From: Malus domestica
Taxonomy: Eukaryota; Streptophyta; Magnoliopsida; Rosales; Rosaceae
Length of the DNA stretch: 64,000 nucleotides
Assembly (NCBI RefSeq): GCF_042453785.1
Contig: NC_091661.1
Location: forward strand, 29,627,501-29,691,500
Direction: 5' to 3'
Positions within the stretch are counted from its first letter, which is position 1. Every line of letters starts with the position of its first letter. Shown one piece after another: positions 1-64,000 of the stretch. The position numbers were made by a program, and so were the translations under genes. Under the pieces are notes generated by a model. It did no database searches. It was given only the letters and a program-made list of their open reading frames with translations, and was not told where the DNA came from.

Positions 1-231
1 ATCTGGGGTTTTGATGAAATGCGATTTCATCGTCGACAAATCAAGCGTGTTCCAAAACCGAGGATCACACAGCGTCGAACGCCACTCCTTGCAAACGGCG
101 CTACAGCTAACGTTTCCGATGTCGGAAGATGAATCAGAGATGTTGGCAAAGCACTCAAAAATCTTCAACAATATGTCAACATTGAGGTCTTCCCATCTTC
201 CCAAAGTCATAGGCGAGTCATCGCATTCCAT
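1..231 (-). CDS. F-box/LRR protein, 5' exon only (cut by window edge)
   Basis: Reading from the ATG at 231 towards position 1 gives about 77 residues without a stop. They begin MECDDSPMTLGRWEDLN and run through an F-box (VDILLKIFECFANI, then CSAVCKEWRSTLCDPRFWNTLDLS). F-box proteins recruit substrates to SCF ubiquitin ligases; the target here is unknown. The pattern matches exon 1 of the next gene (starting at 2432) nearly position by position, including the S-x-MKS-x-FIK stretch after the F-box. The two are therefore tandem paralogues. The rest of this gene lies outside the window, so I cannot say whether it is intact. Confidence 0.75.
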   Translation of the reverse strand, partial: MECDDSPMTLGRWEDLNVDILLKIFECFANISDSSSDIGNVSCSAVCKEWRSTLCDPRFWNTLDLSTMKSHFIKTPD

Positions 232-958
232 TGTTTCTTCAAGAAATCTTTTTCGTTTCTTGATCATATCAAGCCAAGCTTAAGTCTTATAAGTTTTTAT
301 TAATCAGGCGATTAAATTGTTAATGTGAATTAGAAGGAAAGAAAAAAGTAATATAATGTGAATCCTCGGTTTTGGAAGGAAGAAATTACAGCATACAATA
401 CTGGAGTTGTATGGGTTGGGATTCTCTCCGGATTCCTTCCATCTGGATCCTTCAACTCTCTACGTTCTTCGATGGGTGCTAGCTTCAATTGCCTACCCAC
501 CACGCCCACACTATCATTTTCCGGCCTTCGGTTGCCCAAAATTGGAACCAAGTCCTACCAAATAGAGATAGAAAAGAGTCGGAGAGAGAGTGAGAAAGGG
601 GAAGAAGATGAGCAAGAAAAAGCAAAAAAAATTAGTTATTTAATTTTTAGCCATTTGATGTTCATTTGAACGGACAGGATTGAAGGATCCGGAGAGGACC
701 CTATTCCAAGTTGTATACGGTCAGACGGTTTTTGGTCCTTTGGCACATCTCGCAAGAGTCCTCGGTTTAATTAATTACAGTAATCACATTATGTACAGTA
801 TTAACACATTAATTAGAACGAAAAGAAAACCTCTTCATCATGTAGAGAGGAGACGGAGTTTTATTCGTTCACAAGGCAATACAGTCATCAAAGATTACAA
901 AAGCAAGCTATAGTTTCTAACCCACACGAAAAGTTACAGTCACATTCTCTTGCTGTAA
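232..958. other. Intergenic spacer between F-box paralogues
   Basis: This stretch holds the upstream region of the first F-box gene and the downstream region of the second. Short open frames occur on both strands, but none resembles a known family. The phrase 'NPRFWKEE' at 358 on the plus strand looks like an F-box piece by chance only. Confidence 0.5.
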
Positions 959-2432
959 TCAACAAGCTAGGGAGCTCACCTCATCTTCTTTCCATAGCCC
1001 TTCGTAATTATACCACCTCATGATTCCCTCGTCGTTTTTGGTCCTTTGGCACATCACGCAAGAGTCCTGCATGCATGTTAAAAATCTTTGCAACCGAGAG
1101 GCCTTCTCGAGAATAAGCGGATCGAGATTTCTGACAAGTCTCCTAGTTGCAGGAGGCGGAGGAATTTCGATTAGACGGCAATGTGAGATGTTGAGAACTT
1201 CCAGGTGTTCTAGGTGATCCAAGATGAAGATCAAAACATCCTTTAAGAGCGTCGTGCACCGGAGGCTTAGCACCTTCAGTTGTGGAAGATGTTCAACTAG
1301 TGTTGAAGCAAAGAACATATCACAAGGACCCATGATCTTCAGTTCACTGAAATTTTTGCAGTTCCTTTTAATCTCTTCCAAGAGGTACGGGGGATTCGCT
1401 ATGCTAGGCATTGTTAGCGATTCAAGCTCTTTCCAGCAGCGAATGGCCTTGCAGATTCCAGTCTTTTTTATTCTGTTCCAAGCCGGCATAACCAGTCGCT
1501 TCAGCTGTGGGCACCTGTGATTAAAAGAAACCACCTCATATTCCCCCTTCCAACATTTGACATTACGCTAGCATATAAACTTTCGGGTGAATCACTCGTA
1601 AATCACAGCTTGCACTACAAAAGCATACTATCTGAAAAACAAGAAAGGAAGCCAGAACTCCAATACCCAAAATTTAATACTATTTGTGCTAATTAACATA
1701 ACGTTTTCATCGATGCATATGTCCTGAAGTGAACTAAATTCAAACGAAGTTCTAATTGCGGAGATGGAACCTATAACGTAAAAGATGTAGAGTTTGCTAA
1801 TATATCTTTTGAATTGGAAAGATATTGAGAAAGAATTGTTTTTGCGGAAAAATGAGTTAATAAACGCTTCCAAATGAAATATAGTACATGGTAAATTGTA
1901 AATGTTAAATGAATTAACGCTCTTATACGCGACACACGAGATTACTTTTATAGCTATGGAATGTAAACGCGGATATGCAAACATTAACGGAAGGTGGGAT
2001 TAAAGTTCTAAACTACAATCATAATTGGAAAAGGTAAAAAAAACATTGAGATGCAAGTTTAATGAGTTACCTTTCAGCAGTATACGTCAACTGATCATCG
2101 CTCACAAATAAGTTGTAATGGAAAACCAATGTCATTATGTTTCCCCGGCTGAGACTCAATGAAGTCTTCAAAATACGAGTCAGTGTCTTATCGGACGAGT
2201 CTGTCACATAGACATAAGGCTCCACTTGTGATTTGATGAAATCCGATTTCATCATCGACAAATCAAGCTTTTTCCACAGCAGAGGATCACGGCAAACCAA
2301 GCGCCACGCACTACAAACGTGAGCAATGCCCGACGTTAACTCAAAGATGTCGAAAGACTGTAAAATCCTCATTAGTAGTATGTCAGTGTTCAGGTCCTTC
2401 CATTTACTCACAGGGAGGCCACCGTCTTCCAT
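959..2432 (-). CDS. F-box/LRR-repeat protein (At3g48880-like), two exons
   Basis: Exon 1 is 2432-2071 and exon 2 is 1514-959. The donor GTAACT at 2070 and the acceptor TTTAATCACAG ending at 1515 join GAAAG to GTGCCC, giving ...LTYTAER-CPQLKRLVMPAW in frame. The model encodes 305 residues. An F-box occupies about residues 9-50 (WKDLNTDILLMRILQSF ... LWKKLDLS). Leucine-rich repeats follow (LESLTMPSI, FSELKIMG, LKVLSLRC, LEVLNISHCRLIEI). The family acts as a substrate receptor of SCF E3 ligases; the target is not known. An upstream in-frame start at 2531 would add 33 residues. I prefer 2432 because the paralogue at 231 starts at the equivalent place. The spacer exon and length fit the Arabidopsis family as I remember it. 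Confidence 0.85.
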
Positions 2433-4020
2433 TTCACCAGCTTCCCAACCACCTCCAAACAGCCTTACTCCGTCACAATTTCTACATAAACACGCAAACG
2501 AAATCAACACTCCAAATCTACAATTCACCAAAACAAACGGCAGCCCGACATTTACAATTCAAGGCCTGCGATTTCTAAAGAAAATAACGCTCGAATTAAA
2601 CGATCGCCTTGAGGACTTGTATCGGAGTCTCACAGTCACAGATGGCAAAGTTAGACACAGATAACTGTCGAAACGAAAGAGCAAAGGATGAAATAACAGA
2701 TATAACAGAGCACACATACTTTACAGCATCATGCAGATTGCAAACTGAAGAACACATATTTGTTGGCTGACTGGGGATTAATCAGAAATACTAGGTTTTA
2801 ATTGATTTAATAATACTGTATTTCTGCAAAAATAAATCAATAATAACAACAAACAATCAGCCAAAGACCAGTTATTTTTTACCAAAAAAACACACAGAAA
2901 TGCTGATTTCATTGGCGAATTTATCCAATTTGCAGCTGAATTAATAATTTAATGCAGAAAACAAAATTTCCATGACCAAAATCAAGAGATCAAACCTTCT
3001 TTACACTACTAGATCTCGAAGTTTCCAAATCCAATTACAAATTCGAACAATTTGGATTCATGGCTGCTTAAAAATCCAATTTTGACCAGAATTTTGATGC
3101 TTAATTGCACCAACCAGATCTATCCATATCTCAATCCATTCACTTCACAGCTCAAGCACAAACAAAAAAACAGCCAGCAGATGATATGATGATACATGCA
3201 GAGAGAGATAGAGAGAGAGAGAGGGAGAGAGAGAGAAACGGATTACATTAGAGTTCTGGTTCTTGAGGAGGGTGTGTCAGTCATCTGGTCTCGGTGGGTG
3301 TTGGGCGGCCACACCTGCAAATAATTGTAAGAAAAAAATGTTTCTGTTTTTATTTTTATTTTTGTGCTGGTGTTGTTTCTAAATTCTAATTATTTCCGAA
3401 AAAGAATGCCTGATTCTTCGCTGTCCAAATTACTAAAACGGGCCTATTAACTTTACAGCTACCAGTCTCCCGCCCTACCTACTAGAATGACAGAACACAA
3501 CTAACTGTCTCTCTATCTATAATTATAATCTATCTACTTTCTTTTTTGGGCACGTGCTCTTCTCCCATCTCTGTGTGTATGTCTCGATGATTCCGAGAAT
3601 CTTCTAATCATATTCGTTCATAGTATATAATGCAGTTAAAAATCATTAAAAAAAATTTTATTTAAAATTAAATATAAACATTATCTGATGAAAATTGATC
3701 GCATAATGTACAATTAACGAATATAATTCGTATGACTCAGCCTGCAGAGACCGCAACCTGCGGGAGTTCAGTCAAACTCAGAATACTTGGCCTCGTTCCA
3801 ACGCCAACGTTGTTGTACTTTTGATTATTAATTACAGTTTTTGTATTTAAACGCCATCACCATTTAATCGAAATTAATTTTGTAGGTTAAATTTGTAAAT
3901 TAAATGATATGTCATCAATAGAAAATGAATACGTTTATTAACGTTTGAGTAATAATCCAATCATTAACTTTCATGTCATTTAGTTTATAAAATTTAATCT
4001 TCTTAACAGTACTCCACTAA
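2433..4020. other. Upstream region of the F-box gene
   Basis: No coding sequence is recognised. A (GA)n microsatellite lies at 3199-3237. On the minus strand it reads CT-rich and could be 5' leader of the F-box gene. From 3640 on the DNA is AT-rich with no recognised element. Confidence 0.4.
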
Positions 4021-4570
4021 TTAACTTCATTTTTGGGTCTGATTATTATTTATGACCTAAGATTTTTTTACGATGGAATTTATGACAATAGTTGGTTCAG
4101 GTGTTTTTTTTTTCCTTCTCTTTTTTGGATCCGATTTGGATTCTCTTTATTTTGCTCTATAAACTTTATATATTTAAAAGGAGAAAAAAAATACACTTGC
4201 GAGAAGTGCAAAATGAGATTACAAACGATGAAAGATGGAGACCGGAAATACAAAATACAAAACTTTTCACTCAAAATAATACCATCTACAAAACTGATGA
4301 ATTTCGTCCTTCAGGAAGGCGCTAAGGAGATTCCAGCATTGCATCTTGCTCTTCTTGCTTTTTTGGTCTGTTGCCAGTGATTTCAGCAACCACTTTTTGT
4401 CATGCCTATTTCTTTCCCGGCTGCTTCCTACTGCCTCCAACCTGAACTTTAACTCTGTACCTCTATCAAGTGTCTTGTTCCAGACACGCTCAGGAATTCC
4501 AACTTGCGCGTTACAAGCTGTTTCCCGTACAAACTGACGAGAGGATACAATTTCTCATTTGCCAATTGAA

Positions 4571-4752
4571 CCTCCTTTGCTTCCTCCAATATATAGTTTT
4601 GCTTGGAAGTATTTTTAAAATAAGTGAAAGTTCATTTGGTGAAATTATTACACGCATCTCATACCCAATGCCTCATTTGCTTCCTCCAATAAATAGTTTT
4701 GCTTGGAAGTATTTTTAAAATAACTGAAAGTTCATTTGGTGAAATTATTTTT
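4571..4752. repeat. Direct repeat, two copies of about 75 bp
   Basis: The stretch from 'tttgcttcctccaatatata' to 'ttggtgaaattatt' at about 4576-4649 recurs at about 4677-4750 with only a few mismatches. The offset is about 101 bp. It is a local tandem duplication with no gene in it. Confidence 0.8.
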
Positions 4753-4849
4753 GGGTTTCAACAGCACTTAAAGTGCTTTTTGCTAGTTCCAAAATATTTT
4801 TAGTGCTTTTAGTGATTTTAAAAGCACTTTTATTCGTCTTCACTTAAAA

Positions 4850-4975
4850 GTGAGAGATCTTAGGTTTGAATCTCGTGACGGCGAATTTGATACTAAATTA
4901 GGCTGCCCATTGTGTGACTTTGCCGAACTCTCCCTCCCCTTAGTGTAAAAATATCGATGTACGCAAAAAAAAAAA
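4850..4975 (+). repeat. SINE-like retroelement remnant
   Basis: It has a pol III B-box-like motif (ggtttgaatctc, 4863-4874), then 'ttaggctgcccattgtgtg' and a terminal A-tract (about 4965-4975). A diverged relative lies at 37219-37318 (gatttgagtctcg ... aattcgc). I recall this repeat as very common in apple sequence. It sits inside a region with 'agtgctttt/aaaagcact' inverted motifs (4772-4830 and 4975-4990), so it probably inserted into an older MITE. Confidence 0.55.
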
Positions 4976-5294
4976 GCACTTCTAAAAGAAGCATGTAACT
5001 GCCAAAATATATAAAAAAAGGACAATGCTATTCACACATCCGTTTTTAACCCTAATCCCTATTACTCGAAATCTATTTATCTGCACCTTTATCTTGCTCT
5101 CTTCCTCACTACCCGCCCTTGGCCACCTCCCCAAACCACCAACATTCACCTATCCATCTCTCCTCCCCACCGGATTCATGCCACACCCTGACACCCCCGA
5201 CTATTGTCCAAATCAAGGCCACAACCCCCGCGAACCTAACCACCCCAAAACCTACCTTCCCCAGCCGATTTCATATTCCCAGTCCTGCCCTCTT

Positions 5295-5325
<31 letters not shown>

Positions 5326-6640
5326 CTCTCTATATATGCAGTATGCCCAAGCACCAACACTTCAAGTGCGTGGAAAACGAACCCAAATTAAAACGGAATG
5401 CAAAGGGATTATTTGTAGATTAGTAAGTAACGAGCATTCACTCTCGTACACCATATATCTCAAGTACAATTTCCCTTATCTTAATATTGTTTGTATATAC
5501 GAATAAAAAACATACTTAATCATCTTCTGATCTTGACCCTTAGTTAGGCGGACCAATTAATAACATGGTACCACATCATAAGAAGGGAAACAATGTGTTG
5601 GAAGCATCGAACAATAATATCAGTAATATGAAGGGAATCATACGTCAATAGTGTTAACGTGTCGATATTAAATAGTCATACCAACTAGTTGTTACGTGAT
5701 GAATACAATAGTGATAATGTGTCCTTACTAAACGATTAGACAAGTAGTTGTTAAGTGACAGATACAAGTCTTTTTCCTATACAAAACTTTAATGGGATTC
5801 ATTTTCCAAAACTACTTTTGATAATAAAATCAATTTAGATCTCTCTCTCTCTCACGCAGTTTCATACTTGTTTTTGAGCTTAAGTGAGGTTGAGAAAGTG
5901 TTGGCAAAGCACGAGGGGGGGAAGGAATCGAAGGGGATGAGGATAAAAGGCATTGCTTAGACCACGTAATGCTGAGGGGGACAAAGAGACTCTGTCCACT
6001 TTCTCCCATAAGTAAAATTGAGGCACAAAAATGTCCAACACTCCCTCCAATCCAAAGACCCTCTGGCCTCCACCTTCTCTTGATCTGCTCCTTCGCCACC
6101 AATTTTATTATATATTTTCATCCATATGCATTAAATATACACCCCCAGTCCTACTACTCATCTCTTGTAAAATCAATAAAAATTAATTCCTAAAAAAGTA
6201 GTATAAGTGTGAATAATTATTGGTTTCTATTTTGGAAATTCCATAAAACCCCTTTTTTTATTTAAAATTTAGTCTTATTAATGAGATAGAAGAGGGTTCG
6301 AAACTATTACATTACTTTAGGAAGGTGGAGTTTCAAAACCAGATTGTTTGCGTAAAAATCCAACACTCTATCCACTAGAATATTATACTACATGCCATAA
6401 AACCCCATTTCTTTCAGTTCTATATGTACATACATGATTTACAAGATCGACCAAAAAAGAAATGCATGATTTACAGGTAACTGCACATGACTCATTGATC
6501 TAGCGGAAAAAAAAAATATAAATGGCAAGATAAATTAGTAGAGAAATCTATGAAATATACGCAATGATTTGACGGTGGTTTCAAAATCTATATATGATGT
6601 CATTTCACAGATTTTCTGTTTTTGTGCAGTGGGAGAGAAC
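4976..6640. other. Intergenic spacer
   Basis: A poly-T tract lies at about 5297-5325. Two imperfect 60-bp direct repeats (caatagtg...gttacgtgatgaatac) lie at about 5646-5765, and a short (TC)n at 5842-5853. Position 6280-6400 contains a B-box-like 'agggttcgaaact' but no clear SINE body. No gene is supported. Confidence 0.45.
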
Positions 6641-6651
6641 ACAATTCGAAG

Positions 6652-7000
6652 TAAAAATTTTAATTGTGTCGGGAACACAAGTAGTACACTACGTGTTTTA
6701 ATAGAAGTGGTGGAAAATTTTATTTTTTAAGTTATTAACTTTTTAGCACACATATCTCATCATTTGTTTAGTGACACACGTGGTGTACCACCTCGTGTAC
6801 CGGTCACACTGAAAAATATATCTCTTGCATAGAGAGATTTTTCAGTGTGACCTGTACACGGAGTGGTACACCACGTGTCACTATACAAATAGTATGATAT
6901 GTGTGCTAAAAAGTTAATAACTTAAAAAATAAAATTTTCCACCACTTTTATTATAACACGTGATGTACTACTTGTGTTTCTGTCATAATTAAAAATTTCT
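6652..7000. repeat. Head-to-head MITE pair forming a 350-bp palindrome
   Basis: The arm 6652-6825 (aaaattttaattgtgtcggg ... cacactgaaaaata) is the near-exact reverse complement of 6831-7000 (agagagatttttcagtgtga ... aaaaatttct). Only about ten nucleotides lie in the loop. Each arm resembles the single element at 15352-15525, so the palindrome looks like two copies of one MITE joined at the same end. A transcript through it would fold into a long hairpin. Confidence 0.85.
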
Positions 7001-7780
7001 CATCTTGCATGGGACTGCATAAATATCCCATCTACTAACATATCACCTGCATGCATTAGTTGGAGAGTCAATTTCTATATAAGTGCAATGAGGCTTTAGG
7101 ATTAGTTGCGGGGTCCATACTATATGAAAGTTCAACGTTTGAATCATCTATTTTTTTTTTTAATTATTAGTAATTTTCAAAAAATTTAAAATGCACTTCT
7201 CCAATTCAACTTTGGAATGATAATAAGAGATATTGGCATATGTGTGTGTATATATGTGTAGACACACACTATACAGTTGGGAAATTGAATGGCAGACATG
7301 AAGAATTGATTATATGAAACAAGTGTTGGAGAATAAGATCCGTAAAATAGTTTACAATTAACATGTATATGATTGGTGTTGGCTCTAGAGATTGAATATT
7401 AATCGAGCTCTAAAAAAGATTGACTTTGGTTCCAGAGATTGAATACGGACTGAGCTCTAAAAAAGATTGGCGTTAGTATCGGTATAATAACTTGATCGGT
7501 TCTTGATGTGGAAATTGGTTTCCCTTGTGACCTTGTCTGGGGTCACTCGTGAGAGGGCATGTTGGAGAACATATAGGATCCCACATTGGTCATATTACAA
7601 ATAATATGCAATTCATATATGAAAGTTTCACTCTTAATATCACCGAGATCTTTTATGATAAACCAAACACTTAATAATAGGTGGTTAAGCTGAGACAATA
7701 TTGATAATATTTGTAATGAATATGTTTGGGCTTTGAAAACTTTATCAACAAGTTGACAACAAGAAGGGAGAAAAGTAAGA
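7001..7780. other. Distal upstream region of the RUP-like gene
   Basis: AT-rich sequence. It contains the repeated phrase 'agagattgaatat...gagctctaaaaaagattg' at 7387-7422 and 7434-7470. No coding sequence is recognised. Confidence 0.4.
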
Positions 7781-7781
7781 T

Positions 7782-7825
7782 TATATATAATAGCTAGCTT
7801 GCTACCCTCCCTATCTACTTACGTA
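7782..7825 (+). promoter_or_regulatory. Probable TATA box and ACGT element of the RUP-like gene
   Basis: TATATATAA at 7782-7790 lies about 140 bp before the start codon. A palindromic A-box, TACGTA, lies at 7820-7825. ACGT cores are the kind bound by bZIP factors such as HY5, which drives RUP genes in Arabidopsis. The link here is inference from motif position only. Confidence 0.4.
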
Positions 7826-7919
7826 GTTATCTGAAGGACTTATCCACATCCCTCTTCACTACTAGTATATGGTTTATGGCAGCCTAAAATTACGCTTCCT
7901 TACCACCACTCCACTTGAT

Positions 7920-8010
7920 ATGAATGGGAAATGAAAAGCTTCTCCTCAGGATTCCATTTCCCAGACCAACCACGAATTTCAGGAGAAAGAGAAAGCACAG
8001 AGGAAGGTAA
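7920..8010 (+). promoter_or_regulatory. Two upstream/overlapping small ORFs at the RUP-like start
   Basis: An ATG at 7920 encodes MNGK and stops at 7932-7934. Its stop overlaps the main ATG (7931) as ATGA. A second out-of-frame ATG at 7924 runs 28 codons to a stop at 8008-8010, overlapping the main frame. If the transcript starts near the TATA box, ribosomes meet both before the main start. This could lower translation or allow reinitiation. Confidence 0.45.
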
Positions 8011-9142
8011 ATTACTACAACAAGAAGTAGAGAAAAGATCAGAGTTCAACAATTGTGAATGGGATTTCAGTCTCTCGACAGTTGTGTCCTCCAACGACTG
8101 CCGCGGCGCCGCATCCAACACCCTCGGTGTAATCGAGTTCAACCCATCAAACACCGTCTTAGCCACCGGCGGAATCGCCAGAAAAATCAGAGTTTACAGC
8201 CTGAAATCTCTATTGCCCAATTACGATAATCAAACTTGTGGAAGTTCAAGTGATACTATGGCGGATTTGATAGACCACGTAGATGCATGCGACTACACCA
8301 TTTGCACTCCCGCCAAGCTCAGCAGCCTCCGCTGGCGGCCCGGATCCGACGGCCGGGTCATGGCCTCCGGCGACTACGACGGCGTCGTCACGGAATACGA
8401 CATCAAAACAAAACTACCCATCTTCGAGCGCGACGAGCACGGCGGGCGCAGAGTCTGGAGCGTGGATTATTCGCATTCTGATCCGGTTCTCGGAGCGTCT
8501 GGCTCCGACGATGGGACACTACAGATGTGGGACCCGCGCTGCGAGGGCGGGGAATGCGTGGCGAGTGTGCAGCCCAGTGACGCGCGAAGTCCGGTCTGCT
8601 GCGTGGAGTTTGATCCGTTCGGCGGCGCGCTTCTGGCCGTTGGATGCGCGGACCGGAAGGCCTACGCCTACGATGTTCGGAAAGTGGCGGGCCCGGTTAT
8701 GGTCTTCGACGGACACAGGAAAACCGTGACGTACGTGCGGTTTCTCGACAGCCGTACGGTGGTGACAGCTGCAACGGACGGGTGTTTGAAGCTGTGGGAC
8801 ACGGAGGATTCGCGGGCGATTGAGACGTACAAGGGGCACGCGAACAGTCGGAGCTTTGTTGGGTTATCGGTGTGGAGAAACGGAGGGCTAATTGGATGCG
8901 GGTCGGAAAATAACCGGCTTTTCGTGTACGATAAGAGGTGGGGCGAGCCCATTTGGGTCCACGAGTTTGGGGCGGTGGCTGCCGGTGGCAGTAGTGGTGG
9001 GTGCGGTGAGGAGGAAGGCGCGTTTGTGAGTAGCGTGTGCTGGCGACAAGTTGGTGAGGAGCAGTGCACGCTGGTGGCGGGTGGATCAGATGGGGTTTTG
9101 CAGGTTTTTCTGGGGAGGAGGAAGTCACTCACGTCGGATTAG
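7931..9142 (+). CDS. RUP: WD40 protein, RUP1/RUP2-like repressor of UV-B signalling
   Basis: One exon of 403 codons. WD40 repeats fill residues 60-395, with typical closings VRVYS-like at 86-90, MWDPR (199-203), AYDVR (246-250), KLWDTED (287-293) and FVYDKR (331-336). WDPR at 200-203 matches the DWD-box pattern used to bind DDB1-CUL4. In Arabidopsis RUP1/RUP2 bind the photoreceptor UVR8, speed its redimerisation and so damp UV-B responses. Their length (under 400 residues) and lack of RING or coiled coil separate them from COP1 and SPA. The coding region is markedly GC-rich compared with its AT-rich flanks. RUP1 versus RUP2 cannot be decided by eye. Confidence 0.85.
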   Translation: MKSFSSGFHFPDQPRISGERESTEEGKLLQQEVEKRSEFNNCEWDFSLSTVVSSNDCRGAASNTLGVIEFNPSNTVLATGGIARKIRVYSLKSLLPNYDNQTCGSSSDTMADLIDHVDACDYTICTPAKLSSLRWRPGSDGRVMASGDYDGVVTEYDIKTKLPIFERDEHGGRRVWSVDYSHSDPVLGASGSDDGTLQMWDPRCEGGECVASVQPSDARSPVCCVEFDPFGGALLAVGCADRKAYAYDVRKVAGPVMVFDGHRKTVTYVRFLDSRTVVTAATDGCLKLWDTEDSRAIETYKGHANSRSFVGLSVWRNGGLIGCGSENNRLFVYDKRWGEPIWVHEFGAVAAGGSSGGCGEEEGAFVSSVCWRQVGEEQCTLVAGGSDGVLQVFLGRRKSLTSD

Positions 9143-9530
9143 AAATTGTTGAAAATTCAATTAATTGAATATTTATTTCATAAAATTTATTGAGATTGTT
9201 CCGAGAAAAATATTAGCACAAAATTAAGATGCCATTTTGTTATTGTTAAGGTTGTGTGAAATTAGTTTTCTAACATTATATTCATGCAGCTATGTATCGT
9301 CCCAAGAAATATTAAGAAGATTCTTTTAAAGTGAGATTTTTTATAGATTTTTTTTCAATTCACAGTTTAACGTTCATTCTCGTACCAATATAAAATATTT
9401 TTTTCAAAAACATGAAGTGGCATAGATGTCACGAAACTCTCACTTTTGAAAGAGTCTCCTTAATATAATCTTTTATGAGTTTTCTTGAATTATAAAGCTA
9501 ATGCATAACATCCATGTAGTGCGTTTATTA
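9143..9530. repeat. Spacer with one MITE (about 9307-9478)
   Basis: The element reads 'gaaatattaagaagattc...' at its left end and '...gagtctccttaatataatc' at its right end. These are rough inverted complements with a 'gtgaga/tctcac' core. The same family appears twice at 36504-36832. It lies just downstream of the RUP-like gene; the rest is 3' flank. Confidence 0.5.
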
Positions 9531-9535
9531 CATGG

Positions 9536-10180
9536 TGTTTATACCATACTTAGGGTCTCCGTATTTAGACCTCGTATAAATACTTGAGGGACTTAAATGT
9601 AATTATGTAATAAAGGAAGGGGCAAATATGTAGTAAGTGATGATCCTTTATTCTATAAAATGACTCATCACCCTCACAATTCGACCGTGAATCTGCGAGA
9701 AATGTAAATAACATAAGATGTATTTACATAACATAAGATGTATCGTGGTTCACCCCAAGGTTTGGGCTACGTCCACACTGATATTGTATTTCTGAGGGAG
9801 AGAGAGAGCTTCTGAGGGTGAGAGGGCCTACGAATTGGCCTAAGAAATTGGTCTCCCCTAATTGTGAGGGTGAGGAGTCCTTTTATAGAATAAGGGCTCA
9901 TCATTTATTACATATTTGCCCATTCCTTTATTACATAATTACATTTAAGTCCTCCGAGTATTTATACGAGGTCTAAATATGGAGGCCCTAAAATTTCTTA
10001 GGCCAATTCCTAGGCCCTCTCACCCTCAGAAGCTTTCTCTCTCCCTCAGAAATACAATATCAGTGTGAACGTAGCCCAAATCTTGGGGTGAACCACGATA
10101 CATCTTGTGTTATTTACATTTCTTGCAGATTCACGGTCGGATTTACGTTGTTCCAAGACTTCCGGTTTTGTGCATTTACA
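9536..10180 (+). repeat. 5' LTR of element A, with an inverted LTR copy inside
   Basis: The LTR is in three pieces. 9536-9681 is the forward left half, with a TATA-like tataaaatg. 9682-9990 is an inverted, nearly full LTR lacking both tips, which begins cgaccgtgaatctgc. 9991-10180 is the forward right half. The inverted piece pairs with both forward halves, making a large fold-back. A 24-bp stretch (catttacataacataagatgta-like) is itself duplicated near 9710-9750. Confidence 0.8.
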
Positions 10181-10181
10181 T

Positions 10182-10200
10182 TTGACGCCGTCTGTGGGAA
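10182..10200 (+). other. Primer-binding site of element A
   Basis: The sequence ttgacgccgtctgtgggaa follows the 5' LTR directly. The equivalent site in element C (24142-24160) reads ttggcgccgtctgtgggaa, one base different. Plant Gypsy elements of the Tat/Athila group use tRNA-complementary sites beginning tggcgcc; the exact tRNA cannot be assigned by eye. Confidence 0.6.
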
Positions 10201-10431
10201 TCAACACGAAAAGCTATGTCGATTCTTTCATTTTTTTTTATCTCCACCTTGAATCTGCAAAAACCCAAGAACCCAGAAAACCTATGGAGCCACATTCTCT
10301 CTGACTCAATCTCTCTTTGCAATTGCACAGACCACGTGCCTGGCCTCCATCTCTCTTGCTTCTGATCTCTTTCACCTCTTCAAACAAAACACCACAAACT
10401 CTATCTCTCTCTCTCTCTTGCTACTCTACTC

Positions 10432-10905
10432 GTGCACTTTCCAAGCCCAAATAAGTACTCTTCTTTCACGGGCGACTTCTCAACAGCCACTGGAATAGCA
10501 ACATTCATAATGATGTTGCTCAGCCAAGTTATATTCGAAAAGTATGGATGGGGAGTTGCTGCAAAGATCACACCTACAATGCTACTTCTCACTGGAGTTG
10601 GTTTTTTCTCTTTGATATTGTTCGGTGGCCCACTTTCACCAGTTGTTGCAAGCCTCGGGATGACTCATTTTCTTGTAGCAATATATGTGAGTGCTCTGCA
10701 AAACTTTTTTAGCGAGACGGCCAAGTACAACTTGTTTGACCAATGCAAAGAAATGGCATACATTCCCTTGGATGAGGACACCAAGGTTAAAGGAAAGGCG
10801 ACAATTGATGTTGTCTGCAACCCAATGGGGAAGTCTGGCGGTGCTCTGATTCGGCAGTTTATGATCTTAACCTTCGGATCACTCACCAACTTAACACCTT
10901 ACCTC
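10432..10905 (+). pseudogene. Captured fragment of plastidic ATP/ADP translocator (NTT)
   Basis: The frame reads GDFSTATGIATFIMMLLSQ, KYGWGVAAKITPT, LLLTGVGFFSLILFGGPL, CKEMAYIPLDEDTKVKGKA, and then GKSGGALI with MILTFGSL. This follows the chloroplast-envelope ATP:ADP antiporter, which imports cytosolic ATP into plastids. About 155 of its roughly 600 residues are present, with no intron and no stop. It lacks the N-terminal transit region and most membrane helices, so it cannot work as a transporter. It is in the sense orientation of element A and in frame with the next two fragments. There is no ATG at its beginning; the first in-frame ATG is at 10510. Confidence 0.85.
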
Positions 10906-11049
10906 GGGGAAGTCTGGCGGTGCTCTGATCCGGCGAACAGCAGCACGGAGAGATTGAAGATCTTTGACGACGAAAGCCATATCATCAGCTTCAGCATGGT
11001 GGGCGGGGACCACCGGCTGTCGAACTACAGGTCGGCATCAACAGAAACT
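10906..11049 (+). pseudogene. Captured fragment of PYR/PYL-type ABA receptor
   Basis: The frame continues as SSTERLKIFDDESHIISFS and VGGDHRLSNYRS. This is the central part of PYL receptors, around the latch-loop HRL motif and the following NYRS strand. The conserved GLPAxTSTERL context is partly altered (SDPANSSTERL). Only about 40 residues are present, so the START-fold pocket is incomplete. It joins the NTT piece through a 24-bp sequence repeated from 10827-10850 at 10906-10929. No stop interrupts the join. Confidence 0.8.
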
Positions 11050-11235
11050 CTGGTCAGACGCGATACAACTCCAGTTGCGGATGATTCATCGACTGGCTTA
11101 TCTGATGCAATACCTGCTCCAGCGTGCAATGCAATGATTTTCGAAGCACTTTCTGCCTCGACAAATCCTAATGCATTGGACACTAGTGCTATTGCTAGCT
11201 TTATTGAGGGAAGAGTGAAAGGAAGTGAGTGCTAA
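11050..11235 (+). pseudogene. Captured fragment of TRB / single-Myb-histone factor
   Basis: The last third of the fused frame contains NAMIFEALSASTNPNALDTSAIASFIEGR. This matches the start of the H1/H5 globular domain in plant telomere-repeat-binding (TRB/SMH) proteins. The preceding 20-25 residues (VRRDTTPVADDSSTGL...) could be the linker between Myb and H1/H5 domains. The Myb domain and the rest of the globular domain are missing. The frame closes at a TAA just after GSEC. Confidence 0.7.
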
Positions 11236-11945
11236 AGGAGCAGTAACAGAATAATTAAAGCAGAAATTAAGGTGGAAAGAGACAGATAGCGTGTAATAGA
11301 AAAGAGAAAAGAAAAAGTTGAAACGGGTTGTGTTGGTGAGGAAAAGAGGAAGGCTTTCCTCCAGTACGCCACTTTCTCTGCTTTTGTGTTGGTGAGGAAA
11401 ACATATTACTTTACTGAATCAAAGACTCTCACAGCTATGCAGTAAGCACTACTGTTGTGGATACAGCTATGCAGTTAACATTACCGTTGTGGATACAACT
11501 ATGCAGTCAACAATTATTTCTAGAGGAAGCCATAACCTTCACCCAGATCGACAGTAGAGAGGAAAAAGATAAAGCTTCCTATTATTATTCTATCATGATT
11601 CTTTTTTGCCAGGTGAAGAGACAGAGAGAATGCGGTGGAAAAGCAAAAACATAGCATAAAAAACAAAAGCAAAGCAGAAAGCAAAAGCAAAAAAAGGAAA
11701 TGGCGTTATTCCCTTGTCTGTCATCTGCCAAAAGAAAGAAAAATAAAGAGAAAGCAAAAGGGAGGCACATGGGGACACTGCAAAAGCAAGGAATAAACAC
11801 CCCACCAGAATGATGTAATTTGTTTTTCTTATTTTTCAGAGGCATCTGTATAACCCCATCAGAGGGTAATAAAAAAAAAAAGGCAAAGCCCAAAATAAAT
11901 GGACTGGAATGTTGTGTGAATGGTGAAGGCCCATAAGCCCAAAAT
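11236..11945 (+). other. Internal spacer of element A, partly shared with C
   Basis: Direct repeats 'gtggataca(g/a)ctatgcagt' occur at 11457-11505. A purine-rich, lysine-codon-like tract (aaagcaaaagcaaa) spans 11630-11760. The phrase 'tgcaaaagcaaggaataaacacc' at 11779-11801 is shared with element C (25745-25767 and 25772-25794). No protein family is recognised. Confidence 0.6.
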
Positions 11946-12610
11946 AGCACCAACCAGGTGATCAAAAGTACGTCCAGTACTACAAAAAATTATTCGGCAC
12001 CCTGCCGCTACTATCACCAACCAGGTGATCAAAAGTACGCCCAGTACTCCAAAATTATTCGGCACCATGCCGCTACTATCACCAACCAGGTGATCAAAAG
12101 TACGCCTAGTACTCCAAAATTATTCAGCACTCTGCCGCTATTATCATCAACCAGTTGATCAAAAGTACGTCCAGTACTTCAAAATTATACATGAGCATTA
12201 GTCATGTCAATTATACATATACATTCATGAGCATTACTCATGTCAATCATAAACATTCATGAGTATTACTCATATTAATCATACATAAACATTCATGAGC
12301 ATCACTCATGTCAACATCTATGAGCATCACTCATGTCAACATCCATGAGCATCACTCATGTCAATCAGCTTCAAAAACTTCATTTACAGAGCTCTAGTTT
12401 CAAAAGCTTCATTTACAGAGCTCTAGCTTCGAAAGTTTCATTTACAAAAGCTCTAGCTTCAAAAGCTTCATTTACAGAGCTTCAGCTTCAAAAGCTTTAT
12501 TTACAAAAGCTCTAGCTTCAAAAGCTTCATTTACATAGCTCTAGCTTCAAAAGCTTCATTTACAGAGCTCCAGCTTCAAAGCTTCACTTGCAAAGCTTTA
12601 CCTACAAAGC
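11946..12610 (+). repeat. Three adjacent tandem-repeat blocks of element A
   Basis: Block 1 (about 11950-12187) has four units of about 61 bp (accaggtgatcaaaagtacg ... gccgctactatc). Block 2 (about 12188-12365) repeats 'atgagcatcactcatgtcaa' and similar; each unit holds the palindrome catgagcatcactcatg. Block 3 (about 12365-12610) repeats 'cttcatttacagagctctag' at about 30-bp spacing. The same three blocks in the same order occur in element C at 25988-26560. Confidence 0.85.
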
Positions 12611-13175
12611 TTCAGTGCAGGGTATACAAATACCGCCTCCAAACAACCGCCACTTTGGCCCGTACATGGATTCAATTTGAAGTCTCTAGCCAACATACTC
12701 TATTGACCAAAGACTTGGGGGATTATATTATGTACCATATATTGGGCCTCAACTGGGCCTCATGAAAAATACTTGGGGAACTCTAGCCCATTATTCATGT
12801 ATTGAGGATTGAGCCCTTATTCAATAAAAGGGACTCCCTCACCATCATTAGAAAGCATCGCCGCCTACTGAGCAACCGCCTCGTCGCGATCATCAACTCT
12901 AGCCCATACTTATGTATTAAGGAGCGAACCCTTATTATATAAAAGGGACTCCCTCACCTTCAAACACCACAAGCCGAGCCAACCAAGGTAACATAAGCCA
13001 CAAGCCGAGCAGCCTCGCAACTTGTGCTATTTCTAGTTGAGCATCATTTCACTTCAAGCACCGCCTCATATCGAGTACCAGTTCAAGACAACATTTAGTT
13101 ACTTCGGCCCACACATGGACTGAATTTCAAGTCTCCAGCCAAAAGACTCTCTTGACTGAAGACTTGGGGGACTAT
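12611..13175 (+). repeat. U3-like TATA modules and purine tract of element A
   Basis: Two modules (about 12780-12850 and 12898-12962) read 'tagcccat...atgtattgagga...cccttatt...ataaaagggactccctcacc'. They resemble the LTR's own promoter core (gagcccttattctataaaag). A direct repeat 'acatggattcaatttgaagtct...agacttgggggatta' near 12665-12724 is echoed at 13113-13175. The second instance ends in the polypurine tract gacttggggga. Confidence 0.7.
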
Positions 13176-13522
13176 TATTTATACCATACTTAGGGCCTCC
13201 GTAGTTAGACCTCATATAAATACTTGGGGGACTTAAATGTAATTATGTAATAAAAGAATGGGCAAATATGTAATAAGTGAGGAGCCCTTATTCTATAAAA
13301 GAACTCCTCACCCTCACAATTAGGGGAGGCCAATTTCTTAGGCCAATTCATAGGCTCTCTCACCCTCAGAAGCTCTCTCTCTCTCCCTCAGAAATACAAT
13401 ATCAGTGTGGACGTAGCCCAAACCTTGGGGTGAACCACGATACATTTTGTGTTATTTACATTTCTTGCAGATTCACGGTCGGATTTATGTTATTCCAAGA
13501 CCTCTGGTTTTGTGCATCAACA
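13176..13522 (+). repeat. 3' LTR of element A
   Basis: 347 bp, from tatttatacc (5' TG changed to TA) to catcaaca. It contains ctataaaag and the conserved tail 'cagtgtggacgtagcccaaa ... gatacat'. It is uninterrupted, unlike the 5' LTR of the same element. Confidence 0.85.
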
Positions 13523-13604
13523 CATGGCATTACTAAATTGCATGTATTTTCGTGAATTTGTTCCAAGCATTTATTTTTGTTTAAAAGTATGAAATTGATA
13601 TATA

Positions 13605-15004
13605 GGGTAGCGTTTGGTACAAAGACGGGATGGAACGGTACAGAACAAGACGGGATGGAATGGAACGGAACGAAACAGAGGTTTCATGCTATGTTTGGTA
13701 CGTATAGGATGAAATGGACAATTGTCCTGTTCCTCATTTGGTACACGCAGGACGGAATAGAACGAAGGACTAAATGACAAACTTACCCATGTTTCGTTGA
13801 TTCCATCAACTCAGCCTCATGAATTTTTTGCAAAACTTGGATTTTTTTACAGCCGTATATACGAAGGTGGAGTGAAGGTAAAGCAGAGAAATTTTGCATC
13901 TCTTCGACTTCAATGGTTATGCAGAGAATAAACTTGATGCAGATCTAAGATCTCATCTGCATCCCTGCCATTCCTTCCTCTATATATTACCTTCCCATCA
14001 CTTCCTTCTTCCTCCATTGGTCCATCCAGTGGCGGATATAGGAAATAATATTAGGGAGGTCAGTAAGAATAGCGCACAGCGCGCAAATTTTTTATACTAG
14101 AAATAACATGCATATTGCCATTTCATCGAGTCTTCGTAGGCCTAAAGTCATTTGAAAATGTATACTACAAACATGTTAATGTATGCAAGGGGCAGCACCT
14201 AAGGTATTCACGGACATTCATCGGGTTTTGGTAGGCTTGAAGTCAGTCAAAGGGCAAGTATGAAGCCAACTCTAATCTTTAAAAGGGCAACACTCAAGGT
14301 ATCTATGGACATTCACCGAAGTTCGGAAAGTCAGCACCTAAGTTATCTATGAACGTTCATCGAAATTCGGGGGGTCAGCTGACCCCCATGCCCCTTAATG
14401 GATTCGCCAGTGGGTCCATCCTCACCCTATCACCGAAAAATTCTCAAATTCCTTCGCAAACCCAATTTCTCTTCCCCTCAAAGTTCATTCCATCTTTCAA
14501 GGAGTCTGAGATTTGGGGTTATTCTTAGACACAGATTTTACAAGGAAAATGCTTCACTGAAGCTCATCGACACTGGTGCCCAACTCATGGATGCCACATT
14601 CCAAAGGTTCAACATTTTCCGATCAGCAACCGGAAATGGTGCTGCAAATCCCGCGGGGAAAAGGAGGCGGTGGAGGATCTGGAGATTAAGGAGGGGGAAG
14701 GGAGGCAGTGGAGGATTTAGTAGTGATGGAGGCCCGGGAGAGAAGGGATATGAAAGAGGGGGTAGCAGATTAGGTTTGTTTTTGTGATTTAGACAGTGTA
14801 ATTAACGAAAAAGATATATAAGGGGCATTTTTGTTTAAAAAATTATAATTTTGTGTTCCACGGGGTAGAACGAGTCGTTTCAGGGGAAGGATAGAACAAA
14901 AATTTAACTAAAATCCGTTTCACAGGACATTGCGTCCCACTCTTTTTGGCGCACCAAACGTAGAACGAGCGCGTTCCGTCTCATCCCATGTATCAAACGG
15001 TACC
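13605..15004. mobile_element. TIR DNA element with internal genic-looking sequence and nested hAT
   Basis: The left end gggtagcgtttggtacaaaga and the right end, read backwards, ggtaccgtttgataca form imperfect terminal inverted repeats. TA flanks each side. The end regions match the shorter element at 47033-47334. The middle (about 13890-14780, without the nested hAT) shows coding-like sequence on the plus strand. It includes a Ser/Pro-rich N-terminal-like part and a glycine-rich part near 14650-14760, but no family is recognised. This could be a captured host-gene piece, as in Pack-type elements; that is inference. Confidence 0.6.
14027..14412. mobile_element. Non-autonomous hAT-like element
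   Basis: 386 bp with ends CAGTGGCGGAT and, reversed, CACTGGCGAAT. It is flanked by a perfect 8-bp duplication, ggtccatc (14019-14026 and 14413-14420). The 8-bp duplication and CA(G/C)TGGCG ends are hAT hallmarks. The interior has no transposase. It is nested in the 13605-15004 element and so is younger. Confidence 0.85.
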
Positions 15005-15351
15005 TAAAAGAATCGTCTAATCGTTTAGATATGAGATAACAGTTGAACAAGCGATTCATGAATGCACCCTGATTGGACGAGCCAATTACTCGAACGCGTT
15101 CGGTCTATTTTTTGAGCAAAAGTCACAACGTTTATCTTTCTTTCTTGAAATTTTTGGCCCACATCACTCTTTCCTTCCTAGACGTCCATTTCAATCATGC
15201 AACTTGCATGAAACCCCGTCTTTTTGTCCTCAATTGCGAAGAGAAAAATTCCATTATAGGCGACCAAACGGGCGCCCCCTAATTGCTAGATCAACCTGAT
15301 CTACTAGGTTTTACCTTATCCATAATAAAATAGTGAGCTGGCTTGACCAAG

Positions 15352-15525
15352 AGAGATTTTTCAGTGTAATCGAAACACGAGATTGGTATATCACTTATTA
15401 TTATACAAATAATGAAATATGTGTATTTAAAAAATGTATAACTTAAAAAATAAAAAAATTCACTACTTATACAAAAATACGTAATGTACCATTCGTGTTT
15501 CGATCACAATAAAAAATTTCTCCTT
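15352..15525. repeat. MITE, single copy of the palindrome family
   Basis: It begins gagagatttttcagtgtaatc and ends cgatcacaataaaaaatttctc, with 'tatacaaataatgaaatatgtg' inside. It is the same family as the arms at 6652-7000. Confidence 0.7.
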
Positions 15526-16267
15526 GATAAAAAAATAAAAGAGTGAGCTGGCATTTTGCAGTGACTGCGCAGAGCAGCTTGGATTGTAGTGAGCATAAGA
15601 TGGCTCACATGGTGTTTGCATGGGTGGTTGAAGACGGTCGCATCTTGCATGTTGTTCTTTGCCAATTGCCAACCAGATAGAACGATTGACAGACCAAAGG
15701 ACAAATCTATGTTTGATTACAAATTATTTGACCTTTTACTCATTAATTGTACACTACTCGTTTGATCTTGTTATTTAAAGATTTGATCGTTATGGTGTAC
15801 TTGTTTATAGGTACATGTCTATTTTTGTCAATATTTTGCTTCCAATTTTCCATTTTTATCATGTTATTCGAGAAACAAATATATTTGCGGATTAATTAGG
15901 TCTTTCAGCCATCTTAAACCTAATCATTGTATTTGGTTTGAGAAACGTTAGGTATAACAAAATTTATAATTCAAAAATGTGTCACCAATAAAAAATAAGT
16001 ATGTTATCAACACTTAAGTAATAATTTAATCATCAACTTTCTTGTCATTCGATTTACAAAATTTGTACAAATTTAGTCTTCCTAAATTACCCATTTGGTT
16101 TTTCAATTTTTCATTGTGTGGTTTATAAATTTTAACAAGTTGTTTAATCCTTGAAAATCAAGTGCTAACAAAGGTATGTACTTTTTGCAATAAGCACTTC
16201 AAATGTTTTTTACAAGATTTACATGCATTTTTTATTTTTTACTAATGATTGGTTCTTGCAATAAGCA
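15526..16267. other. Intergenic spacer
   Basis: AT-rich sequence with short open frames only. No gene, RNA or element is recognised. Confidence 0.4.
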
Positions 16268-16276
16268 CTCCAAATA

Positions 16277-16475
16277 GGAAAGAGATCATCTCCGGATCTC
16301 TTCCACCAATGCCACATGATCAAGTGATTCGGATCCTTAAAATTTGATCAAACGGCTAAAAACATGGGTCTCCTTTAAAAGTTATAATAACTTTAGCCGT
16401 TGGTTCAAATTTCAAGGGTCCAGATCACTTGATCTGGTGGCCTTGGTGGAAAAAATCCGGAGATTATCTATTTCC
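16277..16475. mobile_element. MULE-type MITE with 9-bp target duplication
   Basis: The sequence is a nearly complete inverted repeat: ggaaagagatcatctccgga at the left pairs with tccggagattatctatttcc at the right. It is flanked by a perfect 9-bp duplication, ctccaaata (16268-16276 and 16476-16484). A 9-bp duplication points to a Mutator-like transposase. Confidence 0.85.
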
Positions 16476-16724
16476 CTCCAAATATACCTTAACATTTTAA
16501 TTAGTAAACCTGGCTCGTTTGTTAGGCTGGATGAGATTGGGCATTAGAGATATGATTGAATTAGCAAAGACTTATAAGACATAGCTTGTAACCCATGTAT
16601 AAAGATAAGTTAGATAACCCACTTTATGTGAATTCATAGCCTATCAGTCCAATTCTGTCAATCTTACATTTTAATACAATAAACAACAGAGTGAACTCAA
16701 ATATTTTTTAATTGCGCACAACTT

Positions 16725-17926
16725 ATTCCTTTCAGCCCATCAAACGGGCCAAAGCTATTGTAAGTGTAACGAGTAATTATAGTTAAGGAAAAACTAATGA
16801 AAATGGCTTGAAAACTTTGAGTTTTAATGAAAAACCATACACTAACTTTATTTAATAATAATGACAAAATAAATAAATAAATAACATAACATAACATAAA
16901 AAATAAAAATCGCGAACAGTAACGTCTGTAAAGAAGCAACTGTCATTCATTGCTTCCCCGGCTGGACCAAGAAAAATCGATGGGTTTGTGATTTTTGTGT
17001 CTGTTTCAGTTGTCGCCATGATTAATATCGACTTCTGTTTTCTTCTTCTTCTCAATATCATTTGTGTAGCATGATAGCATCCCCTACCCACCCATCCAAA
17101 ACTCCATCAGACCCATATTTGATCCAAGATGCTAGAAGACATTACTAGCAATAGATTACAACAAAACCAAGCTAATTTTACCTCCTCTTTTCAAAGGTTG
17201 TAGTTCGATTCCATTAGAGCAACTCTCACCGAGAACCCCTGCTTGGATTATCCTACTTCCCATTACATAATTTAACATGCAATGGTACCATAGGGATCCC
17301 CAGCTTGCGCATGTCTTGTATTTGGTGGTTTGGGGTCTCAATTAAATTGGAATTTGTCGTGATGGTGCTTGGAGTTCTTTTTGGCTATGGTGGTTTAGAG
17401 AGAAGGCAGAGAGTTCGAAAAGAGAGAGAGAGAGAGAGAGTTCTTGAGTGTTCACGGGGGAAAAGGAAAAAAAAGAAAGAAAAGGGAAGAAAAGAGAGTG
17501 GGCCGGGTTACAAACACAATACAATGATGTAGTATTGTTAAGTTTCATAAACAGTGTAGTAAATTTCATAAACAGTGCAGTAAGTTTCATAAACAGTATC
17601 GTAAGTTTTATAAATAGTGTAAAAGTTTCATAAACAGTGTGAGGACGCATGGGTCCTCACGTCAAATTTTTTTTAATATTAAAATTATATCATTTTTATT
17701 AAAATTTAAGTTCTATTGTCATTTTTATTAAAATTTAAAGATTTTTCATTAAAATTTAAGTTTTTTTTAATTAAATAAAGTTTAGCATGATTTTTGACTT
17801 AATCCAAATACTTTTCATGAAGGCTCCCTGTAATTAATTGTCTAAAAGGGTCAAAGTCACAACATATTCCTTTTTTTCAACCCATCAAACGGGCCAGAGC
17901 TATTGCAACGAGAAATTATAATTAAA
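16725..17926. repeat. Roughly 60-bp direct repeats flanking a 1.07-kb segment upstream of CFIm25
   Basis: The sequence 'cccatcaaacgggcca(a/g)agctattg...taattat(a)gttaa' occurs at 16725-16787 and 17863-17926. The segment between holds a 'gaaaactttgagttttaatg' repeat fragment (16789-16850, related to 34941-35093) and a (GA)n run at 17421-17440. It also holds a tandem array at about 17535-17640 of five units of about 20 bp (agtttcataaacagtgtagt). No gene is recognised in it. Confidence 0.65.
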
Positions 17927-17994
17927 TCTCTCCCCGTCTCCGCTCTCTCCCACCTCTATTTCCACCGATCGCCGTCGAAGATTACAGACGGTAG

Positions 17995-20445
<2,451 letters not shown>

Positions 20446-21097
20446 TGAAGAAGGAATTATGAAGTTACCGTGATATCACTATTCAGTATACTGAAGATCA
20501 CGTCTGGACATCATTGCGTGGATACCTAAACTCAAGACCGGATATTATTCTTATAACTGAACTTAAGTTGGTTAGTATGAGATCCTTCAGTTTATCCAGA
20601 TGAACGAAGCATATCTTGTGGTCTGTTTTGTTCATCTATGTTTGTTTATGATCGTATTTGCTAATGCGTTTTGCATTACTCTTGAAACTTTGTCTGAACA
20701 GTGGTTGCGCTGTGCAAGTTCTTGTTTCTTAGCTAGAAGGTTTGTTAGTTACTTTAGACACCGGGAGTCGTACAATGTTGTCTGAGTTATGTTTTCAGAT
20801 TCTCAATATTTGAGATTTTGTACGATAACTTGTTCTGCTTTTCTGTAACGATGGGTAGGAGATGTATGTGCTTACTTCTTAGAATGTACCTAACTACTGT
20901 CTTAACTTTGTGTAATGGTGGGTAGGCGATGGACGCGTTCCCATAGGATTCTTATCGGTTTCATTCTGTTGGGAGCCATGTGGCATGTAATCATCGTTGT
21001 AGAATTCGTCTTTGATCAGTAAAATTCTTCCTTTTTTCAAGAAGTGTATTATTTCTTCATATGGTTTTACGAAATGCTGCATATTTTGAGTGAATAG
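20446..21097. other. Spacer between convergent CFIm25 and PPR genes
   Basis: This holds the 3' untranslated regions of both genes. The two genes converge with about 650 bp between stop codons. No element is recognised. Confidence 0.5.
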
Positions 21098-22867
21098 CTA
21101 TTCTTTTTGAGGCTCACATTGGTTTGAAGTGAATCTAATTTGTTCTACCTTCTCTCTATATTTTGAGTGGCTTTCGATGTCGGGCTCCTGGGTTCCATTA
21201 GAGGCATAAACATGACTGCGTCCTGTGTTCTTCCAAATCTTCTTTTCTTCCATTTTCTCTCTTGCACTTTGAGCCTCTGGCCATTGCCCTGCCGAGGCAC
21301 GCATGTTAGCCAAGAGGACATAAACCCCGGATTCGTCTGTTTCCAACTCAGTAGCCTTCTCGATCACTTCCTCTGCCAACTTAAGGTGACTAGTTTCTCT
21401 GCAACCCCCAAGCAATGTTCCCCATATAGCAATGTCGGGGTTATACGGCATTTCCTTCACCATACGTAGTGCTTCCTCCACCCGACCATTTCGGCTCAGC
21501 AAATCGATTAGGCAGCCAAAATGCTCAAGCTTTGGCACAATCCCAAATTCTTTATCCATGGAATGGAAGATTCTTTCGCCTTCTTCTACCAAGCCTCCAT
21601 GGCTACAAGCGAAGAGAGCAGCGGTGAACGTGAAGTCATTCGGCTTCAACCCTTCCTTCTGCATCAATGAGTATATCTTGACGGCATCTTCTGCTCTTCC
21701 GTGGATAGCGACCGATCTAATCATAACATTCCAACAAAATACATCCCTCTTTCCTATCTTGATAAAAAGAGCAAACGCTCTGTTTATGTCCCCGCACTTC
21801 GCATACATGTCGATAAGGGCAGTCCCTGAAATGGTTCCGAAACGAGACCAATCTTCTATCAAGCTGTGTGTCCATTTTCCGAAATCTAGGGCACCCAAGT
21901 GGGAACAAGCTGACAGAACCGAAACAAATGTATATCCATCCGGAACCACACCTTCCGAATGCATTTGCACAAAAACATCCAATGCTTCTTCATATTGTCT
22001 ATGCTGGTTGTAACTTGATATCATACTGTTCCAAGACACCACATTCTTGCACGGCATTGTGTTGAAAAACTTTCTTGCCGTTCTAAGGTCTCCGGCATTG
22101 GCATATACTCCGATCATCAATGTCCACGAGATGACATCCTTTTCCGGCATCCTCTCAAACAAATCACTTGCACTGCCTACATCTCTTACTTCAGCATAAC
22201 CGGAAATCATAGAATTCCATGAAACGACGTCCTTGTCAGGCATATCATCGAACAACTTTCTCGCACTCTGAACATCACCACCGCTCGCATACCGTGAGAT
22301 CATGCGGTTCCACAATTCTACAGGTTTCACACGCATATAATCGAACACCTTGCGGGCATCATTCAAAGACCTATAATTTACAACACCAGAGTCGCAGGAA
22401 TCCAGCATTTTAACATACATATTGAAAAGGGCATTAGCAACCGCCAGATTTGACTCGAACCCATGCTTTACAATATGGCACTGCACTTGTTTTCCTTTTC
22501 CGTACCAACCCAATTTAGAGCAGGAGTTCAAGACATATGGGTAGGTGAAGTTATGGGGTTTGATTCCTCTCAGAGGCATTTCATCAAACACTGAGACGCA
22601 TTGATCGAACGGACCGTTGATATCGTACCCTCTGATCATGGCGTTCTGAATCACAATGTTGTTACTGAGTTGAGGACCCAGTTGGGAAAATATGAGATTG
22701 GGATACTCCATGGATCCAAACTCGGTGCTCCGCCGGAGAAATTTTGAGAAAATTTGGATGTTTTGGTTGAGAGAGGTAGTAACAATGAGGACATGGATTT
22801 GCTTCAACTGTTTGAACGTGCATTGTGGTAATAGTTTCGAAAGAGTGAACTCTAAGGAACCTCGCAT
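21098..22867 (-). CDS. PLS-class pentatricopeptide repeat protein with E domain
   Basis: One exon of 589 codons from the ATG at 22867. It shows tandem PPR motifs: NAMIRGYDINGPFDQCVSVF, VELWNRMISRYASGGDVQSA, VVSWNSMISGYAEV, VISWTLMIGVYANAGDLRTA, then the G-LKPNDFTFTAALFACSHGGL pattern. An E/E+ region follows (WGTLLGGCR, GVYVLLANMRASAGQW). There is no DYW domain. Such proteins bind single-stranded organelle RNA, and E-class members usually take part in C-to-U editing with a partner deaminase. The N-terminus could be a weak organelle transit peptide. The exact RNA target cannot be read by eye. Length and lack of introns are usual for the family. Confidence 0.93.
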   Translation of the reverse strand: MRGSLEFTLSKLLPQCTFKQLKQIHVLIVTTSLNQNIQIFSKFLRRSTEFGSMEYPNLIFSQLGPQLSNNIVIQNAMIRGYDINGPFDQCVSVFDEMPLRGIKPHNFTYPYVLNSCSKLGWYGKGKQVQCHIVKHGFESNLAVANALFNMYVKMLDSCDSGVVNYRSLNDARKVFDYMRVKPVELWNRMISRYASGGDVQSARKLFDDMPDKDVVSWNSMISGYAEVRDVGSASDLFERMPEKDVISWTLMIGVYANAGDLRTARKFFNTMPCKNVVSWNSMISSYNQHRQYEEALDVFVQMHSEGVVPDGYTFVSVLSACSHLGALDFGKWTHSLIEDWSRFGTISGTALIDMYAKCGDINRAFALFIKIGKRDVFCWNVMIRSVAIHGRAEDAVKIYSLMQKEGLKPNDFTFTAALFACSHGGLVEEGERIFHSMDKEFGIVPKLEHFGCLIDLLSRNGRVEEALRMVKEMPYNPDIAIWGTLLGGCRETSHLKLAEEVIEKATELETDESGVYVLLANMRASAGQWPEAQSAREKMEEKKIWKNTGRSHVYASNGTQEPDIESHSKYREKVEQIRFTSNQCEPQKE

Positions 22868-23805
22868 ACTAATTCACTAGCTCTTTGGCTCTTGTCTGTC
22901 CTTTTAATTCCTTTTTCTTTTTCTTTTTTCTGTGGGTTCAAAGAAAAAAGCAACAGCAGCAACGATACAACATCAGTGAGTGTTTTACAAATGTGCATAA
23001 AAAACAATGAGAACCCTGCATTCGAGATTTTGTGTTCGATTTTTTCAATTCCTAATATCGCTTATGTTATAATGATGATAAGTAGAGTTGTGCATTGTTG
23101 GCAGAAGAAATTATGTTCTTCAGTATGTATCTTGTGTGACGCTCTTTTTCTTATTAAGTTTTTTCTCCTGTGATTTTCTTTAAGAAGGGTTTTTTTATTT
23201 TTTTATTTTATTTTTTATTTTTAACAAAGGCCCACTTGTTTTCTTTTTGGTTTTTTTCCTCGTACATGTTAGGCAGTGTATCTTTTGTAAGATGCAACTC
23301 TTGCTCCCAATATTTACGATGGGTTTTGAATTGTCATTTTTTTACTATCCTATGGTATCTATTATTCCGACAAAAAAATAATATCGCTTATACTAAATAA
23401 AAATCATTCTTATTTACGAATAAAAAATAGAGTATATTATTGGAGATTATAAGAGAGAATGAATAAATATGATCGGTTTTGGTCCCTAGTGACCTAGTCA
23501 CCAATGTTCATTGAGTCAGATTTTCAATTTGTGATCAAAGTCTCTTCACTTTTTTCACATCACGCTTTTATAATAAATATTTTTATATATATGTGAGCAG
23601 TTGATTTGGTATTGAAAAGTAGTATTTATTCCCTAATTTATAGCCTTGTTTTATGATAATTTTTAATAAATTTTAGACGACTTATTTCTAACTAATTAAC
23701 AATATTATTTAATTTTAATAGTTTTAAAATAAGATTATCTTCATCTTCAAATGCTACTCAAATGTGCTCTAGGGTTTAGCTCAACAAATATTGTTAATTT
23801 TAATA
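22868..23805. other. Intergenic spacer upstream of the PPR gene
   Basis: AT-rich. The last part (23719-23785) is a roughly 65-bp stretch that is repeated just after element C (27609-27675). No gene is recognised. Confidence 0.5.
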
Positions 23806-24140
23806 TTTTTTGTTTATACTATACTTAGGGCATTCGTATTTAGATCTCGTATAAATACTCGGGGGACTCAAATATAATTATGTAATGAATGAAGGGGCAA
23901 ATATGTAATAAGTGAGGAGCCCTTACTCTATAAAAGGGCATCCTCACCCTCACAAACCTGAAGCTCTGATCCTCATATACATAAGCTCTATCTCCCTCAC
24001 AAACAGAGAAATACAATATCAGTGTGGACGTAGCCCAAACATTGGGGTGAACCACGATACATCTTGTGTTCTTTACTTACTTGCAGATTCACGGTTGGAT
24101 TTCTGTTGTTCCAAGATCCCTCCAAATTTGTGCATCAACA

Positions 24141-24564
24141 TTTGGCGCCGTCTGTGGGAATCAACACAAAAAACTATGTCGGTTCTCTTTCATTTTTTCA
24201 TAAAATCTCACACTATCCACCGTGAATCTGCAGAAACACCAAACCAAAATCCCAGTCCAATATCTCTCTCTAGAAACCCAGAAATGGGTAAGCAGAACAG
24301 ACACATACTCTATCTCTCTCTCTCTCTCTATCTCTACACATTGTTCTCGCTCACTTTCTTCTTCAACACCCTTACCTCCTCTTCATTACCCCAATCCAGC
24401 ATCTGGGTTCCGTTGTCTTTTCGTTTTCCTCACCTGAGTTTCTTTTATTTCATCGTATATGCGATCCAAGTTTGAAGATTTCAGAGAGCTGAGCTCAAAA
24501 TTTGTAGAGAGACGAATGATCTGTTTCTCGAGCTCGATCAGAAGGTACAAAATCCTTTAAAATC
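24141..24564 (+). other. PBS and leader of element C
   Basis: The PBS (24142-24160) is followed by 'tcaacac(a)aaaa(g)ctatgtcg', shared with element A at 10201-10218. A CT-rich microsatellite lies at 24312-24338. No coding family is recognised here. Confidence 0.6.
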
Positions 24565-24905
24565 CTAGATTTTGGTACTGTCCCGTGTCGCCAACTCCTC
24601 GCAGTACTGCCTCTTGCACTCATCGGTAGACGCCGCCTCCCTCCCGCGCAGAAAAGAGTCGTTCGATGTGAAGCTCCGATGTCGGAGATCTTCCGCTGGA
24701 GAACCGATGGTCCCAAAGGCCACGTCTCGGTCTACGTCGATGACGAGATGAAGCGGTTCATGGTCAGCTCCGATCTCCTGAACCACCCAGTGTTCATCGT
24801 ACTCCTCAACAAGTCGGCGCAGAAGTACGGCTAGGAGCAGAATGATGTCTTCCGGATCCCTTGCCAAGTGATCGTCTTTGAGCGTGTGATCAAGGTGCTC
24901 CGCTT
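24565..24905 (+). pseudogene. Captured SAUR (small auxin-up RNA) gene fragment
   Basis: One frame gives LSRVANSSQYCLLHSS and RRKESFDVKLRCRRSSAGEPMVPK. After a one-base deletion at about 24715, the next frame gives GHVSVYVDDEMKRFMVSSDLLNHPVFIVLLNKSAQKYG, an in-frame TAG, and then EQNDVFRIPCQVIVFERVIKVLR. This follows SAUR71/72-type proteins, small auxin-induced regulators of PP2C.D phosphatases and cell expansion, almost end to end. The frameshift and stop make it non-functional. It is in sense orientation to element C. Confidence 0.82.
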
Positions 24906-24974
24906 TAGACATGCCCCCTCACGTGACCTGCACGATCTCCTGAACTCGATCTCCAACGACCTGAGATCCTGGGA

Positions 24975-25125
24975 AGGAATATTGATGAAATCCGTATAAA
25001 GAATCTCAAGAAAGTTTGCACTGATTTGGTTCGTGGTGCTAAGGACAAACACATACGGGTGAAGGGACCTGTGAGGATGCCTACCAAGGTTCTGAACATT
25101 ACCACCAGGAAGTCTCCGTTCCAGC
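24975..25125 (+). pseudogene. Captured 40S ribosomal protein S20 (uS10) fragment
   Basis: The frame reads [38 protein letters not shown] and ITTRKSP. This is the central part of cytosolic uS10. Compared with the family, the residues between IRI and KNL (usually about 6) are missing, and the C-terminal third is absent. There is no intron. Confidence 0.85.
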
Positions 25126-25155
25126 AGAGAGAAGAATAGATAGATCGAGAGAGAG

Positions 25156-25530
25156 ATGGAGGATGAGAATGCGGTGAACGTGAACGTTAGAGCAGAGATG
25201 AGGAAGCTGAGCCCTGAGCAGTTGAAGGCCGTCAAAGAACAAACCGATTTAGAAGTCAATCTTCTCCAGGACTCCCTCAATAACATCCGCACTGCCACCT
25301 CCGCCCTTCACGACCTCTCCATCCGCCTTCAGGGAAAGAAGATACTCGTCCCACTTACGGCGTCACTTTACATCCTCGGCACCCTCCACGACGCCCACCA
25401 AGTCAAGGTCAGGCCAAAGATTACTGCGAACGTAAGATCAGCTTGCTCAAATCTAAATTTGACCAACTTGTCAAGTTCGGCAAGACATACCAGGAATACG
25501 TGCAGAAATTGTGCCTAAAGGATTGCATCA
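25156..25530 (+). pseudogene. Captured prefoldin subunit 5 fragment
   Basis: From ATG 25156: ...KLSPEQLKAVKEQTDLEVNL, LQDSLNNIRTAT, SALHDLSIRLQGKKILVPLT and ASLYILGTL. A shifted frame near 25410-25480 then gives DYCERKISLLKSKFDQLVK. Prefoldin 5 is a subunit of the hexameric chaperone that hands actin and tubulin to CCT. About seven residues after RTAT and about thirteen after HQVKV are missing compared with the family, as clean internal deletions. It is sense to element C and follows the RPS20 piece after about 30 bp. Confidence 0.85.
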
Positions 25531-25987
25531 GACAGGGATGAGGAACATGGGTGGATAGAGAATGAGCGATGAGATCAAGAAAAGCAAAAGAAGAAAGTAG
25601 AAAGAAAAACAATCAAGTGAGTTGCGGCACAAAAGCAAAAGAGAGAGGCACAATAGGAAACAAAAGCGAAAGCAAAGCAGAAAAAACCGAGAAAAAACAG
25701 AAAGCAAAATGGAGGCTTTCCTCTGCGAGAGCACATGGGGACACTGCAAAAGCAAGGAATAAACACCCACACTGCAAAAGCAAGGAATAAACACCCTACC
25801 AGAATGATGTGATTTACCTTTCTTATTTTTGAATGATGTGATTTATTTTTCTTATCTTTCGAAGACATCTGTATAACTCCATTAGAGGGTAATAATAATA
25901 ATAATAAAAAAAAAAAGCAAGCCCAAAATAATGGGCTAGAATGTTATGTGGAGGGTGAAGGCTCATATGCCCAAAAGAGCCAGGCCC
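25531..25987 (+). other. Internal spacer of element C, shared with A
   Basis: A purine-rich tract (aaagcaaaag...) and two direct copies of 'actgcaaaagcaaggaataaacacc' (about 25742-25794) match element A at 11630-11801. A short (aat)n tract lies at 25890-25905. Confidence 0.6.
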
Positions 25988-26560
25988 TCTATTATCACCA
26001 ACCAGATGATCAAAAGTACGCCCAGTACTCAAAAAATTATTCGATAGCCTGCCGCTATTATCACCAACCAGGTGATCAAAAGTACGCCCAGTACTCCAAA
26101 AATTATTCGGCAGTCTGCTGCTATTATCACCAACCAGGTGATTAAAAGTATGCCCAGTACTCCAAAATTATTCGGTAGCCTGCCGCTATTATCACCCACT
26201 AGGTGATCAAAAGTACGTCCAGTACTCCAAAATTATACATGAGCATCACTCATGTCAATCATACATAAACATTCATGAGTATCACTCATGTCAATCATAC
26301 ATAAACATTCATGACCATCATTCATGTCAACATTCATGAGCATCACTCATGTCAACATACATGAGCATCACTTATGTCAATATCCATGAGCATCACTCAT
26401 GTCAATCAACATAAAAATTCATGAGCATCATTCATGTCAATCAACTTCGAAAGCTTCATTTACAGAGCTCCAGCTTCGAGAGTTCCAGCTTTGAAAGCTT
26501 CATTTACAAGAGCTCCAGCTTCAAAGCTTCACTTGCAAAGCTTCACCTACAAAGCTTCAG
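25988..26560 (+). repeat. Three tandem-repeat blocks of element C
   Basis: Block 1 (about 25988-26232) has four units of about 61 bp with 'caccaaccaggtgatcaaaa'. Block 2 (about 26233-26440) repeats 'catgagcatcactcatgtcaa'. Block 3 (about 26440-26560) repeats 'agcttcatttacagagctcc'-like units. Order and unit sequence match element A, but copy numbers differ. Confidence 0.85.
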
Positions 26561-27277
26561 TGTAGGGTATACAAATATCGCCTCCGAACAACCGCCACTT
26601 CGGCCCATACATGGATTCAATTTGAAGTCTCCAGCCAACATACTCTATTGACTAAAGACTTGGGGGACTACACTATGTACCATATATTGGGCCTCCGCAA
26701 CTGGGCCTCATGAAAAATACTTGGGGGACTCTAGCCCATTATTTATGTATTGAGGAGTAAACCTTTATTATATAAAAGGGACTCCCTCATTTTCATTAGA
26801 GAGTACCCATTATTCATGTATTGAGGAGCGAACCCTTATTTTATAAAAGGGACTCCCTCACCTTCATTAGAGAACATCGCCGCCAGCTGAGCAACCGTCT
26901 TGCCGCGAGCATCAACTCATAACCCATCACTTATGTATTGAGGATCGAGCCCTTATTCTATAAAAGGGACTCCTTCACCATCATTAGAGAGCATCAAATA
27001 TAGCCCATCATTTTTGTATTGAAGAGCGAGCCCTTATTCTATAAAAGGGACTCCCTCACCTTCAACGCCACAAACCGGGCCAACCAAGGCAACATAAGCC
27101 ACAAACAGAGCAGCCTCGCAACATGTGCTAATTCTAGTTGAGCATCATTTCACATTGAGCACCGCCTCATATCGAGTATTCAGTTCTAGACAACATCTAC
27201 TTACTTCGGCCCACACATGGACTGAATTTCAAGTCTTCAACCAAAAGACCTTCTTGACTGAATACTTGGGGGACTAC
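26561..27277 (+). repeat. U3-like TATA modules and purine tract of element C
   Basis: Four modules (about 26725-26790, 26808-26868, 26932-26988, 27003-27062) share 'atgtattga(g)ga..g..cccttatt.tataaaagggactcc(c)tcacc'. Element A has two. They echo the LTR promoter core. The region ends with atacttgggggactac just before the 3' LTR. Confidence 0.7.
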
Positions 27278-27613
27278 TGTTTGTACCATACTTAAGGCCT
27301 CCGTATTTAGACCTCGTATAAATACTCGAGGGACTTAAATGTAATTATGTAATGAATGAAGGGGCAAATATGTAATAAGTGAGGAGCCCTTACTCTATAA
27401 AAGAGCCTCCTCACCCTCACAAACCTGAAGCTCTGATCCTCACATACAGAAGCTCTATCTCCCTCACAATCCTCTCACCAATAGAGAAATACAATATCAG
27501 TGTGGACGTAGCCCAAACATTGGGGTGAACCACGATACATCTTGTGTTCTTTACTTTCTTGCAGATTCACGGTCGGATTTACGTTGTTCCAAGACTTGTG
27601 CATCAACATTTTT

Positions 27614-29317
27614 AAAATAAGATTATCTTCATCTTTAAATGCTACTCAAATATGCTCTAGGGTTTAGCTCAACCAAATCTGCCACAAAACCTTAGAATCA
27701 AGGTCATCCACTAGAGGCAAGTCTAGTCTCCCTTTTAAGCTTACTTTTTTGTGCAACTTTATTCTACCACTTATGGTACATATATCAAATTTGTAACCAT
27801 AAATCATTATCTCATGACACTTGCCCGTATATTAGTATCGATACGTTGTTATTTTTGTTGCTGCTATCTATGAAATAATACGTACGTGGGTACATTCTTT
27901 TTCGTTGATTTGAGAATATATCCATGTGAAGTTTATTCGAAGAAATTTATACCGATGTTATTAAACATAATATCTATTTTTGTTTTTGTTTTGAAGAATG
28001 TACCTATGTTTTGGTTTGTTTTGAAGAATGTACCTATGTTTTGGGTTTGAAGAATCTACCAAATGCTTTATGATACATGGGTTTTTTATTTGATTCGATG
28101 AATGTACACATGGTTATTTTTATATATGCATGTTGTTTTTATGCAAAAACATAATTTTTCTAATTTAATATTTTTTCATGTGGTGGGGAGTATAATTTGT
28201 TTCTGAATAGTTTTAAAATCACAAATCATGCGTTTTATTCAAAATCTCATAAATACAGGCAACTACAAATCCCAATTTTAATTTAAAATAAAATAACGAA
28301 CATAGAAATATATTAATACTAAAAGTTAGAGACTTCGATCAACTAAAAATGAATAAGGTTTCAATCAAACAACATTGGTAACTAGAAACTGCATCCAAAA
28401 TTACCCTATAACCTATTGTTAAATAACGTGGAAACCACATATTTTTTATGAATTTTTTTATTTGAACTCATATAACCTCATTCTATACTCAACTTATGAA
28501 TTGGGTGATGAAGGCAAAGGAAGTCATAGCCGTTATTCTTCTCTTTCCTTTTTTTGGTCAATATACATTGACTTTGTGCTTGGTCATATTGGTTTTGTTA
28601 ACCAAAAGAAATCCTAGCAAATCTACTTTATAGAGTAATGTAATGGTAAAGATTTTGAAAAGATCAAGAGTAGGATTAACTATTATGATAAGGATTAATA
28701 AGCCCCAAGGCATCATTTCCATGTACCCATCAAACAATGTTTAGGAGTTGGTCAATGATTATTATTGTGTTTTATTTTTTTGTCATATCCTGTTGTCTTA
28801 TTTGTGTTTGCCTGTGAAAAATAATCAGTTGTTTAAGCAACCAACAAACTTATTTAATGTGGAAATTAGGGAGAAGGGTAAAGCATTGAGCAACGTAGCA
28901 CCAATTGCTTTGTTACAGTGTACACTTAATTAATAGATCAAATGTTGTCTTAATCTCTGTCGTTTTCACTTGTGCTAAAAGAATACTATGTAAAGACGAA
29001 TTAGGGTTTTATTTCTTATGTTTAAGGGTAGATGTTATATCACTGAATCTAGGAGTCCTCTTTCGATTTGAGATTTTTATCATTCATTAGTGACCGAAGA
29101 TTACAGTTCAGTAATTCTTCATTTCAATCGGACCTCCATGCATGAGAGATTGCAGACAACCCAACTGTCTTCTCTAACATGGAAGAACCAGGAAAAAGAG
29201 TTGCATCCATTGATATATGAAGATGCAGATGGATGACCAATGAGTAGTAATACAAAAAATGGAGAACTTGGTGTTTGGCCAAGTTTTCCCAATTCATAAA
29301 TCTTTGACTTGATTCAT
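27614..29317. other. Intergenic spacer between element C and copia 1
   Basis: AT-rich. The phrase 'gaagaatgtacctatgttttg' is duplicated at 27994-28043. No gene is recognised; short frames at 28748-29090 have no family resemblance. Confidence 0.45.
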
Positions 29318-29322
29318 GGAAT

Positions 29323-32300
29323 TGTTAGTGTTCTTGATTTATCTGAGTTATGCAATATGGAGATAGAGAGAGGATTGAAGGATGTAAAAGGAATGAATGT
29401 TCTTCTTTTCTCTCGCAGAAATTGCAGAGAGGAATATATTTCTCTTAATAGAAAATTGAGTACACTCGTGCATTTCATGATTGTTAGCCTTAGCTGGATC
29501 CACACATATCACATTTGATCTCAGCCATACATCTAGCTAATTTCTAGGATCACTACACATGACTATTTTAGCCTTACATATTGGAACCTCACACTTGTCA
29601 TTCTATAAGACTAAGTGCATACACAATTAACATTCAAGGCTTCTTATTTACTAATCAGCTCATTATTTACAATTCTACACTCCCCTTTAAGTTTTGAGCT
29701 GATTTCACTCCAAGTTTATCCCTGAGATAGCAGAATCGATCCTTAGCCAATGACTTTGTGAAGATATCTGCTAGTTGCTTATTCGTAGGACAGTAGACAA
29801 AATCAATGATTCCTTCTTGTAGAGCATCCTTGATGAAGTGATATCTTCGATCAATATATGCTTAGTTTTCTTAGTGAAACACAGGGTTCTTTGTGATAGC
29901 AATTGTAGCAGTATTGTCACACTGAAGTGGAGTTGCTTCAGTTTGAAATTCACCAAAATCTTCCAAAACAAACCTGACCCAAATGGCTTGTGCAGTTGCT
30001 TCTGATGCACTAATATACTATGCTTCTGCAGTTGAAAGTGCAACATAATTCTGTTTAACCGAGGCCCAAGAAAAAACTCCACTACCAAAAGAGAAAGCAT
30101 ATCCTGAGGTACTTTTACTGTCATCCAATGAACCACCCCAGTCACTATCGCAATAACCAATTAGAATTGCATTTCTTCCCTTCACATACTCTAAACCATA
30201 GTCAAGTGTTCCTTTGATATATCTGAGAACTCTTTTGGCAGTTCCATAGTGTTTGTTGGTAGGGCAATGCATGAATTTTGCAAGTAAACTAGCTGCATAG
30301 ATCACATCAGGTCTTGTGGCTGTGAGATACAATAGACTTCCCACAATCTTCCTATATTGTTCTTCATTTGCTGGACCACTGCCATTATCTTTGCTAAGCT
30401 TCTTAGTTGTAACCAAAGGTGTAGCAACAGATTTACACTCACTCAAGCCAAATTTATTCAACAAAGATGTAGCATACTTTCTTTGATGAATAAAAATGCT
30501 TGTGTGTGTTTGATTGACTCCCATTCCCAGAAAATGATGCAAGAGCCGCAAATCTGTCATTTCATACTTTGTCATCATGTCTCTCTTGAATTCCTCCAAC
30601 ATTGGTTGATTATTCCCCGTGTACACAATATCATCTACATATAGAGACATAATTAGAATTTCTGCTTCTCCTTTGGTTTTAGTAAATAAAGTGGCCTCAC
30701 TTTGACTCTTTTCAAATCCACATTGAGCAAAATAAGAGTTAATTTCACTATATCAGGCCCTTGGTGCCTATTTTAAGCCATACAAAGCTTTATGAAGCTT
30801 GTACACTTTGTCTTCACTCCCCTTGACCATAAAATCATCTGGCTGTTCTACATAAACCTTATCTTCGAGTACTCGTTTAGAAAAGCAGACTTGACATCTA
30901 GTTGGTACAGTTTCCAACTCTTTTGTGTTGCCAATGCAACTAGTGTTCGAATTGTATCAAGTCTAGCCACAGGTGCAAAGGTCTCATTATAGTCAACACC
31001 TGGTTTCTAAGCATATCCCTTGGCTACCAGCCTTGCTTTATTCTTCTGCATTGGTCCATCAAGGTTAAACTTGGTCTTGAACACCTACTTAACCTCAATT
31101 ATAGGTTTATCACTTGGCCTGTCTACTAGCTCCCATGTTGCATGCTTTTCAATCATTGACAATTCATCTTTCATAGCCTTCATCCATGATTCATCTTTAG
31201 TTGCCTCATCAAACTTTTTAGGTTCCATAATGGAGAAATTGCATTGAGCTAGAACATCATCCAGGTTCCTCCATCTCAATGGAGAGTGATCAAAGGCTTG
31301 AGACTTTCTCATGCTGCTACTCACATCACTTGTTGATTCATGAGAAGATAATAAGCTTGGTGACTGAGCATAGTTTTGACCTTCAGGAGTTGCCCTTGGT
31401 GATGTATCCTTAGGCATTTCAGATAACTCATCATGATTGAGCACAGTTACATAATTCTCAGAGACCTACTTCCACTCCCAGGTTGCATTTTCATCAAATA
31501 CAACATATTTCAAGAGTATAAGATTCTTAGTGAGAGGATCATACACTTTGTACCCCTTTTCACAGGTTGCATAACCTACAAATATGCCCTTGACACTCTT
31601 TGCATCTAGTTTCTATCTCAACTCATTTGATATGTGTACATAACATAAACAACCAAAGATTCTAAGATGAGCAATCCCTGGTTTTCGACCACTGAATGCT
31701 TCAAATGGAGTTATATCTTCGATAGCTCTTGTAAGACACCTATTCAGTATGTAGACAGCTGTGTGTATAGATTCTGCCCACAAATAGTAAGGTAATCCTT
31801 TATCATGAAGCATGACTTTTGCCATTTCAACTACAATTCTATTCTTTCACTCTACAACTCAATTTTGTTGTGGAGTATAAGCCATAGAGAGTTGCCTTTG
31901 AATACCTTCATCTTCACACAACTTGTTAAATTCACAGGATGTGAATTCACCCCCTATGTCACTTCTTAGGCATTTTACTCTAATACCACTTTGTAGCTCT
32001 ACCATAGATTTGAATTTTCTAAAACAGTTCAATGCATCTGACTTGTATTTGAGAAAGTAAACCCACATCATTTTTGTGCAGTCATCTACAAGAAGCATAA
32101 AGTACTTATTACCAGCAATGGACTCATTTTGCATTGGCCCACATAAGTATACATGAATTAATTCTAGGGGATTGCTTGCTCTCCATGCCTGATTCTTTAG
32201 GAACCACTCTCTATGCTACTTTCCAAGCTGACAACCTTCACAAACTTCATCAACTTCTTCTAAGTATGGAAGTCCATGCACCATTTTCTTCTCTTTGAGT

Positions 32301-34300
32301 TGTTTTATCCCCCTTAGATGCAGATGGCCTAGCCTTTTGTGCCAGGTCCAAGTAGAGTGAGATAAACTTGTTTTCAGGGCTATATGATCATCAGGTAATA
32401 GTGCTAAAGGATAACATCTATTCATTTTCATTTCTACTTTAATTACAAGGCATTCAAGTGAAGGACCATAAAAAATACTGCACATTTTACCTCTAAACAA
32501 CAAGTAATACCTATGCTCATTCATCTGTCCTACACTTAGTAAGTTCTCTTTCAACCCAGGTAGATACATTACTTCTTTGATGTATTTTCTGCCCTTACTA
32601 GTATCAATTACTAGAGTGCCCATTCCAACTATATTCATAAGCTCACCAGTTGGCATTTGTACTTTGCCTACCATATTTGTTCTTATATCAACCAGTAGCT
32701 TCTCATTTCCAGTCATGTGGTTGTTGCAATCACTGTCAATATACCATTCACCATTGACAACTGATTCAGAGATAGTGCTATTGGCATAGAATAAGTTCCC
32801 TATCACCTCTACTTGATTAACACTGTTTGCATTTTGCACTGATTTGCTTGCAGTGCACTCCCTAGCCCAGTGTCCAAACTTTTCACAGTTGTAGCATTTA
32901 GGCTTCCCCTTATATCTACACTCACCATAGTGAAATTTAGTGCATACTCTGCAATGTGGTTTTGTAACTGTCTAACCCATTGACTGTGCATTTTGTGCAG
33001 GACTAGCAGGAAATTTCTGCTGAAACTTGGGTTTTAAATCCCATTTCTTGCCCTTAGAATTCCAATTCTTCTGGAACTGAGATGGACCAGATTGAGCTCC
33101 ACTTCTATTTTGCCCTATTGGACTCACTAAAATAGATGTAAATGCCTTCCCAGTGGTATCAACAATATGCAGATCAAACCGTTGTTCTTGGCTCTTTAAG
33201 ATTGCAATTACCTCCTGCAATTCTACAGTCTCCAAACATTTTGTATTTTCTATAACCAAACAGATAGGATCATACAGTTTACTTAGACTAATCAGAACTT
33301 TTTGCACAAGTCTCTCATTAGAAAAAGATTCATCAAATGTTTTCATCTGATTAATCAATTCATTCAGCCTTGTAAGATAACCAGATAGAGATTCATCATC
33401 TCGCATCGTAGCATATTCAAATTCTCATCTAAGATTATGAAGTTTTACCAATCTAACCTGATCACTACCGTGGTATTCTCCATACAACAGATCCTATGCC
33501 ATCTTAGCTGAATAAACGTTGGCAATCCGAGGGAAGATCTGGTAAGAGACTGCATTTTGTATGATTCCTAGAGCCTTCGTATCCTTCATGAACACAACAG
33601 TCATTTCTTCATCGACTGTATCTTCCGATGACCCGTCAGCTTCCTTCTTCTTCTTCGAGTTGGGGGTTCTAATCCCCTTTTCTACTAGATTCCATAACCC
33701 AAGAGATTTGAAAATTGTTACCATCTTAATCCTCCAGAACTCGTAGTTCTCACCGGAGAAAATTGGAGTTCTCGCCTCCGAGCTTCCAGATCCAGACATC
33801 TTTTGCCTAAATGTTGATTTCTCTTCTCAAATGATAATGGAACTCCGGCGACCTTCACCGAGCTTCGAGTGAGCTTCAATTTAGCTCAGTGACTTCACAG
33901 ATTCACGCCCAGACTCAGTTGATCCAACCTGGCTCTGAGGCCATGTTAGTGTTCTTGATTTATCTAAGTTATGCAATATGGAGATAGAGAGAGGATTGAA
34001 GGATGCAAAAGGAATTAATGTTCCTCTTTTCTCTCGCAGAAATTGCAGAAAGGAATATATTTCTCTTAATAGAAAATTGAGCACTCTTGTGCATTTCATG
34101 ATTGTTAGCCTTAACTGGATCCACACACATCACGTTTGATCTCAGCCACACATCTAGCTAATTTCTAGGATCACTACACATGACTATTTTAGCCTTACAT
34201 ATTGGAACCTCACACTTGTCATTCTATAAGACTAAGTGCATACACAATTAACATTTAAGGCTTCTTATTTACTAATCAGCTTATTACTTACAATTCTACA
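29323..34300 (-). mobile_element. Ty1/copia retrotransposon 1, near full length, degenerate
   Basis: The LTRs are 29323-29679 and 33944-34300 (each 357 bp, TGTTAGTG ... TTCTACA on the plus strand), with roughly 15 mismatches by eye. Flanks are ggaat and tgaat, a decayed 5-bp duplication. On the minus strand the PBS (33943-33931, tggcctcagagcc) lies beside the right LTR and resembles the initiator-Met tRNA site tggtatcagagcc. The purine tract aacttaaaggggag lies beside the left LTR. Gene order gag-PR-IN-RT-RH on the minus strand confirms copia. Confidence 0.92.
29700..33799 (-). pseudogene. Copia 1 gag-pol polyprotein, broken by stops
   Basis: Gag starts at 33799 (MSGSGSSEARTPIFSGENYEFWRI style) and is stopped at 33494. 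It reopens at 33406 (YLTRLNELINQMKTF). A CCHC-like knuckle follows near 32930, then a protease region at 32780-32740 reading WYIDSDCNNHM, where the usual catalytic D-S-G is D-S-D. The pre-integrase HKRLGHLHLRG and CEGCQLGK lie at 32340-32220, and integrase at 32134-31613 (LLVDDCTKMMWVYFL, AYTPQQN). The RT part has YVDD at about 30640, and RNase H (DSDWGGSLDDSKSTSGYAF) lies at about 30140. Several stops and shifts make it inactive. Confidence 0.88.
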
Positions 34301-34305
34301 TGAAT

Positions 34306-36495
34306 CCATTTAGTTTTTCTGATAACCAGATTCTTTACATATTTGTCATAATTGAGTTCTCTCTTAACAATTTAAAACTTCCAACCAAACAAAAATACTT
34401 ACTTTAGCAAAGTTAGAAGCATGGAAACCCTAATTTATACAGCGCCCCCTCTGTAGGCCACAGCAAAGCATCTTGATGGAAGTCAAAGTTTGGATTGATG
34501 ATAAATAATTTTAGACTTTGCAGGAATATTTTTTTGATATTATTTACAGTGAAATTTTTACAACGGGATAACACGTGCATAATTAACAACTAATAAACTC
34601 CTTCGAACTAATCACATAGGTTTCACCTACTGAACATGAAAGGATCAGTCTAACCACCCAAGTGGATCTAGGATAACTTAAATCATTTTTGGCTTCTGAT
34701 TCTGACAGTTTCTTTTGCCGATACAACGTTAATTCCTGATGAGGCCAAGGAACCCTATTGCTTTTTTATTGTTGGGAAAAAGCTGTTGTTATTATGATTT
34801 TAACTAATAAACTTTGCTATTAAAAGACTGATTAATAATTGGTAATGACAGCTGAAACGCGTCATATAGCTTCTGTATAGCAGTACTCATTAATACCAAT
34901 CATATGAAGCTTTTAGAAAAAAGACCATCCCATTAAATCAAAGGAAAATTAATTAAAAGGGTTTAAAAATTTTGAGTTTTAATGATAAAGATAAAATAAA
35001 GGGTAAAGTGAATAGTACCAAGATTGACTTTTTAATGTAAAAATATGGTTTTTCGTTAAAGTGAACAGTACCAGATGTTTTTCGTTAAAGTTCCCTTAAA
35101 TCAATGCATCTGGCCATGGATTTACATTAATATATTTTTTAGGTCATTTTAATTTATAATTTACATCAAGAAACTTATCCCACAACCCATTTTAACGACA
35201 AGGAGAAGAAGACAATAAGAAACTTATCCCTCAACCCATTTAAAATATGTGAATTGAAAAACTAATATTGTGAATACTGTAGATGATGAGTGTTGCCAAT
35301 TACCTGTTCATATTCATTTGAATGTCGTTTCAACAATCATTTATCCATGAAAAAAGAAAAGAAAACATGAAGCAGTTTTAATTGAGCACATGGTGAATTT
35401 GGATGAAGTCGATATATTTTAGAAGTGCACACTACCGACCAAATTTCACCTTAATTTCAAGTAAAGCATAAGTGTTGAGATTGAAAGATGGTGAGTTATA
35501 CTTGAGCAAAGTAAAAATATAAGAAACTCTGGCACAAAGAACGATATATTTATACGCGAATTATTTGTCTGACTTGAGTATAAGAGAAAAAGACTGATCA
35601 AACTGCCTTGCAATGTGAATGTGCATGTTTAAGGAGATTCAACCTAATGATCCACTTGAAATTAGGCACATAAATTAGGTCAATAGCTAGTGATTTTATT
35701 TCGTCTGAAAGAGTATATATGCAGAAAATTAGGTGCAAATGGGCACCGACACACATTTCAGTTTTTGACATGTTCCTTAGGTTAGTAGCTAGAGATACCG
35801 ACACATGAGGAGAGACTTTTAAATATAAAACGACTCATACTATTAATAATATTATTCTACTATACCAAAAAAATATATATTATGATTCTCCATTTTTTTC
35901 AACACCTCCTTATAGAAGAATTACAATTAATAATCTTTGTACGATAAGTAGAATAACGATTGACAAATGGGGGAGCTGCGGTTGGCAAAACAATATTATT
36001 TTCTTATTGTGTATCTCCAAGGAAATAGAGCCATACGCAATTATTTTATTTTTTTATAACAAAACGATATTCCTAATTTCCTATCACTGTTTAAATGTAA
36101 ACTATTTTATTTAAATATACGCACAATTATTATGTATTTTTATCCTTAACAAAGTGAATTGAACTTAATCACAAGTTGAGAACAATGATTGTTGTTCTTC
36201 AGCGTCTTTTTCAATTGATTCCCTTGCTTCTTACGTTATCGAATGTATTATTTTTACTTTAGCCTGTCACAATTTGAATAATTGCTTGTTGTTTTTCTTT
36301 TTATTTTCGCGTGATCAATTCATTGGTTGATGATCACAATTTGGACAAAGGAATATTATCGAATAATCCAACAGATCAAATCCTGTCTGGCCTTGGATAT
36401 TTGTATCCGTTGTCCATTTCTCCCCTTTGCATTTCTTTATGTAGCCAGTTCCACTCGATGAGGTTTCAATCTTTCAAAGGAATCGATTTGTGATT
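34306..36495. other. Intergenic spacer with one Rosaceae-type repeat
   Basis: A repeat at about 34941-35093 (gagttttaatgataaagata ... gtgaacagtaccagatg, with 'tttttcgttaaagt' repeated) is one I recall as common in apple. A related fragment lies at 16789-16850. No gene is supported. Confidence 0.5.
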
Positions 36496-36503
36496 AATTA
36501 AAG

Positions 36504-36832
36504 AGAAATGCTAAGGAGACCGACTCTCTTAAAGTAAGACTTTATGAATTTTTCGTCATCTCATGTTACACATTGTTTTATAATGTTGGCATATGAATTG
36601 TGTCAAAAATATGAGGTGACGGAGAGTCACACTTTTGAGAGAGTTTTCTTAGCATAAAGAGAAATGTTAAAGAGAATCTCTCAAAGTGAGACACTTTATG
36701 AACTCTCTGACACCTCACAATTTAATGTCAACCATGTGTCAATATTATAAAACATTGTGCCAAAAACGTGTGGTAGTAGAGAATCTACAAAAAATCTTAC
36801 TTTTGACATAGTCTCCTTAATATTTTTCAAAA
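36504..36832. repeat. Two adjacent MITEs of one family
   Basis: 36504-36655 and 36659-36832 both start gagaaatg(c/t)taa(g)gaga and end in the approximate reverse complement (gttttcttagcat; gtctccttaatattttt). Both contain an 'aagtgagac/tcacac' core and a central 'caattt..gtcaa' part. They abut almost without spacer. A third copy lies at 9307-9478. Confidence 0.65.
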
Positions 36833-38214
36833 TAAAATATAATCAAAACGAACCCATTTAACAAACCTCCTTTTCAAGGGAAAAAAAAAATTGTCGGTAG
36901 GTTAGAGAGAACAGAGAGGTGGTTAAGATAATACACAACGATAATGATTTAGAGAAATGCATGTCAACTAGTTCCCCCAATAGTATCATTAAGCTTGCCT
37001 AATAATATAAACACATAAACAATTTTACCAGTAGAGCTATTATCAATTTATTAATCAAAGTAATTAACTTCATGAAAGAAACTTTATCATTTATATCAAT
37101 CTAGAAGACTTGTAGACTCTTTGTACTTTTTTTTTATGAAATCAATGCATTTTATGCTTTAACAATGCATCTTACTGTTTAGTATTACGGTCTAATGATA
37201 TTCCTTTTTATTTGTAAGTGTGAGGTCTTAGATTTGAGTCTCGTAAATGGTGAATTCGCAATCAATTTATTCCCTACCTCTTAATGTAAATATATAATTT
37301 TATAAAAAAATTAAAATATAAAATCTCCTTAATTTCGTAGCTTTTCTTTGTATTCTTCCTTCGTTGAAGAAAAATGTTTTGAGAAACACTTTTGGGAGTC
37401 AACTCTGTCATGATCTCATCCCAATAAGTGACGTTTTGGAAGAGAGTAGTACTGAACATTGTTTATGGCTTTAATCTGGGTGACTCGAGCATTATATGAC
37501 ACCAAGCATGTTGGTCGTTTTCTTGTGTGTTTTTAACTTCAACACAGAGAGCTCTCATAAATCATATGATGCAAAGGTGGCTACACAAATCCATCGACTT
37601 AGTTTTAACGAGTAAAACACGAGAAAATCTGTATTCTAACCTATTAACCTATTAGTATAAAAAAATGTACTACCAAGAAAAGCTAAAAAAATTTCTTGTT
37701 TTACCAATTTCAGTCAAAACCCAAAAACCACCTTTGAATCAATCTCTGCAACTCTATCCAATCAGGTCGTTCTTAGGTATTTAGAAGTTATTTACGTAGG
37801 GTTAGGTTTGCAAATTGTATTCTTAGGCAGCAACTAACGACTTCTTAAAACCCTTGAAGCTTCATATGACCTCATGGTCGAATATGAACGTACAATACTA
37901 AGCATAAAATATAAATTTTTTAATTAGTATTGAAATAAAAAAATTAAAAAAAATGGCTCATGGTCGAATATGAACGTACAATAATAAGCATAAAATATAC
38001 AATTTTCTAATTATTATTGAAATTAAAAAAAAGGCTCATGCTTTGTTAATTCATTTTAAATAGCAGACTTCGAACTAAACATTGCTTTAAGTACCAGAGC
38101 AAAATTGAGGTCAGCTGTTCATTCATTGCTCTGCAACCTACCTCCCCAGTTTTTTCTGTTTCTCTTACAATTTATAACATATTTACAAGCTGCAAGTTTA
38201 TTCTTTGTAGAAAA
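36833..38214. repeat. Upstream region of the MYB gene, with SINE-like remnant and tandem duplication
   Basis: 37219-37318 is a diverged copy of the SINE-like repeat at 4850. 37871-37956 is an 86-bp unit (ctcatggtcgaatatgaacg...) repeated head to tail at 37957-38040. Nothing else is recognised. Confidence 0.6.
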
Positions 38215-39846
38215 ATGGGCTGCAAGCCATCAGATAAGCCGAAGGCAAAGTATAGAAAGGGATTGTGGTCACCGGAAGAAGACTTAAGGCTTCGAAACTA
38301 CATCCTCAAAAACGGCCATGGCTGCTGGAGCTCCGTCCCCATAAACACCGGTGAGTTTTGCATTTCCCATTTTGTTTTGCAGCCACACCCCTAAATGATC
38401 AACTCAGCCTGGTATTAGTTGTTTATGAATGCCTCAGAGCTATATTTCATTGAAGTACTTATATATAGCCCAAATGAGTACTCTTTTATTGGCATATTAG
38501 TCTAATGTTTGAGATTGATTGGGAAAAAATGACAAGAGGAAATTTAGATGAATACTATGATCAAGCCGTTTGGTTATTGTTAATTGGCAAATGTGTGTTA
38601 GGTCAGTTACGCAGTATGTCCACATTCTTGGAACCGATTTCGAGCCCGGCTCCTAGTAAAGAGGGAAAAAACCTATTATTATTTCTTAATGTAAATTTTA
38701 CAATGAAAAGTGACAATGACCTCAGTTAAGAGACGTTAAGAGACGTTTTAAGAATTAATTTATTCATTTACTTTTGGGGTAAACTCTGAGATATATTATC
38801 AATCTTTTTTACTAATAGAATTATAATGGAATTGGCTTAAGCATCCCTCTCAATTTGACTGACTATTCATAAATAATAATCTATTGAATGCAGGTTTGCA
38901 AAGGAATGGAAAAAGCTGCAGATTAAGGTGGATAAATTATTTAAGGCCGGGGTTAAAGAGAGGGACATTTTGCAAACAAGAGGAGGAGACAATCTTGACC
39001 CTTCATCGTATGTTAGGCAACAAGTAAGAGAATCCCATCTTTTATTTTTATTAAAAATGAAATTATTTTCATTTGTTCAAGTGGTTCTAGTTTTTATTCA
39101 ACCTTAACATTATTGAGGGCAAGCAGTAGAGGATTAGACGAGCAAAGCTACACATCAGGGTCAATGCCATAGGTGATTAATCCATATTTTTTAATGATCT
39201 CAGGTGGTCTCAAATCGCACAGCATTTGCCTGGAAGGACAGACAATGAGATAAAAAACTACTGGCATTCATATTTGAAGAAGAAAGTGGCCAAAGCAGAG
39301 GAAATGGAAGGTCAAACCAAATCCCAGTACACAAGTACTTCAAGCTCAGAAATCTTAGAGTGTTCACCATCTCCCCAAAAGCCCACAACATGTTTTAATT
39401 CGAGTCACGAATCAGTGCAAAAATCACCGCCATTAGTTTCACAGCTCGATGACTTGTCCAAAGATCAGAGCTGTCAAAGAAGCCCTTTACCAAAGATTTT
39501 GTTTGCTGAGTGGCTCTCCTTAGACCAGGTTCATGGTGGGAGCTTTGCCAACAACATCGGTGATCCCTGGGTTTTGAAGGAAGGATTTGATCATAGTACA
39601 ACTTCAAATAATCTGCAAGCAGATCATGATCTAGGACATGGTTTTGTGTTGAACGATGAGGGAATATTTGGCAGTGGTTTTCATCATGGGATAAGCCATC
39701 ATCATGGTTTGGGTTTGGAGATGATCAATTCGCAGTTTAAGTTCGAGGAACAGATTTCAGGACCAGGGTTTGTTGATTTTGTATCAGGGGGTGATTTGTA
39801 CAGTGATTTCAACTTGCAGAATGATGCAATGTATTTTTATAAATAA
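38215..39846 (+). CDS. R2R3-MYB transcription factor, LAF1/MYB18-like
   Basis: Three exons: 38215-38350, 38894-39023 and 39204-39846 (909 nt, 302 residues), with GT-AG junctions at the positions usual for R2R3-MYB genes. R2 is residues 14-65, with W18, W38 and W58. R3 is about 66-117, with F71 in place of the first W, then W90 and W109. The run [18 protein letters not shown], the R3 run [20 protein letters not shown] and the N-terminal [19 protein letters not shown] favour the LAF1/MYB18-MYB19-MYB45 group. Arabidopsis LAF1 promotes phytochrome-A far-red responses; the same role here is inference. The tail is His/Gly/Asp-rich ([14 protein letters not shown]) with no motif I can name. A truncated SINE starts one base after the stop codon. 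Confidence 0.9.
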
Positions 39847-39903
39847 AAAAAAAAGGTCGTACCCAGTGCACAAGGCTCCCGCTTTACGCAGGGTCTGGGA
39901 GAA
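39847..39903 (-). mobile_element. 5'-truncated Au-type SINE abutting the MYB stop codon
   Basis: After an A tract (39844-39855) the plus strand reads ggtcgtacccagtgcacaag and cgctttacgcagggtctggg. This is the 3' end of the same SINE family as 18568-18734. The tRNA-derived half is missing. It lies in the presumed 3' UTR of the MYB gene. Confidence 0.8.
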
Positions 39904-40049
39904 TGTACATAATTTGATTATTTTCTTCCTCTAAACTGGTATATCTTGGCAACAAAAACATTAACCTTCGTGAATGAGATCGAAGAAATAAATCGGTGAA
40001 ACCCAACACGATGAATTGGAGGCTTCTTCACCCTTTCCCGATACCCCAA

Positions 40050-41234
40050 TTAGTTTAAAATCATGAAATTTTCATCTGCATGGATTATGGTGACCCAGAG
40101 AATAACAGTGGCAACAGCAATGAGCAATGTAATTGGTGTCCATTTCAATGCAATAACCTGTTCAGAAAAATTAGCATTGGATCAAGGATGCAAAGAAATT
40201 AATTGGTTTAGTACATTATCTTTCCATTAAGTATGAGTTTCGAGTAAATGGACCTCGAGGAGCGGTGAAAACCCAATGGATGAAACAGCTTGAGGAGGAG
40301 GAGGAGGAGGAGGAGGAGTCGATGGCCTTTCCAATAGATCTGTAATTTTAAGATTTTAGAACAAAAGAGGGAAGCAGATGATGTGTTCATGCATGCCTTA
40401 GCGATGAAGGTAGCAATAAAGATGAAATGGATGTTACCTGAATGTCTCCATCTCTCTATGATTTCTGAAAGATTTTCAGTGGCAATGTCTAAATCTTGTT
40501 TCCGGTTAGCATTAAGCTTAGACAGATTAACCTGTGTTCTTGTATCGATGTATTGCTTTCTTGTACTCCCAATTACACCATCTGTAGGACTTAAAATTTG
40601 GGGTGGTTATGACCAAAATTATTATTTGTTCAATCTTCTAATTAATAATTATTAGAGCGCGATCAGTATCAAGTTTTAGCAGTGGGTGATGAAAATTACC
40701 GAATTTGACGAAGGAGTACGGTCTTATGATTTTGTCAATAAGGCTACTGTCAAACTTGTCAAATTCCTTCTGCAATTCTTGCAGGTAACAGAAAGCTAGT
40801 TTTCTTGGATATGAAGATTCACACAACGTGATGAAGGCGATTCCCTTCTCCACCAAGTAACTTCATTATAGCAAAGATTAAGTAAAAATCATATAAACAC
40901 CACAACCTGTTTATGACCGTGAGATTTCTCAAAGCATTTACAGTTCATTTACCTTGATTTTTTGGGGATTTCTGTTCAAAAACGGAAAAAGAATGCAAAT
41001 TGAAAAACAGAGAAGGAAAGAAGAAAAAGGATACTTGAAGCAGTGATGATCGACACGAATGGTCATCCTGGAAGGAGGCAAGGCTCCTCTGGAGATTTCT
41101 TTGAATATGAACTCTCCTTGTTGCTTGTAAAATGAAGAGTTTTCGCGCTCTTCGTTCATATAGGACGGTCCTTTGGCAAGACAAAGGCTATCACTTACCC
41201 TTCCAACAATTGTAAGCTTGACCATATCTACCAT
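40050..41234 (-). CDS. SEC22-like longin/R-SNARE protein, five exons
   Basis: Exons: 41234-41035, 40860-40700, 40581-40438, 40339-40254 and 40157-40050. All are GT-AG with consistent phase, 699 nt, 232 residues (229 if the start is at 41225, giving MVKLTIVGRVSD). Residues 1-120 are a longin domain (KQQGEFIFKEISRGALPPSR, FITLCESSYPRKLAFCYLQEL, PYSFVKFG). A short SNARE-like helix follows (DTRTQVNLSKLNANRKQDLD, SEIIERWRHS), where the Arg in IIER may be the zero-layer residue. The C-terminus is a membrane anchor (ALKWTPITLLIAVATVILWV). SEC22 proteins act in ER-Golgi vesicle fusion. Exon 4 holds an in-frame CCT repeat (plus strand gag at 40291-40317) coding for seven prolines where the SNARE helix would continue. 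This resembles plant At5g52270-type proteins more than canonical SEC22. Confidence 0.82.
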
Positions 41235-42116
41235 TTAGGGGAAGGAAGTTATGGAGCTTTATTTATAGAGGGATGAGAGGGGAAGGCAAATGAAAGAAAT
41301 AACTTGGACATCAAGTTATTCCGTGGGGTAATGGATTTGGAAGCCATGGAAATATTCTTTTCCTTTCCCCTATTGCTCTCAATCTTTGCCAAGCGATGTT
41401 CCCTCTCCTTCCTTTTTTCATGGAAAGGAAGAATTTGAAGTTACATTCGTATCACAAATAATAATGGTCATCAAGATTCCACATTTGAACATTCATGATT
41501 CTCGAATATATGAAACAATAATCAAATTTTTTTCTTTAGAATTTCATTATTATACTTATCAATCACCTTTAATTATTAGAAAACCGCCACTGCGATATCC
41601 CACTCCAATTGAGATGTCACTATGGTAGTATCCTGAACAAAAAAATTAAATACGTGACAGTGCAAATTGAAAGCTAAAATTCATGTTGCTATATTAAACA
41701 TAGTGTAAGACTGCATATGATGGACGTTCCCCCACCCCTCCCAAAAAAAAACCCCAAACCCCCCACAAAGTTGGAAGCCTTGCTGGCTAAGGGTCGTCCT
41801 TTATTATCTTATACATACGATGCGGCAGTGGTAGTATTACAAGCCTATCACACACTCTCTCTAAGTCCCAAAGCTTTTCCTAAATGTGCTTGATCATTGA
41901 GCAGATACATAGAAACACAAAATTGATCTTTTACAAAATAAATTAAGTTTATTTTTCTCCAAATTTAGGGTATATACACAAATACGAACACACACAATAA
42001 CTAACAATGACCCCATTGTGTGAAGAAAAAAACAAATCTAAATAAACAAATGTACTCCAAACAAACCAAATATACAAATCATCAAATGTTTATCCATCGG
42101 ACCCCGAATATTAAGT
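41235..42116. other. Spacer between SEC22-like and remorin genes
   Basis: It contains the 5' region of the SEC22-like gene and the 3' region of the remorin gene. A C-rich/A-rich stretch lies at 41728-41768. No other gene is recognised. Confidence 0.45.
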
Positions 42117-44082
42117 TCAACCTGGAAAGCAACCAAGGAGCTTCTTAGGAGCATACCCCGTGGCACGGTACTTCGCAGCAGTTTCCTCCGCCTTGAGAAG
42201 ATCTTCCCCGCGCTTAGCTTCAATCACCGCCCTCTTTTCTTCCGCAGCCTTGTGGATTAAAGCTATCTTGTTCTTCATCTGTTCCACATACTCGGCCTTC
42301 TTCTTCTCCAATTGTTCCTGCTCTTGCACAAAGTGAAAATGTCAGAATTGGAAACAAACAGAGTGTAAAGCACCAGAGCTTTTCGTATCAGAATTCAAGC
42401 ACAAAGTTAAGGTTTTAGGAAGAAATGCATGAGTTGTTACCTCGATCTTTTTCAGCTCAGCCTCCACAGTTGCCTTCTTGGTGTTTTCCCATGAACCGAT
42501 GGCAGATAGTTTCTTGTGAGCTCTGATAGCGAACACATGCACTTTACGTCCCCGCACGTGTGGCGGATTTTCAAGCCTACACGTGGACAAGAATTGAGTG
42601 ATGTGGAGCGCGTGTGGCCGTTTGACTTCACAGGAGGACAACCCGCTCTGATACTATGATGAAATTGGGATTCCACCATAAAACCAATTGGCAATATGAG
42701 GAGTAGCCCAAGATCATATAAGCACATAGCAAACCTTATCTCTCACCGATGTGGGACAACTCTCAACATGCCTAACCCCTTGTCCCAACTCTGAATCCCC
42801 CTCCCCGTGAATTATAGTAATTTAGAGTAGAATGTCATCTTGCCAAGAAACGACATATCAAACATGATGATTACTCAATTAGGCTCAATACTGAAGAAAG
42901 ACCTTACTTATTCTCTGCCTTTGATTTTTCACTTTCTTCCCATGCTCTGATAAGTGACAGCTTTTTTTCTGTTGCAACTCTTGCTAGCACAGCATCTGAA
43001 CAAGAAAATGATAATATGCGGATAAGTTTAACCTAGTTGATTATAATGTGTTCAAACAAGCCTGAATCAAGGGACCTCATGATCAAACCCCTAAACACTC
43101 ACCCCGATCGACGGAATCCTCCTTGCTTTTCTCTTCTGCAGCAGGTTCAGAAGGCTCTGTGGGAGAAGAAAAAAAATGAATCATTCAAAACTTGATATGC
43201 AAAGAATATAATATACACAAGTAAAAGCAATGGTAAATCCATCTAATGGAAGTAGGGAGATTTCTTACTTTGAGATTTTTAAGAGACCGTTTGATGAACA
43301 TTTTGTTTTTAGTTTTTATAAGGTAAATTGTGCAATTTTGTAGCTAAGTTAACACAGCCAGAACAGAAGTTGAAATTATCAAGAGAAATTGGTTAAAAAT
43401 CAAATTCCAAACTCATTAAACATTAAGTATCGACAACATAGTGACAAAAAATTCACGACATAGCAATTAGATGTTGGAATCTAATCAAACTCCTGAATAT
43501 GAAATATAATTGTGACCAGGTTGAAGTTATTTACAACAAAATACAGGGCAAAATTTTGGGAGACGGAAATAAACTCAGAACAATAAGAGAAGCCAAGCAA
43601 GGCCAAGAACTAGAAGCAGGACAGAATCAAATTAATAATTATAAATAAAACCACAAAATTACGTTCAATTACATGCATATATGTCAGACAAGCAATCCTA
43701 AGTCATCCAGAAAATCTGATTAATTCGTTTTCGTGGGAAAAAGAATTGATGGTCTGAGATTTTATTTTTCTCACCAACCAAACAGATAAAGTTATCAACT
43801 TTAACAAAACAACAAAAGAATATAATAAAGTGGAAAAGATTCAGAGAGAGAGAGAGGAGAGAGAAATATACTCTCAACAATAGCAAGAGCTTTGGACTCA
43901 TCAGGCTCAGCCTTGTTTTCAGGAGGTGGTGGTAGAATTTCAGATTTGTCCTTGTGGGACTCAGGATCTTTTGGAGCTTCCACAACCGGCTTCTCTTCCT
44001 CCACCGGAGCCGGAGTCGGAGCAGGTGGAGGATCTGAGGGTGACTCGGGTTCTAGCTTCTTGGGTTCCTCTGCCTCTGTCAT
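42117..44082 (-). CDS. Remorin (group 1 type), five exons
   Basis: Exons: 44082-43872, 43156-43103, 42995-42908, 42522-42441 and 42317-42117 (636 nt, 211 residues), phases consistent. Exon 1 gives a Pro/Glu-rich N-terminus (MTEAEEPKKLEPESPSDPPP...). The Remorin_C domain is about residues 90-205: DAVLARVATEKKLSLIRAWE, ENKAHKKLSAIGSWENTKKA, EEQLEKKKAEYVEQMKNKIA, AEEKRAVIEAKRGEDLLKAE. It ends KKLLGCFPG, with the Cys used for S-acylation and membrane anchoring in this family. Remorins are plant plasma-membrane nanodomain scaffolds acting in plasmodesmata, symbiosis and immunity. (GA)n runs lie in the 5' leader (44186-44216) and intron 1 (43843-43864). Intron 3 contains a partial TRIM element. Confidence 0.93.
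42547..42768 (-). mobile_element. Partial TRIM retroelement in remorin intron 3
   Basis: On the minus strand a 112-bp LTR (42768-42657) runs TGTTGAGAGTTGTCCCACATC ... TTTCATCA. It is followed by a Met-tRNA-type PBS, tagtatcagagc (42656-42645), and about 95 bp of interior ending in a purine tract (gtgcgggga, about 42549-42557). The expected second LTR is missing. Exon 4 begins about 25 nt beyond the purine tract. Small size, PBS and absence of coding sequence identify a TRIM. Confidence 0.75.
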
Positions 44083-44180
44083 GTTGATATTGTTGCTAAA
44101 GTTGGTTTGGGAGTGGAAAAAGCCTCAAAGTTTTCTAAGGGAAGTTACTGTAGTGTTAGAGTGAGAAGATTAAACAAGCA

Positions 44181-44220
<40 letters not shown>

Positions 44221-46223
44221 GTTTGGGATTGTATAGGTGGTATAGTTTATGGTTGGGATTGTATAGGTGGTAATAGTTGGAGTAAGGTAACTGCTATTTC
44301 AAAGCGCATTAGCTCATATTAGCTCATACAACCTTAGCTGGAGGGTAGGTACAAGTGGCGTATTATGAGTTGGCATACTTTGGAGTAAAAAGACGGATTG
44401 ATTGTCACTTTCGAGAAATTTTGTAGTGTGCCGAGAACACGGTCTGATACAGTATCATAATACAATTGGTTGGAATTTTCTTTTTCAAATTTTCAACCAA
44501 TTATATTATTACACTTGGTGTATCGAATCTCTCCCCTTTGTCACTCTTCCATGTTCGTCCACACATATAGTATACTCGCATGAGGTGTTTACTTATAAAT
44601 AATAGAAAAAAATAAGAGAAATCGGGTAACTTGAAAATATGAAAAATAATAAATGGAAATCGGATTAACTACTATCTCATTCTTGATTTTGAGTTATCTA
44701 ATTACTGATTTTAAAGCAGGCTATCGTAAGCATGGGAAAATCAAGATTTATAATGGTTTCATTTCTCTTCATACTCATTCTAAATTAGTGACACTAAGTA
44801 TCAGCGTGATTGTCACATGAATCAAGAAACACATAGTGTGACATGTGTAATCAAACGATTAAGAAATAGATTCACTTGTGAAAACAATAAAATGGATGTT
44901 ATACTTTTGCGGTCCTCTCTATGCAAGAGTCACAAGGTACGTAGTGTGTTTTATTGTCAAAAATCAAAATCACATTATTGTTTTCTAAAACATTGCGTGC
45001 TGTGCATGTGATTATTGTACTTTATGTATACAAGAATTATACATGTTTTCTATATGTTAAGTGACTCCTAAATAACTTAATTTAATTTAATTTAATAGTC
45101 CTCTAGGTCTAGAACGAATTGAATATGATTTTGGTCCAAAAATGGAAGCAATTAGTAACTTTTTTTTTTTGAGATAGTTTTCCGTTTGAATTCATTCAAT
45201 ATAATGATGAATTTCCATATTTGCACAAAGACCTTGACAACGTATCTAGATTAAGTACTAATAATGGCTTTGCCTTGGTAATTAAAGTTAATGTTCTTTA
45301 TTTTGTGGGATTTTGTTTTTAATATATGAGGTATTTCACTACATATGGGTGACAGACTAATTCCACTTTTCATGCAGTTCTAGTACTGTATGAGACGATC
45401 AACGTATTTTTGACTCATGGATCAAACGGTAGGCTAAAACAAAATTATACATATATAAAAGTTCGAATTCGAGTTGAGGCTCCAGCTCTTTACTCGTTTT
45501 CTACAAAACCAACCGATTGAAAGGTTCCCCTTGAAATTGAATTTGATTTTAATTGATTATTATTAGGGAATTTAATTGATTGTTCCAAAGGAGTACTTTG
45601 GTTCCATATATATAAGAGACAAATTTAGCAACATCGTAATTAATAGGGGAATTCATTTTTGTACGAGCAAAAGAATAACAAGAGATGATCGAAGATTCTA
45701 TGGTGATATGATATCATATGTGAAAGAATCTTGGTGGGCCACGAGGTAAAAGTGACTTGCTACCATTCCCTATCAATTTACTTTCCAGCCAACCCCGTCT
45801 AAACGCTATATATTGTAACTTTTTTTAATTTCCTTTCATGTTCATCAAAGACAACATTTTTTTTTTTTGAAAGATGATAGCTTAGTGGTTAGTTGTTAGA
45901 TTAGAGAGACGATGAAGTTTAAACTCACACTGAAATGCAATAACATAATTTTTTTTCATCACAGTAATAAATGACCACTTGCGTCAAATACTACTTTTTA
46001 TTCATTTCATTTCCTCTATTAACTATTTTTTATCTAGAAATATCATTTTTTTTTATATAACGTCTAGAAGAATATACATATAGAAGCTTTTAATATAGTT
46101 TTTCTTAATTTAGTTGAGAGCGTTAGAGAAAGTACTTTCCTCCAATAACTTTCTCAGTCTCTCGTTTAATGATTTCAATTTTGATCAAATATGATCTTCA
46201 CATTGTGGTTAGTAGTTTACTTT
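44083..46223. other. Spacer upstream of remorin
   Basis: 44189-44217 is a (GA)n run in the probable 5' leader. A duplicated phrase 'ttgggattgtataggtggtaatag' lies near 44224-44278. 44412-44530 looks like an imperfect MITE palindrome (gagaaattttgtagtgtgcc ... acttggtgtatcgaatctct). A tRNA-like A-box (atagcttagtggttag, 45883-45898) and a weak B-box suggest a SINE remnant. No gene is recognised. Confidence 0.4.
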
Positions 46224-46232
46224 TAACTTGTA

Positions 46233-46622
46233 CAGAGAGCTTAAGGGGAGGGATCCCCATTTTTTTTTTTAAATGGGGATTAGGTGTGGGGCCCACTTCA
46301 CATCGAATTTCAACGATCCGAACCGTCTATTTTGTTAGTCTCGATTCATAGATCATCCTTGCAAAATATTAGCTAAATTGGAAATGTTTAAGACATCTAA
46401 TTGGGTTCAAGGAAATAAACGAATACTTTGTTATATAAGAAAAAATGAAATTTGATCTTGATAATTAAATAGGCAAATGGTTTCGGATTGAATTGAATTT
46501 TTGCAAGGATGATCTATGAATCGAGTAGACGGTTCGGATCGTTGAAATTTGATGTGAAGTGAGTCCCACACCTAATCCCCATTTTTTTCAAAAAATGGGG
46601 ATCCCTCCCCTTAAGCTCTCTG
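46233..46622. mobile_element. MULE-type MITE with long terminal inverted repeats
   Basis: 390 bp. The ends cagagagcttaaggggaggg and ccctccccttaagctctctg are perfect inverted complements, and pairing extends for well over 100 bp inward. A perfect 9-bp duplication, taacttgta, flanks it (46224-46232 and 46623-46631). Long TIRs and 9-bp duplications are features of Mutator-like elements. No transposase is present. Confidence 0.9.
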
Positions 46623-46701
46623 TAACTTGTAAGGTATGGCAAAAGGCCTAACGATCACAAAGGTTGGCCCAGGGCACATCCTTACGGTTGTATTGACAAG
46701 T

Positions 46702-46781
46702 ATTGAAAATGATAAACATGTATTTGATATTGAAAATGATAAACATGTATTTGATATTGAAAATGATAAACATGTATTTGA
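46702..46781 (+). repeat. Three 27-bp tandem repeats
   Basis: The unit 'attgaaaatgataaacatgtatttgat' is repeated three times without change, just right of the MULE-type MITE. The unit length is a multiple of three and the open frame 46636-46848 runs through it (repeating ENDKHVFDI). I see no gene here. Confidence 0.85.
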
Positions 46782-47032
46782 CCACAACAAATCGAGAAAA
46801 ACTTATATGCAACAAGATGATATTGCTACATATCGTGTTTTAAGTTGAGTTTTTTTATTTAGGCCACAAATAAGGTCAAATTACGAACTTATACTTTTTA
46901 TACGTACACGTTTGAGAAGAAAAAATTAAACTCGAAATCTCGTGTTCAAAAGTAAAAGTAATAAACCAATTTAACTCCAAACCGCTTGTTGTTCTTTTCC
47001 TTTTTTTTTTATCCATACGCTTTGTTCCCTTT

Positions 47033-47334
47033 GGTATCGTTTGGTATGCAGACGAGACGGGAATGAACGGAATGAGACGAGACGAGACGGAACGGAGAGA
47101 GAGCAAAGATGCCCTCGGATGGAAACAAGAAGGAAGAAGAAAGAGATGAAGATGTTATAATTTTGTGTTCCACGGATGTGGAACGAGTTGTTCCAGGAGG
47201 GTGAGGCGGAACAAAAATTCACTCAAAATTCGTCCCGTGAAACAGTGCGTTCCATCCGTTTTAGATGCACTAAATGTGGGAAGGAACGCCTCATCTTACT
47301 CCGTTTCGTCCCGTTCCACATGTCAAACGGTACC
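47033..47334. mobile_element. Short TIR element related to 13605-15004
   Basis: The left end ggtatcgtttggtatgcaga and the reversed right end ggtaccgtttgacatgt form inverted repeats flanked by cttt/tttag. The right part (ttataattttgtgttccacg ... ccgttccacatgtcaaacgg) matches the right part of the longer element. It lacks the genic-looking middle. Confidence 0.65.
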
Positions 47335-47841
47335 TTTAGTTTAGGCTTTTTACCCCGAAAATTGTCAGTTCCAAGAACACAAACAACTCGGCAAGAAAGC
47401 GAAGTCCTGTTTGCAGTTGGAAAACGTTAAAGAACCCACTGCCACAGTGCCACGTTGTGGACCCCATTCCGACCAGTGTGTTGACGTGTCAACATCAGAA
47501 ACATCACTTGTCAAACAAAATTGTCCAGCCCATAGTCTGTACATACGACTACATCTGCATGTCGTAGTCGTGTGCCGTCTGACTGAATACATGTGTAGCT
47601 TAATCTCATGGGTTGTATATAGTTTAGTGTACGGAAAACCGATTAGATTGATTAAAAACAGACAAGTGTCATTTAAAATATTAAAATAGTGCAATTATTT
47701 GTATAATCACACACTCAACTTCTCGGGTGAATCCCCGTATGCCTTATCTCCAAGCACATCTCAATTTATTTGTAATTTTTGACTTGCTAATCAACCAGTA
47801 AAAATAAACATACACGTATAGGAAGAGAAAACGTGAAATCT

Positions 47842-48057
47842 TTATTTGTCCACGCACATGCCAAAACACTTGGTTGGCATAGTATTGGTGCTACGAAATT
47901 TGTCAGCCTTTTTTTCAACATTGAAGTGTCCTTTACTGCGTTTTGCTTCAATTCTAACCTTACTGTCTTCTATGATTTTCGCCGAGCGAGCTTCTTTGTT
48001 CTTCAGCTTTTCCACTTCCCTTTGTCTTTGCTTCTCAACTTTTGTCTGCTCCATCAT
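47842..48057 (-). pseudogene. Remorin C-terminal remnant or partial gene
   Basis: The minus-strand frame reads KVEKQRQREVEKLKNKEARS, IIEDSKVRIEAKRSKGHFNV and EKKADKFRSTNTMPTKCFGM. This aligns with the last exon of remorins (KKKAEYVEQMKNKIA..., IEAKRGEDLLKAEE.AAKYRATG.APKKLLGCF). The R-I-E-A-K-R core and the terminal Cys are kept, but most other positions differ. No convincing upstream exons were found. A possible short exon on the minus strand ends near 48750 (ESEWLK, then gtatatg), which is weak. It could be a decayed duplicate of the remorin gene 4 kb away, or a diverged small remorin. Confidence 0.6.
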
Positions 48058-49193
48058 GCATGCACAAGCTCATAATTAACCACGAATAGTGATTAACTAA
48101 GAAAAGAAAATCTAGGGACGCGTTATCAATATATATATATATATATATACACACACATAAATATACGTATGTATAATGTATTGCATGACAGATTAGTATA
48201 TATGTCCAACATATATTATAAATCGTTCGGTGTTTTATATATAGATTTAACATTTTGTGTATCATATCTAATGCGTTTTTTCAAGATAAAAAAGACACCA
48301 AAGGCCGTCAATAAGGACATATCTTAGTGTGGCACTTTCCCTACTTCATACGAAAGTTTTGCAAATTTTTGTGATTAATTTTAACCCACTAATATGCTTT
48401 TGCACTACAAGTTAGTGCCATTTTCTTGTTCATTTTTCTTCTTCCAATTAAAGTTTGGGGTGTCCTTTCAAACTAAAAAAAATGATATAATTGATGAACA
48501 CACAAAATTGATATATTTGTTGACACTCTAATACAGATGAGTCTTGTCATTGTATATGTGGGTCACACTTATATTAGAAAGCATAAGCCAATTTTGTGTG
48601 CTCAAATAACATCACTTGTCCAATATTCGTGATTGAATTTGTTTCCGAGAAAGAAAAAAAACCATGCATCTTGAAGACTATATATAAGAAACTTAAGAAA
48701 GCAAAAGAAAATTATTAAAAGGATCTTTGAAATGAATACATATACCTTGAGCCATTCCGATTCCCTTGATGAATCGAATTAGTCAATATTTTATACTTTA
48801 CTCAATACACTTGATCGATGTAATTAGTTGCCTTCTTGTTGCTTGATTGAGAAAATTGTGAGCAATAATCTTGGCACCAAATATATATATACATAGTCGT
48901 TGGTCTTCCATAATCCACCCAACAAATTAAAACTCTTTATTGGTTTCATTACAGCACAACATAATGTGGTGTATAATGCTTATGATCGAGAAATAAAATA
49001 CAACACTCGAAATCTTATAATTATTTCCATATAAATTACACCCTCTCCCAATTAATAAATAGAGGGGCATGCCAAAAGTTATGGATAAAAGTGGTCACAT
49101 GCATGTCTTATTATGTATACATAAATAGCTACACATAAGATTATAGAAACCCCATGCTGCCATGCATGCTTCACAGCTTCAGTCCTTGTATCA
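48058..49193. other. Spacer; right part belongs to a duplicated block
   Basis: An (AT)n run lies at 48129-48150. From about 48888 on, the sequence (cgttggtcttccataatcc...) matches 52410 onward. It is the 3' flank of the duplicated cytochrome b561 block. Confidence 0.6.
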
Positions 49194-50118
49194 TCAAATA
49201 GAAGAATAGCTGTAGTAAACTTCTACGGGAGGTGGAGCTTCAGAAATTACCGAGAATATAACAAAGACTCCGAACAATACTGTGATGATGGTGGTGAAGT
49301 TGACGAGAAAGGCCTCGGTCCCAAATTTATCGAGTCCCGATCTCTCGAGGAATGTGAGCTTCTCTAAGAACCCTAATGAAGAATCGCCAACAGCCAGTAC
49401 GTACACGATGATTCCAAACACCACATGCCATAGAATAGACTCCCTCCTCAGTGTAGGACTCCCTCCGGGGAAGAAGAAGGTCACGAACCCATATGTCCAC
49501 TACCCATTCAGATCGATATGTCCAAATTTAGAGGAAAATAGAAAAATTAAAAGTATAAATAATAACCCCTAAATAGCCAGTTTCACAAGAAATATGATCA
49601 CGATTGTTTAATTTGCGCATGTATGTGAGTGACTGTCAGTTGTTGATTCATATGTATATGGTTCAATAAGATTGACATGCGTACATTAACAATAAAACCA
49701 CTCACACCAGCGAGGAAAATTGTCGAAAGCAAACATCGTAGGTGGTATTAGAGAATACTTGAATACCATAGAGAACGATCACCCCAATTCCAATCCAGGC
49801 GTGCAAACTGTACATATTGGCAATTCCACTCACATTGTGGTTCTTGAACGCAAGATAAATACCAATGATCCCAAGAGCCAATGCGAGAGCATGAAGAACC
49901 AAGTGTATCACTTTCTTCATCTTTTTATTGAAAGGCAGTGATTTGTAACTAACCATGGCTGCAATTTTTGGTTGTACAAATCAAGGTTCGACAGTCAGAC
50001 CAAGTGAAAAACTCAATATACCGCAAGTGCGGAAATATTTTGCAAAAATCACAAACTAGTTTTAATTACCTTCTCCTCCCAAGATAATTAAGCCAAGTAA
50101 CATGAGAACAGGATGGAG
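49194..50118 (-). pseudogene. Cytochrome b561 (ascorbate ferrireductase) copy 1, lacking exon 1
   Basis: Three exons are present: 50118-50070 (LHPVLMLLGLIILGGE), 49958-49759 (AMVSYKSLPFNKKMKKVIHL ... GIGVIVLYGIQ) and 49499-49194 (WTYGFVTFFFPGGSPTLRRE ... SEAPPPVEVYYSYSSI, stop). Phases match copy 2. Conserved His residues of the b561 core (LHPVLM, LVLHALAL, YSLHAWIG, LWHVVFG) are kept, so the four haem-ligand positions remain. Exon 1, coding for the first membrane helix, is not found in the 2.5 kb upstream. The coding part has no stops, so the gene may use another first exon or be a recent 5'-truncated duplicate. b561 proteins move electrons from cytosolic ascorbate across membranes. Confidence 0.8.
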
Positions 50119-50341
50119 CTGTACCAGAAAAAAAAAAGAAAAAAAAAGGAAATATTACGAATTTAGAATGACAACATAAAAGCAGGTGTATGATAACACA
50201 AATGAAATATCACCAATGATGTTTGAACGTTGCGTTAATGGTTTCTCTGAGTTCTGACCTTAATGACCTTTTTTCTTTTCTTCAGTAATCACTTATTGTA
50301 CTATACATGCTAATTAAAAAAATTATTTGTTTTATTCTCAG

Positions 50342-51287
50342 GATATTTACAAGAATACCCACAAGAAATGAAGAAGGAACTACCTATTGATAAGATTCCA
50401 AACAGATGTGTTTCTATTTTTACACATGGTTGGGAGATATCCGTCGGAGTAAAAACTACTAATCTAAGCCAACTGATTCTCAAAGAGTGGAAAAAAAAGA
50501 AGCATGAGCAGTATGTATTCTAAATTCTTTATTAAATTTGTTATAAGAAATCTAACATTATATATACTTTTAATATATAGGTGGCGTATGAAAAAGGCGG
50601 TAGAAGAATTAAAACCTTCAACAACTCCTCACATCATACGCATTTGGAATAAAGTCCAAAAAATTAGGTACAACACCATTTCTTACCTATTTATGTTTAA
50701 TTGCATTCTCCATATCATTCTACAAATTAATTATCTCAAATTTAAAAAATTTAAAAAAAACAATTTATGGGTGCAAGAAAAAGATTAATAGTGATCAAAC
50801 AACTTTTCTAAATACAGTAACTCTTCTCTTATTTTCATATGAATGTATACTATCAATTCAAATTGCATTCAATTTTCAAATAGAAATAAAATTGCATTTT
50901 TCTATCAGTTTTACAAGCATCACACCCGTCTTAAAGTACAAAAGTTGAAGTACAAGATTAAGGTAACATTTCTTACTATTTAATTTTGTAAACATGATTA
51001 CAATTAGTTACTTCAAACTTGACAATTTATTTATTTTTCAGTGTTCTAAAAGTAACTGGAGTAAAAGTATTGCTATGGGAAAATTATCGAAGTTAAAGGT
51101 ATTTAGGTTAAATTGCTTACAATCTTTATATTTGGGATTGTGCATTATAATGCATTATTCACATCTTAATCAGTTAGACTTCTTAATTTATCATCATTGC
51201 TTGCAGATTAACCATGAAAATCTAAAGCATCAAGTGCAAGCAAATGGATGGCAAGTATGGCGGAAGGACGAAAAACTTGACAACTAG
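50342..51287 (+). CDS. Unidentified multi-exon coding-like region
   Basis: Five segments with good GT-AG borders lie on the plus strand: 50342-50510, 50581-50667, 50909-50962, 51042-51098 and 51207-51287 (ending TAG). The products are very Lys-rich (LPIDKIPNRCVSIFTHGWEI..., EWKKKKHEQ-WRMKKAVEELK, then KHHTRLKVQKLKYKIK, SKSIAMGKLSKLK and INHENLKHQVQANGWQVW). Phases fit between the 1st and 2nd and among the last three. The 2nd to 3rd join does not keep frame, so it is either broken or wrongly modelled. No start exon was found. I do not recognise the family. It sits where exon 1 of the neighbouring b561 copy would be expected. Confidence 0.3.
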
Positions 51288-51674
51288 ATATTCATTATTC
51301 GTGAAATCAAGAATGTCTTTATTTGTGAAGTCAAGCATTAACTAGATATTCATTATGTAAAACTAAATTATTGCTCCTATCAGTTGTGTCCATTCTTGAT
51401 TTGATGAAATCCACTTTATTTTTTTTTCTTCGTATTCCTACATAAACCCAAAAAAGAAAGAGAACGCAATATTTTTTTTTTTGACAAAAGAAAAGATAAC
51501 ATGGGGAAAAATATATGCAATAACAGTAACTTGCATATTAATATCAATGCAGAGAAGAGCTACTTAATGTTTTTATCTACTCTTTTTTTATTTACATCTA
51601 CTTACTATTGTTCATGAACTTTAGATAGGAACTTGAATCCAAATATCTCATGTTGTTTGACAATTGTATGAATA
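51288..51674. other. Intergenic spacer
   Basis: AT-rich; no element or gene is recognised. Confidence 0.4.
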
Positions 51675-51679
51675 ACATT

Positions 51680-52200
51680 TGTTTGTACCATACTTGACCA
51701 ATCCCGAAACTACCGAGCACCGGCCAACGCTATACTGTCAAGGACCCAGAAGAGTTCCCCTCCGACCAGGAGGCCAATCACTACTCGACACGTGTCAAGA
51801 TTAGAAGCCAATCAGAGCGCAGCACGTGTCGACATCAAGAACCAATCACAACATGACACATGTCAATGTGACAAAGCTACAAGTTTTTCTATAAATAGGG
51901 GTCATTCCCCCACAATATTGCCTAATGCCATTTTGTGTTAAATCATTCACAAGAACTCACTAAATTGAGAGCTTGATCCTTTCTACTTGTGTAAGCCCTT
52001 CACTACTAATAAGAACTCCTCTACTCCGTGGACGTAGCCAATCTGGGTGAACCACGTACATCCTGTGTTTGCTTCTCTGTCTCTATTCATTTACGTACTT
52101 ATCCTCACTAGTGACTGAAGCAACCAAGCAACCAAGCGAAGGTCACAAAACCTGACACTTTCTGTTGTACCAAAGTCTTCGCTGATTTTGTGCATCAACA
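51680..52200 (+). mobile_element. Solo LTR
   Basis: 521 bp from TGTTTGTACC to CATCAACA. A perfect 5-bp duplication, acatt, flanks it (51675-51679 and 52201-52205). It contains a TATA box (tataaataggggtcattccc at 51890-51910) and the LTR-like phrase 'cgtggacgtagccaatctgg...gaaccacg'. The ends and that phrase resemble the LTRs of elements A and C, so it is probably from a related Gypsy lineage. Confidence 0.88.
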
Positions 52201-52708
52201 ACATTTAAATCATTACTTTACGCAAATTGAAAACAAAAAACATGACAACTTATTAAGACTTGCATGGTAAAGAAAAAGTTCATCTTTGCACAATACATTT
52301 AAAGTATATCTTGACAATTACAATGAAAAAAAAAAACTAACATAATACACCTTTAGGGGCGCGTAGCACCCGTGATGCAAAAATAGTATATATATATATA
52401 TATATATAATCGTTGGTCTTCCATAATCCGGCCAACAAATTAAAACTAATTATTGGTTTCATTTACATCACAACATAATGGTGGTGTATTATGCTCATGA
52501 TCGAGAAATAAAATACAACATGCGTTTTAAGATTGCTCGAAATCTTACAATTATCTCTACATAAATTACACCCTCGCCCAATTAAATAGAAATAAATAAA
52601 TTGAGGCATGCCAATAATTATGGATAAAAAAAGTGGTCACATGTCTTATTATGTATGCATAAATAGCTACACATAAAATTATAGAAACCCCATGCTGCCA
52701 TGAATGCT

Positions 52709-55700
52709 TCAGTCCTTATATATAGAAGAATGGATGTTGTCATCTTCAACGGGAGCTGGAGCTTCAGAAATTACCGAGAGTATAACGAAGATTCCGAACA
52801 GTACTGTGATGATTGCGGTGAAGTTGACAAGAAAGGCCTCGGCCCCAAACTTATCGAGTCCCGAGTTCTCGAGGAATGTGAGCTTCTCTAAGAACCCTAA
52901 TGAAGCATTGCCAACAGCCAGTAAGTACACGATGATTCCAAACACCACATGCCATGGAATAGACTCACTCTTCAGTGTCGGACTTCCTCCGGGGTAGAAG
53001 AAGGTCAGGAACCCATATATCCACTGCATTCATATTGATATGTTCTAACGTAGATAAATAAAAGCCCTAAATAACCAGTTTCTTGAGAAATATTAACCAT
53101 AATTGTCTGCGCATGCATGTGAGTGGTTGTCAGTTGTTGATGCATGTATATGGTTCAATAAAATTGACATGTGTACATTAACGTGTTAAAAAGTAAATTG
53201 CTTACTAATTACTTGTTAGTAAATGGTTTACTTAGTAGATTTTCTATGTCATTTTGTGAAACTGTTTTCTGTTGAGATAGCTTGAGCTCATATGCCAAGT
53301 GTAGGCCTTAGATCAGATTTCATTCTAATGGCTCACATGCCTTGTAATTGCCATGTGTCATAATCACAATGGCTTATGTATTGAATGGTGATGATGACTA
53401 ATGTAAGGAATGAATGAATATATGAAAGTGGAGCACCATTCTAAACGGTTAGAATCTTGCTATTATGAAATATTCTCTCTGCGTCTCTCTCTAGCTTTTC
53501 TTCTCTCTTCATTCTTCTTGCTCTCTTCGAAATCCAAATGATCAGATTAATGGAAGCTTACTCAAATCTTTGTAAACCGAACTGTAATAACAGGAGAATA
53601 TGCAGTACTCGAGAGAGAGAGAGAGATTTAGAGAGAGAAGTTGATACTTTCATATGTCATATTTCAGTTACTTCAATCTTACAATATCAAGACTATATAC
53701 TATATGAAACTGCCTAAGTCACAATATAACTAACTCTAACAGCCTTCCTAATCTTTTGACAAGTGTCTTCATATTCTACCATTGGATTACTATCCTTAAC
53801 AATCTTAACATGGTATCGCGAGCCTAGGTTCTATCTGGAATCGAGGCATCGGATCTGTGAGGGTTGTGCTCGGAAATCCAACGTGAAATTTCTAGCTCAG
53901 TTCATTGATTCAGGTCTCAAATGGCTGGGTTAAGTGGTGGTCATCTTTGGACTTCAATATTCAATGGTAACAACTATGAATTTTGGAAGATCCGAATGAG
54001 AACCATTTTCAAATGCATGGAATATGGGATTTGGTTGAAAAGGGTTTTGAAATTCCAGAATCGAAGGGGAAGAAGGTCGAAGCGGAAGGCTCATTAGATT
54101 CAGAGAAAACTTCTTTGAGTGATAAGCCAATGAAGGATGCTAAGGCGTTGGGTATCATTCAAAAAGCAGTTTCGGAGGATATTTTTCCTAGAATCTCAAA
54201 TGAGGAGACCTCAAAGGGCGTTTGGGATATTTTACACCAGGAATTTCATGGTGATAAACAAGTGAGATCCATCAAACTACAGGGTCTACATCGTGATTTC
54301 GAGTACACAAGGATGAAGGATGATGAAACCTTGTCTGTGTATCTCACTCGTCTTCTCGAGCTGGTGAATCAAATGAAAAGGTATGAGAAAGATTTACCCA
54401 GAGAGCGTTTGGTTCATAAATTGCTTATAAGCTTGACCAAAGAATTTGATCCAGTTTGCTATATGATCAAGCAAACTAAGGACATTGAAACTATTGAGGT
54501 GCAAGAAGTTATTGCTTCTTTGAGAGGATTTTCATAACGCCTTGATAGGCATGCTCAGAATACCACTGAGAGAGCTTTTAGTAGTATGAGTGTGAATCCA
54601 AAAGGAACTCAATCAAATCCCTCTTTTGGTAACTCTAAACCAAAGAAGAACTGGAAATCGAAGGGAAAGAAATATGACCCTAAACCTCATAACTTTGTCA
54701 ATCAAGGTGGCAAAAATGATCAAGGAGGAAAACCATATCAGGCTAAGGGAAAATGCAAACATTATGATAAGCTACACTATGGTGAGTGTTGGTTTAAAGG
54801 GAAGCTAAAATGCCATGGTTGCAATCGATTTGGTCATTTTATCAAGGATTGTGATCAACCAAACAAGGCTAGAAAGCTTGTAAACTTTGCCAATCAGGTA
54901 ACAGAACCTGCAACCATGTTTTATGCCTGTCATTCTGTTACTATTGGAAGAAATATGAACATATGGTATGTAGACAGTGCACGTAGTAATCATATGACCT
55001 CTCATGAATCTTTACTTATTGATGTTGATAAAAATGTGAAGTGTAGAGTTAACATGGGCACTGGAGATTTAGTGCAGTCAATAGGCAAAAGTACCCTGGT
55101 TATAGAGATGAAAGGTGTGACTAGATATATTAAAGAGGTTATGATTGTACCTGGATTGGATAAAAATTTATTGAGTGTATGGTAGATGGTAGAACATGGA
55201 TATTGGCTTGTGTTTGGTGATTACATGGTTGATATATATGCAGATAGACAGATGGAAGATTTGATTGCAAGTGTTCAAATGAAAGGAAACAGATGTTTTC
55301 CCTTAAGTCTAGAATATGTTAATCCTCTTATGACTAATAGAGCAACTGTTGAAAAGTCGTCTTGGTTGTGGCATAGAAGATATGGACATCTAAACTACAT
55401 CAGTTTGATGCTCTTGCAAGAGGAGGAAATGGTGCAGGGTTTACCTAGACTACAAGTCACTGAGCATGTTTGCTATGGAACTGATTCACTCTGATATCTG
55501 TGGTCCAATGCAGATCACTACTCTTGGAGGGAACACATTATTCCTTACCTTTATTGATGATCACACTAAAATGTGTTAGGTGTTCTTTTTGCAGCACAAG
55601 TCACAAGTCTTCAACATTTTCTTGGAATGAGGGTAACTCAAATTGAAGGGAGTATATTTATACATTAGAAAAAATATGCTTTGACACTCTTGGATAAATT

Positions 55701-58349
55701 TGGGCTCAAAGACTGCAAGCTAGTGAGCACTCCATTGGTTACAACTGAAAATTTGAGAAGTGATGATAATAGTGAACCCGCAGATGAAAGTTTATACAGG
55801 AAAATTGTTGGGAGTCTGCTACCAAACTAGATATTATGTTCTCTGGTAGCCTACTTGCATGATTCATGCATAAACCTTCCAAGAAGCACTATGGAACTAC
55901 TAAAAGGGTTCTAAGGTATATCCAGGGAACAATTGATTTTGGGATTGAATATGTGGTTGGAAAGTCTACTCTATTAATTGGCTACTGTGATAGTAACTGT
56001 AGTGGATTTGAGGAGGACATGAAAAACACCTCATGGTATGCTTTTTCATTTGGAAGTGGGGCATTTTCATGGGCCTCAGTTAAACAACACAGTGTGGCAC
56101 TCTCAACTGCAGAAGTTGAGTATGTCAGCATAGCTGAAGCAACTACACATGCCATTTGGTTTAGATTTGTGCTTGAAGACTTTGGAGAAGAGCACGCCAC
56201 TGCAACTCCCTTATTCTGTGATAACACCTCAGCTATAGCTATGTCTAAGAACCCTATGTTTCATCAGAGAACCAAACATATTGGCAGAAAGTTTCACTTC
56301 ATTAGAGATGCAATTCAAGAATGATTGATTGATTTGATTTACTACAAGAGTGAAGAACAGATTGCAGACATCTTTACAAAGGCTCTTCCCAAAGACAGGT
56401 TCAACTACCTGAGAAGCCTACTTGGTGTGAAATCAGTTAGCAATTTAGAAGGGAGTGTTGAAAAGTAAATTGCTTACTAATTACTTGTTAGTAAATGGTT
56501 TACTTAGTAGATTTTTTATTTGTCATTTTGTGAAACTGTTTTCTGTTGAGATAGCTTAAGCTCCTATGTCAAGTGTAGGCCTTAGATCAGTTTTCATTCT
56601 AATGGCTCACATGCCTTGTAATTGCCATGTGTCATAATCACAATGGCTTATGTATTGAATGGTGATGATGACTGATGTAAGGAATGAATGAACATATGAA
56701 AGTGGAGCACCATTCTAAACGGTTAGAATGTTGCTGTTATGAAATATTCTCTCTGCTTCTCTCTCTAGCTTTTCTTCTCTCTTCATTCTTCTTGCTCTCT
56801 TCAAAATCCAAATGATCAGATTAATGGAAGCTTACTCAAATCTTAACATAACGACTAAAACCACTCACACGAGCGTGGACAATTGTCGAAAACAATCCTC
56901 GTGGTTGGGATTAGGGTATACCTGAATTCCATAGAGAACAATCACCCCAATTCCAATCCAGGAGTGCAAACTGTACAGATTGGCAATTCCACTCTCATTG
57001 TGGTTCTTGAACACAAGATAAATACCAATGATCCCAAGAGCCAATGCGAGGGTATGAAGAACCAAGTGTATCACTTTCTTCGTCTCTTTATTGAAAGGCA
57101 GTGATTTGTGACTAACAATGGCTGCAATTTTTGGTTTTACGAATCAAGGTTCGACAGTTAGACCAAATGAAAAACTCAGCACGTAAAATTTACCACAAGA
57201 TCAACCATCATGCTACGAAAATATTTTGCAAAAATCACAAGCTAGTTTTAATTACCTTCACCTCCCATGATAATTATGCCAAGTAACATGAGAACAGGAT
57301 GGAGCTGTACCAGAAAAACAAAAAAAACAAGGAAATTAATATTATGAATTTAGAATGACTATATAAAAGCGCAGTGAGAATAGTAAATATTTTAGTTTTT
57401 TTCTCTATCACTCTCTTCCTCTCTCCTTTGATTTCAAAAATAAAAATAAAAATAAATTTCACACACAAAGGGTGTGCCCATATGCTAGTGTAATTAATGA
57501 TAATCCTCCATTCAGATATTTCCAGAAGCAGATAAATACGTGAGTTGTTTGACCTCTGTGTCACAACAAACTTGGACAGGCATGTGAATGTCCACACTCT
57601 TACACTCACATTTATTAATTTCTATCCCATTAATTCCAACTACCAACCATTTTTCTGGAAGCCAGATGCCATACGTGTTCTCATAATCTGATTTAAAAAA
57701 TAATCAATTATCGTGGTCCATAAAATATATTATTAAAAAACTATTATTGACATTTCGAAAAAACAGTCATATTAGAATCATCGCATTGTGTCAAGCGTAG
57801 ACGTATTTTTGGTAAGAATGGTGGGTGAACTTGTGAAAGGTACTTAACCGTTTCTAAAAATAATCAGAAAATTAGAAAGGGTTTAAGGGTCCATGCATCA
57901 TTAGTTTCACCTACAATTAAGCAAAAGGCAACCCTAGCTTACTATTGTTAACAAAAGAACCAGCCTGCGTTAAGACCGGCATGTTAGAAGGAGTTGCACT
58001 TTAATTGTGTCCTATAACGCTACTAAACTCAATTAGTATATGACTAAATTGTTATTGGCGCTACAAAAACGAGTATATCAATCGAGAAGAAGCATAACTT
58101 TAGCATCAAATTAAGGCACGTATATAGAAAATCAATACAAAATAAGAAGTTATTTCTACACCTAAGAAAACCCAGAAATGGAGAGTGAGAGAGAGAGAGA
58201 CGTACGTTGAAGATGAGGTTCTTGTTGGTAGCTTCCCATGCCAAACCTCCTCTGAAATGAATGGTCCAAACCAACACCAAAGCCAAAGCCGTAACCCCGA
58301 GCGTGTGTACCACAAACGTGAAGGCAACCGCCGGTACCTTTAACGCCAT
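52709..58349 (-). CDS. Transmembrane ascorbate ferrireductase / cytochrome b561, copy 2
   Basis: Four exons: 58349-58206, 57304-57256, 57121-56922 and 53023-52709 (708 nt, 235 residues), GT-AG and in phase. The product begins MALKVPAVAFTFVVHTLGVT, AWEATNKNLIFN and runs through LHPVLMLLGIIIMGGEA, LVLHTLALALGIIGIYLVFK, YSLHSWIGIGVIVLYGIQ-WI and IPWHVVFGIIVYLLAV. It ends APAPVEDDNIHSSIYKD. Six hydrophobic segments and the conserved His pairs are those of plant CYB561 proteins. These pass electrons from ascorbate across the tonoplast or plasma membrane to monodehydroascorbate or ferric iron. The C-terminus is changed from the usual ...SYSSI. Intron 3 is about 3.9 kb because it holds a copia element in the opposite orientation; the splice sites are kept. 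Confidence 0.9.
53571..53801 (-). mobile_element. Nested solo LTR inside the 5' LTR of copia 2
   Basis: 231 bp with ends tgtaaaccg ... ccttaaca (minus strand TGTTAAGG ... TTTACA). It is flanked by a perfect duplication, atctt (53566-53570 and 53802-53806). It is absent from the 3' LTR of the same element, so it inserted after copia 2. It contains a (GA)n run at 53609-53625. Confidence 0.85.
53921..56440 (+). pseudogene. Copia 2 gag-pol remnant with large deletion
   Basis: Gag (53921-54537, shifted) reads SGGHLWTSIFNGNNYEFWKI and ARLLELVNQMKRYEKDLPRE-like parts. A zinc knuckle CHGCNRFGHFIKDC lies at 54811-54852. The protease region reads WYVDSARSNHM (about 54964), with D-S-A in place of D-S-G. 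The pre-integrase HRRYGHLNYISL is near 55372, and the integrase start (HSDICGPM, FIDDHTKM) is at 55485-55570. At about 55615 the text jumps to the last part of RT (LGMRVTQIEGSIFIH). RNase H (55866-56324) and a DIFTKALPKDRF tail at 56365-56400 follow. Most of integrase and RT are gone. Confidence 0.88.
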
Positions 58350-60041
58350 CTCTTTCTCTCTCCTCCTCCCCCGCCCTCCTCTTCTTAATTCTCTCTCTCT
58401 CTCTCTCTCTCTAGTCTCTACGAATTCAGTAAATATCTATATTGTCCACGGGAGGATTTTATCTTGTTTCTTGCTCTCTGTGACTCAGTCCCCTCAAACA
58501 TTTCCACCAGATTATGGCATTGGCAACCCAATTGGACCGTTGGATGGGGATCATAAACGTCATGTGATGGATGCCACGTGGACCTCATACTTTGATTAAA
58601 AGGGGACCCATTCAATGAAAATCCTCTGATTCCGTCCAGCTTCATACAGGGACATATTATAACATGGGTCTCACTCTTTCAGGCTCACAGCCCTGACATT
58701 CAGCCCAACGGTTATTTGAGGCCTGAATGTGATTGCAGTTGGGCGCTAAGAAAAGCTAAAAATTCTAGGCCCAACTTGATTTGAGGCCCAAAATAACAGA
58801 GCACACGAAATGAAGCGTAAAGAAGCTCAACCAAGACCCTCCAATTGAAAGATAGTAACTTACCTAACACGTGTATTTTACAATCCAACGAGAACCAGCT
58901 CACTAATTTGGTTGTTGACACAAACTAGAGGGTCGCCTATATTGAAATCTCACACAATTTGTGTGGATCCAAGTACTGGGAATCCTCTAATTTGTGTCTG
59001 CAGACGATCGGGTGTGTTGGTCCACCCGATCGAGCATAATTGATTAAGAATAGGAAGGATCATATGTGAATCTCAAAGATTTAGTTTAATAATAGGATTA
59101 GTTTAGAATAGTTAATCGAGAGACAGGTGGAGGCAACAATGTCTTCCATCTTTAATGATTTTCACCTTTATCAAGCATTCAATAATAGTCGGACTTAAAT
59201 ACAACCCACCCACCCACTATCCATAGTAAATAGTTTTCTATTAAAACATAAATAAACAAGGAAATAATATGTAAATGTTAATTAAAGATTATGTGCGCAA
59301 TTCGAGATACCGGGTGGTACACTACATGTTATTATATAAGTAAGTAAATTTTTTATTTTTCAAGTGTCCCTCCGCTATATAATGACATGTGGTGTATCAC
59401 TCCATGTTATGTGCACATTGAAAATTCTACCTAATAAAAAATGTTTTTTTAACAAATTATATTATCTACACTAAGAGAAAGATTGTGAGTTTAGCCTCAT
59501 AATAGACTAGTAATAATCTAGTTCAAATTCGTCTTTAACGATAATCGAATGAGATGGGTGAACCCACATATAATTTTTGAATAAACTGGATAACCACTAG
59601 AAAAAAGTTCTCCTAGAATGGCCACTTGTATTGGACATGCTACGTGGCCTTTGATTTCAAATCCTAAGCAATAAATTGCTGAATTGGTTGGTGGCTAAAC
59701 GTGGTTCACAACATAGAAATCAGCTTCAAGGAAGGGAACAGAGACATCTGATGGACATATTGGACCAGTTGTACTAGGACATATGAAAGAGGATACTAAC
59801 CTAATAACACGACATTAACTTAAAAACTTAGAATAAGTGACGTCAAATGAGAACTTCAGAATAAGTAGTGTCGAGTTATTGGTTTGATGCCACCGTCGCA
59901 TCGCAAGCCAATGGTCCACTACTTCAACTTTCTCAAACATTAGTACGTTATTGATTTAGAATACTCAACTCTAACGTTTTGGACGAAGGTAGGTCTCTAG
60001 TCATCAAAGCATTTAGAAGCATGGTACCCAAATAACATTCA
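58350..60041. other. Intergenic spacer upstream of b561 copy 2
   Basis: (CT)n at 58392-58412 lies in the probable 5' leader. A weak MITE-like inverted pair (gtggtacactacatgttatta / aatgacatgtggtgtatcac) lies at about 59311-59402. Nothing else is recognised. Confidence 0.45.
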
Positions 60042-61093
60042 TTATTGATCCATATATAGTGCCAATTGGATTTGGAAAATCAGCCTGCGAACTTCAAAGT
60101 CTGTTACGTATTAAGGTGCGAAGAATGTCAATTGAAAATGTTTTTGCCTGGTCCTGTCTATACCAGAGAAATAAAAAAGACAATTAAGAAGCTGTTATAT
60201 TTTACGAAAATAAGAAACCATGTTATACAATTTCCATTTTTCAAATTTATAAGGAAGATATTGCACCAGAAGAAAAAAAAAAAAAAAAAAACTAAGTGGT
60301 AAGAAAAAAAAAGTTAGGAACCAGAATTTTAAACATCTATTGTAAATCAACATGACGGGAGTAGATGGTTGAACTTATTTTTTAATGTTTATAGAGAATT
60401 TAACTATTAACTGTCACGTTATATTGTTTTAAATTCAAGAAATGCTCAAGAGATATTTCAAAGTTTTAAAGTGAGACTCGTCATGTACTACCAAACCCTC
60501 TAACATCTTGAATTTTTTATTATAATATGTTATAGTATTGACATGAAAATTAAGGTGCCAATAATGTCAATTGGATTGGAAATCCTTATTGATCCATATA
60601 TAGTGCCAATTGGATTGGAAAATCAGCCTGCGAACTTCGAAGTCTGTTACGTAGTTATCTTGTAATTAAGGTGCAAATAATGTCAATTGAAAATGTTTTT
60701 GCGTCCTGTCTATACCAGATAAATAAAAAAGACAATTAAGAAGCTGTTATATTTTACGAAAATAAGAAATAATGTTATACAATTTCCATTTTCCAAATTT
60801 ATAAGGAAGATATTGCACCAGGAAAATAAAAAAAAAACTAAGTGGTAAGAAAAAAAAGTTAGGAACCAAAATTTTAAGCATCTATTATAAATCAACATGA
60901 CGATGGTTGAACTCATTTTTTAATGTTTATAGAGAATTTAACTATTAATTGTCACGTTACATTGTTTAAAATTTAAGAAATGCTCAAGAGATATTTCCAA
61001 GTTTCAAAGTGGAACTCTTCATGTACTACCAAACCCTCTCATATCTTGAATTTTTAATATAATATGTTATAGTATTGACACGAAAATTAACGT
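60042..61093 (+). repeat. 544-bp tandem duplication
   Basis: The sequence from 'ttattgatccatatatagtg' at 60042 recurs at 60586. Similarity runs through 'gacaattaagaagctgttat', 'aaatgctcaagagatatttc' and 'atgttatagtattgaca' to about 61093. There are small indels in the A-tracts. It contains no recognised gene; the unit includes a short frame interrupted by A-tracts. Confidence 0.88.
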
Positions 61094-61809
61094 TAAAATG
61101 TAAGATAAAGTTTATAAAAATACAAGCACAAAGTACGAGGCACGTGTTGACATGCAAGTCCTCGCCATGTGCATCCTCAATTATGATAAGAAGTATAAAC
61201 TCATAGCAATTTAGCTACTGTTTTAGATAAGACAACCGACAAGGCACTTACGTAAAAGTAGCAACTTTTATTCATCTTTCGGACTTTTGCGCTGCTGAAT
61301 GGGCCATCCAAGGCCATGGATGGGAGAAATTACATGTGTCGACAACAGAATTCGGTAAATTATGAGTTTCCATATAAATGTTTAATTTTTTATAAAATAA
61401 TTAATCACTTATGTGATGACAGTTAACATATCAAATCGTGTTTTCGTCGTTCTGAAAAATTATGCAATTCAGATATCTTTCCTGAAACATATGATTGCAT
61501 TAAAATCCGATACAGCTAATTATTTTGTTTCTCTAATCACATTTTTATTTATGGAATTCGTTTCTGAGTCGTCTTCAAAAATGGTTCTGTGGAGCGTCTA
61601 GTCTTACAGCTAGAGATTAGATTTTCACAGCCACACAGCCTTCTAGTCGTTTTCAGAATATTCATCTGTTTTCAAAAACAGTGGACTGAAAAATACCTTG
61701 CTTGTTCCTAACTTCTGCTCTAACCTCAAAGAAAACAGCATCGTCTGCTCAAAATCTCAGAAATTTTTTTTCTGAGATCTGAGAACTCAGGACTCAGAAA
61801 TCAGAAAAC
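61094..61809. other. Upstream region of the NT-C2 gene
   Basis: This is presumably the promoter and 5' leader. CAGA/TCTGAGA-rich repeats (ctgagatctgagaactcagg) lie at 61770-61805, just before the start codon. Confidence 0.45.
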
Positions 61810-64000
61810 ATGTTCAAGTCATGGAGCAAGAAGAAGAAGATAAGAGCTGTATTCCAATTGCAGTTTCAGGCAACTCAGGTATCGTTTTCAAACTCAGAAA
61901 ACTAAAACCATCTTCTTTCCAGTCACTTATTTCGAAATTGGTTTGCTCTGATGGATTCATACCGAAGTTTTCGAGTTTTCGAAACGAGTTCAGCTGAAAT
62001 GTGATCTAGTTTTTCATAAATACACATATATATATATATATAATATCTATGTATATATAGACGCTATACAGGGATATGATATCACATTCGTACCTGGATT
62101 TTCTTTCCTGACCGTTTTTAATCTCAGGTGCCGAAATTGAAGAAGCCTGCTTTGATGCTGTCGCTGGTGCCGGACGACGTCGGAAAGCCGACGGTGAAGC
62201 TGGGGAAAGCGGCGGTTCAGGACGGCACCTGCATTTGGGAGAATCCAGTTTTTGAGTCAATGAAGCTGATTGAGGAAGCAAAAACAGGAAAACTGAAGGA
62301 GAAGATTTATCACTTCATTGTTTCTAATGTAAGGAAGCGTTTAGTTTTCGGAGTTCTTAAGGGATTCGTCTGGTAACGTTTTAACACTGAGGGGATTGTT
62401 GCAGGGATCTTCGAAATCGGGTTATCTCGGAGAAGCTTCAATTGATTTTGCAGATATTGTGGCGGAAACTGAACCGTTAACCGTCACTCTGCCCCTTAAG
62501 TTTGCAAATTCCGGTGTAGTTTTACATGTGACAATTCACAGGATTCAGGAAGATGGTGATCAAAGGTGAGAAATGAGAATCCACACTGTCACTCTATTGC
62601 TTCTCTAGTTATGATTTGTTTCGGTTTTTCTTTCGCTGTCTCCTTCGCTTGCGCGAGTTAGACATAAGATTTAATCTGATATTCAGGGAAATCGAAGAAG
62701 GTGACGATCCAAGTCTGTCACGCCATAGCAGCGTGGGGAACCAAAACGGCAATTGGGATGCAGATGGAAGCAACCACTTACGTTCCAATGAAGTACGGTA
62801 TTCCATAGCATTTTCTTTTCGATGAGGTTAACTCAGATGACCTAAAATTTATGAATCCGAGTATGGGAACCTGACTAGGTGTAGTTTACGTTGCTGCAGA
62901 ATGGAGGATATGTCCAACGGGACGCTGCTAGTTCCCTGTCACCCCCTGAAGTACAAAATTCCATGCCTCACAATGGACAGGCGGGTGCCAACGTAAGGAA
63001 AACCCATACGCATCAAAAATCAAGCTTGGATTGGTCTTCAGATGGAAGCTTATTTGACTCACTAGACATTGTTGAAGACAAGCTTCCGGCAGAAAGAGTG
63101 CAAGCAGTTTCAGATGTTGATAAACTCAGAAATGAAATTACTGTTCTGAAGAGGCAGGCAGACCTATCGGAACTGGAATTGCAGTCTCTTCGGAAACAAA
63201 TGGCCAAAGAGAGCAATCAAGGGCAGAATCTGTCTAAACAAATTGTTAGCCTTAAAGAGGAGAGAGATGCACTCAAAATGGAATGCGAACAACTTAAGTC
63301 CTCACAGGGACGTAGTAATGGGAAACAGACTTTCAAAAAGATGCAGCCCGAGACTGAGGATACAAGAGCACAGTTAGACGCAATGAAGCAAGAGCTTAGT
63401 TCTGAGAAGAAAGCAAGAACCAATCTTCGCTCACAACTCGCGCACACACAAGACTCAAATTCTGAGTTAGTCCTTGTCGTGAAGGATCTGAAAGATGAAT
63501 TGGGAAAGAAAAATAGAGAAATATTTGATCTTTCAAGCCAGTTAGAAGCTGAAAAAAATTCCAAAATGATGGCAACATATTCTGCAGGAAGAATAAACAA
63601 AGATGATCAGGAAGTGGAATCGTTGAAGCTTGACATCAGAGAACTTCTCGGTGAAATAGACACACACCAGAAAAAGAGGGAAGAGCAGGATATGCGTATA
63701 AAACAGCTCACCTTGGACTGTGACCTTTTAAGGCAGGAAAAATATGACATCTCTAAGAAGTTAGATCGAAACCAAGAAAGAATACGAACAGAGATGGCAA
63801 ATGAGCGAGCAGGTTATATGGCAACTATAAAAGAGCTTGAATCTCAGTTAGAGAGATCAGAAGAAACAATTGAGAAGCAAGCACATGAATTCTCAGAATG
63901 TTTGATGTCCATTCAGGAACTTGAGAGTGAACTTAAGTCTTTGGAGAAGGAACGCGAGATGCAGGCCAAGGGATTTGAAGAAAAACTTGAGGAAGTGATG
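61810..64000 (+). CDS. NT-C2 (EEIG1/EHBP1) domain, coiled-coil protein, 5' part
   Basis: Exons: 61810-61878, 62128-62328, 62405-62565, 62687-62792, and 62900 to beyond the window edge, all GT-AG and in phase. The protein starts MFKSWSKKKKIRAVFQLQFQ. An NT-C2 domain follows (PALMLSLVPDDVGKPTVKLG, CIWENPVFESMKLI, LGEASIDFADIVAETEPLTV, LPLKFANSGVVLHVTIHRIQ, about residues 10-145). Next come a polar linker and then a long Glu/Lys/Leu coiled coil from about residue 225 (DKLRNEITVLKRQADLSELE onward). Plant members of this type are linked to organelle or vesicle positioning; no firm function can be given. The domain arrangement and the intron after ATQ match the plant family as I remember it. The 3' end is outside the window. 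Confidence 0.9.

Follow-up and report, generated by a model that had tools for sequence, protein, structure and literature searches.

What brought pieces of three host genes into a single slot in each of two LTR retroelements of apple? The window, the whole stretch of 64,000 nucleotides of Malus domestica contig NC_091661.1 that was analysed, holds two complete elements, el1 and el2. For both, the first-pass annotation had proposed the order LTR, primer-binding site (PBS), leader, cargo, purine-rich spacer, three tandem-repeat blocks, TATA modules, PPT and LTR, and we confirmed that order in each. The features of el1, in window positions, are these:

9531..9535: left target-site duplication (TSD), CATGG
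9536-13522: el1, complete element of 3,987 bp, a non-autonomous LTR retroelement with a 5-bp TSD
9536..10180, + strand: 5' LTR, holding an internal inverted LTR segment
10182..10202, + strand: PBS, one base off the family 21-mer
10203..10280, + strand: conserved leader
10366..11238, + strand: 289-codon open frame across three captured genes
10407..10437, + strand: carrier intron 3 remnant (last 31 nt of the parental intron), at the 5' edge of the fragment, in a CT tract
10438..10905, + strand: ADP/ATP carrier exons 4 and 5
10906..10929, + strand: 24 nt that duplicate an upstream carrier stretch, read as a template slip
10930..11034, + strand: PYL4-like ABA receptor piece
11036..11208, + strand: TRB (Myb/linker-histone) piece, ending at an exon 3' end
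11240..11800, + strand: purine-rich spacer, 62% purine
11948..12614, + strand: three tandem-repeat blocks, units of 65, 36/25 and 29 bp
12620..13175, + strand: TATA modules, in which the PPT/LTR-start region recurs internally, then PPT
13176..13522, + strand: 3' LTR, starting TA instead of TG
13523..13527: right TSD, CATGG

The inverted segment of the 5' LTR (~9678-9991) matches 13190-13485 reversed at 88%. As a refinement of the layout, the TATA modules are in part a repeat of the PPT/LTR-start region.

The cargo of el1, all in sense, consists of pieces of a plastid ADP/ATP carrier, a PYL4-like ABA receptor and TRB (Myb/H1). Predicted protein P0001 covers the last 241 aa of the 289-codon frame. 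Perhaps this chimeric frame is a functional gene? Its dN and dS were 0.062 and 0.083 against the C17 carrier parent, and 0.053 and 0.108 against L032, another copy of the family. These values show no strong constraint. Hence, we make no claim of a functional gene here.

The features of el2 are as follows:

23806..23810: left TSD, TTTTT
23811-27608: el2, complete element of 3,798 bp, a non-autonomous LTR retroelement with a 5-bp TSD
23811..24140, + strand: 5' LTR
24142..24162, + strand: PBS, the exact family 21-mer (C1:29651642)
24163..24250, + strand: conserved leader
24679..24960, + strand: SAUR (auxin-inducible) piece, with one stop
24975..25117, + strand: ribosomal protein S20 (uS10) piece
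25144..25475, + strand: prefoldin-5 piece, within parent exon 1 and ending at the exon 3' end
25543..25740, + strand: purine-rich spacer, 77% purine
25989..26559, + strand: tandem-repeat blocks
26560..27277, + strand: TATA modules and PPT
27278..27608, + strand: 3' LTR
27609..27613: right TSD, TTTTT

Here too the cargo (SAUR, S20 and prefoldin-5 pieces) is all in sense, so that the orientation first assigned to the six captured pieces (carrier, PYL and TRB in el1 included) holds. The prefoldin-5 piece differs from its parent by 21- and 40-bp gaps.

Might the layout shared by el1 and el2 be a coincidence? Exact copies of the 21-nt family PBS number 556 in the Malus genome, and we fetched 20 copies, the first 20 of 100 listed PBS places, every one of them on contig C1. 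Of these, 19 have the leader in common beyond the PBS (L028 has the PBS only), while the repeat region, and likewise a bounded slot, was present in 18. Hence, the shared layout is not due to chance, and the slot between leader and purine-rich spacer, already noted for el1 and el2, recurs in 18 further copies that are laid out alike. Two LTRs, TG..CA ends, a 5-bp TSD, a PBS and a PPT identify the family as non-autonomous LTR retrotransposons. Its LTRs run TGTT...CAACA, that is TG..CA, the start of the el1 3' LTR being the exception.

The slots of the 18 copies are mostly unrelated in sequence, and their cargo differs in all but two shared cases. On the sense strand, a host-type Pfam domain scored above the cut-off in 13 of the 18 slots, and any hit at E<=0.01 was found in 14; sense fragments above the cut-off numbered 12. 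Neither strand of the 18 slots gave a gag, RT or integrase Pfam family at E<=0.01, and gag-pol was likewise absent from the cargo of el1 and el2. The family has been active recently, since the LTRs are identical in L011 and in L012. One copy, L021, carries a tandem repeat of 968 bp. The apple annotation already lists some of these chimeras as genes (P0063, P0121).

Was this cargo copied from DNA or from RNA? The fragments touch five parental GT-AG introns, and four are precisely absent: those of TRB (~870 bp, junction 11123/11124) and carrier intron 4 (249 bp, junction 10786/10787, by comparison with the parent gene) in el1, that of S20 (~409 bp, junction 25014/25015) in el2, and that of DUF3700 (278 bp). 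In L015, the piece derived from C15 has lost a further gap of ~303 bp. From the fifth intron 31 nt are kept; the carrier template of el1 had retained intron 3 and lost intron 4. Because four of five introns are absent and 31 nt of one are kept, we infer that the source of the cargo was spliced or partly spliced RNA. Alignment to the parents, the check first suggested, thus yielded exon-exon junctions for TRB, carrier intron 4 and S20; the earlier statement that no intron was visible stands for these three but not for the carrier piece, which opens with intron 3 sequence.

Antisense fragments as frequent as sense ones would tell against capture through RNA. In the sampled copies, 17 sense fragments stood against four antisense families, the latter found by an antisense control that scanned 54 frames. 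A clear antisense piece is a lipoyl domain in L011; V-SNARE and Cupin domains also lie antisense, in slots without attributed origin. To explain antisense pieces, one must assume switching on the plus strand, antisense RNA or some other route.

Intron removal, sense bias and the 18 further copies together support RNA-mediated capture at a fixed slot, as the first-pass annotation had supposed, though with one template only partly spliced. We conclude that a high-copy, non-autonomous LTR family of apple has very probably captured multiple genes through RNA into one exchangeable slot. This single slot lies between the leader and the 3' module. An unseen autonomous LTR element would presumably supply the proteins that package and copy element RNA. 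In the course of minus-strand synthesis, reverse transcriptase may quit the element RNA, copy at least one co-packaged host RNA, spliced or half spliced, and return to the leader via short matches. The new copy with its chimeric cargo would then integrate, and later rounds could keep, trim or replace that cargo. The template slip and the CT-tract junction of the el1 carrier piece count for such RNA jumps; the 31 nt of intron 3 in el1 and the antisense lipoyl piece count against them.

The 3' ends of the fragments bear on which host RNAs were copied. The TRB, prefoldin-5 and DUF3700 (L015) pieces, three among the five or six fragments that allowed the test, stop exactly at an exon 3' end. We read the next exon of each of these three parents, and none continues in the element; we therefore rejected the idea that these junctions are an artefact of aligning to genomic DNA. 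Such ends hint at splicing intermediates or fusion RNAs as the source. Could the family, then, transduce genes in the retroviral manner? With an element in or near a host gene, a read-through transcript would be spliced from the host donor to an acceptor further downstream, yielding a fusion RNA that would be co-packaged and recombined on its 5' side. The three exact exon ends fit this, as does family spacer sequence within 29-66 nt after two of them (el2 and L015). However, no single acceptor sequence follows directly on all three ends. Moreover, the S20 piece stops 11 nt before its exon end, the carrier piece stops inside an exon, and the C15-derived piece of L015 stops where C15 reads GC, not GT. 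Several genes from different chromosomes in each copy would also need repeated rounds. We consider transduction of this kind unlikely.

In a variant of the explanation that we prefer, the template onto which reverse transcriptase jumps end-to-end would be a free 5'-exon splicing intermediate or a half-spliced nuclear RNA. It would account for the same three exon ends and for a carrier template with intron 3 kept and intron 4 lost. Yet the testable ends number only five or six, of which three are positive, and the variant presumes that a plant LTR element carries out reverse transcription in the nucleus, which is hypothetical here. We regard it as rather doubtful.

Capture at the DNA level, by the gap repair or ectopic recombination known from DNA transposons, could have produced the antisense pieces, the inverted segment in the el1 5' LTR and the tandem repeat of L021. 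The precise absence of four GT-AG introns, in pieces from four different genes, largely refutes it for the tested sense pieces, and as a general account it is very improbable.

With RNA-mediated capture as the preferred reading, is cargo passed on once acquired? Three cargo sets were searched genome-wide (el1, el2 and L015), and a block of each recurs in at least one further copy. Hence, cargo is both inherited and exchanged, and amplification of old cargo also contributes. PYL-TRB is common to el1 and L032, their 5' cargo is not; el2 and L042 share SAUR-S20 with both sides different; L010, L017 and L018 share an Alfin block behind different 5' cargo; and L011 and L014 have 106 bp in common between different flanks. 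L047 shares ~790 bp with L015 at 91.5%, and L049 only the 5' part of the L015 cargo. A strict polarity, with new cargo always 5' and old cargo 3', fits el1/L032 and L010/L017/L018 but is contradicted by el2/L042, L011/L014 and L049 versus L015; we therefore do not claim it. That the family is an old composite, its cargo fixed once and then merely amplified, is barely credible: some blocks, such as that of L047 and L015, are indeed common to several copies, but the 18 slots are mostly unrelated, different cargo lies beside several of the shared blocks, and the same full cargo in most copies was not seen in the sample.

That LTR elements capture genes is established; a large family doing so serially and with multiple genes appears to be new in the open-licence literature searched. 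The surveys consulted describe scattered cases. Here, instead, 556 exact PBS sites belong to a single family, whose one slot holds several genes per copy, and two sampled copies have identical LTRs. This is a natural series of captures, in which junctions, template splicing state, strand and capture order can be counted, so that the mechanism of transduction becomes directly testable. Tentatively, picking up and swapping host RNA might be a usual outcome of replication in this family and not an exception, drawing partly on nuclear splicing intermediates or fusion RNAs, and its hundreds of copies might form a standing library of exon-shuffled chimeras within the genome of apple. Chimeras annotated as apple genes (P0063, P0121) also bear on genome annotation.

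How does the family compare with known systems? Gypsy elements of the Tat/Ogre/Retand type have a PBS that begins in a similar way, and tandem repeats in their 3' untranslated region; the apple slots scanned differ in holding no gag-pol. The first-pass annotation had matched no named family, and that still holds. HODOR is also a high-copy LTR element of apple and pear, but measures 9,716 bp and clusters at putative centromeres (PMC13334179, PMC6901071); by this description it differs from our family. The TGTT and AACA subfamilies of pear and apple are Rosaceae Copia/Ale elements with LTR ends TG..TT or AA..CA, two of the families being TRIM-like without coding sequence (PMC5659011); we rejected them as the named family because the ends here are TG..CA.

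Gene-carrying TRIMs of soybean and Medicago are non-autonomous, with exon-only pieces and 5-bp TSDs; 30 elements in seven subfamilies are described, of 1,172-1,449 bp, two of which hold several genes (PMC4717578). At 3,987 and 3,798 bp, el1 and el2 exceed that size, and unlike TRIMs they have tandem repeats and TATA modules, with a host-type domain in 13 of 18 sampled family slots. Surveys of maize, rice and sorghum found host gene fragments inside LTR elements (PMC2774510, PMC3726574). The maize survey counts 425 elements from at least 189 captures, and in none of the elements do the fragments come from two or more standard nuclear genes (PMC2774510), whereas el1 and el2 each carry three genes. 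Maize Bs1, the precedent named at first, is an LTR element that carries parts of three host genes together with a hybrid ORF (PMC13317346). Host exons without introns, the mark of a Bs1-like element, also lie inside the apple elements, where 31 nt of one intron are kept. The comparison stands for the three genes and hybrid ORF but not for abundance: Bs1 is counted among low-copy elements (PMC2774510), and the apple family exceeds it with 556 exact PBS sites and mostly different cargo in the sampled copies.

The window is C1:29627501-29691500 of a 651-Mb genome; its plant is an apple, since the nearest named proteins come from Malus domestica and M. baccata. Two non-autonomous LTR retroelements with captured pieces of host genes lie in the window:

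9536-13522, element 1, target-site duplication (TSD) CATGG at either end
23811-27608, element 2, TSD TTTTT

The first-pass annotation proposed a fixed common architecture, and both elements indeed have the same order of parts: LTR, primer-binding site (PBS), leader (~80-100 bp), cargo, purine-rich spacer, three tandem-repeat blocks, TATA modules, polypurine tract and LTR. The polypurine tract and LTR start are partly duplicated within the TATA modules of both. An inverted LTR piece (9678-9991) sits within the 5' LTR of element 1 only; its 3' LTR is plain. By eye, ~65 bp are repeated outside the 5-bp TSD in the flanks of element 2 (~23727-23790 and 27609-27680), apparently through an earlier tandem duplication at this site. 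Elsewhere, reading of ORFs revealed broken Copia-type gag-pol frames at ~29771-33826 (-) and 53980-56324 (+), unrelated to the gene-capturing elements. The ends of ~13600-15010 resemble inverted versions of one another by eye, and this stretch is perhaps a DNA element.

Element 1 has a 289-codon open frame (10366-11238) built from three captured genes: a plastid ADP/ATP carrier (Pfam TLC, E 2.1e-55; PDB chain 9j3j matched), a PYL4-like ABA receptor as the second, and a third with Myb and linker-histone domains (related proteins P0246-P0248), which we take to be a TRB-type protein. The cargo of element 2 consists of SAUR, ribosomal S20 and prefoldin-5 pieces. As originally noted, all six pieces are in sense orientation.

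Were the captured pieces also free of introns, as had been claimed? Comparison with parent genes upheld this for four of the five GT-AG introns touched, which are precisely missing. Element 1 lacks the ~870-bp intron of the TRB parent on C2 (L029/L030) and intron 4 (249 bp) of the carrier parent on C17 (L036; a paralogue on C9, L037, is less close); element 2 lacks the ~409-bp intron of the S20 parent on C1 (L044); and a further family copy, L015, lacks the 278-bp intron of its DUF3700 parent on C11 (L051). The fifth, however, is partly retained: 31 nt from the end of carrier intron 3 remain at the 5' edge of the carrier piece, in a CT tract resembling that of the leader. The second piece of L015 matches a C15 locus (L050), itself without a match to the family LTR, leader or repeat; a ~303-bp gap has been removed, with borders not callable as GT-AG. 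The prefoldin-5 piece lies inside a single exon, and the SAUR and PYL4 pieces are uninformative on intron loss because their parents are presumably intronless. Another S20 copy, L043 (C15:16128565), is continuous across the intron site, and its fetched stretch has no family LTR or repeat match; it looks like an ordinary processed copy.

The 3' ends of five fragments (six with the C15-derived piece) could be compared with intron-bearing parents. The TRB, prefoldin-5 and DUF3700 fragments end exactly at an exon 3' end; on reading, none of the three runs on into the next parental exon, and the sequences directly after these ends are not shared. The S20 fragment stops 11 nt short of the exon end, the carrier fragment ends in an exon interior, and the C15-derived piece ends where C15 has GC, not GT. 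Ahead of the PYL piece, 24 nt of carrier sequence are copied again, as expected from a slipping reverse transcriptase.

The family 21-nt PBS occurs at 278 sites per strand in the apple genome, and read backwards at none; the element 1 PBS is one base off and so falls outside this exact count. We fetched 7 kb at each of the first 20 of 100 listed PBS places, every one on C1 (L009-L028). Leader sequence follows the PBS in 19 of 20 (L028 has the PBS only), and the repeat region lies within the fetched stretch in 18, L026 having a short part only. L009 and L028 were left out of slot counts because their stretches contain no repeat region. Leaders are alike in all 20 sequences compared (18 copies plus the window elements), the likeness mostly lost by ~100 bp, and slots, the cargo space between leader and 3' module, span 1.1-2.6 kb. 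Among 14 alignable fetched LTR pairs, those of L011 and L012 are identical, K2P is 0.007-0.008 in L014, L016 and L021, and the remainder range over 0.038-0.071; element 2 has 0.062.

Searching three sense frames per slot against Pfam gave a match at E<=0.01 in 14 of 18 slots, above the curated cut-off in 13.

Sense Pfam matches above the curated cut-off
L010, Alfin and TPP enzyme
L012, OTCase
L015, DUF3700
L016, DUF1666
L017 and L018, Alfin
L019, NPH3
L021, AAA lid
L022, RING
L023, NTF2
L024, metallothionein
L025, thylakoid formation
L027, linker histone

L026 had a sense AMP-binding match below the cut-off, and L011, L013, L014 and L020 had none at E<=0.01 in their three sense frames. With overlapping families merged, and Alfin and AAA lid counted once each, the 18 slots hold 17 sense fragments, 12 above the cut-off. 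At E<=0.01 the 54 antisense frames matched four families, namely a lipoyl domain (L011), V-SNARE, Cupin and, weakly, a tRNA-binding domain (L020). Taking fragments as independent, 17 sense versus 4 antisense gives a two-sided sign-test p of 0.007. Sense orientation prevails in the sampled slots, but antisense cargo does exist. No gag, RT or integrase Pfam family was found in the 18 slots on either strand. In the L021 slot (1024-2958), the cargo is duplicated in tandem (968 bp, 99.2% identical).

Different cargo is a property of this 18-copy sample. All-vs-all slot comparison found an Alfin block common to L010, L017 and L018 and 106 bp common to L011 and L014; other matches lay toward the 3' (spacer) end. 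Genome-wide, the PYL-TRB block of element 1 recurs in L032 (C16, 93.8%) with different 5' cargo, and the chimeric frame there is annotated apple protein P0063; P0087 and P0241 are more PYL-TRB chimeras among Malus proteins. The SAUR-S20 block of element 2 recurs in L042 (C10, 88.3%) with both flanking sides different. L015 cargo recurs in L047 (91.5%) and L048 (87.1%), and its 5' part only in L049. Since all three cargo sets searched genome-wide (element 1, element 2, L015) have relatives in other copies, we conclude that cargo is kept, trimmed and exchanged among copies. Further genome matches to the TRB, carrier and prefoldin queries may be more copies or pseudogenes.

The portions consulted of PMC4717578, PMC5659011, PMC13317346, PMC13334179, PMC6901071, PMC11197308, PMC3726574, PMC2774510 and PMC13359793 do not describe any such family from apple. 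A maize survey reports no element carrying pieces of two or more standard nuclear genes (PMC2774510).
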